Source of the DNA: Halorubrum salipaludis
Lineage (GTDB): Archaea > Halobacteriota > Halobacteria > Halobacteriales > Haloferacaceae
Direction of reading: 5' to 3'
DNA: 64,000 nucleotides
NCBI RefSeq assembly: GCF_002286985.1
Contig: NZ_NSKC01000008.1
Coordinates: 124,001 to 188,000 of the forward strand
Shown: piece after piece, positions 1-64,000 of the stretch
How positions within the stretch are numbered: the first letter of the stretch is position 1
Layout of the letters: each line of letters begins with the position of its first letter
The notes under the pieces: model-generated
What the model saw: the letters and a program-made list of their open reading frames with translations, nothing else
Databases searched by the model: none
What the model was told of the DNA's origin: nothing
Position numbers and translations under genes: made by a program

Positions 1-102
1 TGCCGGCGCTTCGGAGGAACGTTCGGCGATCGATCGGGAGTGTGGGTGACATGGGTGCGTCGATTGGGTAGTGTAGTTGTCGCGTGCGGTTCGTCGTTCG
101 AC

Positions 103-708
103 CTATCCGTCGAGCGCCTCGCGGCACCGGGCGTCGTACTCGGCCACGGTGTCCGCCGCGAGTCCGGGCAGCTCGTCGGCGTCCCGCTCGATCGCCGGTT
201 CGCCGTCGAGGTCGGGTTCGCCGACCACAACGCGGCCGACGTTGCCGAACGACTCGTGGGTGCCACAGAGCACGACCGTGTCGGCGTAGTCGTAGACGCC
301 CTCGGTCTCGAAGGTGACTGAGAACCGGCTCCCGTCGCGGATGAGGTCGCTCGACCACGGCTCGGCGTCCTCGGGGATGCGCCGGTGGTCTCCGTGCGTC
401 TCGGGATGATAGCTCGCGACGGCGTTCCGCTGGCCGCCCCCGACCCACGTGACCGTGCCGCCGACCTCGACGTGGACGATCCCCGGTTCGAGCGACGGAC
501 TCGGGATCGAGGCGATCGAGACGATCGCCTCGGGCGCCGGAGTACCGAGCGTCCCGGCATCGGTCGTCGCCCCGCCGACGTCCCCGTCAGAGCCGGTCGC
601 GCCGTCGTCGGAGCCGCTCGCGGCGCTCCCGAGGCAGCCAGCGAGACCGAGCGCGGCCACCGATCCGCCGAGTTCGAGCACGCGACGGCGCGTCTGTGAC
701 TTCGTCAT
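103..708 (-). CDS. Halocyanin-like blue-copper lipoprotein
   Basis: A small extracytoplasmic cupredoxin, probably the electron donor to the nitrite reductase encoded just upstream. The N-terminus has a Tat motif (RRR at residues 7-9), a hydrophobic stretch and a lipobox Cys at residue 25, followed by an acidic Gly/Asp/Thr linker. The cupredoxin domain spans about residues 60-165. Copper ligands visible are His101, Cys148 and His151. The fourth, axial position, where halocyanins normally have Met, reads Asn156 (motif ESFGNVG). It lies 37 bp behind nirK on the same strand, so the two are probably co-transcribed. The C-terminal 35 residues extend beyond the fold. The assignment as a cupredoxin is firm; the redox partner is inferred from context. 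Confidence 0.8.
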   Translation of the reverse strand: MTKSQTRRRVLELGGSVAALGLAGCLGSAASGSDDGATGSDGDVGGATTDAGTLGTPAPEAIVSIASIPSPSLEPGIVHVEVGGTVTWVGGGQRNAVASYHPETHGDHRRIPEDAEPWSSDLIRDGSRFSVTFETEGVYDYADTVVLCGTHESFGNVGRVVVGEPDLDGEPAIERDADELPGLAADTVAEYDARCREALDG

Positions 709-745
709 GGGCCTGAAGGTTCGAGTGCCGGGTCACCCCGTGCGG

Positions 746-1870
746 TTACTCGCCGTCGGGGTTCGAGTCGAAGATGTCCGTGTCCTCTTCCCCCTGCACG
801 TCGAGCACGCCGAGGACACCCTTCCGAACGACTCGGCTCAGGGAGTGGTCGACGAGCTTGATCGGGCCGGGGACCGGCGTCTCGATCTCCGCGGCGGTGA
901 CGGTGCCGGGCGCGACCGGCGTCGTCTCCACGTAGCGGGCGGGGTCCGAGACGAGGTCGCCGTCGCGGTAGAGCTTGTCCCAGACGTTGCCGATGGCGTG
1001 CCACGAGCTGCTGAGGTTCGGGCCGCCGTTGGACATGAAGATCCGGACCCGATCGCCCTGATCGATCGGGATCCGACCGTTGCCCGACTCGGTGAACGCG
1101 TACGCCTCGCCGTTGTATGTCACGTACGTCGGATTCTCGGCCTTGGCGGCGTCGAGGTCGAACTCGTGGTGCCCCTCCTCGCCGGGCTCGCCGTTCGTGT
1201 AGATCTCGTGTTGACCGAAGTAGAGCTCGCGGTCGACCTCCGGGAGCCCGTCTTTCGGCTCGACGAGGATGGAGCCGAACATCCCGGCGCTGATGTGGTG
1301 GTCCATGTTCGGGACCGCGCAGTGGTAGATGTGGACGCCGGGGTAGGTGGCCTTGTACTGAATGGTCGCCTCCTCGCCGGGCGCGATCGTCGTGTGATCC
1401 GCCCCGCCACCGGGCCCGTACACCGCGTGGAAGTCCATGTTGTGGGGCATCCCGCTGTCCTCGGGGTTCTTCAGGGTGAAGTTCACCGTATCGCCCCGGC
1501 GGACGCGGACCATCGGCCCGGGCACCTGCCCGTCGAAGGTCATGTAGTCGAAGGTGACGCCGGGCTCGATCTCGGCGGTCACCTCCGTCGTCTCCATGGT
1601 AACCTCGTGCGTGCGCGGCTCGTCCCAGTCGACGGGGTCGGGCACGTCCGTCGGGTCCGCGGCGATGCGGTCCACGTCGACGTCCGCGGCCGGATCGAGC
1701 GAGGTCGCCTCGGCCGACGCCTCCCCGCTCTCGTCGCCTCCCGTCTCGTCCGAGGACGCCGTGGCGGCGTCGGTCTGTCTGCCGCCCGTGCAGCCCGCGA
1801 ACGCGGCCGCGGCGCCGATACCCGCCGTCTTCAGGAACGCACGCCGATTGGTGTGGGAATGTCGGGTCAT
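746..1870 (-). CDS. nirK: Copper-containing nitrite reductase NirK
   Basis: Reduces nitrite to nitric oxide on the outer face of the membrane. The 374-residue protein starts at an ATG at 1870 (an in-frame ATG five codons earlier is less likely) with a Tat lipoprotein signal (RRAFLKTAG, lipobox Cys at residue 27). Two cupredoxin domains follow. Type 1 copper ligands are His143, Cys184, His192 and Met197. Type 2 copper ligands are His148, His183 and His341. The catalytic Asp146 and His291 are present, so the enzyme looks intact. It is followed by the blue-copper protein at 103-708. A palindromic operator-like site lies at 2003-2014 and a TATA-like element at 1969-1976, both upstream of this gene. 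Confidence 0.93.
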   Translation of the reverse strand: MTRHSHTNRRAFLKTAGIGAAAAFAGCTGGRQTDAATASSDETGGDESGEASAEATSLDPAADVDVDRIAADPTDVPDPVDWDEPRTHEVTMETTEVTAEIEPGVTFDYMTFDGQVPGPMVRVRRGDTVNFTLKNPEDSGMPHNMDFHAVYGPGGGADHTTIAPGEEATIQYKATYPGVHIYHCAVPNMDHHISAGMFGSILVEPKDGLPEVDRELYFGQHEIYTNGEPGEEGHHEFDLDAAKAENPTYVTYNGEAYAFTESGNGRIPIDQGDRVRIFMSNGGPNLSSSWHAIGNVWDKLYRDGDLVSDPARYVETTPVAPGTVTAAEIETPVPGPIKLVDHSLSRVVRKGVLGVLDVQGEEDTDIFDSNPDGE

Positions 1871-2002
1871 TGGGTCTCCCTCCAATTGGTATTTGCCGGG
1901 GGAACCCCGTATAACCGCACAAATGTTCTCAGTTCGTGAGTAAATCTCTGAACATCATCGCCGTTTTTACTTAAAGGGTATCCGGATCTAATACCGGCGA
2001 CC

Positions 2003-2014
2003 CGAACGTGTTTG
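2003..2014. promoter_or_regulatory. Palindromic operator-like site upstream of nirK
   Basis: CGAACGTGTTTG, one mismatch from the consensus CGAAC-NN-GTTCG. It is 27 bp upstream of a TATA-like CTTTAAGT (1969-1976, minus strand) in the nirK upstream region. Confidence 0.55.
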
Positions 2015-2082
2015 AGAGCTGTCTGATCTCGAGGAGTCGAGCGCGAAATGAGAACGGGTCGCGTCGGGGGGAGCGTCGAGCG

Positions 2083-2742
2083 TCACTGGGAAGTCTCGTC
2101 GACGTCGGCCTGCGGCGGGAGATCCTCGACGAACCGCTTGACGGCGATCTCTTCGGCGCGGTGCAGCGCCTCGCTGCAGGTGGACTTCGCGACCCCGGCG
2201 CTGTCGGCCAGATCGGTGAGCGAGCAGCTCCGGGGCGTGTCGTAGTACCCCGCCTCGACCGCGCGGAGAAGGAGGTCCTGTTCGGTCTCGGTCAACAGCT
2301 GGCTCGCCTCAAGCCGATCCCGGACGTGCTTGACGCGGAACTCCAGACCGAGCTCGTCGAACTGCCGGCCCAGCTCCGCGATCCGGTCGTGGGCCCCGGT
2401 GATGTCGATGGTGGCCTCCCCGTCGCTGATCTCGACGGGCATCTCGATGGGGACGCCCGAGCGCTTCGCCGCGAGGAGCAGCAGCGGCGCCGAGGTCTCG
2501 AACTGCACCGTCACCTCGTGGTCGGACCGGCCCATCACCGACGTGTCGGTGACGGCGGGATGTGCCTCCATCGCCTCGAGGACGGCCTCGACGTCCGGGG
2601 CGGTTATCCACACGAGCGCGAACCCCGGGCCGTCGCCCGGAAGCGCGGCGATCACTCGGAACGTCGCCTCCGGGAACTCGCGGGAGACGTCGGCCGCCCA
2701 CGGGCCGTCCGGGAGCTCGACGACGAGACGTGCTTGCGTCAT
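2083..2742 (-). CDS. Bat-type helix-turn-helix transcriptional regulator
   Basis: A 219-residue regulator of the bacterio-opsin-activator family. The N-terminal two thirds form a sensor-like alpha/beta region of unknown ligand. The C-terminal HTH (about residues 150-200) has the family's typical start TETEQDLLLRAVEAGYYDTPR and the recognition segment LADSAGVAKSTCSEALHRAE. The start at 2742 was chosen because the domain begins there; the longer open frame adds 18 residues of low complexity. Family members NarO and DmsR control denitrification and DMSO respiration in haloarchaea. NarO has a Cys-rich N-terminal motif that is absent here, so this protein is not NarO itself. It is divergent from the DUF2249 gene and lies next to nirK, which makes it the first candidate to bind the palindromes described at 2003-16807. 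Confidence 0.82.
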   Translation of the reverse strand: MTQARLVVELPDGPWAADVSREFPEATFRVIAALPGDGPGFALVWITAPDVEAVLEAMEAHPAVTDTSVMGRSDHEVTVQFETSAPLLLLAAKRSGVPIEMPVEISDGEATIDITGAHDRIAELGRQFDELGLEFRVKHVRDRLEASQLLTETEQDLLLRAVEAGYYDTPRSCSLTDLADSAGVAKSTCSEALHRAEEIAVKRFVEDLPPQADVDETSQ

Positions 2743-2992
2743 CGGGCCTCTCGGAGCGGTACTCCGGCTCGTCCGCTGGGCGTTCGGGTCGGACACGGCC
2801 GGATGCGACTCCGTCGCGATCCGGAGATCGGGTCGGTCCGCGGTCGCGGGAGCGGGCGTCCCCTCCCCGACCGCCGGAACGTGAGTCTGACGCGTCGCCG
2901 GTCGAGGTCGTGTTCAGCCATCGTCGGATAGGTGGACGTACGCCTCTAGTTAAAAGGGTTCTCCGAGTATTTTCACGAACGGATGCCATCGG

Positions 2993-3004
2993 CGAAACTG
3001 TTCG
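2993..3004. promoter_or_regulatory. Palindromic operator-like site in the regulator/DUF2249 divergent region
   Basis: CGAAACTGTTCG, one mismatch from CGAAC-NN-GTTCG. It lies just before a TATA-like CTTATACC at 3011-3018 that points toward the DUF2249 gene. Confidence 0.55.
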
Positions 3005-3127
3005 GGGGTTCCCTTATACCGACCTCCGATCGGAACGGGTTCAGCGCGGCGACGACCGGTGACGGCCGCAGTCCCGACGACCGGTGACGGTCGACGCTCA
3101 CCCCTCGATGGGTCACCGGATATATGC

Positions 3128-3139
3128 CGAACAGGTTCG
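3128..3139. promoter_or_regulatory. Palindromic operator-like site, perfect
   Basis: CGAACAGGTTCG, within the 16-bp palindrome GCCGAACAGGTTCGGC (3126-3141), directly after a TATATG element at 3121-3126. It lies 44 bp before the DUF2249 start. Confidence 0.65.
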
Positions 3140-3182
3140 GCCGAGAACCCAATCGGCCGTGCGGACGTTATCCGTCCGAGCG

Positions 3183-4208
3183 ATGGCTACCGAAGTGGAC
3201 CTGCGCGACCGTTCCGACCGTGACCGTCGGGATCGGATATACGGCGCGCTCGACGGGGCCGAACCGGGCGAGGAGCTTCACGTCACCGCCGATCGGGGGA
3301 TCGACCCGTGGCTGATCCGGTATCAGATCGATCGCGAGCGCGCGCTCGACTGGGAGCACGAGGGGGCCGACGCGGAGCCTCGGGAAGTCCGGATCGCCAA
3401 AGGGGAGGCGCTCGACGACGGGGCGTCGGGGACTTTCGACGCGCGCGATCTCGTGCCACAACGACGCCACGAGGCGCTGCTCGACGCGTTCGGCCGCCTC
3501 GAACCAGACGAGGGGTTCGTGCTGGTGAACGACCACGACCCGAAGCCGCTCTACCACGAACTCCGGTCGACGCACGGCGAGGTCGTCGGCTGGGAGTACG
3601 AGAGCCGCGGCGGGGGCGAGTGGCGCGTCGCGATCGCGAAGACCGGAGCGTCGGCGGCCGGCGGCGAGGCCGACGACGTGATCGCGCGGTTCGACGTTCG
3701 CGAGATCCCGAAGTCGGAGCGCCACGAGACGATCCACCACCGATACGGGATGATACCCGACGGGGAGACGATGGAGATCGTCGCCCCGCACGAGCCGCGA
3801 CCGCTCCGCGGCGAGTTCCGGGACCGGTACGGCGACGCGTTCGACTGGGAGGTGGCGGAAAACCGGCCCGGGCGCTGTCGCGTCCGGATCACGAAGGCCG
3901 AGAAGAGCGGGGAGACCGACGACACCCCGGAAGTCGCGACGGAGCTCGACGTTCGCGACCTCCCGCCTGCCCGGCGCCACGACCGGATCTTCGAGGCGTA
4001 CGCGGACCTCGACGGCGGCGAGGGGTTCGTGCTGGTGAACGACCACGACCCGAAGCCGCTCTACCACCAGTTCGACGCCGAGGCCGGCCCGGAGTTCCAC
4101 TGGGAGTACCGCAAACGCGACCCCGGCGAATTCCGAGTGCTGATCGGCAAGTCAGCGTCGAGTGACGGCGGGGAGCCGGTCTCGGAGCAACCGAGCGCGC
4201 CGTTCTGA
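3183..4208 (+). CDS. Four-repeat DUF2249 protein
   Basis: A cytosolic protein of 341 residues made of four DUF2249 units (about residues 5-74, 85-154, 168-239 and 254-323). Each starts with a DxRD/DVRD-type motif and a following Arg/His helix, and ends in a WxxE...RVxI strand. Units 2 and 4 carry the classic DHDPKPLYH signature. A 49-nt stretch coding for it is identical at 3509-3557 and 4019-4067, pointing to recent internal duplication or gene conversion. DUF2249 proteins recur beside denitrification genes in haloarchaea, but the biochemical function is unknown. The start at 3183 is preferred over 3084 because the repeat begins directly after it and palindromic and TATA-like elements occupy the upstream stretch. 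Confidence 0.8.
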   Translation: MATEVDLRDRSDRDRRDRIYGALDGAEPGEELHVTADRGIDPWLIRYQIDRERALDWEHEGADAEPREVRIAKGEALDDGASGTFDARDLVPQRRHEALLDAFGRLEPDEGFVLVNDHDPKPLYHELRSTHGEVVGWEYESRGGGEWRVAIAKTGASAAGGEADDVIARFDVREIPKSERHETIHHRYGMIPDGETMEIVAPHEPRPLRGEFRDRYGDAFDWEVAENRPGRCRVRITKAEKSGETDDTPEVATELDVRDLPPARRHDRIFEAYADLDGGEGFVLVNDHDPKPLYHQFDAEAGPEFHWEYRKRDPGEFRVLIGKSASSDGGEPVSEQPSAPF

Positions 4209-4248
4209 ATCGACGCGTAACCGGTCATTTATCCGGCTCGTCGAACCC

Positions 4249-4306
4249 CACGCGGCGAGGCCCCGAACACGCCTCACGCGGCGAGGCCCCGAACACGTTC
4301 GCGAAC
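4249..4306. promoter_or_regulatory. 26-bp direct repeats and perfect palindrome before the copper ATPase
   Basis: A 23-bp sequence (CACGCGGCGAGGCCCCGAAC and three more bases) occurs at 4249-4271 and 4275-4297. The second copy runs into CGAACACGTTCG (4290-4301), a perfect copy of the CGAAC-NN-GTTCG palindrome, and GTTCGCGAAC (4297-4306). Confidence 0.65.
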
Positions 4307-4339
4307 AGGGACTCGTGGGTGGTCGACCGATCACGAGTG

Positions 4340-6892
4340 ATGAGCGACTGCCGGCTCTGTGACCTCCCGACCCCCGACCCCCCCGTCACGGAGAGCGGGG
4401 TCGACGGCGAGTTCTGTTGCCGCGGCTGTCTGGAGGTGGCGCGTCGGCTCGACGACGTGGGCGACGCCGAGGCGGGGGTCGGCGAGGGCGAGGGCGCGAC
4501 GCTCGGAGCCGAGGGCTCGACGCCCGGAACCGACGAGGCGACCCTCCGAGCCGACGACTCGGGGGGCAAAGCTCCCCCGTCGGACGCCGCCGAGGCCTAT
4601 CTGGCGGTCGACGGGATGCACTGCACGACCTGCGAGACGTTCCTCGGCCTGCGCGGCGACGACTGTCGCGGCGTCCGTGCGGTGGAGGCGAACTACGGCA
4701 CCGAGACCGCCCGCGTCGTCTACGATCCGGCGGAGATCGACCGCGATGAGCTCCCGGAGGCCCTCTCCGGTTACGGCTACGCGCTCCGGTTCCGGAACGG
4801 CTCGGAGACCGGCGGCGGCGACGCCAGCGACCGAACGGGCGGCGGGGGTCGCGCGGGGAGACGCCGGGACGATCGGACGGTCGAACGGCTCGTCGTCGGC
4901 GGCTTCCTGGCGATGCTGATCATGCCGTGGTACGTCCTGTCGCTGTACCCGAGCTACCTCGGCATCGAGACGAACGTCCTCGCGATCGACACGACCACCG
5001 CCGCGGGGCGGTACCTGCCGCTGGCGTTCATCGCGCTCCTGACGACCGTTCTGCTGGCGTACACCGGCGCGCCGCTCCTCCGGGGCGCGTACGTGAGCGT
5101 TCGCGCGCGCCGGCCGAACATGGATCTCCTCGTCGCGGTCGCGGCGCTGTCCGCGTACGCCTACAGCACCCTCGCGCTCGCGACCGGCAGCACGCACCTG
5201 TACTACGACGTCACGGTCGCCGTCGTGATGGTCGTCTCGCTCGGCCGGTTCTACGAGGAGCGGGTCAGAGCGCGGGCGACCGACCTCCTCGAGACCGTCA
5301 CGGCCGCCCGCGTCGAGTCGGCGACGCGCGTCACCGGAGCGGGATCGGAGACCGTCCCGATCGCGGACCTGGAACCGGGCGATCGAATCCGGGTCACGCC
5401 CGGCGAGCGCGTGCCGATCGACGGCACCGTGATCGAGGGCACCGCCGACGTAGACGAGTCGGTCATCACCGGCGAGTCGCTCCCGGTGCGGAAGGGGGCC
5501 GGCGAGACGGTGATCGGCGGCGCGACCCTCCTCGGCGACGTGCGGGAGACCGACGGGGGAGCGGTCGACGGCGGGGCGACCGCGGGAGCCGAATCGGCCG
5601 GCGCGATCGCGGTGCGGGTCGGCGAGGACGCAGAGAGCACCGCGGACCGGCTCGCCGCCGCCCTCTGGGAGGTCCAGACCGCCACGCCGGGGATCCAGCG
5701 GTTCGTCGACGCGCTCGCGACGGTGTTCGTGCCGGTCGTGTTGACGCTCGGGCTTGTCGTCGCCGGCTGGCGGCTGGCGACCGGAGGCACGGTCGCCGCC
5801 GCGATGCTCGCCGGGCTGACCGTCCTCGTCGTCTCCTGCCCGTGCGCGATGGGGCTCGCGACCCCGCTCGCCGTCTCCGGCGGGCTCCGCGACGCGCTCG
5901 ACCGCGGCGCGGTCGTCACGGACGCCTCGGTGTTCGAGGTGGCCCGGGAGGCCGACACGGTGGTGTTCGACAAGACCGGCACCCTCACCGCGGGCGAGAT
6001 GCGCGTCGCCGAGACGCACGGCGACGACCGGACGCTCCGGCGCGCCGCCGCGATCGAGCGCCGGGCCGACCACCCCGTCGCGGACGCGATCCGGGAGGCG
6101 GCGGCCGGCGACCTCGCGGAAGGGACCCGAGTGGAGTCGTTCACCCGCCACCCCGGCGCCGGGATCTCGGGGCGACTCGTCCCCGGCGATGGATGGGAGA
6201 CCGACTCCCCACCGGCCGACGCCCGCGTCGTCGTCGGGACCCCCGACCTCGTCGAGAGCGAGTGCGGCCCGATGCCCGACGACCTGCGGGGGCGCGTCGA
6301 CGACGTCGCGGACCGGGGCGCGCTGCCGGTCGCGGTGGGGTGGGACGGCGCGGCCCGCGGGGTGATCGCGGTCGAGGATCGCGAACGGGAGGGGTGGGCG
6401 GCGGCGCTCGACGCGTTCGCCGACAGGGAGGTGGCGGTCCTCACCGGCGACGAGGGACCGCGGGCCGACCGGTTCCGGGACCACCCCGCCGTCGACGAGG
6501 TCTTCGCCGGCGTGCCGCCGGACGGGAAGCTCGAGGCGGTCCGCGGGTTCGCCGCGTCCGGGACCACCGTGATGGTCGGCGACGGCACCAACGACGCGCC
6601 GGCGCTCGCGGCGGCGGACCTCGGCATCGCGATGGGCGACGGGACCGCGCGCGCGGTCGAGGCCGCGGACGTCGTCATCGCCGACGAGGACCTGCGAGCG
6701 GTCGAGACGGTGTTCGACCTCGCGGCGGGGACGCGGCGGCGTATCCGCGAGAACGTGGCGTGGGCGCTGTGTTACAACGCGGTGGCGATCCCGCTCGCGG
6801 TCGCGGGGCTGCTCAACCCCTTCTTCGCCGCGCTGGCGATGGCCGCCAGCAGCGGGATCGTCGTGACGAACTCGACGCGGTCGGTGTTGTGA
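4340..6892 (+). CDS. CcoI/CopA-type copper-translocating P-type ATPase
   Basis: A P1B copper pump of 850 residues. It opens with a Cys-rich metal-binding domain (CRLC at residues 4-7, FCCRGC at 25-30) that is typical of CcoI/FixI ATPases, then an HMA domain with the CxxC pair Cys95/Cys98. Eight membrane segments are expected. The intramembrane CPC is at residues 500-502, the phosphorylated Asp544 lies in DKTGT, and TGES and GDGTNDAP hinge motifs are present. CcoI-type pumps export copper for assembly of heme-copper enzymes and other cuproproteins, which fits its place between nirK and the CuA/CuB oxidase operon. A perfect palindromic operator-like site at 4290-4301 precedes it. Start ATG 4340 follows the domain boundary. 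Confidence 0.9.
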   Translation: MSDCRLCDLPTPDPPVTESGVDGEFCCRGCLEVARRLDDVGDAEAGVGEGEGATLGAEGSTPGTDEATLRADDSGGKAPPSDAAEAYLAVDGMHCTTCETFLGLRGDDCRGVRAVEANYGTETARVVYDPAEIDRDELPEALSGYGYALRFRNGSETGGGDASDRTGGGGRAGRRRDDRTVERLVVGGFLAMLIMPWYVLSLYPSYLGIETNVLAIDTTTAAGRYLPLAFIALLTTVLLAYTGAPLLRGAYVSVRARRPNMDLLVAVAALSAYAYSTLALATGSTHLYYDVTVAVVMVVSLGRFYEERVRARATDLLETVTAARVESATRVTGAGSETVPIADLEPGDRIRVTPGERVPIDGTVIEGTADVDESVITGESLPVRKGAGETVIGGATLLGDVRETDGGAVDGGATAGAESAGAIAVRVGEDAESTADRLAAALWEVQTATPGIQRFVDALATVFVPVVLTLGLVVAGWRLATGGTVAAAMLAGLTVLVVSCPCAMGLATPLAVSGGLRDALDRGAVVTDASVFEVAREADTVVFDKTGTLTAGEMRVAETHGDDRTLRRAAAIERRADHPVADAIREAAAGDLAEGTRVESFTRHPGAGISGRLVPGDGWETDSPPADARVVVGTPDLVESECGPMPDDLRGRVDDVADRGALPVAVGWDGAARGVIAVEDREREGWAAALDAFADREVAVLTGDEGPRADRFRDHPAVDEVFAGVPPDGKLEAVRGFAASGTTVMVGDGTNDAPALAAADLGIAMGDGTARAVEAADVVIADEDLRAVETVFDLAAGTRRRIRENVAWALCYNAVAIPLAVAGLLNPFFAALAMAASSGIVVTNSTRSVL

Positions 6893-7011
6893 GAGCAGCG
6901 CCGTGAAACGGCAGATCGCCGAACGGTGTTTCCGGATAGATCGCGGGAGTACGTGAATCATTGCGGTGGGTCGGTTGTTTATAAGTCGGATTGTGGCGAT
7001 GCTGGCGGGTA

Positions 7012-7340
7012 TTTATAAGTGATCGGCGGCTCTGGAGTGACAGCCTCCAAAGCCCCAGTCGCTGTGGGCGGCGCACGCTCGCTGCGCGCCTCACTCGGTC
7101 GCGAGCGCTCCCTCGTTGCGGTGCTTGTGTCGCCTGCGCCGCCCACAGCGACTGCCCCTTTGAGTCCCGCCCCGCACAGCACGGCACCGCATCCTCACGC
7201 CTCCCCAGCCTCGTCGCTCGCTGCTCGCGGCTTCGCCGCTCGCCATCGAGGTGCTCGCGCTGCTCGCACCTCGCACCGCTCGCGACTCCCTCACGCGTGC
7301 TCCTCGGCCGCGAGGCGGCCTCGGAGGCACGTGCCACCGC
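7012..7340 (+). repeat. Structured intergenic element, copy A
   Basis: Starts with TTTATAAG (7012-7019); 24 bp later comes the conserved CCTCCAAAGCCCCAG. Hairpin 1: 20-bp perfect arms 7056-7075 and 7135-7154, extended outward by CAAAG/CTTTG across a symmetric C-rich internal loop (7048-7161). Next come CTTTGAGTCCC, ACGCCTCCCCAGCCTCGTCGC (about 7200-7217), a branched hairpin region, and the end block CTCGGCCGCGAGGCGGCCTC... GCCACCGC. It is between the convergent copper ATPase and membrane protein genes. Open frames on both strands are short and unlike proteins. Confidence 0.8.
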
Positions 7341-7516
7341 AATAGCCGTTTATAAGGAATCATCGCTTCCGGTCACAGATCGCTTAAATACTGCTTCGCT
7401 GCCGACAATCTGCAAAACCCACTCCCGCATTCACTCGTCGCTGTCCCTCACAGAGTCCCACGAGACCGAGATCGTTCGACTCGGCTTCACCCCGACGACC
7501 CGCCCCGACGCCCCCG

Positions 7517-8206
7517 TCACACCGTCCGGATGAAACGCCGGAGGGTGTCGCCGTTCGAGTCCCTGAGCTCGACCTCGAACTGTTTCCCGGACGGTCCGTC
7601 CGAGAGCGACTCGCGGGGCGCCGACACCGCGTACGGCGGCTCGTCGCTGCGGTCGATCTCCTCGCCCCCGGCGAGGAGCACGACGTGGTCGACGCCCTCG
7701 GCGGTCTCCAGCTCGCAGGTGACCGGGTCGCCGTCGGTCTCGCAGACCAGATCCGCGGTCACGTCGCCGCCGTCGGCGCCGAAGCCCGACGAGAAGTCGA
7801 GCAGCATCACGCCCGGCGCGAGGGTCCCCACGACCGCGACGATCAGGAGGAACGTCGTGAAGTTGATCTTCGACCCGTTCCGGGCGATCCGCCGCACGGT
7901 GGGGTTCTCGGCGGTGCGGCGCAGCCGGATCACGGCCGGCACGACGAGCAGGTGGGTGAGCGGTCCCCACGCGATCAGGACGAAGCCGTAGGCGATCGCG
8001 TACCGGAGCGCGGTCGCGTCGATCCAGTAGGCCGTCAGGACGTTCCCGCCCATCCACAGGAAGAACCCGAGGAAGACGAGCGCGCCGCTCTTCAGCCAGC
8101 GCCAGACGGGCGTGTTGGCGTAGTACACGCTCAGGAAGTCGCGCCACGTCTGGCGTACGATGCCGCCGAGTCGCGTCCAGGGACGGGTCCGGGAAGTGTC
8201 GGTCAT
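7517..8206 (-). CDS. Unknown membrane protein of the oxidase locus
   Basis: A 229-residue protein that I do not recognise. An N-terminal cytosolic helix precedes three or four hydrophobic segments (roughly residues 40-62, 66-90 and 115-138). The last of these is followed by an extracytoplasmic domain of about 90 residues with two Cys (VCETDGDPVTC) that could form a disulfide. This tail looks like a small beta-sandwich with a Bacterial-Ig-like pattern. It is the last gene downstream of the heme-copper subunits on the same strand, 135 bp after subunit I, so it may be an accessory or assembly subunit of that complex. This role is inferred from position only. Confidence 0.6.
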   Translation of the reverse strand: MTDTSRTRPWTRLGGIVRQTWRDFLSVYYANTPVWRWLKSGALVFLGFFLWMGGNVLTAYWIDATALRYAIAYGFVLIAWGPLTHLLVVPAVIRLRRTAENPTVRRIARNGSKINFTTFLLIVAVVGTLAPGVMLLDFSSGFGADGGDVTADLVCETDGDPVTCELETAEGVDHVVLLAGGEEIDRSDEPPYAVSAPRESLSDGPSGKQFEVELRDSNGDTLRRFIRTV

Positions 8207-8246
8207 TCGTGGGGTGTCTCGCAGTCGTTCGATATTCGGGGCGTGA

Positions 8247-8306
8247 TTCGGTCGGTGAGTCGGAGGTTTTCGGCCGGTGAGACGGAGTATTCGGTCGGTG
8301 AGTCGG
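8247..8306. repeat. Three imperfect 21-22 bp repeats
   Basis: TTCGGTCGGTGAGTCGG-like units start at 8247, 8269 and 8290, between the heme-copper subunit I stop and the unknown membrane protein start. They may mark a regulatory site or a slippage-prone spacer. Confidence 0.7.
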
Positions 8307-8341
8307 TCAGCGGTTCCGAGAGCGGTCCGGGCGACCGGCGC

Positions 8342-10066
8342 TTACGCGCCGATCGACCAGAGCTGGGTCAGCAGGTACCAGTTCAGCACGTAGACGGCGG
8401 CGAAGACGCCGAGGAAGATCAGGCAGAGCGCGAACGTCCCGCGGAGCTCCACCGCGTGGATCGGCTCCCCGCCGTCGGCGTGGAGTCCGCCCTCGGGGAG
8501 CATCCCGCCGTCGTCGCCGACGGGGAGCCGGTCGCCGAACAGCAGCGAGCCGACCGAGACGCCGACGAACAGGACGCCCGAGAGGATCGCTAACAGCGCG
8601 AAGACCCCGAAGATCATGAATATCGGGATCGCGGCGGAGAAGCTGAACTCCGAGCCGGGGATGTTCCTGACGACCTCGGCGGTCCGGCGCGGCACGCCGT
8701 AGAGGATCCCCGCGTACATCAGCATGAGCGTGGCGACGCTCATCGCGGCCCCGTAGGCGTACGGGATCGCGCTCGCCAGCGTGTCCGAGATGAAGTCCCG
8801 ACGGAACATCGTCTTGATGACGAATAAGACGAGCCCGAAGAACGCGAGCGTCGTCCCGAGCGCGACCGTCGCGTGGAAGTGCCCGACCGTCGCGAGGGTG
8901 TTGTGCCAGGTCATGTTCACCTGCACCTGGCCCATCACGACGCCGGTGATCCCGCCGAGGAACCCGAAGAGGATGATGCTGAAGATCGTCGAGGCGAAAA
9001 CGGGGTTCTTCCAGGGCGCGGAGGTGAGCCAGCCGAAGAGCCCGCCGCCCTGCCCCCGGCGACGGCGCCCGGCCTCGATCCCGGCCGGGATCGCGAACGC
9101 GTGGATCATGCTCGCGAAGGCTGCGCCGTAGAACGCGTAAGAGGTGTTCCAGATCCGCCAGCCGGCGGACATGCCGGGGTCGACGAGCAGGTGGTGGGCC
9201 GCCCCGAGGTTGATGAAGAAGAGGTAGAGGATGAAGGCGGTCCGAGAGACCTTCTCGGAGATCACGACCGCGCCGCCCACGACGTGGGTGAGGAAGTACC
9301 ACACCGTGATCATCGCGAGCAAGTTGATCTGCTGGGTCCCGTGGCCGACGATCCAGTAGAGCTGCCGGTAGATCCCCGGATCGACGGAGGCGATGAGGTC
9401 GATCCGCCACGCCAGCGCGTACGAGAACGCGGCGATCCCGCCGAGGATCGCCTCGACGGCGACGATACCGGCGATGAAGGCGCCGAAGGCGACGAGCGGG
9501 AGCGTCCGGCTGCTGTCGCGGGTCTCCGTCCAGATCGTCGCGAAGAACGGGAGCGCGGCGATCGTGGCCCCGAGCAGGAAGAGGACCGCCGTGCCGTAGA
9601 ACCACGGCGAGACGGGGAGCGGGACGTACGCCGTCAGAAGCGGCGCCTCGTTGGGCGCCTCGGCCAGCCAGATGGACGCGTTCACGCCGATCGCGCCGGC
9701 GAGCATCGTGACGTAGCCAACCCCCGCGAGTTTGCGGAGCGGGAGCTTCCGGCCGAGCACCATCGGCCCGCCCACGTAGAGGACGGCGACCTCCATGAAC
9801 ACCATCCAGAAGATGAGCAGGTTCCACGCGTGGATGCTCAGGTGCGTGTAGTAGCTGCTCGGGTCGATCAGGCCGACGAACTCCCAGCGCGTCATCGCGA
9901 CCGAGAACGCGAAGCTCCCGCCGACCGCGAGCGCGATCACCGCGGTCAGCCCGAACAGCTTCACGTAGTTCTCCACGGACCGATGAACCTCGAGTCCGGT
10001 CACCGAGCACGTGCGGAACCCGTCCGCGCCGTAGTCGTTCCGGAACAGGGAGGCGATCGCCGACAT
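8342..10066 (-). CDS. Heme-copper oxidoreductase subunit I, probable nitric oxide reductase
   Basis: A 574-residue, roughly 12-14 helix integral membrane catalytic subunit. Low-spin heme ligands are His79 and His398. The high-spin heme ligand is His396. CuB ligands are His242, His291 and His292. Position His+4 in helix VI, the cross-linked Tyr of A- and B-type oxygen reductases, is Gln246 (GHGTQQ). Loss of this Tyr is a hallmark of NO reductases in the superfamily, and I recall a Gln at this site for the eNOR family. nirK, the copper pump and a shared palindromic promoter motif nearby support NO reduction to N2O. Automatic annotation would probably read ba3- or cbb3-type oxidase. The start overlaps the operon closely: the CuA subunit ends 1 bp before it. 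Confidence 0.85.
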   Translation of the reverse strand: MSAIASLFRNDYGADGFRTCSVTGLEVHRSVENYVKLFGLTAVIALAVGGSFAFSVAMTRWEFVGLIDPSSYYTHLSIHAWNLLIFWMVFMEVAVLYVGGPMVLGRKLPLRKLAGVGYVTMLAGAIGVNASIWLAEAPNEAPLLTAYVPLPVSPWFYGTAVLFLLGATIAALPFFATIWTETRDSSRTLPLVAFGAFIAGIVAVEAILGGIAAFSYALAWRIDLIASVDPGIYRQLYWIVGHGTQQINLLAMITVWYFLTHVVGGAVVISEKVSRTAFILYLFFINLGAAHHLLVDPGMSAGWRIWNTSYAFYGAAFASMIHAFAIPAGIEAGRRRRGQGGGLFGWLTSAPWKNPVFASTIFSIILFGFLGGITGVVMGQVQVNMTWHNTLATVGHFHATVALGTTLAFFGLVLFVIKTMFRRDFISDTLASAIPYAYGAAMSVATLMLMYAGILYGVPRRTAEVVRNIPGSEFSFSAAIPIFMIFGVFALLAILSGVLFVGVSVGSLLFGDRLPVGDDGGMLPEGGLHADGGEPIHAVELRGTFALCLIFLGVFAAVYVLNWYLLTQLWSIGA

Positions 10067-10067
10067 G

Positions 10068-10610
10068 CTATCCCTCCACCACCGTGAAACGGCCGTGCAT
10101 CGTCCGGTGGCCCTGTCCGCAGAACTCGTTGCAGACGACGTGGTAGGTGCCCGGCTCGTCGAAGGTCATCGGGATCACCCACTCCGAGCCCGGGAACACC
10201 TGGAGGTTGATCTGCTTGTTCAGGTTCTCCTCGGGCCTGACCGAGAAGCCGTGCTGCACGTCGTAGGCGCCGAGGTGGATGTCGTACTCCCGGCCCGCTT
10301 CGAGGACGACTGGGAGCCCGTCCCAGTTGAACCGCATCGCGCCGACGTACACGTCGTCTTCGGGCGGGATCAGACCGTCGTCCGTCTCCTCGGCGGCCTC
10401 CTTGTACTCGCCGACCCGGTCCTGATACTCGTCGGGGTCGACGTCGTAGGTCGTGCCGATGGGGTTCTGGTCGCCGAACTGCGTGAACCCGGCCATCCAC
10501 GAGAAGATGCCGAGCGACCACGCGCCGGCGAGGCCGAGCCAGACGCTCTCGCGGCGATGCACCGGTGTGTTCCACCAGTCGTCGTCCGGATCGTCGAGTG
10601 GGTTGCTCAT
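10068..10610 (-). CDS. CuA-containing subunit II of the heme-copper enzyme
   Basis: Receives electrons from a blue-copper protein or cytochrome and passes them to subunit I. The 180-residue protein has one N-terminal membrane anchor (about residues 22-44) and an extracytoplasmic cupredoxin domain. All CuA ligands are visible: His120, Cys160, Glu162 (backbone), Cys164, His168 and Met171 (motif CNEFCGQGHRTM). It sits directly before subunit I and 7 bp after the small one-helix subunit. A CuA centre sets this complex apart from the quinol-dependent qNor common in haloarchaea and from cytochrome c-dependent cNor. The halocyanin-like protein at 103-708 is a plausible donor. Confidence 0.9.
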   Translation of the reverse strand: MSNPLDDPDDDWWNTPVHRRESVWLGLAGAWSLGIFSWMAGFTQFGDQNPIGTTYDVDPDEYQDRVGEYKEAAEETDDGLIPPEDDVYVGAMRFNWDGLPVVLEAGREYDIHLGAYDVQHGFSVRPEENLNKQINLQVFPGSEWVIPMTFDEPGTYHVVCNEFCGQGHRTMHGRFTVVEG

Positions 10611-10617
10611 GCGTCGA

Positions 10618-10773
10618 TCACCTCACTGGAAGCGACAGGAGGTCGAGTAGTCCCCATCCGACGTAGGCCACGAGAAAGAACACGATCGCCGCCGCGGCCA
10701 ACAGCCAGATACGGTTATAGAGGCGTTGCATCGCAGGTACCTCTCCGCCGTCGGTCGTCGTACGGTTGCTCAT
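10618..10773 (-). CDS. Small one-helix subunit of the heme-copper complex
   Basis: A 51-residue protein with a single membrane helix (about residues 22-44, rich in Leu, Ala and Val). Small single-helix proteins commonly lead B-type heme-copper oxidase operons, where they serve as a small subunit, and this one is the first gene of the operon, 7 bp before the CuA subunit. The start at 10773 was chosen because a TATA element at 10799-10806 lies 26 bp upstream, giving a leaderless transcript; the longer open frame would start inside the promoter. The palindrome at 10823-10834 sits 17 bp before the TATA box. Confidence 0.7.
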   Translation of the reverse strand: MSNRTTTDGGEVPAMQRLYNRIWLLAAAAIVFFLVAYVGWGLLDLLSLPVR

Positions 10774-10798
10774 GAGTCGCTCACACGGGCAGATACAC

Positions 10799-10834
10799 GG
10801 ATATGCATGGTGAGCGTTAGCCCGCACATGTTCG
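10799..10834 (-). promoter_or_regulatory. Promoter of the heme-copper operon
   Basis: On the minus strand, CGAACATGTGCG (10823-10834, one mismatch from the palindrome) is followed 16 bp later by the TATA element GCATATCC (10799-10806), 26 bp before the small-subunit ATG. This spacing suggests the regulator binds next to BRE/TATA. Confidence 0.65.
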
Positions 10835-10854
10835 CGCGCCGGCGTCGCGCCGGC

Positions 10855-12222
10855 TCACATCGCGAGCGTTTCCACCAAGATCGCCGCGAGGACGGCCCCG
10901 AGGTAGGCGTTCGAGGCGTGGAAGCTCCTGTAGGCGGCGGCCCGCCCGTCCTCGTCCTCCCGCCCGTCGGCGTCGTACTGGCGGACCACGCTCCGCACGA
11001 ACACCGCCCCGAGCGCCGTGGTGGTGACCGCGTAGAGGACGCCGAGGTCGGTGACGCTCCCCAGCAGGACCGCGGCGATCAGCGTGACGCCGAGCCACGC
11101 GAGGATCCGCCGGCGCGCGGTCCCGACGCCCGCGACGACCGGGAGCATGGGGTAGTCGGCCCGCGCGTAGTCGTCGCGGTGCGCGATCGCGAGGTTGTAG
11201 AAGTGCGCCGGAGTCCAACAGCAGACGACGACCGCGAGGAGGACCGCCGGGAGCTCGACGGTCCCGGTCACGGCGGCGTACCCGATCAGGGCCGGAAGGG
11301 CGCCGGATCCGCCGCCGATCACGGTGTTCCACCGAGTCGTGGGCTTCAGCAGGACCGTGTACACGTACGCGTAGTAGACGACCGCCGCCGCCGTGAGCGC
11401 GGCCGCGAGGGCGTTGACGAACGCGAGCAGGACCGCCATCGAGGCGACGACGAGCGCGACGGCGAAGGCGGTCGCGCGCCGGACGCCGACCCGGTCGGTC
11501 GCGATCGGCCGGTCCGCGGTCCGCCGCATCTTGCGGTCGCGGTCGCGCTCGTACACGTGGTTGAACGCCCCCGACGCGCCGGTCGCGAGGGCGCCGCCGC
11601 CGAGGGTCGCGACGACCGTCACGCCGTCGAGCTCGGCGCCGGTCGCGGCCGCGAGACCCATCCCCGCCAGCGCGAGCAGGCACAGCAGCCACAGCAGCCG
11701 CGGCTTGGTCAGCTCCAGATACGCCCGAACGCGGTCGCGGAACCGGAGCGAGCCGCGTTCGGACGCCGGAGGGCCCTCGCTCTCGGCGGGTAGGTCCGCG
11801 GTGGACGCCGCGCGGTCGTCCGAACCGCCCGGAGCGCCGTCGTCGGCCGGAACGTCCCCCGTCGCCTCCGCCCTGACCACGAGCGTCGCGAGGAGAGCGG
11901 CGAACACCGCGATCCCGCCCAGCAGGTGGAGCCCGTCGTCGAACGGCAGCGCGTCGGTTCGCCCCGCGAGCCCGACGCCGGCCTGCGCCGCGTAGGCGAT
12001 CAGGACGGCAATCGTTCCGGCGCGGACCCCGCGAGAGGCTCCCGTTCGGTGCGCGAGAAGGGCCGTGGCGACGAGCAGTACGCCGACGGCGACCGCGGAG
12101 ACGTGGTGGACGGCGACCACCGCGGAGCCGGCGTCCGCGGCGGCCGTCGCGCCGAGCGCGACGAGCAGATACGTCCCCACGGCCGCCCAGATCAGAAGCG
12201 TCGTGAGCGGCGGTCGGTCCAT
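10855..12222 (-). CDS. ctaB: Heme O synthase (CtaB) with N-terminal CtaA-like membrane domain
   Basis: Transfers a farnesyl group to protoheme IX to make heme O. The C-terminal 290 residues are a UbiA-family prenyltransferase: the first Asp-rich motif NHVYERDRDRKMRR and the PIATDR segment are present, as is the second motif region (AHFYNLAIAHRDDYARADY). The N-terminal 130 residues have four hydrophobic helices with conserved-looking His residues (HHVSA, HRTG, DGLHLLGG), resembling half of a CtaA/Cox15 heme A synthase. A variable acidic linker (about residues 125-165) joins the two. It lies directly upstream of the heme-copper operon but has its own promoter, with a palindrome at 12260-12271. 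Confidence 0.87.
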   Translation of the reverse strand: MDRPPLTTLLIWAAVGTYLLVALGATAAADAGSAVVAVHHVSAVAVGVLLVATALLAHRTGASRGVRAGTIAVLIAYAAQAGVGLAGRTDALPFDDGLHLLGGIAVFAALLATLVVRAEATGDVPADDGAPGGSDDRAASTADLPAESEGPPASERGSLRFRDRVRAYLELTKPRLLWLLCLLALAGMGLAAATGAELDGVTVVATLGGGALATGASGAFNHVYERDRDRKMRRTADRPIATDRVGVRRATAFAVALVVASMAVLLAFVNALAAALTAAAVVYYAYVYTVLLKPTTRWNTVIGGGSGALPALIGYAAVTGTVELPAVLLAVVVCCWTPAHFYNLAIAHRDDYARADYPMLPVVAGVGTARRRILAWLGVTLIAAVLLGSVTDLGVLYAVTTTALGAVFVRSVVRQYDADGREDEDGRAAAYRSFHASNAYLGAVLAAILVETLAM

Positions 12223-12259
12223 ACGTCAGCCTCGCGTCCCGGACCCGCGGTTCTTCCCC

Positions 12260-12271
12260 CGAATATGTTCG
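12260..12271 (-). promoter_or_regulatory. Palindromic operator-like site before ctaB
   Basis: CGAATATGTTCG, one mismatch from the consensus. It overlaps a TATA-like CATATT and lies 38 bp upstream of the ctaB ATG. Confidence 0.55.
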
Positions 12272-12326
12272 AATCGGGATCTCGGGGCGACACCGAAACG
12301 GCGTCCGCGAGTGATCGAGGAGCCCC

Positions 12327-12740
12327 TCAGCGCCACGCCTCCCGCAGGAACACGAGCGCGCCGCCGAGCATCGCGAGGTTCCCGAAGAAGGCGAGCCGCT
12401 CGCCGCTCTTGTCGTCCTCGTCGGCGTTCCAGAAGTCGTGCATCGTCGCCGTCACCGCGGTGAGGAAGGCGACGGCCGCGCCGGTCGCCACCCGCGGGAG
12501 CCGCCAGAGCGCGATCCCGAGTCCGGCCGCGACCATCATGCCGGACGCGAACGGGGCCGCGAGGTCGGGCGCGGGCACCCCCGCGGACTCGGCGTACTCG
12601 ATCGTGTCGTCCATGTCGCGGAAGTCCTCCGAGGCCTGCGCCGCGAGGCCGACGCCCAGGAGCACCCGGCCGAGCCGGGAGGGCGCGCCGCGGCCCTGGT
12701 CGTCACCCGTCGCGCCGGTGGTGTCGTCGTTGTCGCTCAT
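12327..12740 (-). CDS. DoxX-like small membrane protein (copy 1)
   Basis: A 137-residue protein with four predicted membrane helices in the DoxX/SURF4 manner. The motif order is GVGLAAQASEDFRD, PAPDLAAPFASG, LWRLPRVATG and HDFWN. It is clearly paralogous to the protein at 46319-46717 (shared VPxPDLxxPFxxGM, LPRVxxGA and HxFW blocks). DoxX-family proteins were first linked to terminal oxidases and sulfur oxidation, but their role in haloarchaea is not established. It lies between ctaB and the ABC transporter genes, all on the same strand. Start ATG 12740 was chosen since a longer frame runs through promoter DNA. Confidence 0.7.
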   Translation of the reverse strand: MSDNDDTTGATGDDQGRGAPSRLGRVLLGVGLAAQASEDFRDMDDTIEYAESAGVPAPDLAAPFASGMMVAAGLGIALWRLPRVATGAAVAFLTAVTATMHDFWNADEDDKSGERLAFFGNLAMLGGALVFLREAWR

Positions 12741-12829
12741 GGATAGCGAAACGGTAGCACGCCTCATAAATCGGGGTGTCGGCCGGGGGAGCGAGCGCGC
12801 CCGCCGCCCCGGTCCGGCGGTCGCGTCCG

Positions 12830-13609
12830 TCAGCCCCAGTTCCACCGGGCGTGGAGCCGGCGGACGGACAGGTCGAGCCAGAAGCCGATGAAGCCGATCA
12901 CCAGCATGATGGCGGGGATCTCCGCGTAGGAGAACCGGTCGCGGGCGTCCAGGATGAGGTAGCCCAGCCCGGTGTTGACCCCGAGCATCTCCGCGGGAAC
13001 GAGGATGATCCAGAGGATCCCGATAGAGAGGCGGATCCCCGTGAGCATGTCCGGAATCACCGCGGGGACGACGACCCGGCGGAGCAGCGCGCGCGTGTCG
13101 CCGCCGAGCGACTCGCCGACCGTGATCCAGTCGTCGTCGATCGTCGCGATCCCGTGGGCGGTGTTCAACACGATCGGCCAGAGGCCGGCCATGAACATCA
13201 CGAACACCGCGGACCGGGTCCCGACGCCGAAGACGATGATGGCGATGGGGAACCACGCAAGTGGCGAAATCATCCGCATGAACTGGAAGAGGACGGTCGT
13301 CGCGCGCTCGGCCGCCTTGAAGTAGCCGACGACGATCCCGACCGGGAGCCCGACCGTCAGACAGAGGCCCAATGCGACCGCGAATCGGTAGACGCTGACG
13401 AGCACGTGGTCGTAGAACGACGGCGACGCGACCAGCTCTGCGAGGACGGCGAACGTCGCCGCCGGCGCGAAGTTGGTGATGATGCCGCTGCCGAGCGCCG
13501 TCACCGTCCACCAGACGGCGAGGCCGCCGAGGAGCCCGACCGCCGGCAGCAGGCGGCCGCCCTCCCCGACCAGCTCAGAACCGGATCGTCTCCTGTCTCT
13601 CGTAGCCAT
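12830..13609 (-). CDS. ABC transporter permease, NrtB/SsuC/TauC family
   Basis: The membrane channel of a nitrate/sulfonate/bicarbonate-type importer. About 259 residues with six expected helices. The cytosolic EAA-type loop that contacts the ATPase reads GESLGGDTRALLRRVVVPAVIPDMLTG in substance, around residues 160-185. The start at 13609 lies inside the 3' end of the binding-protein gene (35 bp overlap), a sign of translational coupling; an in-frame ATG at 13624 is also possible. It is the last gene of a four-gene set (16705 to 12830). Confidence 0.87.
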   Translation of the reverse strand: MATRDRRRSGSELVGEGGRLLPAVGLLGGLAVWWTVTALGSGIITNFAPAATFAVLAELVASPSFYDHVLVSVYRFAVALGLCLTVGLPVGIVVGYFKAAERATTVLFQFMRMISPLAWFPIAIIVFGVGTRSAVFVMFMAGLWPIVLNTAHGIATIDDDWITVGESLGGDTRALLRRVVVPAVIPDMLTGIRLSIGILWIILVPAEMLGVNTGLGYLILDARDRFSYAEIPAIMLVIGFIGFWLDLSVRRLHARWNWG

Positions 13610-14879
13610 CGTCCTCGGGGACATCGAACGCCGGCGGGCCGCCGGCCGCTTCCAGCGCTGTGCGAACGGGGTCGTACGCGACGAGGTCGTCGGCGACCTC
13701 ACCGGGCTCTAAGTCGTCGAGGAAGGCGTCCTCGCCCTCCACGCGGGTCTCGCTCATGCGGCGGACAAGCTCCTCCGTGTACGACGGGTACGGGTACGGG
13801 TAGAAGCCGATCCGGTCGATGTCCCAGTCGGCGTTCCGGATCGCGCCGGAGTCGAGGTACGGCTCGTGGTCGTCGTAGTGGGTGAGCGCCCGGTCGATCG
13901 GCTCCGGGCCCTGCGGGAGCAGGCCGCTCCCCTCCGAGGAGAGCAGCCGTGCGGCCTCCGACCGGTTCTCGCGGAGGTACTGCTGGGCGTCGACGATCCC
14001 GCTCATCACGTCGGTCGTCCACTCCGGCTGCGACTCGACCAGCTCCTCGCGCATCACGACGACGCAGCAGGCGTGCTCGCGCCACACGTCGCCGGTGAAC
14101 CGGAGGATCTTCCCGCCGGCGTCGAGCTCGCCGATCGCGTTGAACGGCTCGGCGACGATGTACCCCTCGATGGAGCCGTTCTCGAGCGCGGCCGGCATGT
14201 CCGGCGGCGGGGTCACGACGAGGTTGACCTCGTCGTCCGCCACCTCGTCGGCCGAGGAGTCGGTCCGGGGCGTGAGCCCGTGCTCGCGGAGCCCCATCTG
14301 GAGGATGACGTTGTGGATGGAGTACCAGAACGGGACGGCGACGGTGCCGCCGCCGAGGTCTTCCCACTCGTCGATATCCTGTTGGACCGTCAGCGCGGAG
14401 CCGTCCGTGTGGTCCCACGCGACCACCTTCACGTTCGCGTCCAGCGTGTCGCCGTAGCGCATCCACACGGTCATCGGCATCAGGAAGTGAGCGACGTTGA
14501 CCTCGCCGGAGAGGAACGCCTCCGAGAGGTCGGACCAGCCGCGGAACAGGGTCGGCTCCGCGGCGTCGACGCCGTGGTCCGCGAAGTGGTCGTTGGCGTA
14601 CCCCGTCAGCAGGGGCGCCGCGTCCGTGATCGGGAGGTAGCCGATCTCCGCGGTCGGCGGCCCGTCGTCGCCGCCGAGACAGCCGGCCGTGGCGGCGACG
14701 CCGGTCGCCGCGAGCGACGCCAGCCCGGACTCCTTCATGAACTCGCGCCGGGAGAGGCCGCTCGTGCGGGCCTTCTCCGACGGGTTCCGCCAGCCGGCGC
14801 CGCCGACGAGTTCGCGCGCGCTCGCGGCGACGTCGGGGTCGACCTCGTCGCCGCGGGCCGTGGAGTGCTCGTGAGTCAT
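13575..14879 (-). CDS. NrtA/CmpA-like ABC substrate-binding lipoprotein
   Basis: The exported binding protein of the importer, 434 residues. It is unusual in carrying about 43 residues before the Tat signal (SRREFMKESG, lipobox Cys near residue 71). The mature part starts with IGYLPITDAAPLL, then has FLSGEVNVAHFLMPM and IEGYIVAEPFNAIG, features of the nitrate/bicarbonate-binding NrtA/CmpA group rather than of sulfonate binders. The C-terminus has a run of aromatic residues (FYPYPYPSY). Its start overlaps the ATPase stop by 4 bp (ATGA). A nitrate or nitrite ligand fits the denitrification context, but the substrate is an inference. Confidence 0.85.
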   Translation of the reverse strand: MTHEHSTARGDEVDPDVAASARELVGGAGWRNPSEKARTSGLSRREFMKESGLASLAATGVAATAGCLGGDDGPPTAEIGYLPITDAAPLLTGYANDHFADHGVDAAEPTLFRGWSDLSEAFLSGEVNVAHFLMPMTVWMRYGDTLDANVKVVAWDHTDGSALTVQQDIDEWEDLGGGTVAVPFWYSIHNVILQMGLREHGLTPRTDSSADEVADDEVNLVVTPPPDMPAALENGSIEGYIVAEPFNAIGELDAGGKILRFTGDVWREHACCVVVMREELVESQPEWTTDVMSGIVDAQQYLRENRSEAARLLSSEGSGLLPQGPEPIDRALTHYDDHEPYLDSGAIRNADWDIDRIGFYPYPYPSYTEELVRRMSETRVEGEDAFLDDLEPGEVADDLVAYDPVRTALEAAGGPPAFDVPEDDGYERQETIRF

Positions 14880-15748
14880 TCGAGTCCCACCGCCTCCAAG
14901 TGTTCGAACGTCGCCGCGCGCTCCGCGAGGAACGCCTCGTCGTCGCGCGAACGCGTCTCGCTGTCGATGCGTTCGACGTGCTCGATGCCCGCGGGCACCG
15001 GCCCCATGATCGCGACGCGGTCGCCGAGGTACACCGCCTCGTCGATGTCGTGCGTGACGAACACGGCGGTGACGCCGAGCTCGTCGACGATCCGGAGCAG
15101 CTCGTCCTGTAGCTCCATCTTCGTCAGCTGGTCGAGCGCGGAGAACGGCTCGTCCAACAGTAGCACGTCGGGATCGTTCGCGAGCGTCCGCGCGAGCGAC
15201 GCGCGCTGCGCCATCCCGCCGGACAGGTCCGCGGTGTCGGCGTCCGCGACGCCGTCGAGCCCGACCAGCTCGAGCAGCTCGTCGACGTGGTCGGCGTCGG
15301 GCTCCTCGCCGCGGAGCCGCGGCCCGATCTCGACGTTCTCGCGCACCGAGAGCCACGGGTAGAGCAGCGGATCCTGAAAGACGACGCCCCACCGGTAGTC
15401 GGGGCCCGTCACCGCCTCGCCGTCGATCTCGACGCGGCCGCCGGTCGGGTCCTCGAGTCCCGCGAGCAGGTGCAACAGGGTCGTCTTGCCGCAGCCCGAC
15501 GGGCCGAGCAGACAGCAGACCTCGCCGGGGTCGACCCGGAGGTCGAGCCCGTCGAAGACGAGGGTCTCGTCGTACCGCTTCGTGAGGTCGCTGGCGACGA
15601 CCGGCGCCGCGTCGGCGGCGCTCCGAGCAGTTCCGGCGCCGCCGGCGTCCTGCTCGACCGCGGACGCGGAGTCGGCTCGGGCGTCGGCCCCGCCGCCGGA
15701 GTCCCCGCCGTCGTCGTCAGTCGTCGCCGCGCGGGACTCGATCGACAT
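14876..15748 (-). CDS. ABC transporter ATP-binding protein, NrtD/SsuB/TauB family
   Basis: The nucleotide-binding subunit of the importer, 290 residues. The first 45 residues are a low-complexity acidic extension. Then come Walker A (GPSGCGKTT, about residues 82-90), the Q-loop (VVFQDPLLYPW), the signature LSGGMAQR, Walker B (DVLLLDEPFSALD) and the switch His (VTHDIDEA). All catalytic elements are intact. It sits 3 bp after the cytosolic binding-protein gene and overlaps the exported binding-protein gene by 4 bp. Confidence 0.92.
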   Translation of the reverse strand: MSIESRAATTDDDGGDSGGGADARADSASAVEQDAGGAGTARSAADAAPVVASDLTKRYDETLVFDGLDLRVDPGEVCCLLGPSGCGKTTLLHLLAGLEDPTGGRVEIDGEAVTGPDYRWGVVFQDPLLYPWLSVRENVEIGPRLRGEEPDADHVDELLELVGLDGVADADTADLSGGMAQRASLARTLANDPDVLLLDEPFSALDQLTKMELQDELLRIVDELGVTAVFVTHDIDEAVYLGDRVAIMGPVPAGIEHVERIDSETRSRDDEAFLAERAATFEHLEAVGLE

Positions 15749-15751
15749 CGA

Positions 15752-16705
15752 TCAGTCCGCCGTCGCCTCGGGCTCGTCCTCCTCGGACTCGGCCTCGTCG
15801 TCCGGGAGCACGCCCTCGTCGTCGAGCTCCTCGGCGGTCCCGATGTCGGCGTCGTCCGGGACGAAGCCCTTCTCGCGCATCCAGTCCGTGGTCGCGTCGA
15901 TCCGCTTCTCGTCGGGGGCGCGCACGGGGAGGAACTCGCGGAGCTCGAACTCCTCGCGGAGGCGCTCGAAGTTCACGTCGTCGAACGCCGGCTTGTCGCC
16001 GGCCTCGTCCTCGAGGAGCTCGACGTACCGGTCGGTGTACCCCTCGAGGTCGTCGTTGATGTCGGCGACCGCGCGGTTCAGCGCCGCGAGGAACCCCTCG
16101 AGCTTCTCCGGCTCGGGCTGCTCGCGCGTCGTGATGGCGGCGCGGCACGGGCCGTCGAACACCTCCTTCAGCTCCTCGTCGTAGCGGCCGAGGGTGACGA
16201 ACGGCTCCAGCACCGCGATGGAGTCGACCTCGCCCGCCTTCACCGCGTCGAAGCGCTCCTCCGCCTCGCCGACGTGCTCTAAGACGATCTCGTCCTCCTC
16301 GAAGCCCTCGTTCTCCAGCATCTCGCGCATCGAGTAAAAGGAGGTGGCGTACTTGTTGATCCCGACGGAGCGACCGCGCAGGTCGTCGATGGTCTCGGCG
16401 TCGTCGTCGGCGTCGACGAAGACGACGCGGTCCCACTCGCTGTAGGAGCCGACGATGTCGCGGTCGGTCTCGGAGACCTCCTGGACCGCGTTCCACTCGC
16501 AGACGCCGTGGGTGCCGCCGTCCTCGTCCATGTCGTCCCACCAGTCGGCGTCGAAGGCGTTCTCGCCCTCGAAGTCCTGCGTGCCCGGCGCGAAGTACGA
16601 GAGGTCGGCGTCGACGCCCTCGTCCTCGAAGTACCCGTTCTCCTCCGCCACGTCCTGGACCAGCCTCCACGTGAAGTATTCGTGGGAGACATTCAGATCT
16701 GACAT
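15752..16705 (-). CDS. Cytosolic NMT1/THI5-like substrate-binding protein
   Basis: A 317-residue periplasmic-binding-protein type II fold of the NMT1/THI5/NrtA group with no signal peptide: it starts MSDLNVSHEYFTWRL and enters the domain at once. The middle has the WDRVVFVDADD, GRSVGINKYATSFYSMRE and VDSIAVLEPFV segments of the family. The last 30 residues are almost entirely acidic. It heads the ABC operon, 3 bp before the ATPase. Without export it cannot deliver substrate from outside, so it may sense the imported ligand or regulate the transporter. A TATA box at 16732-16737 is 27 bp upstream of the start, and a perfect palindrome lies at 16796-16807. Confidence 0.75.
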   Translation of the reverse strand: MSDLNVSHEYFTWRLVQDVAEENGYFEDEGVDADLSYFAPGTQDFEGENAFDADWWDDMDEDGGTHGVCEWNAVQEVSETDRDIVGSYSEWDRVVFVDADDDAETIDDLRGRSVGINKYATSFYSMREMLENEGFEEDEIVLEHVGEAEERFDAVKAGEVDSIAVLEPFVTLGRYDEELKEVFDGPCRAAITTREQPEPEKLEGFLAALNRAVADINDDLEGYTDRYVELLEDEAGDKPAFDDVNFERLREEFELREFLPVRAPDEKRIDATTDWMREKGFVPDDADIGTAEELDDEGVLPDDEAESEEDEPEATAD

Positions 16706-16731
16706 CGAATACCCCTTGGTTTTATTGTAGG

Positions 16732-16807
16732 GTATAGTCCCGGAAACCGACAAGGATGTGCGGTGAAACCGCCTTCGCGCAAATATTGCGATCGCCGAAC
16801 ACGTTCG
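16732..16807 (-). promoter_or_regulatory. Promoter of the ABC transporter operon with perfect palindrome
   Basis: CGAACACGTTCG at 16796-16807 is a perfect copy, identical to the one before the copper ATPase. A TATA-like CTATAC (minus strand; 16732-16737) is 27 bp upstream of the first gene of the transporter operon. Confidence 0.6.
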
Positions 16808-16949
16808 TCCGTCGACACGACCGCCGGTCAGTCGCAGTTCACTGTAGATCCGCCACAACGGGCGTTTTCGCCCGGTACCGTGATCCGCTCGTATCCGATA
16901 TACCCGCAATACTTGTTGGATCCTCTGTCGGCTCCCGAAAAACGGGGGT

Positions 16950-17768
16950 TCAGCCCCGTTCGATCCGGTCGAGCAGGGTCGCCGTCGCGTCGGCGTCGAA
17001 GGCCAACGGTCGCCGCCACCAGGGCCCCTTGCCCGAGTCGCTTGAGAGCGCAGTGACGAGCCGGCTCGCGTCCGCGCCTGATTCGGGGCTGCTCAGGGGG
17101 ACGACGCGTTCGAAGGGCCCGGACGCGTGCGGATCGCCCGCGACGACGACCCGCGCGTCGAAGGGGTCCCGCTTCAGGTGCGCGTTGGTCGGCGCGAGCG
17201 CGGCCGCCGCGTCGCGGTCGACGAGGCCGGAGGAACCGGACGCGCTCGCGTCGACCGCGAGCACCCGATCGACGCGGATCCCGGCGAAGAGGTACGCGCC
17301 CCAGTCCGGAGCGAGGTCGCCGTCGGCGTCGAGCGCGTCTCGCTCGCCGCCCTCGGCGGGGGCCTCGTCCGGACCCGCCCAGCCGTGCGGCCGCAGCGAC
17401 AGCGTCGCGTAGAAAAACAGCCAGTCGCCGGGTTCGAGGTCGACGATCCGGCCGGCCTTCACGCCGTGAGGGTCGCCGTAGGTCGCGCGGTCGCGGCCGT
17501 GGACGCCGGGGAGCTCCGGGTCCATGTGGACCGGCGTCTCGCGCAGGTCGGCGGGCACCGGGAAGGGGAGGTCGAGGTCGGCGTAGGTCGGGAGCGGCTC
17601 GTCGACCGGGAACCGCTCGCGCGGGAGCGTCGCCGCCGACTCGGGGATCGGCACGTACGCGAAGGAGCCGTCGGGGTACACCGGCCCGCGGAACCCCGGC
17701 TGGTTCGTGTTGGCGGCGACGTTGACGGCGACGGCGCGGGGGCCGGCGCGCTCCCGGGGTGGGCTCAC
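16950..17768 (-). CDS. Nmad3-like protein (nucleotide modification associated domain 3)
   Basis: A 272-residue protein that resembles the Nmad3 family, named from comparative genomics of DNA-modification systems. The N-terminal block ANTNQPGFRGPVYPDGSF-then-YVPIPE matches the family's typical 'PDG...PIP' opening; further blocks are HMDPELPG, HGVKAGRI and GDWLFFYATLSLR. Biochemical function is unknown. It begins at a GTG 3 bp after the stop of the DJ-1/PfpI gene and is probably co-transcribed with it. The domain in this archaeal setting is not linked to any visible modification gene, so a role outside DNA modification is possible. Confidence 0.6.
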   Translation of the reverse strand: MSPPRERAGPRAVAVNVAANTNQPGFRGPVYPDGSFAYVPIPESAATLPRERFPVDEPLPTYADLDLPFPVPADLRETPVHMDPELPGVHGRDRATYGDPHGVKAGRIVDLEPGDWLFFYATLSLRPHGWAGPDEAPAEGGERDALDADGDLAPDWGAYLFAGIRVDRVLAVDASASGSSGLVDRDAAAALAPTNAHLKRDPFDARVVVAGDPHASGPFERVVPLSSPESGADASRLVTALSSDSGKGPWWRRPLAFDADATATLLDRIERG

Positions 17769-17771
17769 CGG

Positions 17772-18365
17772 TCAGTCCGCGGTCGCCGCGGGCGCGCCGT
17801 GCTCGATCTCGGTGCCGAGGAGGTCGAGGAACTGCGCGATCCACTCGGGGTGGTCGGGCCACGCCTGCCCGGTTACGAGGTTCCCGTCCGTCGTGACGCC
17901 GTCGACCCACGAGCAGCCGGCGGCCTCGACCTCCGGCCTGACCGCGGGGTACGCCGTCAGCTCGTAGCCGTCGAGCACGCCCGCCGCCGCGAGGATCTGC
18001 GGGCCGTGACAGATCGACGCGACCGGCTTGTCGGCCTCGAAGAAGTGCCGCACCGTATCGAGCACCGCCTCGTAGCCGCGGAGGTACTCGGGCGCGCGCC
18101 CGCCGGGCACGACCAGGGCGTCGTAGTCGGCCGGATCGATCTCGTCGAACCCGTGCGTGAGCGCGAAGTCGTGGCCGCGGGTCTCCAGGTACGTCTGGTC
18201 GCCCCGGAAGTCGTGGATCGCGGTCTTGACCGTGTCGTCGCCGTCCTTCTCCGGACAGACCGCGTGGACCTCGTGGCCGACCGCCTGGAGCGCCTGATAC
18301 GGGACCATGATCTCGTAGTCCTCGCCGAAGTCGCCGACGATCATCAGTATCCGTTGTCCTGTCAT
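17772..18365 (-). CDS. DJ-1/PfpI family protein
   Basis: A 197-residue class I glutamine amidotransferase-like protein. The nucleophile elbow is AS-ICHGPQ with the reactive Cys at about residue 118 followed by His, and the acidic residue that activates it is in the GDFGEDYE segment near the start. The family includes glyoxalase III, protein/nucleotide deglycases and PfpI-type proteases; the sequence does not settle which. The start ATG 18365 begins directly with the first beta strand (RILMIVGDF). It is 3 bp upstream of the Nmad3-like gene on the same strand. Confidence 0.83.
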
Positions 18366-18509
18366 GCGTGTAACACCACGGCGAGATACGTCCCGCGGCC
18401 GCATAACGGTATTGGCGGTCGGTAGCACGGCGCAGGTTCGCTGCCGCAAAATACGAAATCGATCGGGTCGGTCCCGCGTCGCTGCGACCTCCCGACCGCG
18501 AACCGGGCT

Positions 18510-19418
18510 TTAAACGCCGCGGCCCTGCAGCTTCTCCTCGTCGGCCATGTCCTCGTTGGACTGGCCCTTCATCCCCTTGCCGATGCCGGAGGCGATGTCG
18601 GCGAGCTCGTCGGGGTCGTCCCAGTTGTTGACGGCCTCGACGATCGCGTTCCCCATCTCGACGGGGTCCTCCGCGCCGAAGATGCCGGAGCCGACGAAGA
18701 TGCCGTCACAGCCGTGGTGCATCATCAGCGCGGCGTCGGCGGGGGTGGCGATGCCGCCGGCCGCGAAGTTGACGACCGGGAGCCGGCCGGCCTCGGCGGT
18801 CTCGTGGACCAGATCCCGGGGCGCGCCGTGCTCGCGGGCCCACTCCTCGCGCTCCTCGTAGTTGAGTCCGGTGAGCGTGCGGATCTGGTTTTTGATGGTG
18901 CGCTGGTGCTGGACGGCCTGGTTGACGTCGCCGGTGCCGGCCTCGCCCTTCGTCCGGATCATCGCCGCGCCCTCGCGGATGCGCCGGAGCGCCTCGGGGA
19001 GGTTCCGGGCGCCGCAGACGAACGGCGACGCGAAGTCGCGCTTGTCGATGTGGTACTCGTCGTCGGCGGGCGTGAGCACCTCCGACTCGTCGATCATGTC
19101 GACGCCGAGCGACTCTAAGATCTCCGCCTCCTTGCGGTGGCCGATCCGCGATTTCCCCATCACCGGGATCGACACCTCGTCGATGATCTCGGTGACGTTC
19201 TGCGGGTCGGGCATCCGCGCGACTCCGCCGCGCTTGCGGATGTCGGCCGGGACGGCCTCCAGCGCCATCACCGCGACCGCGCCGGCGTCCTCCGCGATCC
19301 GCGCCTGCTCGCGCGTGACGACGTCCATGATGACGCCGCCCTTCTGCATCCGCGCGAAGCCGCGCTTGACCAGGTCGGTTCCCCGCTTCAGCTCCTCCAG
19401 ATCCGTGGCCTCTGCCAT
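18510..19418 (-). CDS. pdxS: Pyridoxal 5'-phosphate synthase subunit PdxS
   Basis: Makes the vitamin B6 cofactor from ribose 5-phosphate, glyceraldehyde 3-phosphate and ammonia delivered by PdxT. A full-length 302-residue TIM barrel: [17 protein letters not shown] near the start, the Schiff-base lysines in MGKSRIGH and in [11 protein letters not shown], and the phosphate-binding [13 protein letters not shown] and GIFVGSGIF segments. PdxT is not in this window. A TATA element at 19441-19448 lies 22 bp upstream of the ATG, indicating a leaderless transcript. The gene is divergent from mobA. Confidence 0.96.
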
Positions 19419-19440
19419 GTCCGATCGGTGGGTCGCCGGC

Positions 19441-19448
19441 CACTTAAC
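19441..19448 (-). promoter_or_regulatory. TATA-like element of pdxS
   Basis: GTTAAGTG on the minus strand, 22 bp before the ATG at 19418; leaderless transcript likely. Confidence 0.5.
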
Positions 19449-19511
19449 GGGTCGCCTTAGCGGATTGAGGCGACCGCAACCGCGAAGTCCCTCCGCGCCG
19501 AGAGTCGACTC

Positions 19512-20264
19512 GTGACCACCGGAGCCAGTCCCGCCGGAGCGAGCCTCACCGAAGCGACCCTCACCGGGGCCGTCCTCGCCGGCGGGCGGTCGACGCGCTT
19601 CGGCGACCGGGACAAGGCCGTCGCCCCCCTCGCGGGCGTGCCGATGGTCCGCCGCGTCGCAGACCGCCTCGTCGGCGCCGACGACCCCATCCCGCCGGGC
19701 GCAGACCGCGCCGCCGGCGGCGATCCGGTCGTCGACGAGCTCGTGATCAACTGCCGTCCCGATCAGCGGGCGGCGATCGCGGACGCGCTCTCCGGGCTTC
19801 CCGTCCCCCTCCGCTGGGCCGTCGACGAGGAGCCCGACCTCGGGCCGGTCGCCGGCATCCGGAACGCGTGTCGGGCCGCCGCCGGCGAGTACGTCGCCGT
19901 CGTCGCCTGCGACATGCCGTTCGTCGACCCGGGGTTCCTCGCCGGACTCGCGGCCGACGCCGCGGGGCGCGAGGCGGCGATCCCCCGCCTCGACGACCGT
20001 TGGCTCCAGACGACGCAGGCGGTGTACCGCGCAGAGCCGATGGCGGCCGCCTGCGATCGCGCGCTCGCCCGCGGCGACCGCAAGGTGCTGGCACCGATCG
20101 AGGAGCTCGACCGGACCGTCGTCGACGACGCGGAGATCCGCGAGCGCACCACGGAGCGGACGTTCACCAACGTCAACACAGACGCGGAGCTCGCGGAAGC
20201 GGAGACGGCGATCGGAGAGGCGCTCTCCGGGTCCGGGTCCGGCTCCGACGACGACGCTCAGTGA
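19512..20264 (+). CDS. mobA: Molybdenum cofactor guanylyltransferase MobA
   Basis: Attaches GMP to molybdopterin to form the MGD cofactor needed by nitrate and DMSO reductases. The GTP-binding motif [15 protein letters not shown] is at about residues 22-36; the metal-binding [11 protein letters not shown] and the FTNVNT motif near the C-terminus are also present. GTG start at 19512. The gene's last 24 bp plus a few following bases are repeated immediately downstream (20281-20310), so the end of the gene was duplicated in tandem. A possible functional link exists with respiratory molybdoenzymes outside the window. Confidence 0.9.
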
Positions 20265-20310
20265 CCGGAACGAGGCTCACCGGCTCCGACGACGACGCTC
20301 AGTGACCGGA
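20240..20310. repeat. 41-bp-spaced duplication of the mobA 3' end
   Basis: A 30-bp sequence, beginning CGGCTCCGACGACGACGCTC, occurs at 20240-20269, where it spans the mobA stop codon, and again at 20281-20310. The two copies are identical. The duplication is downstream of the reading frame and does not alter the protein. Confidence 0.9.
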
Positions 20311-20338
20311 GCAACGGGAGGGGAGGGAAACAGAGCGA

Positions 20339-20905
20339 CTACTCTTTCAGCAGCTCGTACGCCTCGTTCAGCTCCTTGAACGCCGCCTCGTCGCCCTCCT
20401 CACCGTCCGGGTGGAGCCGCTTCGCCCGCGCTCGATAGGCGGACCGCACCGCCTCGCTATCGGCGGTCCGGTCGAGCCCGAGCGTCGCGTAGGCCTCCGC
20501 CTCGGACATCCCGCTCGCCGGCGGGGCGCGGTCGCGGGGGTCGCCGGCGCCGGGACCGCGGGCGCCGGACGCGGTTCGGCCCCCGGGACCCCGAGCACCT
20601 CCCGCCCCGCGGCCGAACCCGCCGTCGGTCGCACCGGCGGAGCGGTGCGCGGACCGGCGGTGTTCGGCGGCTCGCGCGCGCTGTCGGGCCCGTGCGCGCT
20701 CGCCGGGCCCCACCTGCGCGGCCTCGCGGCGGACGCGGTCGCGGAGCCGGCCGCTGGCGTGGTACCAGAGGAAGTACGAGACGATACCGAACGGGACGGC
20801 GACCGCCAACAGGACGGGAGAGACGACGACGCCGGCGACGAGCAACAGGGCCGTCAGTCCGATGAACGTCGCTGCCATGCCGACGACGATCGCGCGGTTC
20901 GTCAC
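20339..20905 (-). CDS. Membrane-anchored J-domain protein
   Basis: A 188-residue co-chaperone-like protein. Two hydrophobic segments lie near the N-terminus (about residues 10-55), then a basic helix, then a Gly/Arg/Ala-rich linker, and a C-terminal J domain (last 55 residues) with YATLGLDRTAD and the HPD tripeptide in KRLHPDGEE. The J domain sits at the very end, as in membrane-tethered DjlA-like or haloarchaeal J proteins. The GTG at 20905 is the likely start; the longer frame adds 27 residues without support. It converges with mobA. Confidence 0.78.
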   Translation of the reverse strand: MTNRAIVVGMAATFIGLTALLLVAGVVVSPVLLAVAVPFGIVSYFLWYHASGRLRDRVRREAAQVGPGERARARQRARAAEHRRSAHRSAGATDGGFGRGAGGARGPGGRTASGARGPGAGDPRDRAPPASGMSEAEAYATLGLDRTADSEAVRSAYRARAKRLHPDGEEGDEAAFKELNEAYELLKE

Positions 20906-21010
20906 GGGTGCTCTCGGGGCTCCAGCGTTGTAAGCGCTCGGGCGGGAGCCGCGCGCTCCCGTCGGATATCGCCGGAACGGGACCACTGAGGCGAACGGGC
21001 CGGGAGCCGG

Positions 21011-21733
21011 TCAGCCGAGCACGTCGTCGCCGGAGGCGCTCCCGGAGTGGCGGAGGTACTGGACCGCGATCCCGACGACGAAGGCCGCGGCGAACGCGGC
21101 GTTCGGGGGCGACGCCTGCTCGGCGAACGCCACGGGCTCGCCGGCGACGACCGCCCGCCAGACGGGGACGGCCATCGCCAGGAGCCCCGCGCCGAGCGCG
21201 ACCAGCGACAGCGTGATCATGTAGTCGTAGTACCGCATCGCCAGCAGTCCGGCGACGGCGCCGACGACGACCGCGATCAGCAGGAACTGCTGGAACTCGG
21301 GCTGGGAGAGCAGCGACGACTGGATCGCCGCGTCGACCTCGACCGCGTCCAGCCCGGACGCCGACGGGTCGTAGAACTGCCGCAGGAGCGACTCGCCGGC
21401 GGTCATCACCAGCACGGCGAGCGTCGCAAAGACGAACGCCGCGATCGACACCGCGAACCGCGCCGCAAGCGGGATCAGGACGCGGCCGAGCACGGTGCCG
21501 ATCAGCACGGCCGCCCCGGCCACGATCAGCCGCTCCCCGGCGGCCGGCGGAGCCGCCATGATCTCGGGGACGACCACCCACCCGACGAACCCGCCGACGA
21601 TCGCGCCGCCGAGCCAGCTAATCCAGCCGAGCACGTGGTCTTTGAGGTCGTACGCGGCGACGACGAGCGCGGCGCCGACGAGGGTGTTCACGGCGAGCAC
21701 CGCGAGAGATATCGGATCGGCAGTAATTGACAT
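21011..21733 (-). CDS. Multi-pass membrane protein of unknown function
   Basis: A 240-residue protein with about seven hydrophobic helices and few charged loops. The overall pattern (a repeated GGFVGW / G-rich helix arrangement, an amphipathic 40-residue loop with FYDPSASGLDAVEVD, then more helices) resembles DUF4203-type proteins, but I cannot assign it firmly. It ends 105 bp before the J-domain gene start on the same strand, so both could be transcribed together. It is divergent from mutS. Confidence 0.6.
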   Translation of the reverse strand: MSITADPISLAVLAVNTLVGAALVVAAYDLKDHVLGWISWLGGAIVGGFVGWVVVPEIMAAPPAAGERLIVAGAAVLIGTVLGRVLIPLAARFAVSIAAFVFATLAVLVMTAGESLLRQFYDPSASGLDAVEVDAAIQSSLLSQPEFQQFLLIAVVVGAVAGLLAMRYYDYMITLSLVALGAGLLAMAVPVWRAVVAGEPVAFAEQASPPNAAFAAAFVVGIAVQYLRHSGSASGDDVLG

Positions 21734-21833
21734 GCGTTGACAGCATCGGTCGATCGACTTAGTTCTCCGGATTCGGGCGATTCCACTGCCTCCCTCCGCA
21801 CCGTTTATGCCGGCGGGCGACCGGATCCGTGGT

Positions 21834-24665
21834 ATGCCGACTGCGGACCGCGAGACCGTGACCGGGCTCCCGCCGGGGATCGCTGACGCCCGCGAGGAGC
21901 TGACGCCGATGCTCTCGCAGTACGCCGACCTGTGTGCCGCCCACGAGGACGCCCTCGTGCTGTTCCAGGTCGGCGACTTCTACGAGGCGTTCTGCGAGGC
22001 GGCCGCGGCGGTCGCCCGCGTCTGCGAGGTGACGCTGACGGAGCGCTCCGACTCGACCGGCGACTACCCGATGGCCGGGATCCCCATCGACAACGCCGCG
22101 CCCTACCTCGAATCGCTGCTCAACGCGGGCTACCGCGTCGCCCTCGGCGACCAGGTCGAGGACGCCGAGCAGGCGTCCGGGCTCGTCGACCGCGCGGTCA
22201 CCGAGGTGATCACCCCTGGGACGGTCGTCGAGGACGAGCTGCTGGAGGCCGGGACGACGAACTACGTCGCGGCGGTGGCGGGCGGAGGCGGGGAGGGGAC
22301 CGACGGCACCGCCCCGGCGGCCGTCGGCCTCGCCGCCGTCGACGTCTCCACGGGCGAGTGCCTCGTCACCTCGGGCGACCGCGACGCGGTCGCGGAGGAG
22401 CTCGACCGGATCGCGCCCGCGGAGCTGATCGCGGAGCCGGACGCCCCCGCGTTCGAGCCGTCCGACGCCGAGCGCGGCTGGACGACCCACGCGTACGACC
22501 CCGGCGCCTTCGAGCGGCAGGCCGCGGCCGAGCGGTTAGAGCCGTACCTCCCGGCTCCCGACCGGCGGTTCGACGGCGACGCCGAGCTGCGGGCCGCGGG
22601 GGCGGTGCTCGCGTACGCCGAGTACACGCAGGGCGACGACGGCCCGCTCTCGTACGTGACCCGGATCCGGCGGTACGACCCCCGCGACCGGCTCCGGCTC
22701 GACGCCGCCGCCCAGCGCAGCCTGGAGCTGTTCGAGAACCGCGGGCTGGGCGCCAGCGACACCCTGTTCGACGCCCTCGACGAGACGAGCTGCGCGCTCG
22801 GCCGGCGGTGTTTAGAGCGCTGGCTCCGGCGCCCCCTCGTCGACGCCGACGCCATCCGGAGCCGCCACGACGCGGTCGGCGAGCTGGCCGACCGCACCCT
22901 CGTCCGCGAGGCGCTCGGCGACGCGCTCTCGGCCGCCTACGACCTCGAACGCCTCGTGGGCCGGATCTCCCGCGGCCGCGCCGACGCCCGCGACCTGCGC
23001 TCGCTGCACGCGACGCTCGCGGTCGTGCCGGAGCTGAAGGCGACGCTGGCGGGGGCGGACGGAGAGGATGTCGACGACGGCAGCGCCGACCGCCCCCGCA
23101 CCGACCACCTCCGCGACCTCCGCGACCGCCTCGACGAGCTGACCGCGGTCCGCGAGCTGATCGACGACGCGATCGCCGCGAACCCCCCGCCCGAGATCAC
23201 CGAGGGCGGCGTCATCCGCGAGGGGTTCGACGGCGACCTCGACGACCTCCGGGCCACCGAGCGCGAGGGGCGCGAGTGGGTCGCGGACCTGGAGGCGAGC
23301 GAGCGCGAGCGCACCGGGATCGACTCGCTGTCGGTCGGCCACAACCAGGTCCACGGCTACTACATCGAGGTGACCGACGCCAACCTCGACCGCGTCCCCG
23401 ACGACTACCGCCGCCGACAGACGCTGAAGAACAGCGAGCGCTACTACACGCCGGAGCTGAAGGAGCGCGAAGAGGAGATCGTCGGCGCCGCGGAGCGCGC
23501 GGACGCCTTAGAGTACGAGCTGTTCGTGGACGTGCGCGAGCGCGTCGCGAGCGAGACGGAGCGGATACAGGACCTGGCGGACGCGATCGCCGAGCTCGAC
23601 GCGCTCCGCTCGCTGGCGACCGTCGCCGTCGAGGGCGACTACGTCCGGCCGGAGATCGCCGACGACCCCGACGCCGGCGTCGAGATCGAGGGGGGCCGTC
23701 ACCCGGTCGTCGAGCGCGCCGAGGAGTCGTTCGTCCCGAACGACGCGGACCTCCCCCGCGGGTCGATCGCGGTGATCACGGGCCCGAACATGAGCGGGAA
23801 GTCGACGTACATGCGCTCGGTCGCGCTCGCGGTCGTCCTGGCGCAGACCGGCTCGTTCGTCCCCGCGCAGGCGGCGTCGCTCCCGGTCTTCGACCGGCTG
23901 TTCACCCGCGTCGGCGCCTCCGACGACATCGCCGGCGGCCAGTCGACGTTCATGCGCGAGATGAGCGAGCTGACCGAGATCCTCCACGACGCCGGGACGG
24001 ACTCGCTCGTCCTCCTGGACGAGGTGGGGCGCGGCACCGCCACGACCGACGGGCGCGCCATCGCCCGCGCCGCGGCCGAGTTCATCCACGACGAGCTGGG
24101 CGCGACCGCCCTGTTCGCCACGCACTACCACGACCTGACCGACCTCGCCGAGGAGCGCGAGCGCGCCTTCAACCTCCACTTCACGGCGACCCGCGAGGAC
24201 GGCGACGTGACGTTCCTCCACCGGGTCGTCCCCGGCGCCTCCTCCTCCTCGTACGGCGTCGAGGTCGCGGAGCTCGCCGGGGTTCCGGCCCCCGTCGTGG
24301 ACCGGTCCCGCGACCTCGTGGCCGCGGAGACGGGCGACGCGGCGGTGAGCGACGCGGAAGGCCGCGACACGGAGACGGACGGACCCGATCCCGCGGCCGA
24401 CGGCGACCAGGGCGACGACGCGGACGCCTCGCTCCGGGAGTTCCTCGCGGAAGGGGACGAGAGGGAGGAAGCCGAATCGGCGGATGCGAGCGCTGCGACC
24501 GATAGCGACCCCGCGAACGACGGCGACCCGCAGACCGACCAGCCGACCAGTTCTGCGACCGATCTGACCGCCGCCCTCCGCGACCTCGACCTCGCGCGGA
24601 TGACGCCGATCGAGGCGCTGAACGCCCTCCACGACCTCCAGTCGCGGGTCGACGATGACCGGTGA
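21834..24665 (+). CDS. mutS: DNA mismatch repair protein MutS
   Basis: Recognises mismatches. The mismatch-binding Phe-x-Glu motif is in [10 protein letters not shown] (about residues 46-56), followed by connector, lever and clamp domains. The ATPase has Walker [12 protein letters not shown], Walker [12 protein letters not shown], and the helix-turn-helix/dimer segment [11 protein letters not shown]. An acidic low-complexity tail of about 80 residues precedes a short conserved C-terminal patch ([14 protein letters not shown]). At 943 residues it is longer than bacterial MutS because of the tail. The last 11 bp overlap the mutL start, so the two are co-translated. The start at 21834 was chosen over 21807 because the latter lies in a promoter-like stretch. 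Confidence 0.95.
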
Positions 24666-26406
24666 GGAGCGCGCCGACGGGGGGGCCGGCGACGGGAGCG
24701 ACCCGGACCGCGTCCGCCGACTCGACCCCGCCACGGTCGACCGGATCGCCGCCGGCGAGGTGGTGACGCGCCCCGCCCGGGTCGTCGGCGAGCTGATCGA
24801 CAACGCGCTCGACGCGGGCGCCTCGCGGGTGGAGATCGCGGTCGACGGCGACGGCACCGACCGGATCCGGGTCGCCGACGACGGCCACGGGATGGACCGC
24901 GAGGACGCCCGGCTCGCGGTCGAGCGGCACGCGACGAGCAAGCTCGCGCCCGACGGCGACCCGGTCGGCGTCGCGTCGTTGGGGTTCCGCGGCGAGGCGC
25001 TGGCGGCGATCGCCGAGGCCGCGCGGCTCGAACTCGTCACGGGCGACGGCGACGCAGTCGGGACGCGGGTGGTCGTCGACGGGACGGGGAGCGACCCCGA
25101 TTCTGCGGAGCCGACCGTCACCGACGCCGGGCGCGCCCGCGGCACCACCGTCGTCGTCGAGGACCTGTTCGCGACCCGCCCCGCGCGCCGGGAGTCGCTC
25201 GCGGGGCCGGCGACCGAGTTCGCGCGGATTTCGTCGTTGGTCGCCGACTACGCGCTGGCGAACCCCCGCGTCGCGTTCACGCTGGAGCACGACGGGTCGC
25301 ACACGCTGTCGACGCCGGGGTCCGGGGTCACGGAGGCGCTGCTGGGCGTGTACGACCGCGAGACTGCGAGCCGGTCGACCGAGGTCGCGGCGAGCGCCGA
25401 GATCGAGGGGGCGGGGGGCAGGGACGAATCCGTACCGATAGCCGTCGCCGGCGCCCTCGCGTACCCCTCGGTGACGCGGTCCTCGCGCGACCACGTCCGG
25501 GTCTCGGTGAACGGGCGACCGATCCGGAACGACCGGATCGCGGCCGCGGTCCGGGCGGGCTACGGGCGTCTGCTCCCCGACAGCCGGGAACCGGTGGCGG
25601 CCGTCGACGTCTCGCTGCCGCCCGCCCGCGTGGACCCGAACGTCCACCCGGCGAAGCGGGAGGTCGGGCTCCGCGACGCCGACGCGGTCGCCGACGCGGT
25701 CGAGTCGGTCGTCGCCGACGCGCTCACGGGGGCGGACCTCAGACGGAAGCGCGAGGTCGACACCGGGCTCGACGGGACGCTGGAGCCGGTCGGCGGCGAC
25801 GAGGGGGAGCGGCCGGCGGCGTTCGCGGACGCGGAGCCGGTCGGGACCTTCCGGGACCTCTACGTGCTCGCCGAGGACGGTGACGAGCTACTAGTGATCG
25901 ACGGACACGCCGCTCACGAGCGCGTGAACTACGAGCGGCTCGCCCGGGCGTTCGAGGGGGAGTCGGTGCCGACCGTCCCGCTCGACCCGCCGGCGACCGT
26001 GTCGCTGTCGGCCGACGAGGCCGCGGCCGCCGAGGCGCACGCCGACGCCCTCGCGGCGCTCGGCTTCGAGACGGAGCCGTTCGGCGGCGGGACCGTCAGG
26101 CTCCGGAGCGTTCCGGCGCCGTTCGGGCGGGCGGCCGACGCAGACGCGTTCCGCGACGCGCTCGCGGCGCTCTCGGACGTGGAGTCGGCCGGAACGGGGT
26201 CGGCGCGCGACGACCTGCTCGCGGACCTGGCGTGTCACCCGTCGCTGAAGCGGGGGGAGTTCGACGACCTCGACGACGGCGGCCTCCGCGACCTGCTCGA
26301 CCGCCTCGGCGAGTGCGATCGGCCCTTCGCCTGTCCGCACGGCCGGCCGACGGTGCTGTCGGTCGACGAGGCGACGTTCGCGGCGGGGTTCGGCCGGGAG
26401 CGCTAA
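24655..26406 (+). CDS. mutL: DNA mismatch repair protein MutL
   Basis: Couples mismatch recognition to strand incision. The N-terminal GHKL ATPase has [16 protein letters not shown] and SLGFRGEAL motifs (about residues 40-115). The C-terminal endonuclease domain has the metal-binding motif [12 protein letters not shown] (usually DQHA-x2-E-x4-E, so Gln is replaced by Gly), [10 protein letters not shown] and CPHGRP. These suggest an active nicking-type MutL, which suits an organism without MutH. The ATG at 24655 overlaps the mutS end by 11 bp. It converges with the MscS gene, 27 bp apart. Confidence 0.94.
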
Positions 26407-26433
26407 GGGACCGAGGCGCCGGTCCGGAGCCGC

Positions 26434-27672
26434 CTACGTGGGCCGGTCGCTCGCGCGGCCGCCGCCCGATCGCTCGTCGGCCTCCTCGTCGAACCGCTCC
26501 ACGCGCTCGACGGTCTCCGCCGCCTCCGCCGTCTCGGGCGGGTAGGACACGGTCCGCTGCGGGTACGGGATGGATATCCCGGCGTCCGCGAAGCGGTCCT
26601 GTATCATCTCGACGGCGGTCGCCTTCGAGCGCCACCGCGCCTGCGGGGTCGGCGGCTCGATCCAGAAGCGGAGGTCGAGCAGGATCGCGGAGTCGCCGAA
26701 GCCGGAGGGGATCACGTACGGCTTCGGGTTGTTCGCGATGGTGTCGATCTCGGTCAGGACCTCCTCGGCGATCTCGCTGGCCTCGTCGGGGTCGTCGTCG
26801 TAGCCGATCCCGACCTCCATGTGGATCCGGAGCCGGCCCTCGCGGCTCCGGTTCGTGATCGCCTGGTTTGTGACCAGGTCGTTGGGCACGACGACGTACT
26901 CGCCGTCGAAGTTCCGCATGTGGGTGTTCATGATGGTGATCTCGGTAACGAACCCCTCCTCGTCGCCGATCTCCACCCAGTCGCCGATCTCGAAGGGGCG
27001 CGCGAACATCAGCACGAAGCCGGCGATGAGCGACCCGAGCGTCTGCCGGGCCGCCATCCCGAGGACGATCCCGAGGAAGCCGGCCCCGACGAGCAGCCCG
27101 CCGAGGTTCACGCCCCAGATCCCGAGGACGGTGATCCCCGCGATCACCAGCACGCCGACCTGCATGATCCGGCTGAGCAGCTGCTCCTGGTGGGCGGTGA
27201 TGCGGTCGCTGTCGGCCGAGAGGTCCTCGACGTACTCCTCTAACACGTCGCTCGCCACGTAGGCCGCGCCGAGGAGCAGCGCGGAGAGGAGCGCCTGCGC
27301 GCCGACCGTGAGCATGTTCTCCGCGACCGGCAGCACCGCGACCACGACCGCGAACCGGCCCCACAGCGCCAGGATCGCGACGGCCGCGAGCGCGAACAGC
27401 GCGAGTTGGAGCAGTCCGACGAGCAGTCGCAGCGCGAACGAGACCGGGACCGCCTCCCGCATGGTCTCGATGGAGCTCTCGCCCCGCCCGTCGAGGAACC
27501 GTTCCACCCAGCCCGTCGCGACGCGCTCTCCGGCCCGGACGGCCCGCGGGAGGAGCAGCCATCCGACGGCGAGGGTCGCGAGCAGGATCCCGGCGGTCAC
27601 CGCCAGGCGGGCCTCCGTGCTCGCGACGCTCCCCAGCAGCGCGTCGAGTCGCGTTCCCAGTTGTGCGGTCAC
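26434..27672 (-). CDS. MscS-family mechanosensitive channel
   Basis: A 412-residue channel that opens on osmotic downshock. Three or four N-terminal helices precede the pore-lining helix, whose Gly/Ala-rich stretch (GILLVGAGFLGIVLGMAARQTLGSLIAG in substance) is at about residues 190-225. The beta domain follows with FARPFEIGDWVEIG and VTEITIMNTHMR, and a C-terminal alpha/beta domain with the PYPQRTV motif. The tail is acidic and Ser/Gly-rich. GTG start at 27672. Confidence 0.9.
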   Translation of the reverse strand: MTAQLGTRLDALLGSVASTEARLAVTAGILLATLAVGWLLLPRAVRAGERVATGWVERFLDGRGESSIETMREAVPVSFALRLLVGLLQLALFALAAVAILALWGRFAVVVAVLPVAENMLTVGAQALLSALLLGAAYVASDVLEEYVEDLSADSDRITAHQEQLLSRIMQVGVLVIAGITVLGIWGVNLGGLLVGAGFLGIVLGMAARQTLGSLIAGFVLMFARPFEIGDWVEIGDEEGFVTEITIMNTHMRNFDGEYVVVPNDLVTNQAITNRSREGRLRIHMEVGIGYDDDPDEASEIAEEVLTEIDTIANNPKPYVIPSGFGDSAILLDLRFWIEPPTPQARWRSKATAVEMIQDRFADAGISIPYPQRTVSYPPETAEAAETVERVERFDEEADERSGGGRASDRPT

Positions 27673-27750
27673 TGTCCGACGATTTTCCCTCGCGGATAAA
27701 AATGGTCCCCTGTAACTATCGTCCGGGAGAACGGGACCGCGACGCCTCGG

Positions 27751-29157
27751 TCACCGCCCGCGACGCAGCTCCTCGATCAGCTGCTCGATGAGCGCAGACT
27801 GCCTGTCGAGCCGCTCCGCCTGCTGTTCGACGGTGTGGCGCAGCTCGGCCACCTCGGTCGCGAGGTCTTCGCCCTCGACGCCGGCGCTCTCGAACGGCGA
27901 GCCGTCGAAGGCGTCGGCCGGCTCGGTCGTCTCCGTCGCCTCACCCGCGTTCGCCCTCTCGGCGGCGTCGGTCGCCGCGATCTCCTCCGCCGTCGCCTCG
28001 CCCGCGGCGTCGCCCGCGAAGTCGGTCTCGGAGCCCGCCGCCGGGTCCGCGTCGACGACCGACTCGGTCGCCGACTCCGCGATCGGATCCTCGTCGAGCG
28101 GGTCGTCCGCGACGAGGTCATCACCGAGCGGGTCGTCCGCGACCGGATCGTCGCCGAGGGGATCGCCACCGACCGAGTCCGCGTCGGTCCCGTGACCGGC
28201 GGTCGAGTCCTCGATCGACTCCGCGTCGGGGGCTTCGGCGGGGTCCTCGACGACCGATCGGGAGTCTCCCCTCCCGCCGGACGCCGTCTCGGCTCCGGAT
28301 GCGGTTCCAGCGTCCGGTTCCGTCCCCGAGACGGACCCCGCGTCCGGCGCCGACTCCCGCGGCTGCGAATCGCCGTCCGCCTCCTCCTCCGCGTCGGCGA
28401 CCGGCGAGGCCGACAGCGGGTCGGGCCCCTCGCCGAAGTCGGTGGTGCCGCCGGCGTTTCCCGCGGGGTCCGCGGCCGCGCCGTCCTCGTCGTCGGCGAC
28501 GGTCACGCGGAACTCCTCTAAGCTGTCGACGCCGTGGTACGAGCAGACGGCGTCGACGAGCGTCTCCCGGACAGCCCGCGCGGACTCGTTGGGGGCCTTG
28601 AACCGCTCCGAACGCCCGGCGTGGGTCAGCACGACCGCGGTGGCGACGGTCCCCTCCTCGAAGTCGAGGTCGGTGAGGTCGGCGTAGGCGAACTCCTCGA
28701 ACTCCTCGTCCCAGACCGCGGAGCCGACGTGTTTGACCAGCCGCTCGCTGGTGACGACCAGGGTGAGCTCGGAGAAGCGGAAGGTCCGGACGACGGACTC
28801 GCCGGGGTCGGTAACGCCCGTCGCGGAGAGGACGCCAGCGAGGATCGGGTGGAGGACGTCGTCGACGCGCTTGGCCGGCACCGAGATCGTCTCGTCGCCG
28901 TCGAGGCCGTAACCGAGGGTGAGTTTCGCCTTGCGGCGACCCGTCGAGACCGCGATGCGCTCGACGTCGTGGGAGTACTCCGCGACCGACTCGTCCGACA
29001 GCAGACCGTCGCCGCGATAGACGAGCGTGCGCGTCGGCGTGACCGCGAGGCGGTCGTCTCCCCCGAGCGGGACCTCGGCCACGACCTCCTCGTCGCCGAC
29101 GGTCCCCGCGAGCAGTTCGGGAAGGCTCATATCCCGGAGATCCGCCCCGTCGGCCAT
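27751..29157 (-). CDS. Conserved haloarchaeal protein with PH-like N-terminus and coiled-coil tail
   Basis: A 468-residue protein without a known function. Residues 1-210 look like two consecutive PH-like beta-rich units (each with 'VTxTRTLVYR'/'VVTSERLVKHVG' strands and a closing helix), resembling a DUF7115-type haloarchaeal family. Residues 215-425 are a very acidic low-complexity region with a repeated DDPLGDDPVAD pattern. The last 35 residues form a coiled coil (AELRHTVEQQAERLDRQSALIEQL). No signal peptide. This layout suggests an oligomerising scaffold, but that is inference. An alternative start is at 29130. Confidence 0.65.
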   Translation of the reverse strand: MADGADLRDMSLPELLAGTVGDEEVVAEVPLGGDDRLAVTPTRTLVYRGDGLLSDESVAEYSHDVERIAVSTGRRKAKLTLGYGLDGDETISVPAKRVDDVLHPILAGVLSATGVTDPGESVVRTFRFSELTLVVTSERLVKHVGSAVWDEEFEEFAYADLTDLDFEEGTVATAVVLTHAGRSERFKAPNESARAVRETLVDAVCSYHGVDSLEEFRVTVADDEDGAAADPAGNAGGTTDFGEGPDPLSASPVADAEEEADGDSQPRESAPDAGSVSGTEPDAGTASGAETASGGRGDSRSVVEDPAEAPDAESIEDSTAGHGTDADSVGGDPLGDDPVADDPLGDDLVADDPLDEDPIAESATESVVDADPAAGSETDFAGDAAGEATAEEIAATDAAERANAGEATETTEPADAFDGSPFESAGVEGEDLATEVAELRHTVEQQAERLDRQSALIEQLIEELRRGR

Positions 29158-29301
29158 AAATCCGCGGGGTCCGCGTCGGCAACGGTCGCGGAGGGGCGGT
29201 CGCGGAGCGATCGAGGGTGACCGTCGCCGCCTCTGTTACGGGTTCGCAACCTTCCGACGGATGGGAAGGTTAAAGGGTTTCATCGCGGTACGGAACAGTG
29301 A

Positions 29302-29455
29302 GGCCGGGTGGCTTAGCTGGACATAGCGCCGCACTCATAGGGTTCGGAGATTCGGTGCGGTGACGCCTTGGAAGCGTCCGCGTCCTTCCCGTGGCTCCGC
29401 CGAGCCTCGGACCTGGGACATGCGGAGATCGTGGGTTCGGAGCCCACCCCGGCCA
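29302..29455 (+). tRNA. Elongator tRNA-Met (CAT) with intron
   Basis: Acceptor stem GGCCGGG (29302-29308) pairs with CCCGGCC (29448-29454), discriminator A at 29455; no CCA is encoded. The anticodon stem CCGCA (29329-29333) pairs with TGCGG (29421-29425). Anticodon CAT is at 29336-29338. Between positions 37 and 38 an 80-nt intron (29340-29419) interrupts the gene, the canonical archaeal site. The T arm is GTGGG-TTCGGAG-CCCAC. The elongator tRNA-Met of haloarchaea is known to carry an intron of this kind (75 nt in Haloferax volcanii). A TATA-like GTTAAAGG lies about 30 bp upstream. Confidence 0.93.
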
Positions 29456-29532
29456 CTCAGTTTTACACCTCGTTTCCCGTGGCGAGCCGCGCTGCCCGTC
29501 GACGGCGACACCGGGATCCGCGGCCCCTCACG

Positions 29533-29802
29533 TCAGCGCAGCCTGATCGCCGACAACACCGCCATAATGACCGGAAACACGGCGAAGAAGGCGATCACGC
29601 CGGCGAACGTTCGCAGGGCGATGAGCGTCGCGTCGCGCCAACCGAGACCCGAGAGACTGCCGTCGGAGAAGAGGATCACCGCGGTCACGGAGCAGAAGGC
29701 GAGCGTCCACAGCGCCGCCCCGACTCGGCGGAGGTCCCCCTCGTCGACGCTCGCGGCGGGGCCGGTGACCGGGTCACCACCGTGGGACGGCGGGTCGCGC
29801 AT
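29533..29802 (-). CDS. Small two-helix membrane protein
   Basis: An 89-residue hypothetical protein with an N-terminal polar segment of about 30 residues and two hydrophobic helices (about 32-48 and 62-84). No family recognised. The frame has normal high-GC codon usage, an ATG start at 29802 and lies between tRNA-Met and the CBS gene. An AT-rich stretch upstream (29803-29840) could be its promoter. Confidence 0.5.
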   Translation of the reverse strand: MRDPPSHGGDPVTGPAASVDEGDLRRVGAALWTLAFCSVTAVILFSDGSLSGLGWRDATLIALRTFAGVIAFFAVFPVIMAVLSAIRLR

Positions 29803-29926
29803 ATGCGATTGTTATTCTCAAGTGACATATACTGTTTCGTTTATTAACACAATCGGGGCCCGGATCCATCTCCGATCGGCGCGTGTGGTCGAAACGCCTA
29901 CGGGTCCCGGCCGCGACGGCGACCGT

Positions 29927-30421
29927 ATGCAAGCCCGCGACCTGATGGAGTCCGACGTGAAGACGGTCTCGTCAGACGACGACGTGGCCGCCGTGTTCAA
30001 GAAGTTCGCTCGGTACGAGTTCAGCGGCTTCCCCGTCGTCGACGACGCGGACCGAGTCGTCGGGGTCGTCACCGAGTCGGACCTCGTCGACCTGTTCGAG
30101 CCGGACGACGAGACGCTGTGGATCCCGATCGGGCTCCCTCCGTTCGTCGACACCCTCACCTATCAGGTGAAGCCGCCGTGGGCCGACCTCGACTTGGGCG
30201 TCGACATGGTCCGGAACGCGGACAAGCCGATCTCCGACGTGATGAGCACCGGCGTGGCGACGGTGACGCCCGACACCGACGTGAACGAGGTCCTCGACCT
30301 GCTCGCCGGCGACGACCCGGACATCAACCGCGTTCCGGTCGTCGACGGCGACGATCGGATCGTCGGGATCATCGCCCGGCAGGACGTTGTCCGGGCGTTC
30401 CGCGATAAGCGGCTGTCGTAA
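29927..30421 (+). CDS. Two-CBS-domain protein
   Basis: A stand-alone tandem CBS (Bateman) module of 164 residues, expected to bind adenosine nucleotides. CBS1 begins MQARDLMESDVKTVS and contains GFPVVDDADRVVGVVTESDL. CBS2 begins ISDVMSTGVATVTPD and contains RVPVVDGDDRIVGIIARQDVVRAF. A 50-residue insertion joins them with a conserved-looking PPWADLD segment. The ATG at 29927 starts the first domain directly; the much longer open frame upstream overlaps the tRNA and other non-coding DNA and is not used. The target of regulation is unknown. Confidence 0.85.
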   Translation: MQARDLMESDVKTVSSDDDVAAVFKKFARYEFSGFPVVDDADRVVGVVTESDLVDLFEPDDETLWIPIGLPPFVDTLTYQVKPPWADLDLGVDMVRNADKPISDVMSTGVATVTPDTDVNEVLDLLAGDDPDINRVPVVDGDDRIVGIIARQDVVRAFRDKRLS

Positions 30422-30434
30422 GATCGGTTGGAGA

Positions 30435-30752
30435 GTGGATCGGCGGTGAAGATCTCCGAAGCCCCAGCCGCTCGCTTATAAATCGTTGACTGTGGATCGA
30501 CGGTAAACATCTCCAAAGCCCCAGCCGCGAGGACTCGGTGCGCTCGCTGCGGTCCTCGTCGCTCGCTTCGCTCGCTCCTGTGGTCCTTGCGTCGCGCGCC
30601 GTCGTCCTCGCGACTGCCCCTTTGAGTCCCACCCGCACAGCGACCGCACCTCACGCCTCCCCAGCCTCGTCGCTGGCGCCTTATAAGGCGCCAGCGACTC
30701 CCTCGCGCGTGCTTCTCGGCCGCGAGGCGGCCTCGAAGGCACGCGCCACCGC
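30435..30752 (+). repeat. Structured intergenic element, copy B with partial 5' duplication
   Basis: The full copy starts at TTATAA (30476-30481). Hairpin 1 arms: 30522-30534 and 30604-30616 (12 of 13 pair). Hairpin 2 is a perfect 30-bp palindrome at 30669-30698. The end block (CTCGGCCGCGAGGCGGCCTC, GCGCCACCGC) closes at 30752. A 37-bp piece of the 5' end is duplicated upstream (30435-30471 and 30492-30528). It lies between the convergent CBS and zincin genes. Confidence 0.8.
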
Positions 30753-30764
30753 TTCGGATTTGGT

Positions 30765-31883
30765 TCAGGGATCGACACGAACCAGCCACGCCGCGGGGTC
30801 GTCGAGTTCGGCGCGCGTCGGGAGGTTCTCCGGGCGCTCCCAGACCGCCCCGGCCGCCTCGATCCCGCGAGCGTCGGCGACCTCGCGGAAGAAGGCGGCG
30901 CCCTGCTCGTACTGCCGGCGCTTCAGTCCCAGCCCGAGCAGCCGGCGCGCGAGGCGCTGGATCGGGCCGCCGCCGCCCCGACGCTCGTCGAGCTTCCGAC
31001 GGAGGTCGGCGTATTCGCCGTCGAACGCGCGGTCCATCAGCACCTCGGCGTACCCCTCGACCGCCGTCATCGCCGCCTGCAACTCGGCGAACGGCTCGGT
31101 GTCGAGCGCGTCGACCGGCAGCCCGCCCGCGGTCAGCCCGCCGCCGTCGAGCCCACCGTCGCCGGTGAGCCCCTCGATCCCGCGTTCGACCCGCGATTCG
31201 AGGTACTCGGGGAGCCACGGCGCCGCGCCGAACTCCGCCGCGTGCGTCACCTCGTGGAAGGCGATCCAGCGTCTGAACCGCGGGAACTCCACGTTCAGCG
31301 AGTCCGCGACCGCGACGATGTTCGGGTGGACGAAGTAGAGCCCGTGGTCGGCGTCGGGCTCGTCGGCCAACAGGAGCGGGTCGTACTGACCGAGCACGTT
31401 GCGCGCGAGGAAGCCGAGCGTGAACGCCATCGACCCGGTGTTGGCGATCCGCGAGAGGTCCCGCCCGAACCCCCGCGTGAGATCGCCGGTCGAGAGGTCG
31501 ACGGGACCTCCGGTCGGTTCGACGATTCCGTCGGCCGTGTCGCCGATTCCGTCGGTCACGCCGGTCGATCCCTCGTCGCGTCCGGTCGCGGCCGCCTCGA
31601 TCGGCGCCATCACGTTCCGGAACGTGTCGACGCTGGCGTCGATCCAGTGGTGGCGGTTCTGCACCTCGATGGCGTTGGGCACGTCGAACTCGATCCCAGC
31701 CACCTCGCGGAGGCGGGCGCGCGCGTCGCGCACGTCGGTCGCGTACCCCGCCCGGTCCGCGTCGGTGAGCGCGAGCGATCCGGGGTCGGTGCCGGCCTTC
31801 GCGGCCGCCGCAGCCCGCTCCCAGTCGACGACGCCCGGTCCGCTGGCCTCGGAGACGGTCCGGAGGCTTCGGAGGATGTCCAT
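30765..31883 (-). CDS. DUF2342-type zinc-dependent metalloprotease
   Basis: A 372-residue zincin-like protein. The zinc motif is HEVTHAAEF (about residues 218-226), followed about 70 residues later by a conserved Glu-containing helix (AVEGYAEVLMDRAFDG). The N-terminal segment WERAAAAAKAG and the middle SMAFTLGFLARNVLGQYD match the family known as 'coenzyme F420 biosynthesis-associated' or DUF2342, found in actinobacteria and haloarchaea; its substrate is unknown. The start at 31883 gives MDILRSLRTV; the longer frame has no support. It converges with the CBS gene across structured element B and is divergent from the M42 peptidase. Confidence 0.8.
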   Translation of the reverse strand: MDILRSLRTVSEASGPGVVDWERAAAAAKAGTDPGSLALTDADRAGYATDVRDARARLREVAGIEFDVPNAIEVQNRHHWIDASVDTFRNVMAPIEAAATGRDEGSTGVTDGIGDTADGIVEPTGGPVDLSTGDLTRGFGRDLSRIANTGSMAFTLGFLARNVLGQYDPLLLADEPDADHGLYFVHPNIVAVADSLNVEFPRFRRWIAFHEVTHAAEFGAAPWLPEYLESRVERGIEGLTGDGGLDGGGLTAGGLPVDALDTEPFAELQAAMTAVEGYAEVLMDRAFDGEYADLRRKLDERRGGGGPIQRLARRLLGLGLKRRQYEQGAAFFREVADARGIEAAGAVWERPENLPTRAELDDPAAWLVRVDP

Positions 31884-31999
31884 ACGGACCGGAGGGGTGC
31901 GCGCCTCAAGTCCCTTGTGTCGGTGACGGCGCCGCGCCCTCGCGGTGTCCAGTCGGCCGGTATCGGCGGTTTCTTGCCGACCGCCGGACAGCCACGCGT

Positions 32000-33064
32000 A
32001 TGCGCGACTCACAGAGAGCGTTCCTCGAGGACCTGCTCGCGACCGCCAGCCCCTCCGGGTTCGAGACGCCGAGCCAGCGGGTCTGGACCGACTACGTCCG
32101 CGGCTTCGCCGACGAGGTCTCCGTCGACGCCTACGGCAACGCCGTCGCCGTCCACGAGGGCGACCCGGACGCGCCCACAATCGCCCTGACGGGCCACGCC
32201 GACGAGATCGGCTTCATCGTCCGCGACGTGCTCGACGACGGCTTCCTCCGGATCTCCCGGATCGGCGGCTCCGACCGCACCGTCTCGAAGGGCCAGCACG
32301 TCACCGTCCACGCCGACGAGCCCGTCCAGGGCGTGATCGGCCAGACCGCGATCCACCTGCGCGACCCCTCGGAGGACGAGTACGAGGAGATCGCCGGGCA
32401 GTTCGTCGACATCGGGAGGGCCGACGCCGAGGAGGCCCGCGAACACGTCGAGGTCGGCGACCCCGTCACCTTCTCCACGGGGATCGAAGAGCTCGTCGGC
32501 GACCGGATCGCCGCACGCGGGATCGACAACCGGACCGGCACGTGGGCGGCCGCCGAGGGGCTCCGCCGCGCCGCCGAGCGCGACGCCGACGCCACCGTCT
32601 ACGCCGTCTCCACGGTACAGGAGGAGGTCGGTCTCAAGGGCGCGCAGATGGTCGGCGTCGACCTCGACGCGGTGGACGCGTTCGTCGCGGTCGACGTCAC
32701 CCACGCCACCGACAACCCCGACGTCGACGGCGAGCACCGCGGCCCGGTCGAGCTCGGCGCCGGCCCCGTGATCGCCCGCGGCAGCGCGAACCACCCCGTC
32801 CTCGTCGACCTCGCGCGCGGCGCCGCGGCCGAGGACGACATCGACGTGCAGCTGCAGGCGGCGGGCTCCCGGACCGGCACCGACGCCGACGCGTTCTACA
32901 CCGCCCGCGGCGGCGTCCCGTCGCTCAACGTCTCGATCCCGAACCGCTACATGCACACGCCGGTCGAGGTGGTCGACACCGGCGACCTCGACGCCGTCGC
33001 CGACCTCCTCGCCGCGATCGCCGGCGGCGCGGCCGACGCCGCCCCGTTCGCGGTCGACGTGTGA
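32000..33064 (+). CDS. M42 family aminopeptidase
   Basis: A cytosolic tetrahedral-type (TET) metallo-aminopeptidase, 354 residues. Di-metal ligands and catalytic residues are visible: His-x-Asp in GHADEIGF, the bridging Asp in IDNRTGTW, the Glu pair in VQEEVGLKGA, Asp in VAVDVTHATD, and the late His in YMHTPVE. These enzymes trim short peptides released by the proteasome. The protein looks complete. The start ATG 32000 lies within a short divergent promoter region shared with the zincin gene. Confidence 0.92.
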   Translation: MRDSQRAFLEDLLATASPSGFETPSQRVWTDYVRGFADEVSVDAYGNAVAVHEGDPDAPTIALTGHADEIGFIVRDVLDDGFLRISRIGGSDRTVSKGQHVTVHADEPVQGVIGQTAIHLRDPSEDEYEEIAGQFVDIGRADAEEAREHVEVGDPVTFSTGIEELVGDRIAARGIDNRTGTWAAAEGLRRAAERDADATVYAVSTVQEEVGLKGAQMVGVDLDAVDAFVAVDVTHATDNPDVDGEHRGPVELGAGPVIARGSANHPVLVDLARGAAAEDDIDVQLQAAGSRTGTDADAFYTARGGVPSLNVSIPNRYMHTPVEVVDTGDLDAVADLLAAIAGGAADAAPFAVDV

Positions 33065-33188
33065 CTCCGACGCGTGACTGCGACGCGACTTCCGCGTTTC
33101 GACGACGGCAGCGAGACGGGTGCCCACGGTAAACCGGGACACGGCGGGGTCGAAACGGAACAGTTTTACAATATCCTGCCCTACCCGT

Positions 33189-33300
33189 GAATGCGTCGAA
33201 CGGACGCGCTCTGGTGGTGTAGTCCGGCCAATCATATTGCCCTCTCACGGCAATGACCTGGGTTCGAATCCCAGCCGGAGCATCCCAATCCGACGCATTC
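33189..33300. repeat. 10-bp inverted repeat flanking tRNA-Glu
   Basis: GAATGCGTCG at 33189-33198 and its exact complement CGACGCATTC at 33291-33300 bracket the tRNA. In the precursor RNA they would extend pairing beyond the acceptor stem. Could be a processing or termination feature, or the trace of an integration site; the sequence alone does not decide. Confidence 0.7.
33208..33282 (+). tRNA. tRNA-Glu (CTC)
   Basis: A 75-nt tRNA. Acceptor GCTCTGG (33208-33214) pairs with CCGGAGC (33275-33281) including one G-T pair; discriminator A at 33282, no encoded CCA. Anticodon stem TTGCC/GGCAA (33237-33241 / 33249-33253) and anticodon CTC at 33244-33246. The T arm is CTGGG-TTCGAAT-CCCAG. The gene is flanked by a 10-bp inverted repeat (33189-33198 and 33291-33300). 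It borders an accessory region that starts right after it. Confidence 0.95.
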
Positions 33301-33388
33301 TCTCGGTTTTCGTGGTGAGCTAACCAGAGGTGGGTTCGCGTGGAACTGATACGTCGGCCCGCGATCGCTACGGATGTACAGTGTCGGG

Positions 33389-34330
33389 TTAGAACAGATC
33401 GGCCGTCAGACCGGAGCCGTCAGCGTCGAACGGGCCGATAGTTGCCACTGCGGCCGCACCAGCCGTATTCCCGATCGTCGCTAACTCCTCAAGATCCGAG
33501 ATACCGTCGCCCCGTGCGGCGAGGACTGCACCAGCGAACGCGTCACCAGCTCCGGCCGTGGTAGCGACCGTCGCCGATGGCGGAGTCGCAGTTTCCTGTT
33601 CAGTAATCTCACCGTCATCCACGGTCAATGCGGTCGTCTCTGCCGGCCCGTCCGTAATGAACACCATCGCCGAGTGGTTCGGCGGAAGCAGTTCGAGTAT
33701 GCCCTCAGGTGTGCGATCAACACCTGCCACCGCGAGGTCGTCTGTTCCGGCGAAGATCAGATCACAGTGCTGTAATATGTCCCTGAGAGCCTGGTGATAG
33801 GCGTCAGGAGTGGCCCACTGGTTTGTGCGTCCGTTCAGATCGAACGAGACGCGAGTCCCGCTTTCCGCGGCCGCCTCGGCGAGCCGTCGAACCGCAGCCT
33901 GGTTCACCGCAGTCGGCAACGTGACGCCTTCCAGATGGATCCACTCGTAGGGAGCCACTAGTGTCGCCGGATCGGCGGACGGGGTGAAACCGTAGCAACT
34001 CCCGGCCACCCAGGCGTTCCACTGTTCGTCGTCTTCCGTGGGGACGTACAGCGTGAGCGGTGATGCCGCGTTGACCCGCGTCACGTGTGTCGTGTCCACT
34101 GGGCCGTCCGTGAGGTGCTGGGCGGCCAGCTCTCCCATGGCGTCGGTTCCGATATTCGTCACGAGGCTGGTCTCGCTGCCGAGCGAGGCCGCCCATCGTG
34201 CGACGTTCGTCGCCGTCCCGCCGATGTGCCACTCAAACTGGCTTCCGGGTGTGATCGATGTCTCGTCCACCGGATAGAGATCGATCGTCGTATCGCCAAC
34301 GACCAATACACCCTGTTGATTATCGCTCAT
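33389..34330 (-). CDS. PfkB-family carbohydrate kinase
   Basis: A ribokinase/PfkB-type sugar kinase, 313 residues. N-terminal GGTATNVARWAASLG is the substrate-binding signature; the C-terminal motif with the catalytic Asp reads TTAGAGDAFAGAVLAARG (about residues 265-282). The middle has the NGRTNQW and FAGTDDLAVAG segments. The substrate (ribose, fructose, a 2-keto-3-deoxysugar or a nucleoside) cannot be read from the sequence. Start ATG at 34330; the longer frame is not supported. Base composition is a little lower in GC than the neighbours upstream, and it is the first gene after tRNA-Glu, which fits an acquired segment. Confidence 0.88.
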   Translation of the reverse strand: MSDNQQGVLVVGDTTIDLYPVDETSITPGSQFEWHIGGTATNVARWAASLGSETSLVTNIGTDAMGELAAQHLTDGPVDTTHVTRVNAASPLTLYVPTEDDEQWNAWVAGSCYGFTPSADPATLVAPYEWIHLEGVTLPTAVNQAAVRRLAEAAAESGTRVSFDLNGRTNQWATPDAYHQALRDILQHCDLIFAGTDDLAVAGVDRTPEGILELLPPNHSAMVFITDGPAETTALTVDDGEITEQETATPPSATVATTAGAGDAFAGAVLAARGDGISDLEELATIGNTAGAAAVATIGPFDADGSGLTADLF

Positions 34331-34397
34331 CGGTTTTCCGCCGGTAGGTGTTCGATATCCTCCGCAAACCAATCTTCGGCTGACTGTCTGTGGTTCG

Positions 34398-34829
34398 TCA
34401 CGGATCGGTGGGAGCCCCGTCAAGTGAGGAAGTGAGATGCTGTCGTACCTGCAGGCCTGTGTGAAACCGAGAGAGGATATCGGACTGATGAGTTGCGCAT
34501 GCGAGTACCGCCAGCCCACCGTTCCCGACTGGGACGATCCGTTGGTGTGACTTGTGCGGTTCGTGACGACAACTCGGACAATTCACTCCGCCGGCCGGCC
34601 GGTGATCGAGAAGTTCGGCGCGACCTTCAGTCGCAAGCCCACAGAGAGAGCAGAACTCTTCGAGGTGGTTGTCACACCCGACGAGCGGGATCGTAAATTG
34701 GTCAAGCAGCAGGAACGAGACGCTTTCTCTTCCTGGGGATTGAAGCGCAGATTCGCAAGCGGCACACTGTGTGAATGGATTCCTGTGGGGGGAATCTGGC
34801 ACTGGTTGGAGAGGGGCTCCGTTGTCCAT
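34398..34829 (-). CDS. Cys/His-rich zinc-binding protein
   Basis: A 143-residue soluble protein with several zinc-knuckle-like pairs: CAACESA, CDNHLEEFCSLCG, CPSCRHEPHKSH and CATH. The spacing suggests two cooperating zinc sites. It resembles small haloarchaeal zinc-finger proteins of unknown role; I cannot give a family name. ATG start at 34829 (a longer frame adds 31 unsupported residues). It lies 67 bp upstream of the sugar kinase on the same strand. Confidence 0.6.
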   Translation of the reverse strand: MDNGAPLQPVPDSPHRNPFTQCAACESALQSPGRESVSFLLLDQFTIPLVGCDNHLEEFCSLCGLATEGRAELLDHRPAGGVNCPSCRHEPHKSHQRIVPVGNGGLAVLACATHQSDILSRFHTGLQVRQHLTSSLDGAPTDP

Positions 34830-35226
34830 ACTCAAGATATATCTCCAATTGATGGGCCACGCCGGTAAGTTACGGGGAATCGGGTTCCTGACCCTGACTT
34901 CACCACCGACCGCTGACATCACCGCCGTTCGATGTCAGTTGACGTCGATGATTTTGATGTCGAACTGCACTGTGGAAATACTCAACAGTTGATGGTTTCA
35001 CATACCCAATTGCTCAATACAGGTGAACGATGTAGCGCAGTGGATCGGAATCTATCTGATCCTTGGTAAGAACACCGTGCAAGATATAGAGTATGAGTTC
35101 AGCACGAGGCCATAGTCAGCTATGCGTTCAGATTCAGTCTCATCGTCCGGGCGAATCTAAGGCGCGATTACAGAATCTCGTGGGCAAGAGTTCATCAAAA
35201 CAGAGCGTGAAGAGTTAGTGGCGGCC
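34830..35226. other. Non-coding, AT-richer stretch
   Basis: Nothing coding seen. The GC content is visibly lower than in the housekeeping regions. It holds a perfect 11-bp palindrome-like TCAACAGTTGA around 34982-34992, probably part of promoters for the flanking genes. No full tRNA, terminal repeat or insertion sequence end was found. Confidence 0.5.
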
Positions 35227-35844
35227 TTAACGAAGAATACTGAGTTCGCCTTCACCGAGACCGTCAAGTGCTTTCCCAAGTCCACGACTTAGAGCGAGGA
35301 AGTCTGCTTCCTCGGAATGGGGAGATACTGTATAGTCAAGAGCAGTCTGGGGGTTTTTCAGCCACCCTTGGAAGTCATCTGGCAATTCACTCCGAGGGAA
35401 CTTTCGAGGTACATCCATCCACTCAACCTCACGAGTGTGGGGGTAGCCGTACTCGTCGTTGAAGTGTCCGTCCCAGTCGTATTCGTATGAATCCTTCAGG
35501 TAGCCAATTGAATCAACGGTGTTCCGTCCGAGGTAGAGGAATAGTGGAGTGCCAACTGGCCAATCACGAAACCGAATGATTTGCTCGGCAGCGTTCTTGG
35601 CTCGGCCCTCTTTAATCCCCTTCTCTTCATACATCGCCTTTAGTTCGGTCGATTCAAGTCCACGAATGTCTGCAGTATCGGTTTCGCCGTCGAACGGCGT
35701 TCCCTCACGGAACATGAATCCAATAGCTACCTTGTTTTTCTCTCTGCAATCATCCGCGAACTGGTATCGGCGTGAAAAATCAGCACCTTCCGTACTGTCC
35801 TTCCAGTGACCGGCTGTGACCTTGGCAAGCTTCATACACTCCAT
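35227..35844 (-). CDS. Possible PUA/EVE-like domain protein
   Basis: A 205-residue single-domain protein with moderate GC and codon use unlike its neighbours. The features MKLAKVTAGHWKD, KVAIGFMF, IIRFRDWPVGTPLFLYLGRNTVDSIG and YDWDGHFND follow the pattern of EVE-like or Mrr-N-type PUA-fold modules, which read modified bases and often accompany restriction systems. In those families the 'GW-G...F-D-GD-V' pattern is typical. I see no nuclease or ATPase domain attached. The match is by pattern only, so treat it as a hypothesis. Two in-frame ATGs (35844, 35835) are possible starts. Confidence 0.5.
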   Translation of the reverse strand: MECMKLAKVTAGHWKDSTEGADFSRRYQFADDCREKNKVAIGFMFREGTPFDGETDTADIRGLESTELKAMYEEKGIKEGRAKNAAEQIIRFRDWPVGTPLFLYLGRNTVDSIGYLKDSYEYDWDGHFNDEYGYPHTREVEWMDVPRKFPRSELPDDFQGWLKNPQTALDYTVSPHSEEADFLALSRGLGKALDGLGEGELSILR

Positions 35845-36118
35845 CCATTATCTTACTTGGACTAAAGTGTTTCTGTTTGATACCAGTTGATATGGGATAA
35901 TTTGGGTTGTTCTAAGGGCAATAGGCATACTGAACAAGCTATAGACCAACCAGTGACCGATTCGCGCCCTACATCTTGTACGGCGCTCTGAACATCCTCT
36001 GAAACTGGTAGGACTTACAGCAGTCAATTCGCAGTTCTCACCGACCAGCTGTTTCAGGAGAGAATATGTCTGAAGAATTGGATTTCAACAAAGCCTGTCG
36101 AACGTCAGCGTTTCGCCA

Positions 36119-37174
36119 GTGAGCCGGAGGTTAATTGTCATACGAACACGAGAAACACTACACGAGAAGTCTGTTGTATCGAGAGAGCTGTCACTGCCGC
36201 GTCAGCTATTTGATCGTTCAGAGCGATACTCCGATATCTCATCGGACACCTCTGCGGACGACCTAGATGGTTCACCGGAGGCAGGCGACTCGAACAGTAC
36301 GGACGACGCCTCCGACCGGCTCGTCACCCGCCGGCGGCTCCTGCTCGGCGTCGCTGGGGGTATTGGGCTCCTCGGGGGCAGCGGACTCTACGTCGCACGA
36401 TCGCTCGACGGCGACTTCGGCGGGTACGACGCGCCGGAGACGCAGCCGATGGTGACGACCCGTGGACGCCTCGACGCGGACGACCCGACGGAGCGAGTGG
36501 GCTCGTGGGACTTCGACGAGGCTGACGCGGTGGTCCTGTACGTTCACGGCCTCGGCGCGGACGCCGAATCGGCCCGCGATCAGGCGTACACTGCCCAGTT
36601 GGGGCTTACAGCGGCGACGGGGCGCGCCGCGGAATCCGACGGCCCACCAGTGATCGGCTACTCGTGGGCGTCGAACGTCGACTGGGAGCCAGCAAAACAG
36701 ACCGCGGACGCCAACGGTGCCCCGCTCGCTGACTGGCTGTCGGCGTGGGCTGATGACGACGGGCGACCGATCTACCTGTTCGCCCACTCTCTCGGTGCCC
36801 GCGTGACAGGGGCAACGCTCCGCGAACTCGCTGAACGCGGGCAGACAGATGTCCTCGCTTCGGTGTCACTGTTCGGCGGGGCGATTCCGAACGATAGCGT
36901 CGCTGTTGACGGCCGATACGGTCCGGCCATCGCGGCGGTCGACGCCCCCGTCTTCAACTTCCACAGCCGGAACGACCGCGTCCTGAGCTGGGTGTATCGC
37001 GCGTCGGACCGGACTCGCGCGGTCGGCCACGGGGGGCTCGCGTCGTCGTCGTCGGCCGCACCGGCCAGCTACACGGACGTCGAGGTCACCGATTTGGTCG
37101 CCGACCACTATTCCTATCTCGAGCCTGAGGAGGGATGTCTGCCGCGGGCAGTCGGCCAAATTGGATTCGAGTGA
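36119..37174 (+). CDS. Alpha/beta hydrolase with Tat-type or membrane anchor
   Basis: A 351-residue serine hydrolase. Residues 72-95 have a twin-Arg (TRRRLLLGVAGG) hydrophobic segment typical of exported haloarchaeal proteins. The hydrolase domain has VVLYVHGLGAD (oxyanion strand), the nucleophile elbow FAHSLGAR with Ser at about residue 224, and an acid/His pair late (FHSRNDRVL, DHYSYLE). It resembles lipase/DUF726-like enzymes. The 70 residues before the anchor look atypical, and the GTG start at 36119 is uncertain: no other in-frame start codon precedes the signal, so the true 5' end may be altered by rearrangement. Confidence 0.7.
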   Translation: MSRRLIVIRTRETLHEKSVVSRELSLPRQLFDRSERYSDISSDTSADDLDGSPEAGDSNSTDDASDRLVTRRRLLLGVAGGIGLLGGSGLYVARSLDGDFGGYDAPETQPMVTTRGRLDADDPTERVGSWDFDEADAVVLYVHGLGADAESARDQAYTAQLGLTAATGRAAESDGPPVIGYSWASNVDWEPAKQTADANGAPLADWLSAWADDDGRPIYLFAHSLGARVTGATLRELAERGQTDVLASVSLFGGAIPNDSVAVDGRYGPAIAAVDAPVFNFHSRNDRVLSWVYRASDRTRAVGHGGLASSSSAAPASYTDVEVTDLVADHYSYLEPEEGCLPRAVGQIGFE

Positions 37175-37381
37175 GTCAGTAGGTCAGATCGACTTAAGGG
37201 CCTCCCAGTCGCTTCGACCTTGATCTCCGTGTCCCGAGCTCGTGAGGCAGACGCCTCGCTAAACTGATTTGGGTATTGAGGTTGGTACGCGACCTCGACG
37301 ATAATGCTGGTTCTGATGACCGGCGATCGCCAACGAGTTTAACCAACAGTGCGCTGTACTCCGCGGTTCTGTTGGTTAAGG

Positions 37382-37570
37382 TTAGTGGGACTCAGTTTCG
37401 TCTGTCTCAACCCGGCCGTGTCGTTCATCGATCTCATCGAGCATATCGAGTGTTTTGCGGATCGACGCCCGAACCGCGTCGCTTCGGTTGACGAATTTTC
37501 CCTCGTCACCGACGTGCTCGTCGAGGTCATCAAGCAATTCCTGGGGAATCTCGACGCTGACCTTCGGCAT
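37382..37570 (-). CDS. Ribbon-helix-helix (CopG-type) regulator
   Basis: A 62-residue dimeric DNA-binding protein. MPKVSVEIPQELLDDLDEHV forms the ribbon and first helix; NRSDAVRASIRKTL is the second helix. Highly typical of small haloarchaeal RHH proteins. It is preceded by a start ATG at 37570. It may regulate itself or the Mrr-type endonuclease gene upstream of it, which lies 133 bp away on the same strand. No toxin partner is visible next to it. Confidence 0.85.
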   Translation of the reverse strand: MPKVSVEIPQELLDDLDEHVGDEGKFVNRSDAVRASIRKTLDMLDEIDERHGRVETDETESH

Positions 37571-37703
37571 ACGCTCGTGTTCACAGAGGAATACTTCAGC
37601 GTGTCGCACAGTACACCGGACTCGTTTGGCGGCCTCAATATGCACGCTCCATAGCGGTCGATAAGACCGAACACCATTACCGGTCCAACACCTCGGAAGC
37701 AGG

Positions 37704-39068
37704 TCAGATCCCACCGACGGTGGCGAGGAGTCCAAGCAGTACCAATACAACAAACGCGACTGCGCCGACGGCGAGCGGCGTGTTCTCCATGGCTTTCTCG
37801 TAGAACGGCATCGCGTTGTAGTGGTCTCGGAACGCGTCTCGGTTCGTCTCGTCGTAGAAGTACTTGGTTTTGAGTGCGAACCGCTCGGTCACCGCACAGC
37901 CGGTACAGACTGGTGTTCCTTCCAACCGCTCGGTTTTGATGTGCGAGTCGCAGTTGATACTCCCGCAGTTCGTACAGAACGTGTAGGTGGCGTCCGTTCC
38001 GGCAGTGTCACAGTGAATGCACTGGTGGATGCCGTCTTCCTTGGTGACGCGTGAGGGCCCGGCCGCGAAATACTCGTACGGGTACGAGTACTCCCCGAGC
38101 TCGGTCGTGTGCCGGACCTGTGGTAGATACACCGGTTCGATCGATTGGACGGACACGTCGGAGCGGTTCGGTTCGCAGGTTTTGGTGTACGTGACGTTGT
38201 TATCGCCCGTGTAGGAGACGGTCGTCGTGTGGTGATCGCGGAGCCGTTCGACCGCCCACTCCTTGTACTCAGTCTGGGTCTGCCCGAACCGACGCTCCTC
38301 GATCGCATCGAACTCGGTCTCGAATCGATCCGCATCGAGGGCAATCGTCGCGTTGAGATTCTCCACCACGAGATTCGACACGTCACTCGACGCGGTGCGT
38401 GGCTGGCCGCGCTCTGCGTGGACGACGAACCGGGATCGGTCGTTGATTCGATGAACAACGCCAACCGACGTCTCGAAGACCGCGTTCGTGTCCGCCATCA
38501 CGGTGACGACCGGTCGAAACGTGACTTCCGAGTACGGGTCGGGAAGGTCTGCGGAATCGATGTTGTCGATGTCGCGGAACGCCGCCGTGACGGGGGCAGC
38601 CACTGTCGTCGCCGGATCGTACGGGCGGAGCGTCTCGTCGCACAGGATTTCGATCCGGCCGTTGTAGAGGTTGAGTCCGATATCGTCGGCAATCTCACGG
38701 AGGTCTTCCCCGTCGATCAGTTCGATCGGATACGGATCGCCGTTTGCTCGGAGTCGCTCGGCGTACTCTATCGCTGGCCCAGTGAACCGGCCAGTCGTCG
38801 CCACCATGCCGCGCTTCGGCCCGTCGAACTCGAACGTCGCGACCGCCGAGTGCAGCTTCTGGACGATCGGCCGCCCGACCGTGTCCGTGTGCTTACACTC
38901 GACGACGACCCCGCGGCGCGTGCCGTCGACGACCTCCTCCATCAGGATGTCCCGCCCCTCGTCGGCCGTCCGCTCCGCCTGCCGCACGTTCTCGTACCCG
39001 AGGTTCCGGAACACGTCCTCCATCACGTCCTCGAACTCGAACCCGGTGAGATCGTCCAGGACAGGCAT
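37704..39068 (-). CDS. Mrr-type restriction endonuclease with zinc ribbon and membrane anchor
   Basis: A 454-residue protein that starts with a PD-(D/E)XK Mrr_cat domain (about residues 5-125). Catalytic residues are Asp40 (EGRDI), Glu57 and Lys59 (VECKH). A central beta-rich region of about 220 residues follows, then a zinc ribbon with CIHC and CTNC pairs plus CDSH and CTGC, and one C-terminal membrane helix (last 25 residues). Mrr enzymes cut methylated or foreign DNA. Membrane anchoring would place the nuclease at the inner face, where incoming DNA enters; this is inference. It follows the helicase-nuclease operon by 65 bp on the same strand and may be co-expressed. Confidence 0.82.
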   Translation of the reverse strand: MPVLDDLTGFEFEDVMEDVFRNLGYENVRQAERTADEGRDILMEEVVDGTRRGVVVECKHTDTVGRPIVQKLHSAVATFEFDGPKRGMVATTGRFTGPAIEYAERLRANGDPYPIELIDGEDLREIADDIGLNLYNGRIEILCDETLRPYDPATTVAAPVTAAFRDIDNIDSADLPDPYSEVTFRPVVTVMADTNAVFETSVGVVHRINDRSRFVVHAERGQPRTASSDVSNLVVENLNATIALDADRFETEFDAIEERRFGQTQTEYKEWAVERLRDHHTTTVSYTGDNNVTYTKTCEPNRSDVSVQSIEPVYLPQVRHTTELGEYSYPYEYFAAGPSRVTKEDGIHQCIHCDTAGTDATYTFCTNCGSINCDSHIKTERLEGTPVCTGCAVTERFALKTKYFYDETNRDAFRDHYNAMPFYEKAMENTPLAVGAVAFVVLVLLGLLATVGGI

Positions 39069-39133
39069 GGATTCTATTCTCCCAGATTCGGCCGTGACGG
39101 AAATACGTACCTTCGATTAGCCAGCAGTCCCGA

Positions 39134-42100
39134 CTACTCCTCGAATCCGGGCCCGACGGTGAGCGAGTCCGGTGCGCAGGGCAGCTGATTGTGTTGACAC
39201 CACCGACAGTGGTCGCCGGCCTCGTACCGGTCGAAGGAGAACTCGGCGATGCGGTTCATCGACTCCGTCACGTCGGTCCGGACCGCGTCCAGCTCGCCGT
39301 CGCCGAACGGTCGCGTTTCGACCGTCGGGCCGATGTCGCCGACGTACGCGTACCCCGCGCGCGTCACCGGCTCGTCGTACAGCTCCCGGCACGCCAAGAG
39401 GTAGATCGGGAGCTGTTTGTCGTCCCGCAGATCGCGGCGGCGTTCGGTCGCCTTGTAGTCGATCACGAGGAGGTCGTCGTCCGGCGTTCGGTAGACGGCG
39501 TCGATGAACCCGACGAGTTCGTGTCCGTCGAGGTCGAGTTCGAACTCCCGTTCGGCGTCGACGACCTCGTAACCGGAGAGATCCAGTTCGAAGTACCGGT
39601 CGATGCACCGTTTCGCGGCCGGCAGCGCGTCCTCGGCGCGGCGATGACCGGCGAGGCGCTCGCAGACCTCGTACCACTCGTCTTTCCCGCTCGCGTCCCG
39701 GTTCGCGGCTTGCTCCGCGGTGTCGTGGAACAGCACCCCGATCTCGCGCTGCGACGCGCCGCTCCCGGCGTCGCTCGGTGCCGCCGGCCCGCGGTAATCG
39801 GCGAACGCCTTCACCACGTACTCCAGGTAGTGGGTCCGCGGGCACTCCTCGTAGGCCGCCAGCGAGGTGTAGCTGTGCGACAGCGAGGGCGATGGCGTCG
39901 TCGGGCCGTTCAGGGCCCCAACACGGAGCGTTTCCCGTACCGGATTCGGTGCGAGATCCCCGTCGAGGGCGGCCGTCGCGAGGTCGAGCACGCGGTCGCG
40001 CGCGGTCTCGACGGTGAGCTCCTCGCCGTCGTGCGTGACGCCGCCGCCGACGCGCCCCGTCGTCTCGTCGGCCAGCGTGTCGGTCCAGTCCGCCGCCGCG
40101 TCCGGGAGGCAGTCCTGAACGTCGGTCCAGAGGGGGAGTCGCCCCCGGTCGGGCCGCCACGGGATCCGAGGCGGCAGGATCTCGTCGACGGTCTCCGAAA
40201 CCGGGTGCGCGTCCGCGGCGTCGTCGTCCGCACTCCCGCCTTGGAGGACGAGGACATCCTCGGCGCGCGTGATGCCGACGTGGAACACGCGACGCGTCTC
40301 TCGCGCGTCGCGCTCGACGAAGTCCTCGGCGAACGCCGCCTCCGGCCCGTCCGAGAGCCCCGTTTCGAGCGCGTCGTACGCGCGCGAACTCGGCGCCCAC
40401 TCCTCGGCCGTGACTCGCGGGATGAGGACGACCGGGAAGTCTAACCCCTTGCTCTTGTGAATGGTCATCACGTTGACCGCGTCGTCGGCGACGTCCGGCT
40501 GGCTCGTGGGCGAAGTGCCGCTCTCGTCGAACAGCGAGTCGTGGTGTTCGAGCGAGTCGACGAACGCCGGGGTGAGCGGCGGTTGGACGGCGCCGTTCCC
40601 GTACTGTTCGACGACGGTCTCGAGCCGGGCGAGGTCCCGGCGCTCCTGTTCGCTGAGGTACCACTCGATGTTCGTGAGCTCCGTGAGCTCGCGGTACAGG
40701 TGGCTGAGCGACGCCGAGTCGCGGAGGTCGAGCAGCTCACAGGCGTGCTCGCGTGCCTCGGCGACGCGGTCGGGTTCGTCGAACTGGTCGAGCGGCGTCT
40801 CCAGGAGCGCGTCCACGAGCGGGTCGTCGCCGGCGTTGAGCGCGCGGAGGTCGGCGTCGCAGAGCCGGTACCGCATCAGGAGAACGCGGTTCCAACTCAC
40901 CTCGTCCTCCGGGCTGGCGAGCGCCTTCAGGTAGGCGGTGACGGTCCCGACGCCGACCGACTCCGCGGCCAGATCGCCGGCGACCTGATACGGGATTCCG
41001 GCGTCTTCGAACGCTTCGATGACCGGCGTTGCGTGGGCGTTCTTCCGGACGAGGAGCGCGATGTCGCCCGGGTCGTACGCTTCGTCGAGGTCCGCTGCCG
41101 CCCCGCTCAGTAGGTTCTGTACGACCGTGCGAAGCTGTGTCGCGCCGTCCGCGTCGCCCTCTTCGTCCGGGAGCTCGACGGTGGCGACGGCGTCCCCGTC
41201 GTACGCGGGTTCGTCGACGCGGGTGAGCGTCTTGTGTCGCTCGCGGCGGTCGAGCCGCTGAATCGCCTCGTTCGCGAAGTCGAGGATCGGCTGCCGCGAC
41301 CGGAAGTTCTCCGTTAAGGGCTCGTCGGCGAGCGCCGCGAACGCGCGGTCGAGCTCGTCGGTGATGTTGGCGACGTGTGCCCCGCGCCACTCGTAGATCG
41401 CCTGGTCGTCGTCGCCGACGACGAACAGGTTGTCGTCGGTGACGAGCGACGTGACGAGGTCGAACTGGAGGCGGTCCGTGTCCTGGAACTCGTCGCAGAA
41501 CACGTACTCCCACCGGTCGGCGATCTCGTCGCCGACGGGCGACGCCATCAGCGCGGCCGTCTCCGCGACGAGGCCGTCGAAGTCGACGAGGTTCCGGTCG
41601 TCGAGTTCCCGCTCGTACGCCGCGTATCCCGCCGTCAGGTCGCGGGCAGCGAGGCAGTCGGAGAGGAACGAGTCGAGCTGTTCCGTGAGTTCGAGGTCGA
41701 GGCTCCCCGGGATCCCCGTCGGCGCGCCGCTCGCGTATCCGCCGAGCAGGTACTTCGGGAGTTTGTGCGCGTTCTCCGGCAGCTCCCGCTCGCCCGCCTC
41801 GTGGGCTTCGAACGCCGCTTCCAGCGCGTCACAGAGGTCGACCAGCCGGTCGAGGAAGTCCCGCACGCTGGCTTCCATGCCGCCTCCCTCCAGTGCGTCG
41901 CGTTCCGCGACGAGCTCGGCGCGGACGGCCGGGAGCGAGTCGAGCACGCTCGACACGGAACGGCCGCCCAAGTGATCGCCGGCGATCGCTTTGACGCGCT
42001 CCGAAACGTCGGCGAGCTCGTAGACGCGGTCCGCGGGCCCGAGGAACGCGTCGACGTCGTCCGGTGAGACGCCGCTCCGCTTCATCGACCCGACGAAGTC

Positions 42101-42592
42101 GAGAAGCTTCGTCGCGGCCCCCGGCGCGTACCCGTCGCTCCCGTACACGTTCGGTTTCACCGACCGGTACTCGACCTCGTCGAGGACGTCCGAGACGACG
42201 GCGTACTTCTCGGCGTCCGTGGCGACCTCGAAGTCGGGGTCGAGGCCGGCCTCGTACGCGTAATCGGAGAGGATCTCGTTGCAGATCGAGTGGTACGTGT
42301 ACGCGTCGACGTCGTACCCCGCCGTCCCGAGCTTCGCGTTGAGCTTCTCCCGCATCGAATCGGCGGCGTTGTTCGTGAACGTCAACGCGAGAATCCGGTC
42401 CGGGGACACGCCCTCCTCGTCGATGAGGTGCTCGATCTTCCGCACCATCGTGAACGTCTTCCCGGTCCCGGCCCCGGCGAGGACGCGCATCGGGTACGCG
42501 TCGGCGTCGATGATCGCCCGCTGTTGCGGCTCCGGGGACACGTCGTCCTCCGGGACGGGGAACCACGACGGGTAGTCGGCGCCGTCGCTCAT
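39134..42592 (-). CDS. AddA/UvrD-like helicase with C-terminal RecB-like Fe-S nuclease
   Basis: A 1152-residue SF1A DNA helicase-nuclease. Walker A is GAGTGKTFT (about residues 40-48), motif II DEFQDTDRLQ, motif III GDDDQAIYEWRGA, and motif V-VI MTIHKSKGLDFPVV. The last 250 residues are a RecB-family PD-(D/E)XK domain: ECPRTHYLEY, FIDAVYRT, VIDYKATE, and the Cys cluster CRWCQHNQLPC, which with the first Cys forms an iron-sulfur staple. It acts on double-strand DNA ends. The start overlaps the preceding nuclease gene (ATGA). The three-gene operon (45548 to 39134) resembles AddAB. Confidence 0.9.
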   Translation of the reverse strand: MSDGADYPSWFPVPEDDVSPEPQQRAIIDADAYPMRVLAGAGTGKTFTMVRKIEHLIDEEGVSPDRILALTFTNNAADSMREKLNAKLGTAGYDVDAYTYHSICNEILSDYAYEAGLDPDFEVATDAEKYAVVSDVLDEVEYRSVKPNVYGSDGYAPGAATKLLDFVGSMKRSGVSPDDVDAFLGPADRVYELADVSERVKAIAGDHLGGRSVSSVLDSLPAVRAELVAERDALEGGGMEASVRDFLDRLVDLCDALEAAFEAHEAGERELPENAHKLPKYLLGGYASGAPTGIPGSLDLELTEQLDSFLSDCLAARDLTAGYAAYERELDDRNLVDFDGLVAETAALMASPVGDEIADRWEYVFCDEFQDTDRLQFDLVTSLVTDDNLFVVGDDDQAIYEWRGAHVANITDELDRAFAALADEPLTENFRSRQPILDFANEAIQRLDRRERHKTLTRVDEPAYDGDAVATVELPDEEGDADGATQLRTVVQNLLSGAAADLDEAYDPGDIALLVRKNAHATPVIEAFEDAGIPYQVAGDLAAESVGVGTVTAYLKALASPEDEVSWNRVLLMRYRLCDADLRALNAGDDPLVDALLETPLDQFDEPDRVAEAREHACELLDLRDSASLSHLYRELTELTNIEWYLSEQERRDLARLETVVEQYGNGAVQPPLTPAFVDSLEHHDSLFDESGTSPTSQPDVADDAVNVMTIHKSKGLDFPVVLIPRVTAEEWAPSSRAYDALETGLSDGPEAAFAEDFVERDARETRRVFHVGITRAEDVLVLQGGSADDDAADAHPVSETVDEILPPRIPWRPDRGRLPLWTDVQDCLPDAAADWTDTLADETTGRVGGGVTHDGEELTVETARDRVLDLATAALDGDLAPNPVRETLRVGALNGPTTPSPSLSHSYTSLAAYEECPRTHYLEYVVKAFADYRGPAAPSDAGSGASQREIGVLFHDTAEQAANRDASGKDEWYEVCERLAGHRRAEDALPAAKRCIDRYFELDLSGYEVVDAEREFELDLDGHELVGFIDAVYRTPDDDLLVIDYKATERRRDLRDDKQLPIYLLACRELYDEPVTRAGYAYVGDIGPTVETRPFGDGELDAVRTDVTESMNRIAEFSFDRYEAGDHCRWCQHNQLPCAPDSLTVGPGFEE

Positions 42593-43494
42593 CGCCGCAC
42601 CTCCGGGGAGAGGCGATCGGCGCACATCTCCCGGTAGTCGCAGTTCGGGCACGCCTCCTCGGTGATGAGGTCGAACGGCTCCGGCTCGAAGGCGTCGCCC
42701 GTGATTCCGTCGTGGGCGGCGCGAATGAGCGCCCGGATCGTGTCGGACTGCGCCTCGTAGATCCCCGTGGTCTCTCGCGGATACCCCCGCACCGACACCT
42801 CGTACCCGTCCGGCGTGCTCTCGAACGACGTGCTGTTGAGCAGCCCGTAGAAACTGAATCGGACGTCCATCCCGTCCTCGTAGAACGGTTCGTTCTTCAC
42901 GCCCTCGACGTACGTCGCCGTCTGGAACGCGTTCCGCACCCGTTTCGGTTCGTGCGCCTCCCCGTCGAGATGCGCGCCGAGATACTCGGCCGTCCCCGAC
43001 GAGAGGACACCGCGGGTAGTCCGCTTGTAGTCGAAGACGTGGAGCCCGTCCGCCGTCCGGACGACGTTATCGGCCTTCCCGTGCAGCTCCCGGCCGTCCA
43101 CTTCGCACTCGACCCGGCACTCCGTGGCGAGCGACCGGCGGGCGTGCTCGATCCCGTCGCCGCCGTCCGGATCGAAGAACGACTCGACGGCGGCCCGGTT
43201 CTCGGCACACTGGTACTCCCGGTGTGCGGCCGATTCGTAGTCGTCCGGCGCGCTGTGCTCGTCCCACTTCGCGTCGAAGGTCCGCATCGCCCGGTCGGAG
43301 ATGGCCCTCGGATCGTCGTCGCGGTCGGTCGCGTCGCACACGTCCTCGATCGTCTCGTGGTAGATCGTTCCCTGATTCAGGTACAGCTCGGACCGGTCCG
43401 GCGTGTTCACGCCCTGCGCGTACCGGTAGTCGTACTGCCGGGGGCAGGTCGCGTACGTCGCCAGCCGCGACGGCGACAGTGACGCCGAACTCAT
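42589..43494 (-). CDS. RecB-like Fe-S nuclease (AddB C-terminal-like)
   Basis: A 301-residue stand-alone PD-(D/E)XK nuclease of the RecB/Cas4 group. The first Cys (Cys17) is in YATCPRQYDY, the catalytic core has GKADNVVRTADGLHVFDYKRTTRG, and the C-terminus has the Cys triad CPNCDYREMC. Together these four Cys fit a 4Fe-4S staple. Bacterial AddB joins this domain to an inactivated helicase, but here the two halves are separate genes that overlap by 4 bp (43491-43494). It could pass for a Cas4, but no CRISPR or cas genes lie nearby, and the operon points to end resection. Confidence 0.85.
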   Translation of the reverse strand: MSSASLSPSRLATYATCPRQYDYRYAQGVNTPDRSELYLNQGTIYHETIEDVCDATDRDDDPRAISDRAMRTFDAKWDEHSAPDDYESAAHREYQCAENRAAVESFFDPDGGDGIEHARRSLATECRVECEVDGRELHGKADNVVRTADGLHVFDYKRTTRGVLSSGTAEYLGAHLDGEAHEPKRVRNAFQTATYVEGVKNEPFYEDGMDVRFSFYGLLNSTSFESTPDGYEVSVRGYPRETTGIYEAQSDTIRALIRAAHDGITGDAFEPEPFDLITEEACPNCDYREMCADRLSPEVRR

Positions 43495-45548
43495 CGCCGC
43501 ACCTCCCCGTTCGCGAGCTCGACGCGGGCGCGCAACGCCTCCCGGAGCCTGTCGCCGCGCACGCCGCTCTCGTCGAGCAGGCCCTGAATCTCGCCGAGCT
43601 CCGCCTCCACCTCGTCGAGCGACACCGACACGTCCCGACTGTTGGCGCGCCGCACCTCCGCGAGGGCGTCGTCGACCCGCGACAGCAGAAACTCCTCCGC
43701 CGCCCGCTCGCTCGTGACGTGCGGGTCGTCGGCGTCGGTCACCCACGGGAGCTCGTCGTACGCCGCCGTGAGGAACCGCGACGCCTGCGCGCGCTCCTCG
43801 AGCGCCGTGTCCTCGAACTCGTAGAGACAGCAGTACAGCCGCTCCGTCGCCGCGTCGGCCCCGACGGCCAAGCGCCGCCGCGCGTGTTCCGTGTGGTACC
43901 GCGCGAACGGCCGCGCCGACGCCGTCGACGTCGTCGGGAACGTCGCCGCCACCGCCGACGCGTCGAGCTCTGTGACCGCCGGGTAATCCGGCATCGACGC
44001 GACGCGCTCCGTCGGGAACAGCCGCGTCAGGAACGCGTCACCCGGGTACTCGCCGTCGACGAGGTTCACAAGGAACACCGCGCGGAACGACTCGTTCTTG
44101 ACGGCCCGTAAGTGGTCGACGCGCACGCCGCCGTCGAGGTCCGTCGCGCTCGTCTGACTCCGCCGCGGCGCGTACTCGTGGGCGCGTTCCATCATCTCTC
44201 GGAAGGACGCCCACGTCGCGTCCGCGAACGCCGTGGTTTCGAGGAACTCGGCCATGCGAAACGCCCGCCGGACGTTCCCGAACTGCGACCGCGCCTCGAG
44301 CGGCGAGGCCCGCTCCGCGATGCGCTCTTTCAAGCCGACAGCCGTCGCCCACCACCGCACCGCGTCCTCGATCGACTCCATGCTACGCATTCGGTCCACG
44401 CGGGCACTGTCGGTATCCGCCCCGCGGTCGAGGCGGTCACCGTCGTCGTCGCCCGCGAGCTCGCGGACGACCGCGAGTAGCTCCCGGATCGCCGGGTCGT
44501 CGCCGAACCCGGTCACCGTCGTCGACGCCGTCGGGATCCCCGCGCGTTCGAACGCCTCGATGACCTCCGTGACGCCTTCTCCGCTCCCCTTCGCGGCGAC
44601 CGCGATGTCGTCGTACCCCCAGTCGGAATCCCCGACGAGCGACTCGATCTCGTTCGCGATCGCGGCGAGCTGCTCGTCGCTCGACGCCGCGGCCAACACC
44701 GAGACCGAGCCGAGCTCCGGGTCGGCGTCCACCCGCCCCTCGGCGAAGTACGCCGCCGTGGCTCCCGGTCGCGTCGACGGCGGAGACGAGACCGCGCGGC
44801 GGGACGCCTCGAACGAGACGCGCTCCGTCACCGGTCCCGTCTCGACCCACGTGCGGCGCACGCTCGCGTGCTCCTCGGCGACGCACGCGAGCTCGCAGTC
44901 CGCGGTGAGCGCGTCGAGGTACGCGCGGTCGAGCGGGAGGAACTCCTCGAACTCGACCGCGAGCACCGCGTCGGCGTCGACGACGGCGTCGCGGTCGTCG
45001 CCGGCGAGCGCGTCGCGCGCCGCCGAGATGAGCTGCCCGCGCTCCATGTGGTCGTGTTCGGCGAGCCACTCGTGGAACGCGTCGAGCGCGGCCGCGATCT
45101 CCCGGAGTTCCGGGGTCTCGTCGGGCGTGACGGTTTGCCAGGAGAGCGTGTCCATCACTCGGTCCACGTCGTCGACGAACGACGGCTGCGCGGACGCCCG
45201 CCGCAGGTACTCCGCGTCCCACTCGTAGTCGGCGAGGAACCGATGTAGGAGCTCGCGCCGTAACGCGTCCGAGAGGATGACGCGGTCATCGGACTGGCTG
45301 AGGACGTCGGTCGCGTGCACGACCAGCGACGTCACGTGCGGCGTCGCCGCCCCCGACAGTTCCTCGTCCAACGCCTCGCGGAACGCGTCCGTGCTCGTCG
45401 GCGCGCCCGTGACGACGAGTACGTCCTCGGACTCGTGGTCGTCGAGGAACTCGGCGTAGACGTCCCGCGCCGTTGCTTCGACGTTGTGCGCGCCGAACGG
45501 TACCGTCACCAGCTCACCGTCGAAGCTGCGGCGATCCGTCTCGCTCAT
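43491..45548 (-). CDS. AddB-like inactivated-helicase subunit
   Basis: A 685-residue protein of the AddB/RecC-like group. It opens with an inactive Walker-like strand (ELVTVPFGAHNVEATARDVY, no GxGK), and has the downstream helicase-like patches VILSDALRRELLHRFL, DDIAVAAKG, VRVDHLRAVKNESFRAVFLVNLVDGEYPG, the last of which matches AddB motif V-like sequence. The nuclease domain usual in AddB is missing; it is supplied by the next gene. The protein is therefore expected to be a structural and Chi-like recognition partner of the 39134-42592 helicase. It begins the operon. Confidence 0.75.
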   Translation of the reverse strand: MSETDRRSFDGELVTVPFGAHNVEATARDVYAEFLDDHESEDVLVVTGAPTSTDAFREALDEELSGAATPHVTSLVVHATDVLSQSDDRVILSDALRRELLHRFLADYEWDAEYLRRASAQPSFVDDVDRVMDTLSWQTVTPDETPELREIAAALDAFHEWLAEHDHMERGQLISAARDALAGDDRDAVVDADAVLAVEFEEFLPLDRAYLDALTADCELACVAEEHASVRRTWVETGPVTERVSFEASRRAVSSPPSTRPGATAAYFAEGRVDADPELGSVSVLAAASSDEQLAAIANEIESLVGDSDWGYDDIAVAAKGSGEGVTEVIEAFERAGIPTASTTVTGFGDDPAIRELLAVVRELAGDDDGDRLDRGADTDSARVDRMRSMESIEDAVRWWATAVGLKERIAERASPLEARSQFGNVRRAFRMAEFLETTAFADATWASFREMMERAHEYAPRRSQTSATDLDGGVRVDHLRAVKNESFRAVFLVNLVDGEYPGDAFLTRLFPTERVASMPDYPAVTELDASAVAATFPTTSTASARPFARYHTEHARRRLAVGADAATERLYCCLYEFEDTALEERAQASRFLTAAYDELPWVTDADDPHVTSERAAEEFLLSRVDDALAEVRRANSRDVSVSLDEVEAELGEIQGLLDESGVRGDRLREALRARVELANGEVRR

Positions 45549-46318
45549 GGACGGCCCTCAGCCGGAGAAGACGGAACGGTGGTACGCTGCATACGACACG
45601 ATTCTAAGACCTGGCTGATAGGTGTTCTCCCGATCGGTATCGTCCGTCGCACGTCATCGGAATTTGGCGGGCGGGCCGATACGTCGCTGTCACGACGACC
45701 GGTCGCCGATCGCTTCGTCCGGTCGCGGGCTCAGGGAGAGGAAACCGCCCGTGCCGACTCGCTGGGAACCTCGCGGAGGAGGGAGAAACGAGCGGAGAGT
45801 CTCCGGCAGAGACGACCGGTCCGGTCCGTTCGACAGCTGGATCCGAACAGAGATCGAAAGTCAAACATATAATATTTGTATATAACATTGTAATCTGATA
45901 ATTATGAAACGGACATCGTCACAGAACTGGATTCGTTTATCCTAATCGCTCTCGGTTCGACAACAGTAACAGACATATGTCGCCCTCAGACGGCGATTTG
46001 GGTCAATTTCCATCGTCAGATAGACGGGGTATCCATCGAAAGGACCCATATTCACCCATATTTTAAATAATCACGCCATATATTTTGTATCTCAACCCTT
46101 TAATATCGTATTCTACTATATAATTCCGATAAATAGTCAGTAAGTGAAACATTTCGCTCTTTCTAACTCCCCACAAACAAATATGTTTGTACTCGTAGTA
46201 TTTGAAGTATAGATTTTATTTGTTATCTGTTTATGGGTGTGCCAATACAACTGGAATCCGATTCCACCGGTCCGGTATCGGACGACCAAAACGGGAAGCG
46301 AGTCGGTCGCGGACCCGA
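45549..46318. other. Long AT-rich non-coding region
   Basis: No gene found in 770 bp. From about 45860 to 46260 the sequence is mostly A and T, in sharp contrast to its surroundings. It contains an interrupted palindrome ACAAAC-AAATAT-GTTTGT at 46173-46190 and many TATA-like runs. It separates the addAB-like operon start from the end of the DoxX-like gene. It may hold promoters, or be the scar of an AT-rich insertion. Confidence 0.6.
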
Positions 46319-46717
46319 CTACTCGTCGCTGTCGGCGGCGTCGAGATAGGTGATCGCGCCGCCGAGCAGCGCGAGGTTTTTCAGGAAGTTGATCTTGTTG
46401 TCGTGGCGCTCTTTCCCCTCCATCGTCCAAAAATTGTGGATCGCGGGGGTGGTGCCGAGGAAGAACGTGACGAGCGCGCCGGCCGATACTCGGGGCAACT
46501 TCCAGAACACGACGCCGAGGTTGGCGACGAACAGCATCCCGGTAACGAACGGGACGAGCAGGTCCGGCATCGGCACGCCCTTCTCTTCGGCCACCTCCAC
46601 CCGCTTGTCGTTGTTCTTGAACCCGTCCACCGCCATGTACGCGAGCACGCCACCGTACAGGGCGCGGCCGATCGCGGACGGGGAGTCTGCGGTCTCCTCG
46701 CCGTCGCTCACGCTCAC
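46319..46717 (-). CDS. DoxX-like small membrane protein (copy 2)
   Basis: A 132-residue protein with four hydrophobic segments, paralogous to the protein at 12327-12740 (VPMPDLLVPFVTGM, WKLPRVSAGALV, IHNFW). The GTG start at 46717 overlaps the stop of the BNR-repeat gene by 4 bp (GTGA), so the two are translated together; a second in-frame GTG lies at 46711. No function is established for this haloarchaeal branch. Confidence 0.7.
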   Translation of the reverse strand: MSVSDGEETADSPSAIGRALYGGVLAYMAVDGFKNNDKRVEVAEEKGVPMPDLLVPFVTGMLFVANLGVVFWKLPRVSAGALVTFFLGTTPAIHNFWTMEGKERHDNKINFLKNLALLGGAITYLDAADSDE

Positions 46718-47760
46718 ACCACCTCGATGCGGCTGACGTTCGCGTCGACGCGGCCGACCGTCTCGTACGCCCCGTCGTCGGTCCGGCGCATGAGGCGGCC
46801 CTCCACGTCGTCGCGCTGGTCCGGCACGTCGAACAGCCCCGAGCCGCAGATCACGTCGCCGTCGTACACGTCCCACGTCTCGATGATCTCGTGGGGCTCG
46901 CCCGGGAACGACACCCGCTCGAAGTCCCGACCGAAGTTCGTCGACTCGAACAGCGCCACCTCGTGGTCGTCGTTCACCCACGCCGGCGGCGCCTCCTCGC
47001 CGCCGCAGAAGAAGACGGTCCCGTCGTGGACGAACACGCGCCTGACGTACGAGAAGTCGTTCCCGGTGTCGATCCGCGTCCACGACTCGCCCGCGTCGGT
47101 GGTGCGCCAGAGCCCGCCCTCGCCGACCGCGTGGCCGAGCCCGAGGTTCTCCAAGTTGTGATCGAGGTACCCCGTCGCCGCCAGCCACACGTCCTCCGAG
47201 ATCGGGAGGATCTGGTGGATGTCGTCGACGATCGTGTCGCGTCGGTCCGTCCACGTCTGCCCGCCGTCCGCGCTCAGGTGGATCCCGCCGGCCTCGACGC
47301 CCGCGATCAGCTGGTCCGGGCGGCCGGGGACCGCTTCGAGCGCGCGCAGCCGGGCGTAGTGCGGGTCGATCGGCGACTCCCAGTGGCCGCGCGACGGGAG
47401 GTCGCGGAACCCCTTCTGTTCGGCCCACGTCTCCCCGCCGTCGACCGAGCGGAAGACGTACGGGTCGTTCGTCCCGGCGTAGAGCGCGCCGTCCGCGGTC
47501 GCGAGGATCGACCAGACCTCGCTCTGGCCAGCGTGCCAGAACCGGTCCCCGAGGGGGACGCCGAGGTCCTCCCACGTCTCGCCGCCGTCGAGGGAGCGGT
47601 ACGCCCCCGCGGTGGACGCGACGAAGACGCCCTCGGTGTGGTCCCACGACTTCACGGCGGTGACGACCCCGCAGTCGAGCACTTCGCGCGCCTCGTCGCG
47701 CTCGAACGGGACATCGTCGACGCGGTACAGACCGTCGTCTGTTCCGATCAATAGTGGCAT
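46714..47760 (-). CDS. BNR/Asp-box repeat beta-propeller protein
   Basis: A 348-residue cytosolic beta-propeller. Four Asp-boxes are clear: RSLDGGETW, RSVDGGETW, SADGGQTW and TTDAGESW. The family includes sialidases, Ycf48-like photosystem assembly factors and sortilin-type receptors; the active-site residues of sialidases (Arg triad, Tyr/Glu pair) are not seen in order, so a binding or assembly role is likely. No signal peptide. It begins with MPLLIGTDDGLYRV at 47760 and is divergent from the TatD-like gene. Confidence 0.75.
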   Translation of the reverse strand: MPLLIGTDDGLYRVDDVPFERDEAREVLDCGVVTAVKSWDHTEGVFVASTAGAYRSLDGGETWEDLGVPLGDRFWHAGQSEVWSILATADGALYAGTNDPYVFRSVDGGETWAEQKGFRDLPSRGHWESPIDPHYARLRALEAVPGRPDQLIAGVEAGGIHLSADGGQTWTDRRDTIVDDIHQILPISEDVWLAATGYLDHNLENLGLGHAVGEGGLWRTTDAGESWTRIDTGNDFSYVRRVFVHDGTVFFCGGEEAPPAWVNDDHEVALFESTNFGRDFERVSFPGEPHEIIETWDVYDGDVICGSGLFDVPDQRDDVEGRLMRRTDDGAYETVGRVDANVSRIEVV

Positions 47761-47877
47761 ACTCCGTGTGAGACGAGGAACCACAATAAAGGTTACCAAT
47801 GTGTACATCTAAGTGCGCTCGGAGCGAGGGTAAACCATACCGACCACGGGGCGACTCGCCTCGCTCGGACTCCACTC

Positions 47878-48915
47878 ATGACGAGACCTCACCCGACGAA
47901 GCGACCGACCGACGCGGCGTACCTCGACGAGCGAGACGACGGGACGCGAGACGGCGACGACGGGACACTCGACCCGCCGCGAGAGCTGCTCACGCTCCCG
48001 TGGATCGACATCCACAACCACGCGCACACGCTCTCGTGGGACGACCGGGAGCGGTACGCCCTCTCGGGCTGTCGGTCGATGATGATGGTCGCCTCCGGCT
48101 ACCACTGGACCCCGTACAAACCCGTCGAGGCCGACGACATCCGCTTCCTGTGGGACGACGCGATCAACCGCCGCGAGGCGATCGAGCGCAACCACTTCTT
48201 CGAGGCGAAGCTCGGGCTCGGCGTCCACACCGGCGTCCGCATCGAGGACCCGGACGAGCTGCTCGCGGCGATGGACGACTACTGCGCGCTCGACGAGGTC
48301 GTCGCCGTCGGCGAAACCGGCGTCGTCCCGTCCCAACACGTCGAGCGCTGGGGGATCGAGGAGCAGCAGGCCGTCGTGCAGGCCCAGATGGAGCTCGCGC
48401 GTGACCACGACCTCCCCGTGCTCCTCCACACGCCGAACACGTCGACCGACGCGAAGCGGGAGTACCGCGACGGCCTCGGCGTGACGCCCGGCTACGAGAA
48501 GAACGCGGGGCTCGGCGCCGACCCCGTCCTCGACGGCGACAACCCCGAGCTCGAGGCCGTGAAACGCGACGTGGCGGCCGCGCGCGACGCCGGCCTCCCG
48601 GAGGAGCGCGTCGTCGCCTCCCACGCCGACGCCAACAACACCGCGTACCTGATGGAGGAGACCGACTGCTACCTGAGCTACACGATCGGCCACTCGTGGC
48701 TGGTCGGCGTCGACGCCGCCGACGTGGCGAACGCCATCGACGAGTACGGCCCCGACCGGATCATGGTCGACACCGACTGCGCGAACGTCCTCCGCACCGA
48801 CCCGTACGCGCTGAAACGCGCGATCTTCGAGCTGTACCGCTACGGGATCGACGTCGACGACATCCGGCAGGTGGTACTGGAGAACCCGCGGACGGTCTTC
48901 GGCTTCGAGCAGTAG
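47878..48915 (+). CDS. TatD-like metal-dependent hydrolase
   Basis: A 345-residue TIM-barrel hydrolase with an unusually long N-terminal extension of about 40 residues, acidic and basic mixed. Metal-site motifs: DIHNHAHT, EVVAVGETG, LPVLLHTPN, VASHADANN and the late Asp in IMVDTDCAN. TatD proteins are 3'-5' exonucleases or related phosphohydrolases; the substrate here is unknown. It is divergent from the BNR/DoxX pair and ends 90 bp before structured element C. Confidence 0.85.
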   Translation: MTRPHPTKRPTDAAYLDERDDGTRDGDDGTLDPPRELLTLPWIDIHNHAHTLSWDDRERYALSGCRSMMMVASGYHWTPYKPVEADDIRFLWDDAINRREAIERNHFFEAKLGLGVHTGVRIEDPDELLAAMDDYCALDEVVAVGETGVVPSQHVERWGIEEQQAVVQAQMELARDHDLPVLLHTPNTSTDAKREYRDGLGVTPGYEKNAGLGADPVLDGDNPELEAVKRDVAAARDAGLPEERVVASHADANNTAYLMEETDCYLSYTIGHSWLVGVDAADVANAIDEYGPDRIMVDTDCANVLRTDPYALKRAIFELYRYGIDVDDIRQVVLENPRTVFGFEQ

Positions 48916-49005
48916 TCCGCGGTTCCTACCAGCACAGTCCCGTCGAAGCGTTATTCTTCAGGCAGATCCCTGAGCGACAGCGGCGATCGCTTATAAACGA
49001 ACGAG

Positions 49006-49280
49006 GCGGTGGCGCGCCCCGGTGAGCGGCCCGGAGGGCCGCGAGCCGACGGTGCGAGGGAGTCGGTCGCCTGCGGCGACCGACGAGGCTGGGGAGGCGT
49101 GAGGTGCGGGGCGGTTGCGGATGGGTGGGACTCAAAGGGGCAGCCGGGTGGGCGGCGCAGGCGACACAGGGACCGCAAGGAGTGAGCGAAGCGAACGACT
49201 GAGGACCGCAGCGAGCGTGCGCCGCCCACCCGGCTGGGGCTTTGGAGGCCGTCACCGCGGAGTCGTCGATCACTTATAAA
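49006..49280 (-). repeat. Structured intergenic element, copy C
   Basis: Read on the minus strand: TTTATAAG (49273-49280), 24 bp, then CCTCCAAAGCCCCAG. Hairpin 1 arms: 49218-49236 and 49141-49159 (19 of 19 pair). Hairpin 2: 49075-49084 and 49062-49071 (10 of 10 pair, 3-nt loop). The end GCGCCACCGC is at about 49006-49015, and another TTTATAAG-type site follows at 48991-48998. It is between the convergent TatD-like and FAH genes. Confidence 0.8.
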
Positions 49281-49354
49281 TAATGGGCGACGACCCTCCG
49301 ATCCAACTTATAAACAATTACTCAGAAAATCTGACACACCCACACCCGTGATCG

Positions 49355-50248
49355 CTACTCTCCGTCGAACGCGAACTCGGTCGTCAGCTCGCCGACCTCC
49401 TCGACGCCGATCGTGACGCTGTCGCCCTCCTCCAAGAGGACCGGCGGCTCGCGGTACACGCCCACGCCCGGCGGCGTGCCGGTGAACAGCAGGTCGCCCG
49501 GCTTAAGCGTGAACGCCTGACTGCAGAAGGAGACGAGCTCGTCGATCCCGAAGATCAGGTTCGCCGTCGTCGACTCCTGGAGCCGCTCACCGTTCACGTC
49601 GGCCCAGATGTCCAGGTCGTGCGGGTCCGACACCTCGTCCGTCGTGACGAGCTCCGGCCCCGTCGGCGCGAACGAGTCGAGGCTCTTCCCGCGGACCCAC
49701 TGGCCGTCGCCGTGCTGGAGGTCCCGCGCCGACACGTCGTTGCCCACGAGGAAGCCCGCCACGTGGTTCATCGCCTCCTCGGGCTCGACACGGCGCGCCT
49801 CCTCGCCGATGACGGCGACCAGCTCCGCCTCGTAGTCGACCTTCTGCGTGAGGTCGGGGTCCCACGAGACCGTGTCCTCCGGCCCCGCCACCGTCGTCGG
49901 GAACTTCGAGAAGAGCACGGGCTCGTCGGGGATCTCGTTGTCGCCCTCCTCCGCGTGGTCGCGGTAGTTCAGCCCGACGCAGACGACCTTCTCCGGGTCG
50001 GAGACGGGCGCCGCCCGGGAGAGGTCCGCGGCGTCGTAGACGCCGACGCCCGTCTCCTCGGCGTACTCGATCGCCAGCTCCGCCTTCCGCCGCCACTCCC
50101 ACTCGTCGAGGAGGTCGCTCGTCTGCGGTCCGAGGTCGACGCCCGCCCCGGCCCCCGCTTCGGAGAGCTTGACGACCGTCTCGTCTCCAGTCGCCACGCC
50201 GCTCCACGGCTGTTCTGCCGGCTCCGATCGGTATTGTCCGACGCGCAT
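49355..50248 (-). CDS. Fumarylacetoacetate hydrolase (FAH) family protein
   Basis: A 297-residue member of the FAH superfamily, which contains hydrolases, isomerases and decarboxylases of catechol/homoprotocatechuate-type pathways and acylpyruvases. Key blocks are VCVGLNYRDHAEE, the metal-binding Glu residues in VDYEAELVAVIG, GFLVGNDVSARDLQ and LFTGTPPGVG. Exact reaction not determined by sequence. It is the last gene of the IclR-CaiB-thiolase-DUF35 set, 94 bp after DUF35, so it probably acts in the same degradation pathway. Confidence 0.88.
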   Translation of the reverse strand: MRVGQYRSEPAEQPWSGVATGDETVVKLSEAGAGAGVDLGPQTSDLLDEWEWRRKAELAIEYAEETGVGVYDAADLSRAAPVSDPEKVVCVGLNYRDHAEEGDNEIPDEPVLFSKFPTTVAGPEDTVSWDPDLTQKVDYEAELVAVIGEEARRVEPEEAMNHVAGFLVGNDVSARDLQHGDGQWVRGKSLDSFAPTGPELVTTDEVSDPHDLDIWADVNGERLQESTTANLIFGIDELVSFCSQAFTLKPGDLLFTGTPPGVGVYREPPVLLEEGDSVTIGVEEVGELTTEFAFDGE

Positions 50249-50342
50249 ACGTGTCGATACAGACGCGGCGGCGTAATAATAGTGCCTGTGCGAGCGCGGC
50301 GGGCGTCCCGCCGACCCCGATGGCTTATCCGACGCTGACCGA

Positions 50343-50744
50343 TCACTCTCCGTCGGCGATCCGGGTCAGCCGCGGGTCCGTCTCGTCGCGCCCCTCTCGG
50401 AGCCGGTGCGCGCCCGCGAACGCGACGCGGTCGCCGACGGAGACGTCGCCGTCGGCCAGCTGCGCGGTCAGTCGGACCTCGCCGAACCGGGCGATCCCGA
50501 GGTGGTTCGGACTGCGGACGTCCGGCGGGGTCATCTCGACCGTCGTCCGGGCGACGAGCACGCCCTCACCGAGCTCGTACGTCCCGATCGCCCGCCCCGA
50601 GCAGTCCGGGCAGCGGTGTCGGTCGTAGTACCACTCGGCGCCGCAGTCGTCGCAGACGAACGCGCGGTCGACGGCGAGTTCGTCGGGTCGCCCCCCGCCG
50701 ATCGGTCGCTCTCCGTCGGAGTCGCCGCCGGTCGACTCACCCAT
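50343..50744 (-). CDS. DUF35 OB-fold/zinc-ribbon thiolase partner
   Basis: A 133-residue protein with a rubredoxin-like zinc ribbon (CDDCGAEWYYDRHRCPDC) followed by an OB fold. In archaea DUF35 proteins associate with thiolases (in the thiolase/HMG-CoA synthase complex) and help channel acyl-CoA. It overlaps the thiolase 3' end by 8 bp, matching that role. The N-terminal 25 residues are Gly/Ser-rich. Start ATG at 50744. Confidence 0.85.
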   Translation of the reverse strand: MGESTGGDSDGERPIGGGRPDELAVDRAFVCDDCGAEWYYDRHRCPDCSGRAIGTYELGEGVLVARTTVEMTPPDVRSPNHLGIARFGEVRLTAQLADGDVSVGDRVAFAGAHRLREGRDETDPRLTRIADGE

Positions 50745-51891
50745 GCCGGACCACCGTACAGACGCTGTTGTTTCCGAACCCCGCGACGTTGATCGCGAAG
50801 CCGACCTCGGGGTCGGGCACCTGCCGCTCGTCGGGGAGGTCGCCGCGCAGCTGCCAGACCAGCTCGACGATCTGTGAGAGCCCGGTCGCGCCGAGGGGGT
50901 GTCCCCGGGCCTTCAGCCCTCCACCCGGGTTCACCGGGAGCGAGCCGTCGAGCGCGGTCTCCCCGTCCAGCGTGGCCTCCCACGCGGTGCCAGGGTCGTA
51001 GAACCCGAGCTCCTCCAGTTCGAGGAGCTCTAAGATCGTGAACGCGTCGTGGATACACGCCACGTCCACGTCGTCGACGGCGAGTCCGGCCCGGTCGAAC
51101 GCCCGCTCGCCGGCCGTCCGGACGCTCTCGATGGCGAGGGGGTCGTCGCGCTCGGCGACCGCGTGCGTCCCCGTCGCGCTCCCGATCCCCTCGATGCGGA
51201 CGCTCCCCTCGTCGGGGACGGTCTCCTCGGGCGACAGGACTACCGCGGCGGCGCCGTCGGTCATCGGACAGCAGTCGTACAGCCGGAGCGGGTCGGCGAC
51301 GACCGGCGAGTCGAGGGCGTCCTCGACGGTGACCGCCTTCTGGAACTGCGCGAAGGGGTTGGCGCGCGCGTTCCGGTGGTTCTTCGCGGCGACCGCCGCG
51401 AGCGACTCGCGGGGCGCGTCGTAGCGGTCGAGGTACGCCCCGGCCGCGAGCCCGCCGAACGACGGGAGCGTCAGGCCCTGCCGGTACTCGCGGTCGTGGA
51501 CGAGCCGGCTGATCGACTCCGTGACGTCGGGGGTGTCGCGGACGGACATCTTCTCGACGCCGACGACGAGCGCGACGCCCTCCCCGCCGGCACCGACGGC
51601 CTCGACGCCGCGGTGGCAGGCGCTGGCGCCGCTGGCGCTGGTGTTCTCGATCCGGTCGGCCGAGGCGCCCTCGACGCCGATCGCGGACGCCAGCGCGTTC
51701 GCGACCCCGGCGCGCGTCCCCAGCGACTCCGCGAGCGCGTTGCTGACGTGCAGCGAGGCGACCTCCTCGCGCGAGTGGCGGGAGTCGGCGAGCGCGCGGT
51801 CGGCCGCCGCCGCCGCGAGTTCGAGGATCGACGCGTCGGCGGCGGCCCGGAACTCGGTCATCCCGACCCCGGAGATTGCGACTCCGGTCAT
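50737..51891 (-). CDS. SCP-x-type thiolase-fold protein lacking the nucleophilic Cys
   Basis: A 384-residue thiolase superfamily protein. The position that normally holds the reactive Cys (in C-A-S-G) reads Ser85 in ENTSASGASACH; Cys92 is seven residues later. The other active-site blocks remain: His in CIHDAFTILELLE and the GHPLGATG motif. The late Cys-Gly-type loop reads GFGNNSVCTV. It could have altered or no thiolysis activity and may instead bind lipid or acyl-CoA. It overlaps the DUF35 gene and starts 3 bp after CaiB. Confidence 0.8.
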   Translation of the reverse strand: MTGVAISGVGMTEFRAAADASILELAAAAADRALADSRHSREEVASLHVSNALAESLGTRAGVANALASAIGVEGASADRIENTSASGASACHRGVEAVGAGGEGVALVVGVEKMSVRDTPDVTESISRLVHDREYRQGLTLPSFGGLAAGAYLDRYDAPRESLAAVAAKNHRNARANPFAQFQKAVTVEDALDSPVVADPLRLYDCCPMTDGAAAVVLSPEETVPDEGSVRIEGIGSATGTHAVAERDDPLAIESVRTAGERAFDRAGLAVDDVDVACIHDAFTILELLELEELGFYDPGTAWEATLDGETALDGSLPVNPGGGLKARGHPLGATGLSQIVELVWQLRGDLPDERQVPDPEVGFAINVAGFGNNSVCTVVRHG

Positions 51892-51894
51892 CGG

Positions 51895-53109
51895 TCAGTT
51901 CGCGTCGTCGTCGCCGAAGGCGCCGGCCTCGGCGAGCCTGTCGATCTCCGCGTCGGAGTAGCCGAGCTCGCGGAACACGTCGCGGTTGTGCTCGCCCAGC
52001 GTCGGGGGCGCGCGGTCGAAGCCGCTGTCCGCGCCCTCGTACCGGAGCGGGTGTTCGATCACCGGGATCTCGCCGAGCTCCGGGTGTTCGATCTCGGTCA
52101 CCGTCCCGCGCGCGTCGATCTGGGGGTTGTGCAGCGCCTCCTCGACGTCGTACACCGGGCCCGCGGGGACGCCGGCGTCCTCGGCGATGATCTCGATCCA
52201 CTCGTCGGTCGTGTGCTCGGCGAGCGTCTCCTCGATCTCGGCCTCCAGCTCGTCGAGGTGGTCGACCCGGTCGGCGTTCTTCTCGAACCGGTCGTCCTCC
52301 GGGAGGTCGGGCCGGTCGAGGGCCTCGCACAGCTCGCCCCACAGCTTCTCGTTGAGGATGCAGACGTTGATGAACCCGTCCTTCGTCTCGAACGTCTGGT
52401 ACGGGGCGAGGACGGGGTCTTTCGTCCCCATGCGTTTGGTCTCCTCGCCGGCGAACACCATCCCGGCCTGCTTGGTGAGCCACGGCAGCGTCGCCTCCAG
52501 CATGCCGAGGTCGATGTACTCGCCCTCGCCGGTCTGTTCCCGGCGGTACAGCGCCGTCATCGTCCCGAACGCGGCCCACATCGCCGTGATGAGGTCCGTC
52601 ATCGGCAGCCCGACCTTCACCGGCTGGCGCCCCTCCTCGCCGGTGACGCTCATGATCCCGCTCATCCCCTGGATCAGGAGGTCGTACCCGGACCGCTCGC
52701 GCCACGGCCCGGTCTGGCCGAACGCGGAGATCGCGAGGTACACCAGGTCGTCGTTGTACTCGCCCAGCGTCTCGTGGTCGACGTCGAGCCGCTCGGCGGT
52801 GCCGGGCCGGAAGTTCTGGATGAACACGTCGGCCTCCTCGACGAGCTCGTACAGCGCCTCCTTGGCTTCCGGGTTCTTCAGGTCGAGCTCGAGGCTCTTC
52901 TTCCCGTAGTTCAGCGACCAGTAGTACGGCGACTCGCCCTTGATAAAGGGCGGCCCGGAGTGGCGGACCGCGTCGCCGTATCCCGGCTGTTCGATCTTCA
53001 CCACCTCGGCGCCCTGGTTCGCGAGCATCGCGGAACAGAAGCCGCCGGTGACGAAGGTGGACAGGTCCAGCACCTTCACTCCGTCGAGTATCTTTCCCGT
53101 GTCGGTCAT
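51895..53109 (-). CDS. CaiB/BaiF (class III) CoA-transferase
   Basis: A 404-residue enzyme that moves CoA between acids. The N-terminal KVLDLSTFVTG...GAEVVKIEQP and the GYDLLIQGMSG segment are typical. The catalytic Asp position (Asp169 in formyl-CoA transferase) aligns with Glu205 in IDLGMLEATL. A glutamate occurs in some relatives, so activity is not excluded. It heads the catabolic operon, 4 bp before the thiolase gene and 189 bp after IclR. The substrate is unknown: this locus suggests activation of a dicarboxylic or aromatic acid. Confidence 0.88.
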   Translation of the reverse strand: MTDTGKILDGVKVLDLSTFVTGGFCSAMLANQGAEVVKIEQPGYGDAVRHSGPPFIKGESPYYWSLNYGKKSLELDLKNPEAKEALYELVEEADVFIQNFRPGTAERLDVDHETLGEYNDDLVYLAISAFGQTGPWRERSGYDLLIQGMSGIMSVTGEEGRQPVKVGLPMTDLITAMWAAFGTMTALYRREQTGEGEYIDLGMLEATLPWLTKQAGMVFAGEETKRMGTKDPVLAPYQTFETKDGFINVCILNEKLWGELCEALDRPDLPEDDRFEKNADRVDHLDELEAEIEETLAEHTTDEWIEIIAEDAGVPAGPVYDVEEALHNPQIDARGTVTEIEHPELGEIPVIEHPLRYEGADSGFDRAPPTLGEHNRDVFRELGYSDAEIDRLAEAGAFGDDDAN

Positions 53110-53298
53110 GCTCGGTGCCCCGCGGTGGTCGCGCGCGTCGTGTCTTCGGTCATGGACTCGTGATGTGTCATGGATTCGGTCGTGGGCTCGTGGGTGGTCG
53201 CGGATCCGGCTCCGATCGGCGTCTCCGGAACCGGATCCGCGATCCGGTTGATTCCGTGTCTCACACGTTAGCGTATCGGGTAGTAAAACTGTCGCCGG

Positions 53299-54063
53299 CT
53301 ACGTGTGTACGATGTGGAGTTCGAGTTCGTTGGCCGCCGCGAGCACCTTCTCGCGGATATCGGTCTCCAACCGGTCGGTCCGCAGCCGCGTCCCCGGGCC
53401 GGAGACGCTCAGCGCCCCGATCACCTCCCCGTCTCGCCCGCGGAGACACGTCCCCATGGCGTGGACGCCCCCCGTCGACTCCTCGATGTTCAGCGCGTAC
53501 CCGCGGTCGCGGACCTCCGCGAGGGCCTCCCGAAGCTCCGCCCGGTCCGTGATCGTGTTCGGTCCCGTCCGCTCGAACTCGAAGGCGTCGACGAGCGACT
53601 CGCGGGTCGACTCCGGCAGATTCGCGAGGATCGCCTTCCCGGCCGCGCTCGCGTAGAGGGTCCCGCGCCGCCCCATGTGCGCGCCGGTCTGGACGGGGTT
53701 CTCGCCGGTCTCCGTGTAGATGTACACGCGTTCGAGTCCCTCTCGAACGATGAACTGGGCCCGCTCGCTCGTCTGCTCCGCGAGGTCGTCCACCTTCGAC
53801 TTGATCATCTGATATTCCGGGATCTCCCGCTGGAGATCGCCGCCGACCGTGAGGAACTTGAAGCTCAGTCCGTACTCGTTCCCGTCTTTGACGACGTACC
53901 CGTGCTCTTGGAGGGTGAACAGGTGCCGGTGCGCCGTGCTCCGTGTCATGTCGGCCTCGTTTCCGACCGCTTCGAGCGTCATCGGTCCCCGATCGAACAG
54001 CAGTTCGACGATTTCGAGGCTCTTCGCCGTCGTTTTGACCGTCGACGCGGGCGGGTTGTCCAT
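53299..54063 (-). CDS. IclR-family transcriptional regulator
   Basis: A 254-residue regulator. N-terminal winged HTH (about residues 12-65: AKSLEIVELLFDRGPMTLEAVGNEADMTRSTAHRHLFTLQEHG in part). The C-terminal GAF-like effector domain has GRRGTLYASAAGKAILA and the late DGEVIGALSVSGPGTRL segment. It probably responds to an acyl or aromatic metabolite and controls the CaiB-thiolase-DUF35-FAH genes downstream. A TATA box (54085-54092) is about 22 bp before the start, giving a leaderless mRNA. Confidence 0.92.
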   Translation of the reverse strand: MDNPPASTVKTTAKSLEIVELLFDRGPMTLEAVGNEADMTRSTAHRHLFTLQEHGYVVKDGNEYGLSFKFLTVGGDLQREIPEYQMIKSKVDDLAEQTSERAQFIVREGLERVYIYTETGENPVQTGAHMGRRGTLYASAAGKAILANLPESTRESLVDAFEFERTGPNTITDRAELREALAEVRDRGYALNIEESTGGVHAMGTCLRGRDGEVIGALSVSGPGTRLRTDRLETDIREKVLAAANELELHIVHT

Positions 54064-54609
54064 ACCGCTGTTACCGCCTTGCAGTATTTAAACATCCCGC
54101 ATATTCGGATCCGAATGAAAATCGGATGCAACAGAAGCGATCAAAGGTGCCACAAGGCGAAGTAGATCGCATATGATCGGATGTACTCTTGGTCTGGACT
54201 CGGTCGGTACCGCACGGGACTCTGTGCGATCGGTACCTCGAGGCGGCAGATCTCTCCGCCGGTCAGATCCGGTGGCGAGGACAGGGCCAAAAATTACAAA
54301 CATAGTATCGTAATGTTTGGACCACAGACGTGCTAACTAGATCCCATATGATGAAGTGACGAGAGAGCCGGTAAAACCGCTAATAACCGGTTTATTCGTC
54401 CAATCACACCGAGACACTCACGAATTTCCGTCTCAACATGTGGGACGACAATACCTCGGACCAATTGGCTCGTCGACGATCGGTAGATACCGACAGCAGT
54501 TGGCCTCGGAGGTGTTCCAAATCATATCCGAGAAAGAGTATATATTGAGCTTTGATATTATCTCCGGTCCTGCCGCGCTTCGATCCGATCTCCGGGGCCG
54601 ACTCCCCAC
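54064..54609. other. Non-coding region between IclR and rdfA
   Basis: No gene found. Past the IclR promoter at 54085-54092 the sequence becomes AT-rich from about 54290. An inverted repeat CAAACAT/ATGTTTG (54297-54303 / 54313-54319, 9-bp spacer) is the main structured feature. Confidence 0.5.
54085..54092 (-). promoter_or_regulatory. TATA box of the IclR gene
   Basis: TTTAAATA on the minus strand, about 22 bp before the ATG at 54063; implies a leaderless transcript. Confidence 0.65.
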
Positions 54610-55236
54610 TCAGTCCTCGGAAGCGTCCTCGGACTCCACCGAGCAGCCGCAGCCGCCCCGCCGGATCAGCTCCCCGACAGGCGCGTCGGCGCCGCAGTTC
54701 GGGCAGACCGTGCGGACGTCGACGAGCACGTCGTAGTCGTCCCGGTCTAACTCGTCCGCGTTCGCGAGCGACGAGATGGCCGACTCGGCGACCGCCGAGA
54801 GGCGGCCCTGGAGCTTCTCGATGGTCTCGACCTTCCGATCGGCCATGTCCTCGTCCGCCGCCGGGAGGCTCGCCTCGCGCTCCTGCGTGAGGTACGTGTG
54901 CACGGCCTGATGGGTGACGAAGTCCTTGGTGAGCGCGTCGACGTCGATCCCCTCGCGTTCGAGGCGGCGGCGAGCCCGCGTCGTCGACGACCCGGAGTCG
55001 CCGCGGAGCGCCTCGTACGTGCTCGACACGTCGACGTTGAGCGACGAGACGTTCTCCTCGCGGAGCGCCGCCTCCAGCACCGCCTCGTTGAACTCGTCGG
55101 CGAGGTCTCGCAGGCTGGTCCGCTCGCCGGACTCGCCGGTCCACGCGGCCTCCAAGGTCGCGCCCATGCCGTCGAGGCCGTACTCCCGGATCACCCGCGC
55201 GACCTTCGTGTTCGTCCCGCTCGCTTCGGTGGTCAT
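54610..55236 (-). CDS. rdfA: Rod-determining factor RdfA
   Basis: A 208-residue haloarchaeal protein required for rod cell shape in Haloferax. The N-terminal block TKVARVIREYGLDGMG and the middle RARRRLEREGIDVDALTKDFVTHQAVHTYL are characteristic of the family. The C-terminal zinc ribbon has CPNC and a Cys pair in GCGC. Start ATG at 55236, with a TATA-like ATATTTTTG (minus strand; 55261-55270) at the expected distance. In other haloarchaea it tends to lie near an SMC-like gene; here the SMC-like gene is 6.5 kb away. Confidence 0.85.
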   Translation of the reverse strand: MTTEASGTNTKVARVIREYGLDGMGATLEAAWTGESGERTSLRDLADEFNEAVLEAALREENVSSLNVDVSSTYEALRGDSGSSTTRARRRLEREGIDVDALTKDFVTHQAVHTYLTQEREASLPAADEDMADRKVETIEKLQGRLSAVAESAISSLANADELDRDDYDVLVDVRTVCPNCGADAPVGELIRRGGCGCSVESEDASED

Positions 55237-55480
55237 GTTCGGGTTTCGACCCCGGGCGTGACAAAAATATCGGTGTGTCGTTCCGTCGGTCGCGGCGAGC
55301 GAGACCGAAGCGGTCACTCTCGGCGAGAGCCGACGACGACGCGATATAAACAATCAGAATCAGTACTATTCTCTAGAAATATACGTTTGAATATACTTTG
55401 GAGCGCGGTTCTCGAGTCCCCGCCGAGACCCCGCCGACGCGGTCGCGCGCGGCTGGACAGTGTTCCCCCGTTCAGTACGC

Positions 55481-55488
55481 TTATTATC
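55481..55488 (+). promoter_or_regulatory. TATA box of pckA
   Basis: TTATTATC, 23 bp before the ATG at 55512; implies a leaderless transcript. Confidence 0.6.
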
Positions 55489-55511
55489 CTCTCGCTCGGA
55501 GCGTCCACTAC

Positions 55512-57026
55512 ATGGCTGCTCAAGAGGCGGTTCCGGATCCGGCAGACTATCCGGACCCGAAGACGGCGGACCACGTCACGTACAACCCCTCGTTCGCGGA
55601 GTTACGCGAGCTGTCGGCGGACGAGGAGGTGACGACCGAGTACGGCTCGCCGTCGTACGTGAGCGACTACCGGTCGCGGAGCGCGGACGCGACGGCGAAC
55701 GCCGTCGACGACGACTTCGGCGACGCGGACTACGACGTGTTCGCGCGCGGCGTCGAGTGGACCACCGACGCGGACAACGACGTGGTCTGCGTCGACCGGG
55801 TCGTCGGTCGACACCCGGAGACCTCGTACGTGTGTCGGCTGTTCCTCCCCGCGGAGTACGGTCGGATCGCGCTCTCGTGGGCGAAGCTCCTCGAACCGGC
55901 CGAGGGGCAGTCGCCGGACTTCGTCACGGTACAGCTGCCCGACGCGACCGACGAGCCGCGGATCCGGGTTCACCCGGATCGGGGGGTCACGACGGTCCTC
56001 GGCAGCGACTACACCGGCGAGGCGAAGAAGTCGTTCCTCCGGCTGTTCATGCACCGCGCGAAGCGACAGGGCGGGCTCGGCCTCCACGCGGGGAGCAAGC
56101 GGGTGACGCTCGCCGACCGGGACGGGACCCGCGAGGTCGGACAGGTGTTCCTCGGGCTCTCCGGCACCGGGAAGTCGACGCTGACCAGCCACGGCCTCTG
56201 GCTCGACGAGCCGGAGGGCGTCGAGATGATCCAAGACGACGTGTGCGCGCTCCTCCCCTCGGGGACCGTGTCCGGCAGCGAGGGGGGCGGCCTCTACGTG
56301 AAGACGATCGGCCTCGACGCGTCGGAACAGCCGGAGCTGCACCGCGCCGTGACCGACGAGAGCGCCGTCTTGGAGAACGTCGCCGTCGACGACGACGGCG
56401 CGGTCCACTTCGACGAGCCCCGGTACGGGGGCAACGCCCGGGCGACCATCCGGCGGGACCGGCTGGAGAGCTCCGCCGACGACATCGACTTAGAGCACGT
56501 CGATCAGGTCTTTTTCATCACCCGGAACCCGCTGATGCCGCCGGTCGCGCGCCTCGACCACGAACAGGCCGCGGTTGCGTTCATGCTCGGCGAGTCCGTC
56601 GAGACGAGCGCGGGCGACCCCTCGCGGGTCGGCGAGTCGCTTCGGGTCGTCGGCACCAATCCCTTCATCGTGGGGCCGGAGGGCGAGGAGGGCAACCGGT
56701 TCCGGGACCTCATCGCCGACCTCGACGTCGAGTGCTACGTCATCAACACGGGCGCCGTCGGCACCGACGACCCCGTCAAGGTCGGGGTCAAGGAGACGGT
56801 CGCGATCCTCGAGGGCGTCGCGCGCGGCACCGTCGAGTGGACCGACGACGACGCGCTCGGGCTCACGGTCCCGTCGTCGGTGCCCGGGATCGACGTCGAC
56901 CGGTTCGCGGTCGCCGACCGCGTCGCGGACTTCGACGAGGCGCAGGCGGCGCTCCGCGACGAGCGCCGCGAGTACCTCGCCCGGTTCGACGAGCTCGACG
57001 AGGAGATCGTGGACGCGACGTACTAG
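55512..57026 (+). CDS. pckA: ATP-dependent phosphoenolpyruvate carboxykinase
   Basis: Converts oxaloacetate to PEP for gluconeogenesis. 504 residues with the kinase-1a P-loop GLSGTGKSTL, the metal-binding HAGSKR and the kinase-2 stretch EMIQDDVCALL, then FVVGP-like and NTGAVG loops. Full length for the ATP-dependent type, fairly divergent from bacterial enzymes, as is usual in haloarchaea. A TATA box (55481-55488) lies 23 bp upstream of the ATG, so the mRNA is probably leaderless. It converges with the SDR gene. Confidence 0.88.
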   Translation: MAAQEAVPDPADYPDPKTADHVTYNPSFAELRELSADEEVTTEYGSPSYVSDYRSRSADATANAVDDDFGDADYDVFARGVEWTTDADNDVVCVDRVVGRHPETSYVCRLFLPAEYGRIALSWAKLLEPAEGQSPDFVTVQLPDATDEPRIRVHPDRGVTTVLGSDYTGEAKKSFLRLFMHRAKRQGGLGLHAGSKRVTLADRDGTREVGQVFLGLSGTGKSTLTSHGLWLDEPEGVEMIQDDVCALLPSGTVSGSEGGGLYVKTIGLDASEQPELHRAVTDESAVLENVAVDDDGAVHFDEPRYGGNARATIRRDRLESSADDIDLEHVDQVFFITRNPLMPPVARLDHEQAAVAFMLGESVETSAGDPSRVGESLRVVGTNPFIVGPEGEEGNRFRDLIADLDVECYVINTGAVGTDDPVKVGVKETVAILEGVARGTVEWTDDDALGLTVPSSVPGIDVDRFAVADRVADFDEAQAALRDERREYLARFDELDEEIVDATY

Positions 57027-57085
57027 CCGGGCGTTCGAGCGGCCGTCTCGCAGAGGATCGTTGAAGCGTCAGGGTGGAAGCCGGC

Positions 57086-57180
57086 GCGTCAACTGGACCG
57101 CGGTACTCAGACCGACGACGGTGCGTCAACTGGACCGCGGTACTCAGACCGACGACGGTGCGTCAACTGGACCGCGGTAC
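57086..57180. repeat. 37-bp tandem repeat, 2.6 copies
   Basis: A unit that begins GCGTCAACTGGACCGCGGTA starts at 57086, 57123 and 57160; the third is cut after 21 bp. The repeats lie between the stop of the zinc-finger microprotein (minus strand) and pckA. There are no spacers, so this is not CRISPR. The third copy merges with the microprotein's stop region, so the array arose at the end of that gene. Confidence 0.95.
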
Positions 57181-57181
57181 G

Positions 57182-57283
57182 TCAGTCCGCACCGTGTCGA
57201 AGCGTCTGGCCGCAGTTACGGCAGACGAGCGAGCCGTGGTCTCTCGCGACTGTCTCTCCACATCGGGTGCATGTCGAACGCAT
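57182..57283 (-). CDS. 33-residue CxxC zinc-finger microprotein
   Basis: A small ORF, read by hand: it starts MRSTCTRCGET and ends TLRHGAD, with two CxxC knuckles (Cys5/Cys8 and Cys21/Cys24), giving one zinc site. Small CxxC zinc-finger proteins are abundant in haloarchaea and often regulatory. A TATA element (57307-57312) is 23 bp upstream of the ATG, the leaderless distance, which strongly supports expression. It is directly followed by the 37-bp tandem repeat. No other partner gene is obvious. Confidence 0.72.
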   Translation of the reverse strand: MRSTCTRCGETVARDHGSLVCRNCGQTLRHGAD

Positions 57284-57306
57284 ACGTGACCCCTAGTTCG
57301 ACGTTC

Positions 57307-57312
57307 ATATAA
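57307..57312 (-). promoter_or_regulatory. TATA box of the zinc-finger microprotein
   Basis: TTATAT on the minus strand, 23 bp before the ATG at 57283; it is the main evidence that this short frame is expressed. Confidence 0.6.
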
Positions 57313-57511
57313 CTCTTACTCGTCGATTGTCGATTTCGAGAGGCAGACCGCCGGGCTCAGTCGTCGGTCGCGGCGTCCGGTCGGTACCCGCGGCTGGGAT
57401 GGCGAAGCTGAACAGGCCGCCGGCGAAACCGACCCATGCGAACCCTTCGCGACGCCGGCGCCGTCCCGGGCGCCCCCGACGAGTAGCGAGCCGAGCGAAC
57501 CGAATCAGCGG

Positions 57512-58441
57512 TCACGCGAAGTCCGGGCCGTCCACGTCGGCGTCGGCCGCCTTCCGCCAGGCGTGGTCGGGCGTCCACCCGAGGTCGCGCTCGGCCTTCG
57601 CGGTGGTGAACGCCGACGCGTCGCCCTCGGTGTCGCAGGGCGGCGTCTCTTCGAACAGCGCGTCGAACAGCCGCTCTGTGTCGACGCCGAGGTAGTTCTC
57701 CGCGGCGTGACAGAGGTACGCCTCGTGGCCGTCGACGTCGGCCGCGAGCGCCGCCGTTACCATCGACGCGAGGTCGCGGACGTCGATGTACGACCAGAAG
57801 TTCCCGATGCCGCCCTCGGGCGGCGCGTCCGTCGATCGGGCCGCCAGCTCGTCGATGTCGAACGCCTCGCGGTTCCGCTCGGTCAGGTAGTCGCCGGGGT
57901 ACTGCACCCACGACGGCCGGACGGAGACGACCGAGACGCCGTGTCTGCGCGCGGTCGCTCGGGCGACCGCCTCGCCCGCCTCCTTCGATGCGCCGTACGG
58001 GTCCGCCGGCCGGAGGGGGTGCGCCTCGTCGACCGGGACGTAGTCGGGCGCGAGGACGCGGTCGGCGAACGGGAACCCGTAGGCGGACTCCGAGCTCGCC
58101 CACACCACGTCGGCGCCCGCGCTCCCCGCCGCGTGCAGGACGTTGTACGCGCTCTCCGTGTTGTTCGTGAAGACGCGGGAGCCGGCGTGACCGGTCGGGT
58201 CGGGGATCGCGGCGAGGTGGACGACCGCGTCGGGGTCCGCGCCCGCGATCAGTTCGGCGGTCTCTCCCTGGTCGCGCAGGTCGACCTCGAAGAACGACGC
58301 GCCGTCGGGCCCGCCCGCGGCGGGGAGGCGCTGATCGAGGCCGACCACGTCGCGTCCCTCCGCGACGAGCCGGTCGACGACCCACCGTCCGACGCCGCCG
58401 AGCGCGCCCGTGACGACGACTGTCGACTGTGTCGTGCTCAT
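57512..58441 (-). CDS. Extended SDR (NAD-dependent epimerase/dehydratase)
   Basis: A 309-residue SDR. The nucleotide-binding GALGGVGRWV is at about residues 12-21, and VVHLAAIPDP, the Ser and Tyr-x3-Lys (SSESAYGF, YGASKEAG) are the catalytic region. It resembles haloarchaeal uronate or sugar-nucleotide dehydrogenases of the 'NAD-dependent glucose-6-phosphate/uronate dehydrogenase' group. It is near the glycosidase remnants, so a role in sugar oxidation is plausible. Confidence 0.83.
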   Translation of the reverse strand: MSTTQSTVVVTGALGGVGRWVVDRLVAEGRDVVGLDQRLPAAGGPDGASFFEVDLRDQGETAELIAGADPDAVVHLAAIPDPTGHAGSRVFTNNTESAYNVLHAAGSAGADVVWASSESAYGFPFADRVLAPDYVPVDEAHPLRPADPYGASKEAGEAVARATARRHGVSVVSVRPSWVQYPGDYLTERNREAFDIDELAARSTDAPPEGGIGNFWSYIDVRDLASMVTAALAADVDGHEAYLCHAAENYLGVDTERLFDALFEETPPCDTEGDASAFTTAKAERDLGWTPDHAWRKAADADVDGPDFA

Positions 58442-58487
58442 GGCCCCTCAGACGGAATCCGGCTTAATGAAACGCGGGGGACCGGGG

Positions 58488-58904
58488 TCAGTACGCGTCG
58501 GCCGCCGCGAGCGCCTCCGCGTCGTCGAGGGCCCAGTCGTCGAGGTACCGCTCCTCCGCGGCGACGAGCTCGGCGAACAGCTCGCGGGCCGCCTCGGTCT
58601 GGAGCGTCCGGACCTGCGGGTCGAGCAGGAACGCCTGAAACGCGCGGTCGACGTCGCCGTCGCGGGACGCCTCGATCACCGTCTCGATGGTGTCGACGTG
58701 CGTGGACAAAAGCGACCGGACGGGCCGCGGGAACCCGCCCGCGCTCAGGGGGCGGAGCTCGCCGTCCTCGGTCAGGATCCGGTCGGCGTTCACGGAGCCG
58801 AGCTGCGCTGCCTTCTCCGCGACCGTCATCCGGTCGAGGAGCTCGTCGACGCGTCGTTCGGTCGGCGTCCCGGAGACACCGCCGTCTGGACCAGTTCGCA
58901 TCAT
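58488..58904 (-). pseudogene. Chimeric remnant: GH3 N-terminus fused to GH4 C-terminus
   Basis: A 138-residue open frame that joins two unrelated glycosidase ends. Residues 15-48 (ERRVDELLDRMTVAEKAAQL) match the start of GH3 beta-glucosidases such as the neighbour at 59277. Residues 62-130 (STHVDTIETVIEASRDGDVDRAFQAFLLDPQ and LFAELVAAEERYLDDW) match the end of GH4 alpha-galactosidase/glucosidase enzymes. Everything between, including all catalytic residues, is missing. A large deletion that joined two neighbouring genes in frame is the simplest explanation. A TATA-like element (58923-58932) is retained, so it may still be transcribed. Confidence 0.6.
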
Positions 58905-59244
58905 CGGACCCCTCTCGATCCCAGTTATTAATGATTCGGGTGTCGGCGCGCGGTCGCCGGTGCTTCGGGTGTCGCGGCGCGGGGCGTCAGCACCGTCCCG
59001 GCGGCGAGCACGTCGTTCTCAGCCTCAGAACGATTTTCCCGATCGCCCGGTCAGCGGAGCGCCGAACCGGCGCGTTCGAACAGCTCTCGCTCCGGAATTG
59101 GGTCGCTTCGCGGAGATATTTCAACATTCTGACCGATGAAGTTCTATTCTGTAATGGAGAACGAACGCGACGGGAGACGATCCGGCTCGGAGACGGCACC
59201 GGTCGGGAGATCCGCCGTCTCGGCCGAAGGCGACCGCCACAGTA

Positions 59245-59270
59245 TCTTTAAATAGCCCCGCCGGGAGGTG
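59245..59270 (+). promoter_or_regulatory. TATA box and Shine-Dalgarno-like site of the GH3 gene
   Basis: TCTTTAAATAG at 59245-59255 and GGAGGTG at 59264-59270; the ATG at 59277 fits both, the GTG at 59268 overlaps the ribosome-binding site. This decides the start. Confidence 0.6.
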
Positions 59271-59276
59271 TCCGTC

Positions 59277-61568
59277 ATGGACGATCGAGCCGAGCCGCCG
59301 GCGTACCGGCGGGAAAGCGCGCCGACGGACGAGCGGATCGACGACCTCCTCGGCCGGATGACGCTGCCGGAGAAGGCCGGACAGGTGACCGGGACGTGGG
59401 CGGGGACGCTCCGGGAGACGCACGACCTCGACGACGTGAAGGCGGCGATCGACGACCGACACCTCGGCTTCGCGGCCCCGTTCGGCTGGGGCGGGGCGCT
59501 CGCGACGACGCCCGAGGACGCGGTGGCAGCGGTCGAGGAACTGCAGACGTACGCCCGCGAGGAGACGCGGCTGGGGGTCCCGCTTTTATTCAGCGTCGAC
59601 GCGGTTCACGGACACGCCTACGTCTCCGGCGCGACGGTGTTCCCGAACGGGCTCGGGGCGGCGGCGACGTGGGATCCGGAAGGGATCGAGGCCGCGGCCG
59701 CGGTGACGGCGCGGGAGGTCCGCGCGACGGGCGCCCACCAGAACTACGGCCCGACGGTCGACGTGGGACGCGACCCGCGATGGGGGCGCGTCTTCGAGAC
59801 GTTCGGCGAGAGCCCGCACCTGGTGGGCGAGCTCGCGGCCGCGAAGGTCCGGGGGTATCAGGGCGAGGGCCCGGGCGACTCCGCCGCCCCCTCCGATCCC
59901 GACCGGGTCGTCGCGACGGCCAAGCACTTCCCGGCGTACGGGGAGCCCGAGCGCGGCGAGGACGCCTCGCCCGTCGACGTCTCCGAGTACAAGCTCCGAA
60001 ACACGTTCGTCCGCCCGTTCGAGCGCGCCCTCGACGCGGGCGTCGCGTCGGTGATGCCGTCGTACAACTCGATCGACGGCGAGCCCTCGCACGGATCCGC
60101 GGCGTTCCTCGACCGACTGCTCCGCGAGGAGCTGGGGTTCGAGGGGCACGTCGTCTCCGACTGGAACGGGATCCGGCACCTCCACGAGGACCACCGCACC
60201 GCCGCCGACCACGCCGACGGCGTCCGACAGGCACGGGAGGCAGGCGTCGACGTGGCCTCCGTGGGCCACGCGCCCCACGCCGACCGCGTCGTCGAGCTCG
60301 TCGAAGCCGGCGACCTTGACGAGGCAACGCTCGATCGGGCAGTCCGTCGGGTCCTCCGGCTGAAGTTCGGCCTCGGGCTGTTCGACGAGGGTCCGGACGA
60401 GATCGTCGACGAGGACGAGGCCGCTGAGACGCTTGGCGCGCCGGCCCACCGCGAGCGGGCCCGCGAGACCGCCCGAGACAGCATGACGCTGCTGGAGAAC
60501 GACGGGCTGTTGCCGCTCGCCGGCGACGAAGACGTGTTCGTGGGCGGCCCGAACGCCGACGACCTCGTCGATCAGCTCGGCGGCTGGAGCGTCGCGCGCG
60601 ACGAGGGGCTTCCGGGGAAGACGATCCGAGAGGCCGTCGCCGACGCGACCGCCGGCGAGGTGACGTACGCGCCCGGGACGACGCTCGACGAGGCGGCCGA
60701 CGTCGACGCGGCCGTCGAGGCGGCGCGCGAGGCGGACGTGGCCGTGCTTGCGCTCGGCGAGGGGTGGTACATCCACGAGTTCGGGCCGGAGGCGCAGGCC
60801 GGGACCGAGACGGGCAACTGGCCGACGAGGGGCGACCTCAGGCTCCCGGAGGCGCAGCGGGAGCTCGTCCGCCGGGTGCACGAGACGGGGACGCCGGTCG
60901 TCGGCGTCCTCGTGACCGGTCGACCCCTGATCGTCGACTGGATGGCCGAGCACGTGCCGGCGATCCTCATGGCCTACTTCCCCGGCACTGAGGGGGGCGT
61001 CGCGGTCGCGGAGACGCTGTTCGGGGAGAACGATCCGAGCGGTCGGCTGCCGATCTCGGTGCCGCGCGACGAGGGCGACCTCCCGCAACACCACGACGCG
61101 CTCGCGCACCCCACCCCCATCGGCGCGGACGAGCATCCCGACTCGTACGACCCGCTGTTCGAGTTCGGCCACGGGCTCAGCTACGCCGACTTCGAGACGG
61201 CGGACCTGAGCGCGAGCGTCGAGCCGGCGACGGCCGGGTCACCGGCGAGCGACGACGAAGGTGTGGGAGACGCCGCCCCCGCGGACCGGACGGTTCGGGT
61301 CTCGGTCGCGGTGTCCAACGTCGGCGACCGCGCCGGGACGGAGACGGTACAGGTGTACGCCCGACAGCGACACGCGTCCCGCGTGCGCCCGGTCCGGTCG
61401 CTCGTCGGGTTCGAGCGCGTGACCCTCGATCCGGGCGAGACCGGGCGCGTCGAGGTGTCGGTGCCGGCCGAGCGACTCGGCTTCTACAAGCCGCGGGAGG
61501 GGCACGTCGTGGAGTCCGGGATCTATCGGATCGACGTCGACGGGGCGTCGACGACTCTCGACCTGTAA
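59277..61568 (+). CDS. GH3 beta-glucosidase
   Basis: A 763-residue glycoside hydrolase family 3 enzyme. N-terminal TIM barrel with LLGRMTLPEKAGQV, AKHFPAYG and the nucleophile Asp in GHVVSDWNG; alpha/beta sandwich domain with VAVLALGEGW; C-terminal fibronectin-III-like domain (VTLDPGETGRVEVSVP). No signal peptide, so it acts in the cytosol, or needs a transporter for its substrate. The ATG at 59277 is preferred over the GTG at 59268: a GGAGGTG Shine-Dalgarno-like element lies at 59264-59270 and a TATA box at 59245-59255. Confidence 0.92.
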   Translation: MDDRAEPPAYRRESAPTDERIDDLLGRMTLPEKAGQVTGTWAGTLRETHDLDDVKAAIDDRHLGFAAPFGWGGALATTPEDAVAAVEELQTYAREETRLGVPLLFSVDAVHGHAYVSGATVFPNGLGAAATWDPEGIEAAAAVTAREVRATGAHQNYGPTVDVGRDPRWGRVFETFGESPHLVGELAAAKVRGYQGEGPGDSAAPSDPDRVVATAKHFPAYGEPERGEDASPVDVSEYKLRNTFVRPFERALDAGVASVMPSYNSIDGEPSHGSAAFLDRLLREELGFEGHVVSDWNGIRHLHEDHRTAADHADGVRQAREAGVDVASVGHAPHADRVVELVEAGDLDEATLDRAVRRVLRLKFGLGLFDEGPDEIVDEDEAAETLGAPAHRERARETARDSMTLLENDGLLPLAGDEDVFVGGPNADDLVDQLGGWSVARDEGLPGKTIREAVADATAGEVTYAPGTTLDEAADVDAAVEAAREADVAVLALGEGWYIHEFGPEAQAGTETGNWPTRGDLRLPEAQRELVRRVHETGTPVVGVLVTGRPLIVDWMAEHVPAILMAYFPGTEGGVAVAETLFGENDPSGRLPISVPRDEGDLPQHHDALAHPTPIGADEHPDSYDPLFEFGHGLSYADFETADLSASVEPATAGSPASDDEGVGDAAPADRTVRVSVAVSNVGDRAGTETVQVYARQRHASRVRPVRSLVGFERVTLDPGETGRVEVSVPAERLGFYKPREGHVVESGIYRIDVDGASTTLDL

Positions 61569-61730
61569 CGGCCCGGTCTGCGATCGCCGTCGCTGTTCTG
61601 ACATCGGAAACGCGGAGACGGGGGCGTTACAGGAGTATTGGTGTAATGAAACAGATCCGGACGCTCCGAACCCGTGGAGAGCGAGAAGGGAACTGCAGAG
61701 GCTCCGGGCGAGTCGGCCGCGGCCGGCCGA

Positions 61731-63659
61731 TCAGTCGATCTGTTCGACGTAGGCGTACTCCTCGGGGAGCGCGGCGGCGTCCTCGGGCAGGAGCGCGGCG
61801 ACGAGGTAGTCCGCGTGCGTCCGGAAGTAGTCGACGACGCGCGCGATCCGGTCCGAGTCGATCGCCTCGAGCGAGTCGAGCAGGACGAACGGGACCGTCT
61901 CGTAGACGTCGTGGACCAGGTACCCCGCGAGCGCGAACACGAGGCCCGTCACCTCCCGTTCGCTCTCCGAGAGGTGGTCGACCGTGTCCTCGTAGGCCGT
62001 CCCGTCGGGCGACGAGCGAATGATGTGGAGATCGAACCGGGTCCGCGTGACCTTGCGACGCCCCTCTCGCACCTCGGTCTCGCGGCGCTCGATCCAGATC
62101 CGATCGAGGTTGTCGTACTCCAAGATGTCGAGGACCGTCTCCATGTGGTCGTTGAACTCCTCGACGGCGTCCTCCTCGATGCGGTCGACGCGCGTCCGCA
62201 GCTCCGTCAGCCGGTCCGCGAGCTCCTCGCGTTCCGCCTGCAGGTCCTCGCGGCGCTCGATCGCGGCCTCGCGCTCGTCGATCTCGTCGTCGATCTCGTC
62301 GATCTCGTCTTCGAGCCGCTCGATCCGCAGCTCGATCCCGTTGGCCTCGCGGTGGAGCTCTAACGCCTCGTCGTAGCCGTCGACGTCGATCGACTCGGCC
62401 TCCTCCTCCAGCTCCTCGATCTCCGCTTCCTTCGACTCGATCCGATCCTCGAGGTCCGCGATCCGCGACTCGGTCGACTCGATCTCCGTCCCGACCGCGT
62501 CGAGCCGCTCCTCGGCGCGCTCGATCTCGCGTCGGGCCTGTTTGATCGACGACTGCTTGTCGGTGAGCTCCTGGATCTCGGCGCGGATCTCGTTGCGCTC
62601 GTCGAGCTTGTCCGACCGGAGCTCCCGGAGCCGGTCGAGGGTCGCCTCGATCTGGTCGGTCTCGACCTCGGACCCGCAGGTCCAACAGACCGTCTGGTCG
62701 CCCGCGGTCAGCGCGTCGGTCGGGTCGTCGCCGGGCGTCCCCTCGTCGATGTCGATCCCCGAGCCGCTCACCATGTCCTCGTTGAAACCGATGACGCTCC
62801 CGAGCTCGTTGACCTCGTCGTCGAGGGAGCGCTTCCGCCGGCGGAGCTCGTCGATCCGACCGGCGAGCCGGTCCGCGTTCTCGTCGGGCTCTTCTGCCTC
62901 CTCGACGGTCTCTTGGAGCTCCTCGCGCTCCGCCTTCAGCTCCGCGAGCGTCGAGCGCTCGGTCTCGAGGTCGAACTCCAGGTCGTCGAGGGCGGACCGG
63001 GCGTCGCGCACCCGCTGGAACGCCTCCTCCATCTCCTCTTTGCGCGTGCGGCTCTCCTCGACGCCGGCGTCGAGCTCGTCGAGCTCCTCTCGGACCGACT
63101 CCAGCTCTTCTTGCGCTTCTTCCAGCTCCTCGAGCTTCTCGCGGCGGTCCGCCTCGAGGTCGGGGAGGTCGCGTTCGAGGCTGTCGAGCGTCTCGATCTC
63201 GGACTCCAGCTCGTCGCGTTCGCGCTTGCACTCGCGGATCTCCGCGTCGATCGCGTCGGTGTCGATCGGGCGCATGATGATCTCGCGGAGGTCGTCGCCG
63301 CGGGCCACCGCCCGCCGCGCCTCGTTGTCCTCAAGCAGGAACGCGAACAGGTCGGCAAGCTCCGGGTCGTCGAGGTACGGATCGCCGCCGAAGGCGACGG
63401 AGTCGCCGCGGCGCTGCAGCGTCCGCGTGTACGTCTCGTCGCCGAGTTCGAGCGTCACCTCCCCCTCCTCGGCGTCGCCCTTCAGGGAGCTCTGACGGCT
63501 GCCGAGCCCGGCCATCAGCGCCTGCAGGAAAGAGGTCCGATTCGTCGCGTTTCGCCCGGTCAAGATCGAGACGCCGTCGGGAAGCGTCACCGACGCCTCG
63601 TCGATACCGCCGATGTTTCGAACATCGACGCGGACGGCGGGTTTCGAGATCTGAGCCAT
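61731..63659 (-). CDS. Archaea-specific SMC-related (Rad50-like) protein with zinc hook
   Basis: A 642-residue ABC-type coiled-coil ATPase-like protein. The N-terminal lobe (about 1-120) has the Walker A position reading TGRNATNRTSF; the usual Gly-Lys is Asn-Arg. A long coiled coil follows to about residue 530, interrupted in the middle by a CWTC zinc hook (about residues 324-327). The C-terminal lobe has the signature LSESEREVTGLVFALAG and Walker B PFVLLDSLEAID. It is shorter than Rad50 (about 900 residues). It fits the haloarchaeal SMC-related proteins that often go with RdfA. A TATA-like element lies at 63689-63696. Confidence 0.85.
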   Translation of the reverse strand: MAQISKPAVRVDVRNIGGIDEASVTLPDGVSILTGRNATNRTSFLQALMAGLGSRQSSLKGDAEEGEVTLELGDETYTRTLQRRGDSVAFGGDPYLDDPELADLFAFLLEDNEARRAVARGDDLREIIMRPIDTDAIDAEIRECKRERDELESEIETLDSLERDLPDLEADRREKLEELEEAQEELESVREELDELDAGVEESRTRKEEMEEAFQRVRDARSALDDLEFDLETERSTLAELKAEREELQETVEEAEEPDENADRLAGRIDELRRRKRSLDDEVNELGSVIGFNEDMVSGSGIDIDEGTPGDDPTDALTAGDQTVCWTCGSEVETDQIEATLDRLRELRSDKLDERNEIRAEIQELTDKQSSIKQARREIERAEERLDAVGTEIESTESRIADLEDRIESKEAEIEELEEEAESIDVDGYDEALELHREANGIELRIERLEDEIDEIDDEIDEREAAIERREDLQAEREELADRLTELRTRVDRIEEDAVEEFNDHMETVLDILEYDNLDRIWIERRETEVREGRRKVTRTRFDLHIIRSSPDGTAYEDTVDHLSESEREVTGLVFALAGYLVHDVYETVPFVLLDSLEAIDSDRIARVVDYFRTHADYLVAALLPEDAAALPEEYAYVEQID

Positions 63660-64000
63660 CGATATGGTTCGAGAAGGGTGGTCAGAGTGTTAAGTGTATC
63701 CTTCCCTCACGAGTCGCGGTATTTCGAATCGAGCGCGTCTGCGTCGCTCCGCCGAACCGAAGTCGCTCCCGATCGAACGATACCGCCTCCGCGAATAGAT
63801 ACTATTTCTGATGTGTTAGAACTAACATAAGACCAGACAAATATTCTCCGACGGAGCCGATCCATCGGTCCGACGGGGTGTCGAAGCGATCTCTCGAAGC
63901 GCTCACGGGTCCCGTCAATCACGGCGGTGAAGGCGTTCGACGTTTCACTCGGGGCGTATTCGTCCTCTGTCGGCGGAGAGCGGATTCGGCCACTGGTCAC
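63660..64000. other. Non-coding upstream region at the window end
   Basis: It contains the SMC-like gene's promoter (TATA-like element at 63689-63696) and AT-rich DNA at about 63790-63850. A 97-residue open frame on the minus strand covers 63707-64000, but it has atypical composition and no recognisable domain, so I do not call it. Confidence 0.45.

What the first reader, a model, noticed from the sequence alone, without database searches (positions are those of the whole stretch)
39134..45548. Split AddAB-like operon: inactive helicase, separate Fe-S nuclease, helicase-nuclease
Three genes joined by 4-bp overlaps encode an AddB-like helicase without Walker A, a 301-residue RecB-like nuclease with a four-Cys staple, and an AddA-like helicase that itself ends in a second four-Cys RecB-like nuclease. 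In bacteria AddB unites the first two. Both nuclease domains keep the Asp/DYK core. Archaeal end resection is usually credited to Mre11-Rad50-HerA-NurA, so this would be an additional, bacterial-like machine.
Basis: partly seen in the sequence, partly recalled or inferred. Interest (0 to 1): 0.58.

Follow-up and report, generated by a model that had tools for sequence, protein, structure and literature searches.

The report
Mobile split-AddB helicase-nuclease of haloarchaea
A salt-loving archaeon carries a three-gene DNA-chewing machine related to bacterial AddAB, with one subunit split in two; its close relatives move between distantly related archaea and often sit in one gene row with an Argonaute defence protein, which suggests that it destroys invading DNA.

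Summary
Observation confirmed: three minus-strand genes (685, 301, 1152 aa) joined by two ATGA overlaps. Fold predictions place the 685-aa protein on AddB's helicase-like part (no Walker A; B. subtilis AddB 2-769) and the 301-aa protein on AddB's Fe-S nuclease part (785-1138): AddB split at its domain border. The third protein has an intact motor and a second Fe-S nuclease, but the motor lies nearer to PcrA/UvrD/AdnB than to AddA. The trio keeps its order in 68 of 68 complete loci. The window's subtype is patchy, barely follows host families, and lies in a variable 13-kb stretch beside a tRNA-Glu. In 12 of 33 such loci it goes with a pAgo and a PLD nuclease gene, and all 12 close pAgo homologues in 392 genomes belong to such loci. 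Best reading: a mobile end-degrading machine used in defence, alone (here) or with Argonaute; another subtype may be housekeeping. In two subtypes the separate nuclease lost its catalytic residues but kept all four cysteines. Function and complex formation are inferred, not shown.

The parts
43491..45548 (-). AddB helicase-like half, 685 aa, no Walker A (P0001)
   Evidence: AddB is the top PDB match by profile (3u44_B, E 9.4e-10) and by Foldseek (4cei_B, E 4.3e-22); VIA-align Z about 25, 603-610 residues
42589..43494 (-). Separate AddB-type nuclease, 301 aa, four Cys plus D/DYK (P0002)
   Evidence: AF2 pLDDT 91.2; matches AddB 785-1138 (Z 16.0) and AdnA 791-1039 (Z 16.4)
43024..43032 (-). DYK catalytic codons of the 301-aa nuclease
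39134..42592 (-). UvrD-type motor with C-terminal four-Cys nuclease, 1152 aa (P0003)
42455..42478 (-). Walker A (AGAGTGKT) of the motor
39452..39460 (-). DYK catalytic codons of the motor protein's nuclease
43491..43494 (-). ATGA stop/start overlap, AddB half to nuclease
42589..42592 (-). ATGA stop/start overlap, nuclease to motor
37704..39068 (-). Mrr-type endonuclease gene, 454 aa, 65 bp downstream on the same strand; possible operon member
   Evidence: PF04471 E 9.6e-24; a homologue lies downstream of the trio in 5 further group-1 loci (L017, L055, L061, L072, L075) of 33
33332..46329 (.). Variable stretch holding the trio; a relative (G015) has other DNA of 3.2 kb here
   Evidence: flanks 31000-33331 and 46330-48925 align at 88% and 90%, nothing between
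33208..33282 (+). tRNA-Glu (CTC) at the left edge of the variable stretch

Best explanation
The three genes encode one DNA-end-processing helicase-nuclease of the AddAB/AdnAB architecture: a UvrD-type motor with its own Fe-S nuclease (P0003), a motor-dead AddB scaffold (P0001), and AddB's Fe-S nuclease as a free subunit (P0002). It would bind broken or linear DNA through the Fe-S nuclease module, unwind it 3'-5' and cut both strands. In the window's subtype it is a horizontally moving accessory cassette used against foreign DNA: alone, as here, on DNA ends made by the virus or plasmid or by neighbouring nucleases (perhaps the Mrr enzyme 65 bp downstream), and in about a third of its relatives together with a long Argonaute and a PLD nuclease that would make the cuts. 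Shown here: genes, motifs, predicted folds, conserved order, mobility, neighbours. Inferred: complex formation, Fe-S cluster, unwinding, cutting, defence.
For: AddB fold and split at the domain border. Order in 68 of 68 complete loci and intact catalytic residues in both nucleases in groups 1 and 1b, where alignable. Patchy: 9 of 59 genomes searched, own included, 137 of 392 genomes of the order for all subtypes. Host family changes 22 times on the group 1+1b tree, shuffled mean 24.1, 20 of 200 shuffles as low. Empty site in G015. Plasmids: 16 records. pAgo with the trio in 12 of 33 group-1 loci: 10 intact rows, L064 with a partly deleted PLD, and G402, where a contig break falls inside the PLD gene. 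In reverse, all 12 pAgo homologues of 86% or more belong to these loci, 11 on the same contig as AddB and G402's across that break, where about 1 would be expected from 32 group-1 genomes among 392. A second, separate arrangement with pAgo downstream in 2 Halosimplex loci of group 1b. TmtA at 4 loci (L018, L051, L067, L070), methylase and Mrr neighbours. Defence by a related pAgo-PLD pair was shown by others (PMC11442185: abstract, section 8 and passages read).
Against: 21 of 33 group-1 loci, the window among them, have no pAgo gene; the window shows no pAgo or PLD remnant in 3 kb upstream and its genome has no match to either. PADLOC has no match for P0001. At 7 group-1 loci (5 without any pAgo trace, L060 and L065 with PLD remnants) only 4 of 10 flanking proteins had PADLOC hits, one of them TnpB/Cas12f-like, against 2 of 10 for group 3: a weak contrast. 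The 20-of-33 against 0-of-10 neighbour count uses labels taken from group-1 loci and is biased. Group 3 sits in recurring chromosomal surroundings in one family, as a repair enzyme would. No match in 50,697 phage records, none found in viral contigs with the AddB profile.
Confidence: 0.58

Rival explanations
1. Housekeeping repair: an extra double-strand-break resection enzyme, as AddAB is in bacteria, feeding homologous recombination.
For: AddAB fold; group 3 is common in family f7 (83 of 137 positive genomes of all subtypes are f7, my count) with recurring chromosomal neighbours and no defence labels; methanogens carry canonical AddAB.
Against: The window type is patchy and exchanged between families, its sister group 1b is largely on plasmids, and many closely related genomes lack it; NurA is present in the same genome.
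Confidence: 0.22
2. A tool of the mobile elements that carry it: plasmids use it to clear competing plasmids or viruses, or to process their own ends.
For: Group 1b loci lie on contigs of 15-431 kb and 12 of the 16 plasmid hits are 57-69% identical to P0001; group 1 hops between families.
Against: Many group-1 loci, the window among them, lie on large, probably chromosomal contigs; no sign of the trio in viruses.
Confidence: 0.14
3. Three separate activities that are merely co-transcribed, without a shared complex.
For: No complex was modelled here; the nuclease is a free protein.
Against: Invariant order, mostly with stop/start overlaps, at 68 of 68 complete loci; the two halves map onto one AddB chain; the nuclease is kept with all four Cys where its catalysis is lost, which fits a structural role.
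Confidence: 0.06

Closest known systems
AddAB (Bacillus subtilis; PDB 3u44, 4cei)
   Same: AddB fold in two pieces, motor-dead AddB half, four-Cys nuclease, two nuclease domains, motor-nuclease partner
   Different: AddB is two proteins; the motor protein also bears a four-Cys nuclease and its motor is nearer to UvrD/PcrA; Chi recognition unknown
AdnAB (mycobacteria; PDB 6ppj, 9np6)
   Same: UvrD-type motor, a nuclease on both sides; the 301-aa protein matches the AdnA nuclease as well as AddB's (Z 16.4 and 16.0)
   Different: AdnA is one chain; the profile of P0001 prefers AddB (9.4e-10) to AdnA (0.0076)
UvrD-Cas4 fusion proteins (PMC5704561, passages read)
   Same: P0003 has this domain make-up; defence neighbourhoods were proposed for such fusions
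   Different: Here the fixed partners are an AddB-like half and a separate nuclease, which the passages I read do not mention
APAP, haloarchaeal long-A pAgo with PLD protein AgaP (PMC11442185)
   Same: pAgo-PLD pair in haloarchaea; that paper notes a helicase gene next to some such operons
   Different: The group-1 PLD has HxK and GSxN 15 residues apart, not about 50; the trio often occurs without pAgo
Canonical AddAB of methanogens (L165, L167, L169)
   Same: AddB profile match (hhalign prob. 98.5, E 3.7e-15, two of the three AddB in the profile)
   Different: AddB fused, 1026-1141 aa, with a separate canonical AddA

Membership tests
AddAB | AddB subunit with the SF1 helicase fold, motor-dead | tested here: met
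AddAB | AddB carries its C-terminal four-Cys nuclease in the same chain | tested here: not met
   separate protein at all 68 complete loci
AddAB | AddA subunit of the AddA/RecB type | tested here: not met
   motor closer to PcrA/UvrD/AdnB; clade with methanogen AddA rejected, p 0.016; with RecB added it is one side of a branch at 73/75, neither shown nor rejected
AddAB | Chi recognition | not tested
   no search for a Chi-like motif made
AddAB | DNA-end-dependent unwinding and degradation | not testable with these tools
   needs protein
AdnAB | Two chains, each motor plus nuclease | tested here: not met
   three chains
AdnAB | UvrD-type lead motor joined to a nuclease | tested here: met
UvrD-Cas4 fusion | UvrD motor fused to a four-Cys PF12705 nuclease | tested here: met
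   P0003:
APAP (pAgo plus AgaP) | pAgo and PLD genes in the locus | tested here: not met
   window and its genome; both genes intact at 10 of 33 group-1 loci
RecBCD | RecD motor subunit | not tested
   no targeted search made

The most novel reading that the evidence does not exclude
A five-gene Argonaute-PLD-split-AddAB defence machine: Argonaute and PLD cut invading DNA, and a dedicated end-degrading complex loads on the cut, destroys the DNA and supplies fragments that Argonaute uses as new guides, so that the loose cooperation of pAgo with RecBCD seen in E. coli is built into one operon; the trio alone, as in the window, would be the end-degrading core that survived loss of the Argonaute pair or was joined by it later.
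Probability: 0.33. Interest if true: 0.78.

Novelty: new variant of a known kind. Interest (0 to 1): 0.6.

Why it matters
It extends the AddAB/AdnAB/RecBCD architecture to a split, mobile form in haloarchaea and ties it physically to Argonaute in many loci. Where pAgo guides come from, and who finishes off the cut DNA, is open in natural hosts; the E. coli work I read used the host's own RecBCD with foreign pAgos. Natural operons with and without pAgo, and subtypes with an active or a dead separate nuclease, offer ready-made comparisons. The kept cysteines in the catalytically dead subunits also point to a structural or DNA-gripping role of the four-Cys module apart from cutting.

Tried and rejected
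Walker A hidden or lost only in the window: none of 70 homologues has the motif. The 'AddA' label for P0003. Viral origin: no match in viral contigs with the AddB profile or in phages; the single viral-contig hit of the nuclease alone is 27% over about 145 residues and was not followed. A direct repeat of the tRNA end at the right edge: no shared word of 12 bases or more between 33201-33345 and 45501-46420. First gene caller (codon-based) failed on some loci; replaced by an amino-acid-based one. A first Walker regex was wrong for UvrD-type motors and was corrected. PADLOC on flanks of loci without intact pAgo gave a weak contrast. Literature: searches 'AddAB, haloarchaea, helicase' (titles and starts of abstracts only), 'argonaute, haloarchae, AddAB' (no paper), 'argonaute, helicase-nuclease, haloarchae, UvrD, defense', 'haloarchaea, AddB, UvrD, nuclease, RecB' and 'RecBCD, AddAB, archaea, Mre11, NurA, HerA' showed me no description of the split trio or of its tie to pAgo; only open-licence papers are held. 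In the Haloferax volcanii repair review PMC7776575 the passages found name no RecBCD or AddAB enzyme of that organism. The search for Argonaute-associated Cas4 (ACE1) papers gave only unrelated ACE1 hits.
Full report
What is there. On the minus strand lie three genes, 45548-43491 (685 aa), 43494-42589 (301 aa) and 42592-39134 (1152 aa), joined by two ATGA overlaps. The window is part of a 3.5-Mb genome in 27 contigs (G000); the 51 related loci found by name are all haloarchaea.

The 685-aa protein is the helicase-like half of AddB. A profile of 37 homologues (A5) has B. subtilis AddB as its best match among solved structures (3u44_B, E 9.4e-10; UvrD1 7.3e-9; AdnA 0.0076). The AF2 model (pLDDT 81.3, pTM 0.79) has AddB 4cei_B as Foldseek's first hit (E 4.3e-22, with PcrA 5.0e-22 close behind). 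In VIA-align UvrD scores higher (Z 32.0, 497 residues, rmsd 6.3) than AddB (Z about 25), but AddB covers most: 603-610 residues, rmsd 4.7-4.9, model 10-680 on AddB 2-769. The fold alone therefore does not separate AddB from UvrD; the extent, the missing Walker A and the profile do. The motif [AG]x4GK[ST] is absent from the first 90 residues at 70 of 70 loci.

The 301-aa protein is AddB's nuclease set free. Its model (pLDDT 91.2) matches AdnA 791-1039 (Z 16.4), AddB 785-1138 (Z 16.0) and the Argonaute-associated Cas4 proteins ACE1 (9iac, Z 14.3; 9iab, 13.7); rows within 1 Z are tied. So the gene border lies between AddB residues 769 and 785. Against the fused AddB of methanogens, hhalign gives the 685-aa family prob. 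98.5, E 3.7e-15 on the front part and the 301-aa family prob. 91.0, E 1.1e-6 on a short stretch (54 columns) at the start of the nuclease.

The 1152-aa protein joins a UvrD-type motor with intact Walker A to a second four-Cys nuclease. Profile scores: PcrA 254.6, UvrD 215-233, Rep 199.5, AdnB 173-186, AddA 178.8, RecB 96-99 bits (AddA and AdnB are close here, while the single-sequence search has AdnB up to 103.6 and AddA 66.1). In a 17-row tree it falls beside UvrD and methanogen UvrD-nuclease proteins rather than with methanogen AddA; holding it with methanogen AddA is rejected (p 0.016), but the deeper branch is weak (73/75). PMC5704561 (passages read) describes UvrD-Cas4 fusions in bacteria and mesophilic archaea as likely defence parts.

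Family and subtypes. The AddB profile A1 hits 137 of 392 genomes of the order, in 50 of 95 genera; a single-protein search hit 9 of 59 genomes, own included. In 392 genomes drawn from the phylum, 50 matched; 19 of these lie outside the order and are weak matches to longer proteins. Of six of these that I opened, three are fused AddB next to AddA (L165, L167, L169) and three are UvrD-nuclease proteins (L164, L166, L168). I sorted 70 fetched loci into group 1 (window type, 33), 1b (12), 2 (7), 3 (10) and 4 (8). All three genes were present at 68, always in the same order. The other two are L019, whose AddB is cut to 311 aa, and L068, which stops at a contig end. These are 70 of the roughly 150 matches listed, chosen to cover group 1 fully and the others by sample.

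Nuclease residues. Separate nuclease: C17-D142-DYK-C282-C285-C291 complete in 32 of 33 group-1 rows (the other shows a gap at C17 where my caller started the gene late), 11 of 11 in 1b, 7 of 8 in group 4 (one has Y for the first of the later cysteines). Groups 2 and 3: all four Cys and D142 kept in 17 of 17, but DYK lost in 17 of 17 (for example DYV, DYR, RFV). Motor-linked nuclease: complete in 67 of 68 (the remaining row, L080, is a cut call). So the four-Cys site outlives catalysis in the separate subunit.

Mobility. The concatenated tree of groups 1 and 1b needs 22 changes of host family; shuffled labels give 24.1 on average and 20 of 200 shuffles are as low (quick tree): kinship of hosts is barely followed. 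In G015, the flanks 31000-33331 and 46330-48925 align at 88% and 90% and lie 3.2 kb apart, with a different 790-aa gene between, whereas the window has 13.0 kb there, beginning next to tRNA-Glu. Group 1b lies largely on plasmids: 16 plasmid records match, 12 of them at 57-69% identity. The window's genome bears a second, diverged trio (L013, group 2; 33% for AddB) on another contig.

Tie to Argonaute. At 10 of 33 group-1 loci the row is pAgo (883-895 aa) - PLD (705-706 aa) - AddB half - nuclease - motor, with PLD ending 5 bp before AddB in the rows that I checked. L064 has pAgo and a partly deleted PLD. L068 (G402) has the PLD tail at the contig end, and the rest of the PLD and the pAgo at the end of another contig. 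L059, L060 and L062 keep only PLD remnants; L065 shows a 31-residue remnant (E 2e-4) that one search did not recover. The remnants show loss of the pair at some loci; parsimony on the tree counts 8 changes of state, remnants scored as present. In reverse, of pAgo homologues in 392 genomes all 12 at 86% identity or more belong to group-1 loci (11 on the same contig as AddB, G402 across the break); the next, at 81% (G401), has no AddB hit in its genome, and G280 (53%) has none either. All 10 full-length close PLD homologues (92% or more) also lie at group-1 loci. A second arrangement occurs in group 1b: in Halosimplex L141 and L143 the trio is followed by a 378-aa gene on the other strand, a 43-52% identical pAgo (in L143 in two frames) and a PLD; at 5 of 12 fetched 1b loci the PLD follows without pAgo. 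That plasmid PLD has HSK at 105 and GSPN at 156, close to the H105/K107 and G157/S158/N160 of AgaP (PMC11442185, section 8 read). The group-1 PLD has HTK 118 and GSAN 136 instead. The APAP paper says that a helicase gene occurs next to some ago-agaP operons and goes no further in the passages I read; PMC6299218 (passages) lists a UvrD/PD-(D/E)XK orthogroup among pAgo neighbours.

Other neighbours: TmtA homologues in L018, L067, L070 and, by PADLOC, L051; methylases; Mrr genes; BrxC- and PglZ-like genes upstream of a group-4 trio (L109); an SMC-type ATPase with a metallophosphoesterase upstream of a group-4 trio (L100). Counting pAgo, TmtA, type II methylase and Mrr labels: 20 of 33 group-1 loci, and 0 of 12, 1 of 8, 0 of 7 and 0 of 10 in groups 1b, 4, 2 and 3 (the labels came from group-1 loci, so this is biased, and L051 is not counted). 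A label-free look with PADLOC at 10 flanking proteins of seven group-1 loci gave 4 hits (one TnpB/Cas12f-like), and 2 of 10 at six group-3 loci.

Mechanism. From family knowledge of AddAB and AdnAB (recalled), the four-Cys nuclease grips DNA ends, the motor pulls, the motor-dead half guides one strand, and two nucleases cut the two strands. PMC4824097 (passages) places Chi reading in AddB's inactivated helicase domain; whether P0001 reads a sequence was not examined. In E. coli, CbAgo cuts lead to degradation with RecBCD (PMC10164581, passages), and RecBCD shapes, but is not required for, small-DNA guides (PMC10269773, passages). A dedicated complex in one operon with pAgo would make that partnership native. 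For the window, which has no pAgo, I hold only the broader reading: an accessory end-degrading enzyme, most likely for defence (0.58).

What remains open: no complex was modelled, no activity is known, and group 3 may well be a repair enzyme. The work suggests one architecture with several uses.

Noticed in passing
window 37704-39068 (-) and 37382-37570 (-): Mrr-type endonuclease with a Cys-rich segment and a hydrophobic tail 65 bp after the trio, then a small protein that looks like a ribbon-helix-helix repressor (by eye); Mrr homologues follow the trio at 5 other group-1 loci.
   Followed up: partly
window 35227-35844 (-): 205-aa protein without Pfam hit; weak PADLOC match (PDC-S02, E 3.6e-4) to the front part of a candidate defence protein.
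   Followed up: no
L013 9276-15750 (second contig of the same genome): A second, diverged trio in the same genome (AddB 33% identical) whose separate nuclease has DYV instead of DYK.
   Followed up: partly
L100 2268-6513, also L108, L146, L147, L149: Genes of 450 and 967 aa (metallophosphoesterase and SMC-type ATPase, SbcCD-like) upstream of group-4 trios: two end-processing machines side by side. Families were tested for L100 only; the others go by size.
   Followed up: partly
L109 1603-7394: BrxC- and PglZ-like genes immediately upstream of a group-4 trio.
   Followed up: no
L077 13890-15017 (-) and L015 2965-3300: The first 100 or so residues of the haloarchaeal pAgo resemble the 375-378-aa proteins found beside group-1b trios (about 30% identity), as if a nucleic-acid-binding module were shared.
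   Followed up: partly
L014 13388-14980, L015 1029-2705, L077-L082, L084: An AAA_14/DUF4143-type ATPase gene lies next to the trio or to pAgo at many group-1 and 1b loci, mostly on the opposite strand.
   Followed up: partly
L165, L167, L169: Methanogen genomes with canonical fused AddB next to AddA.
   Followed up: partly
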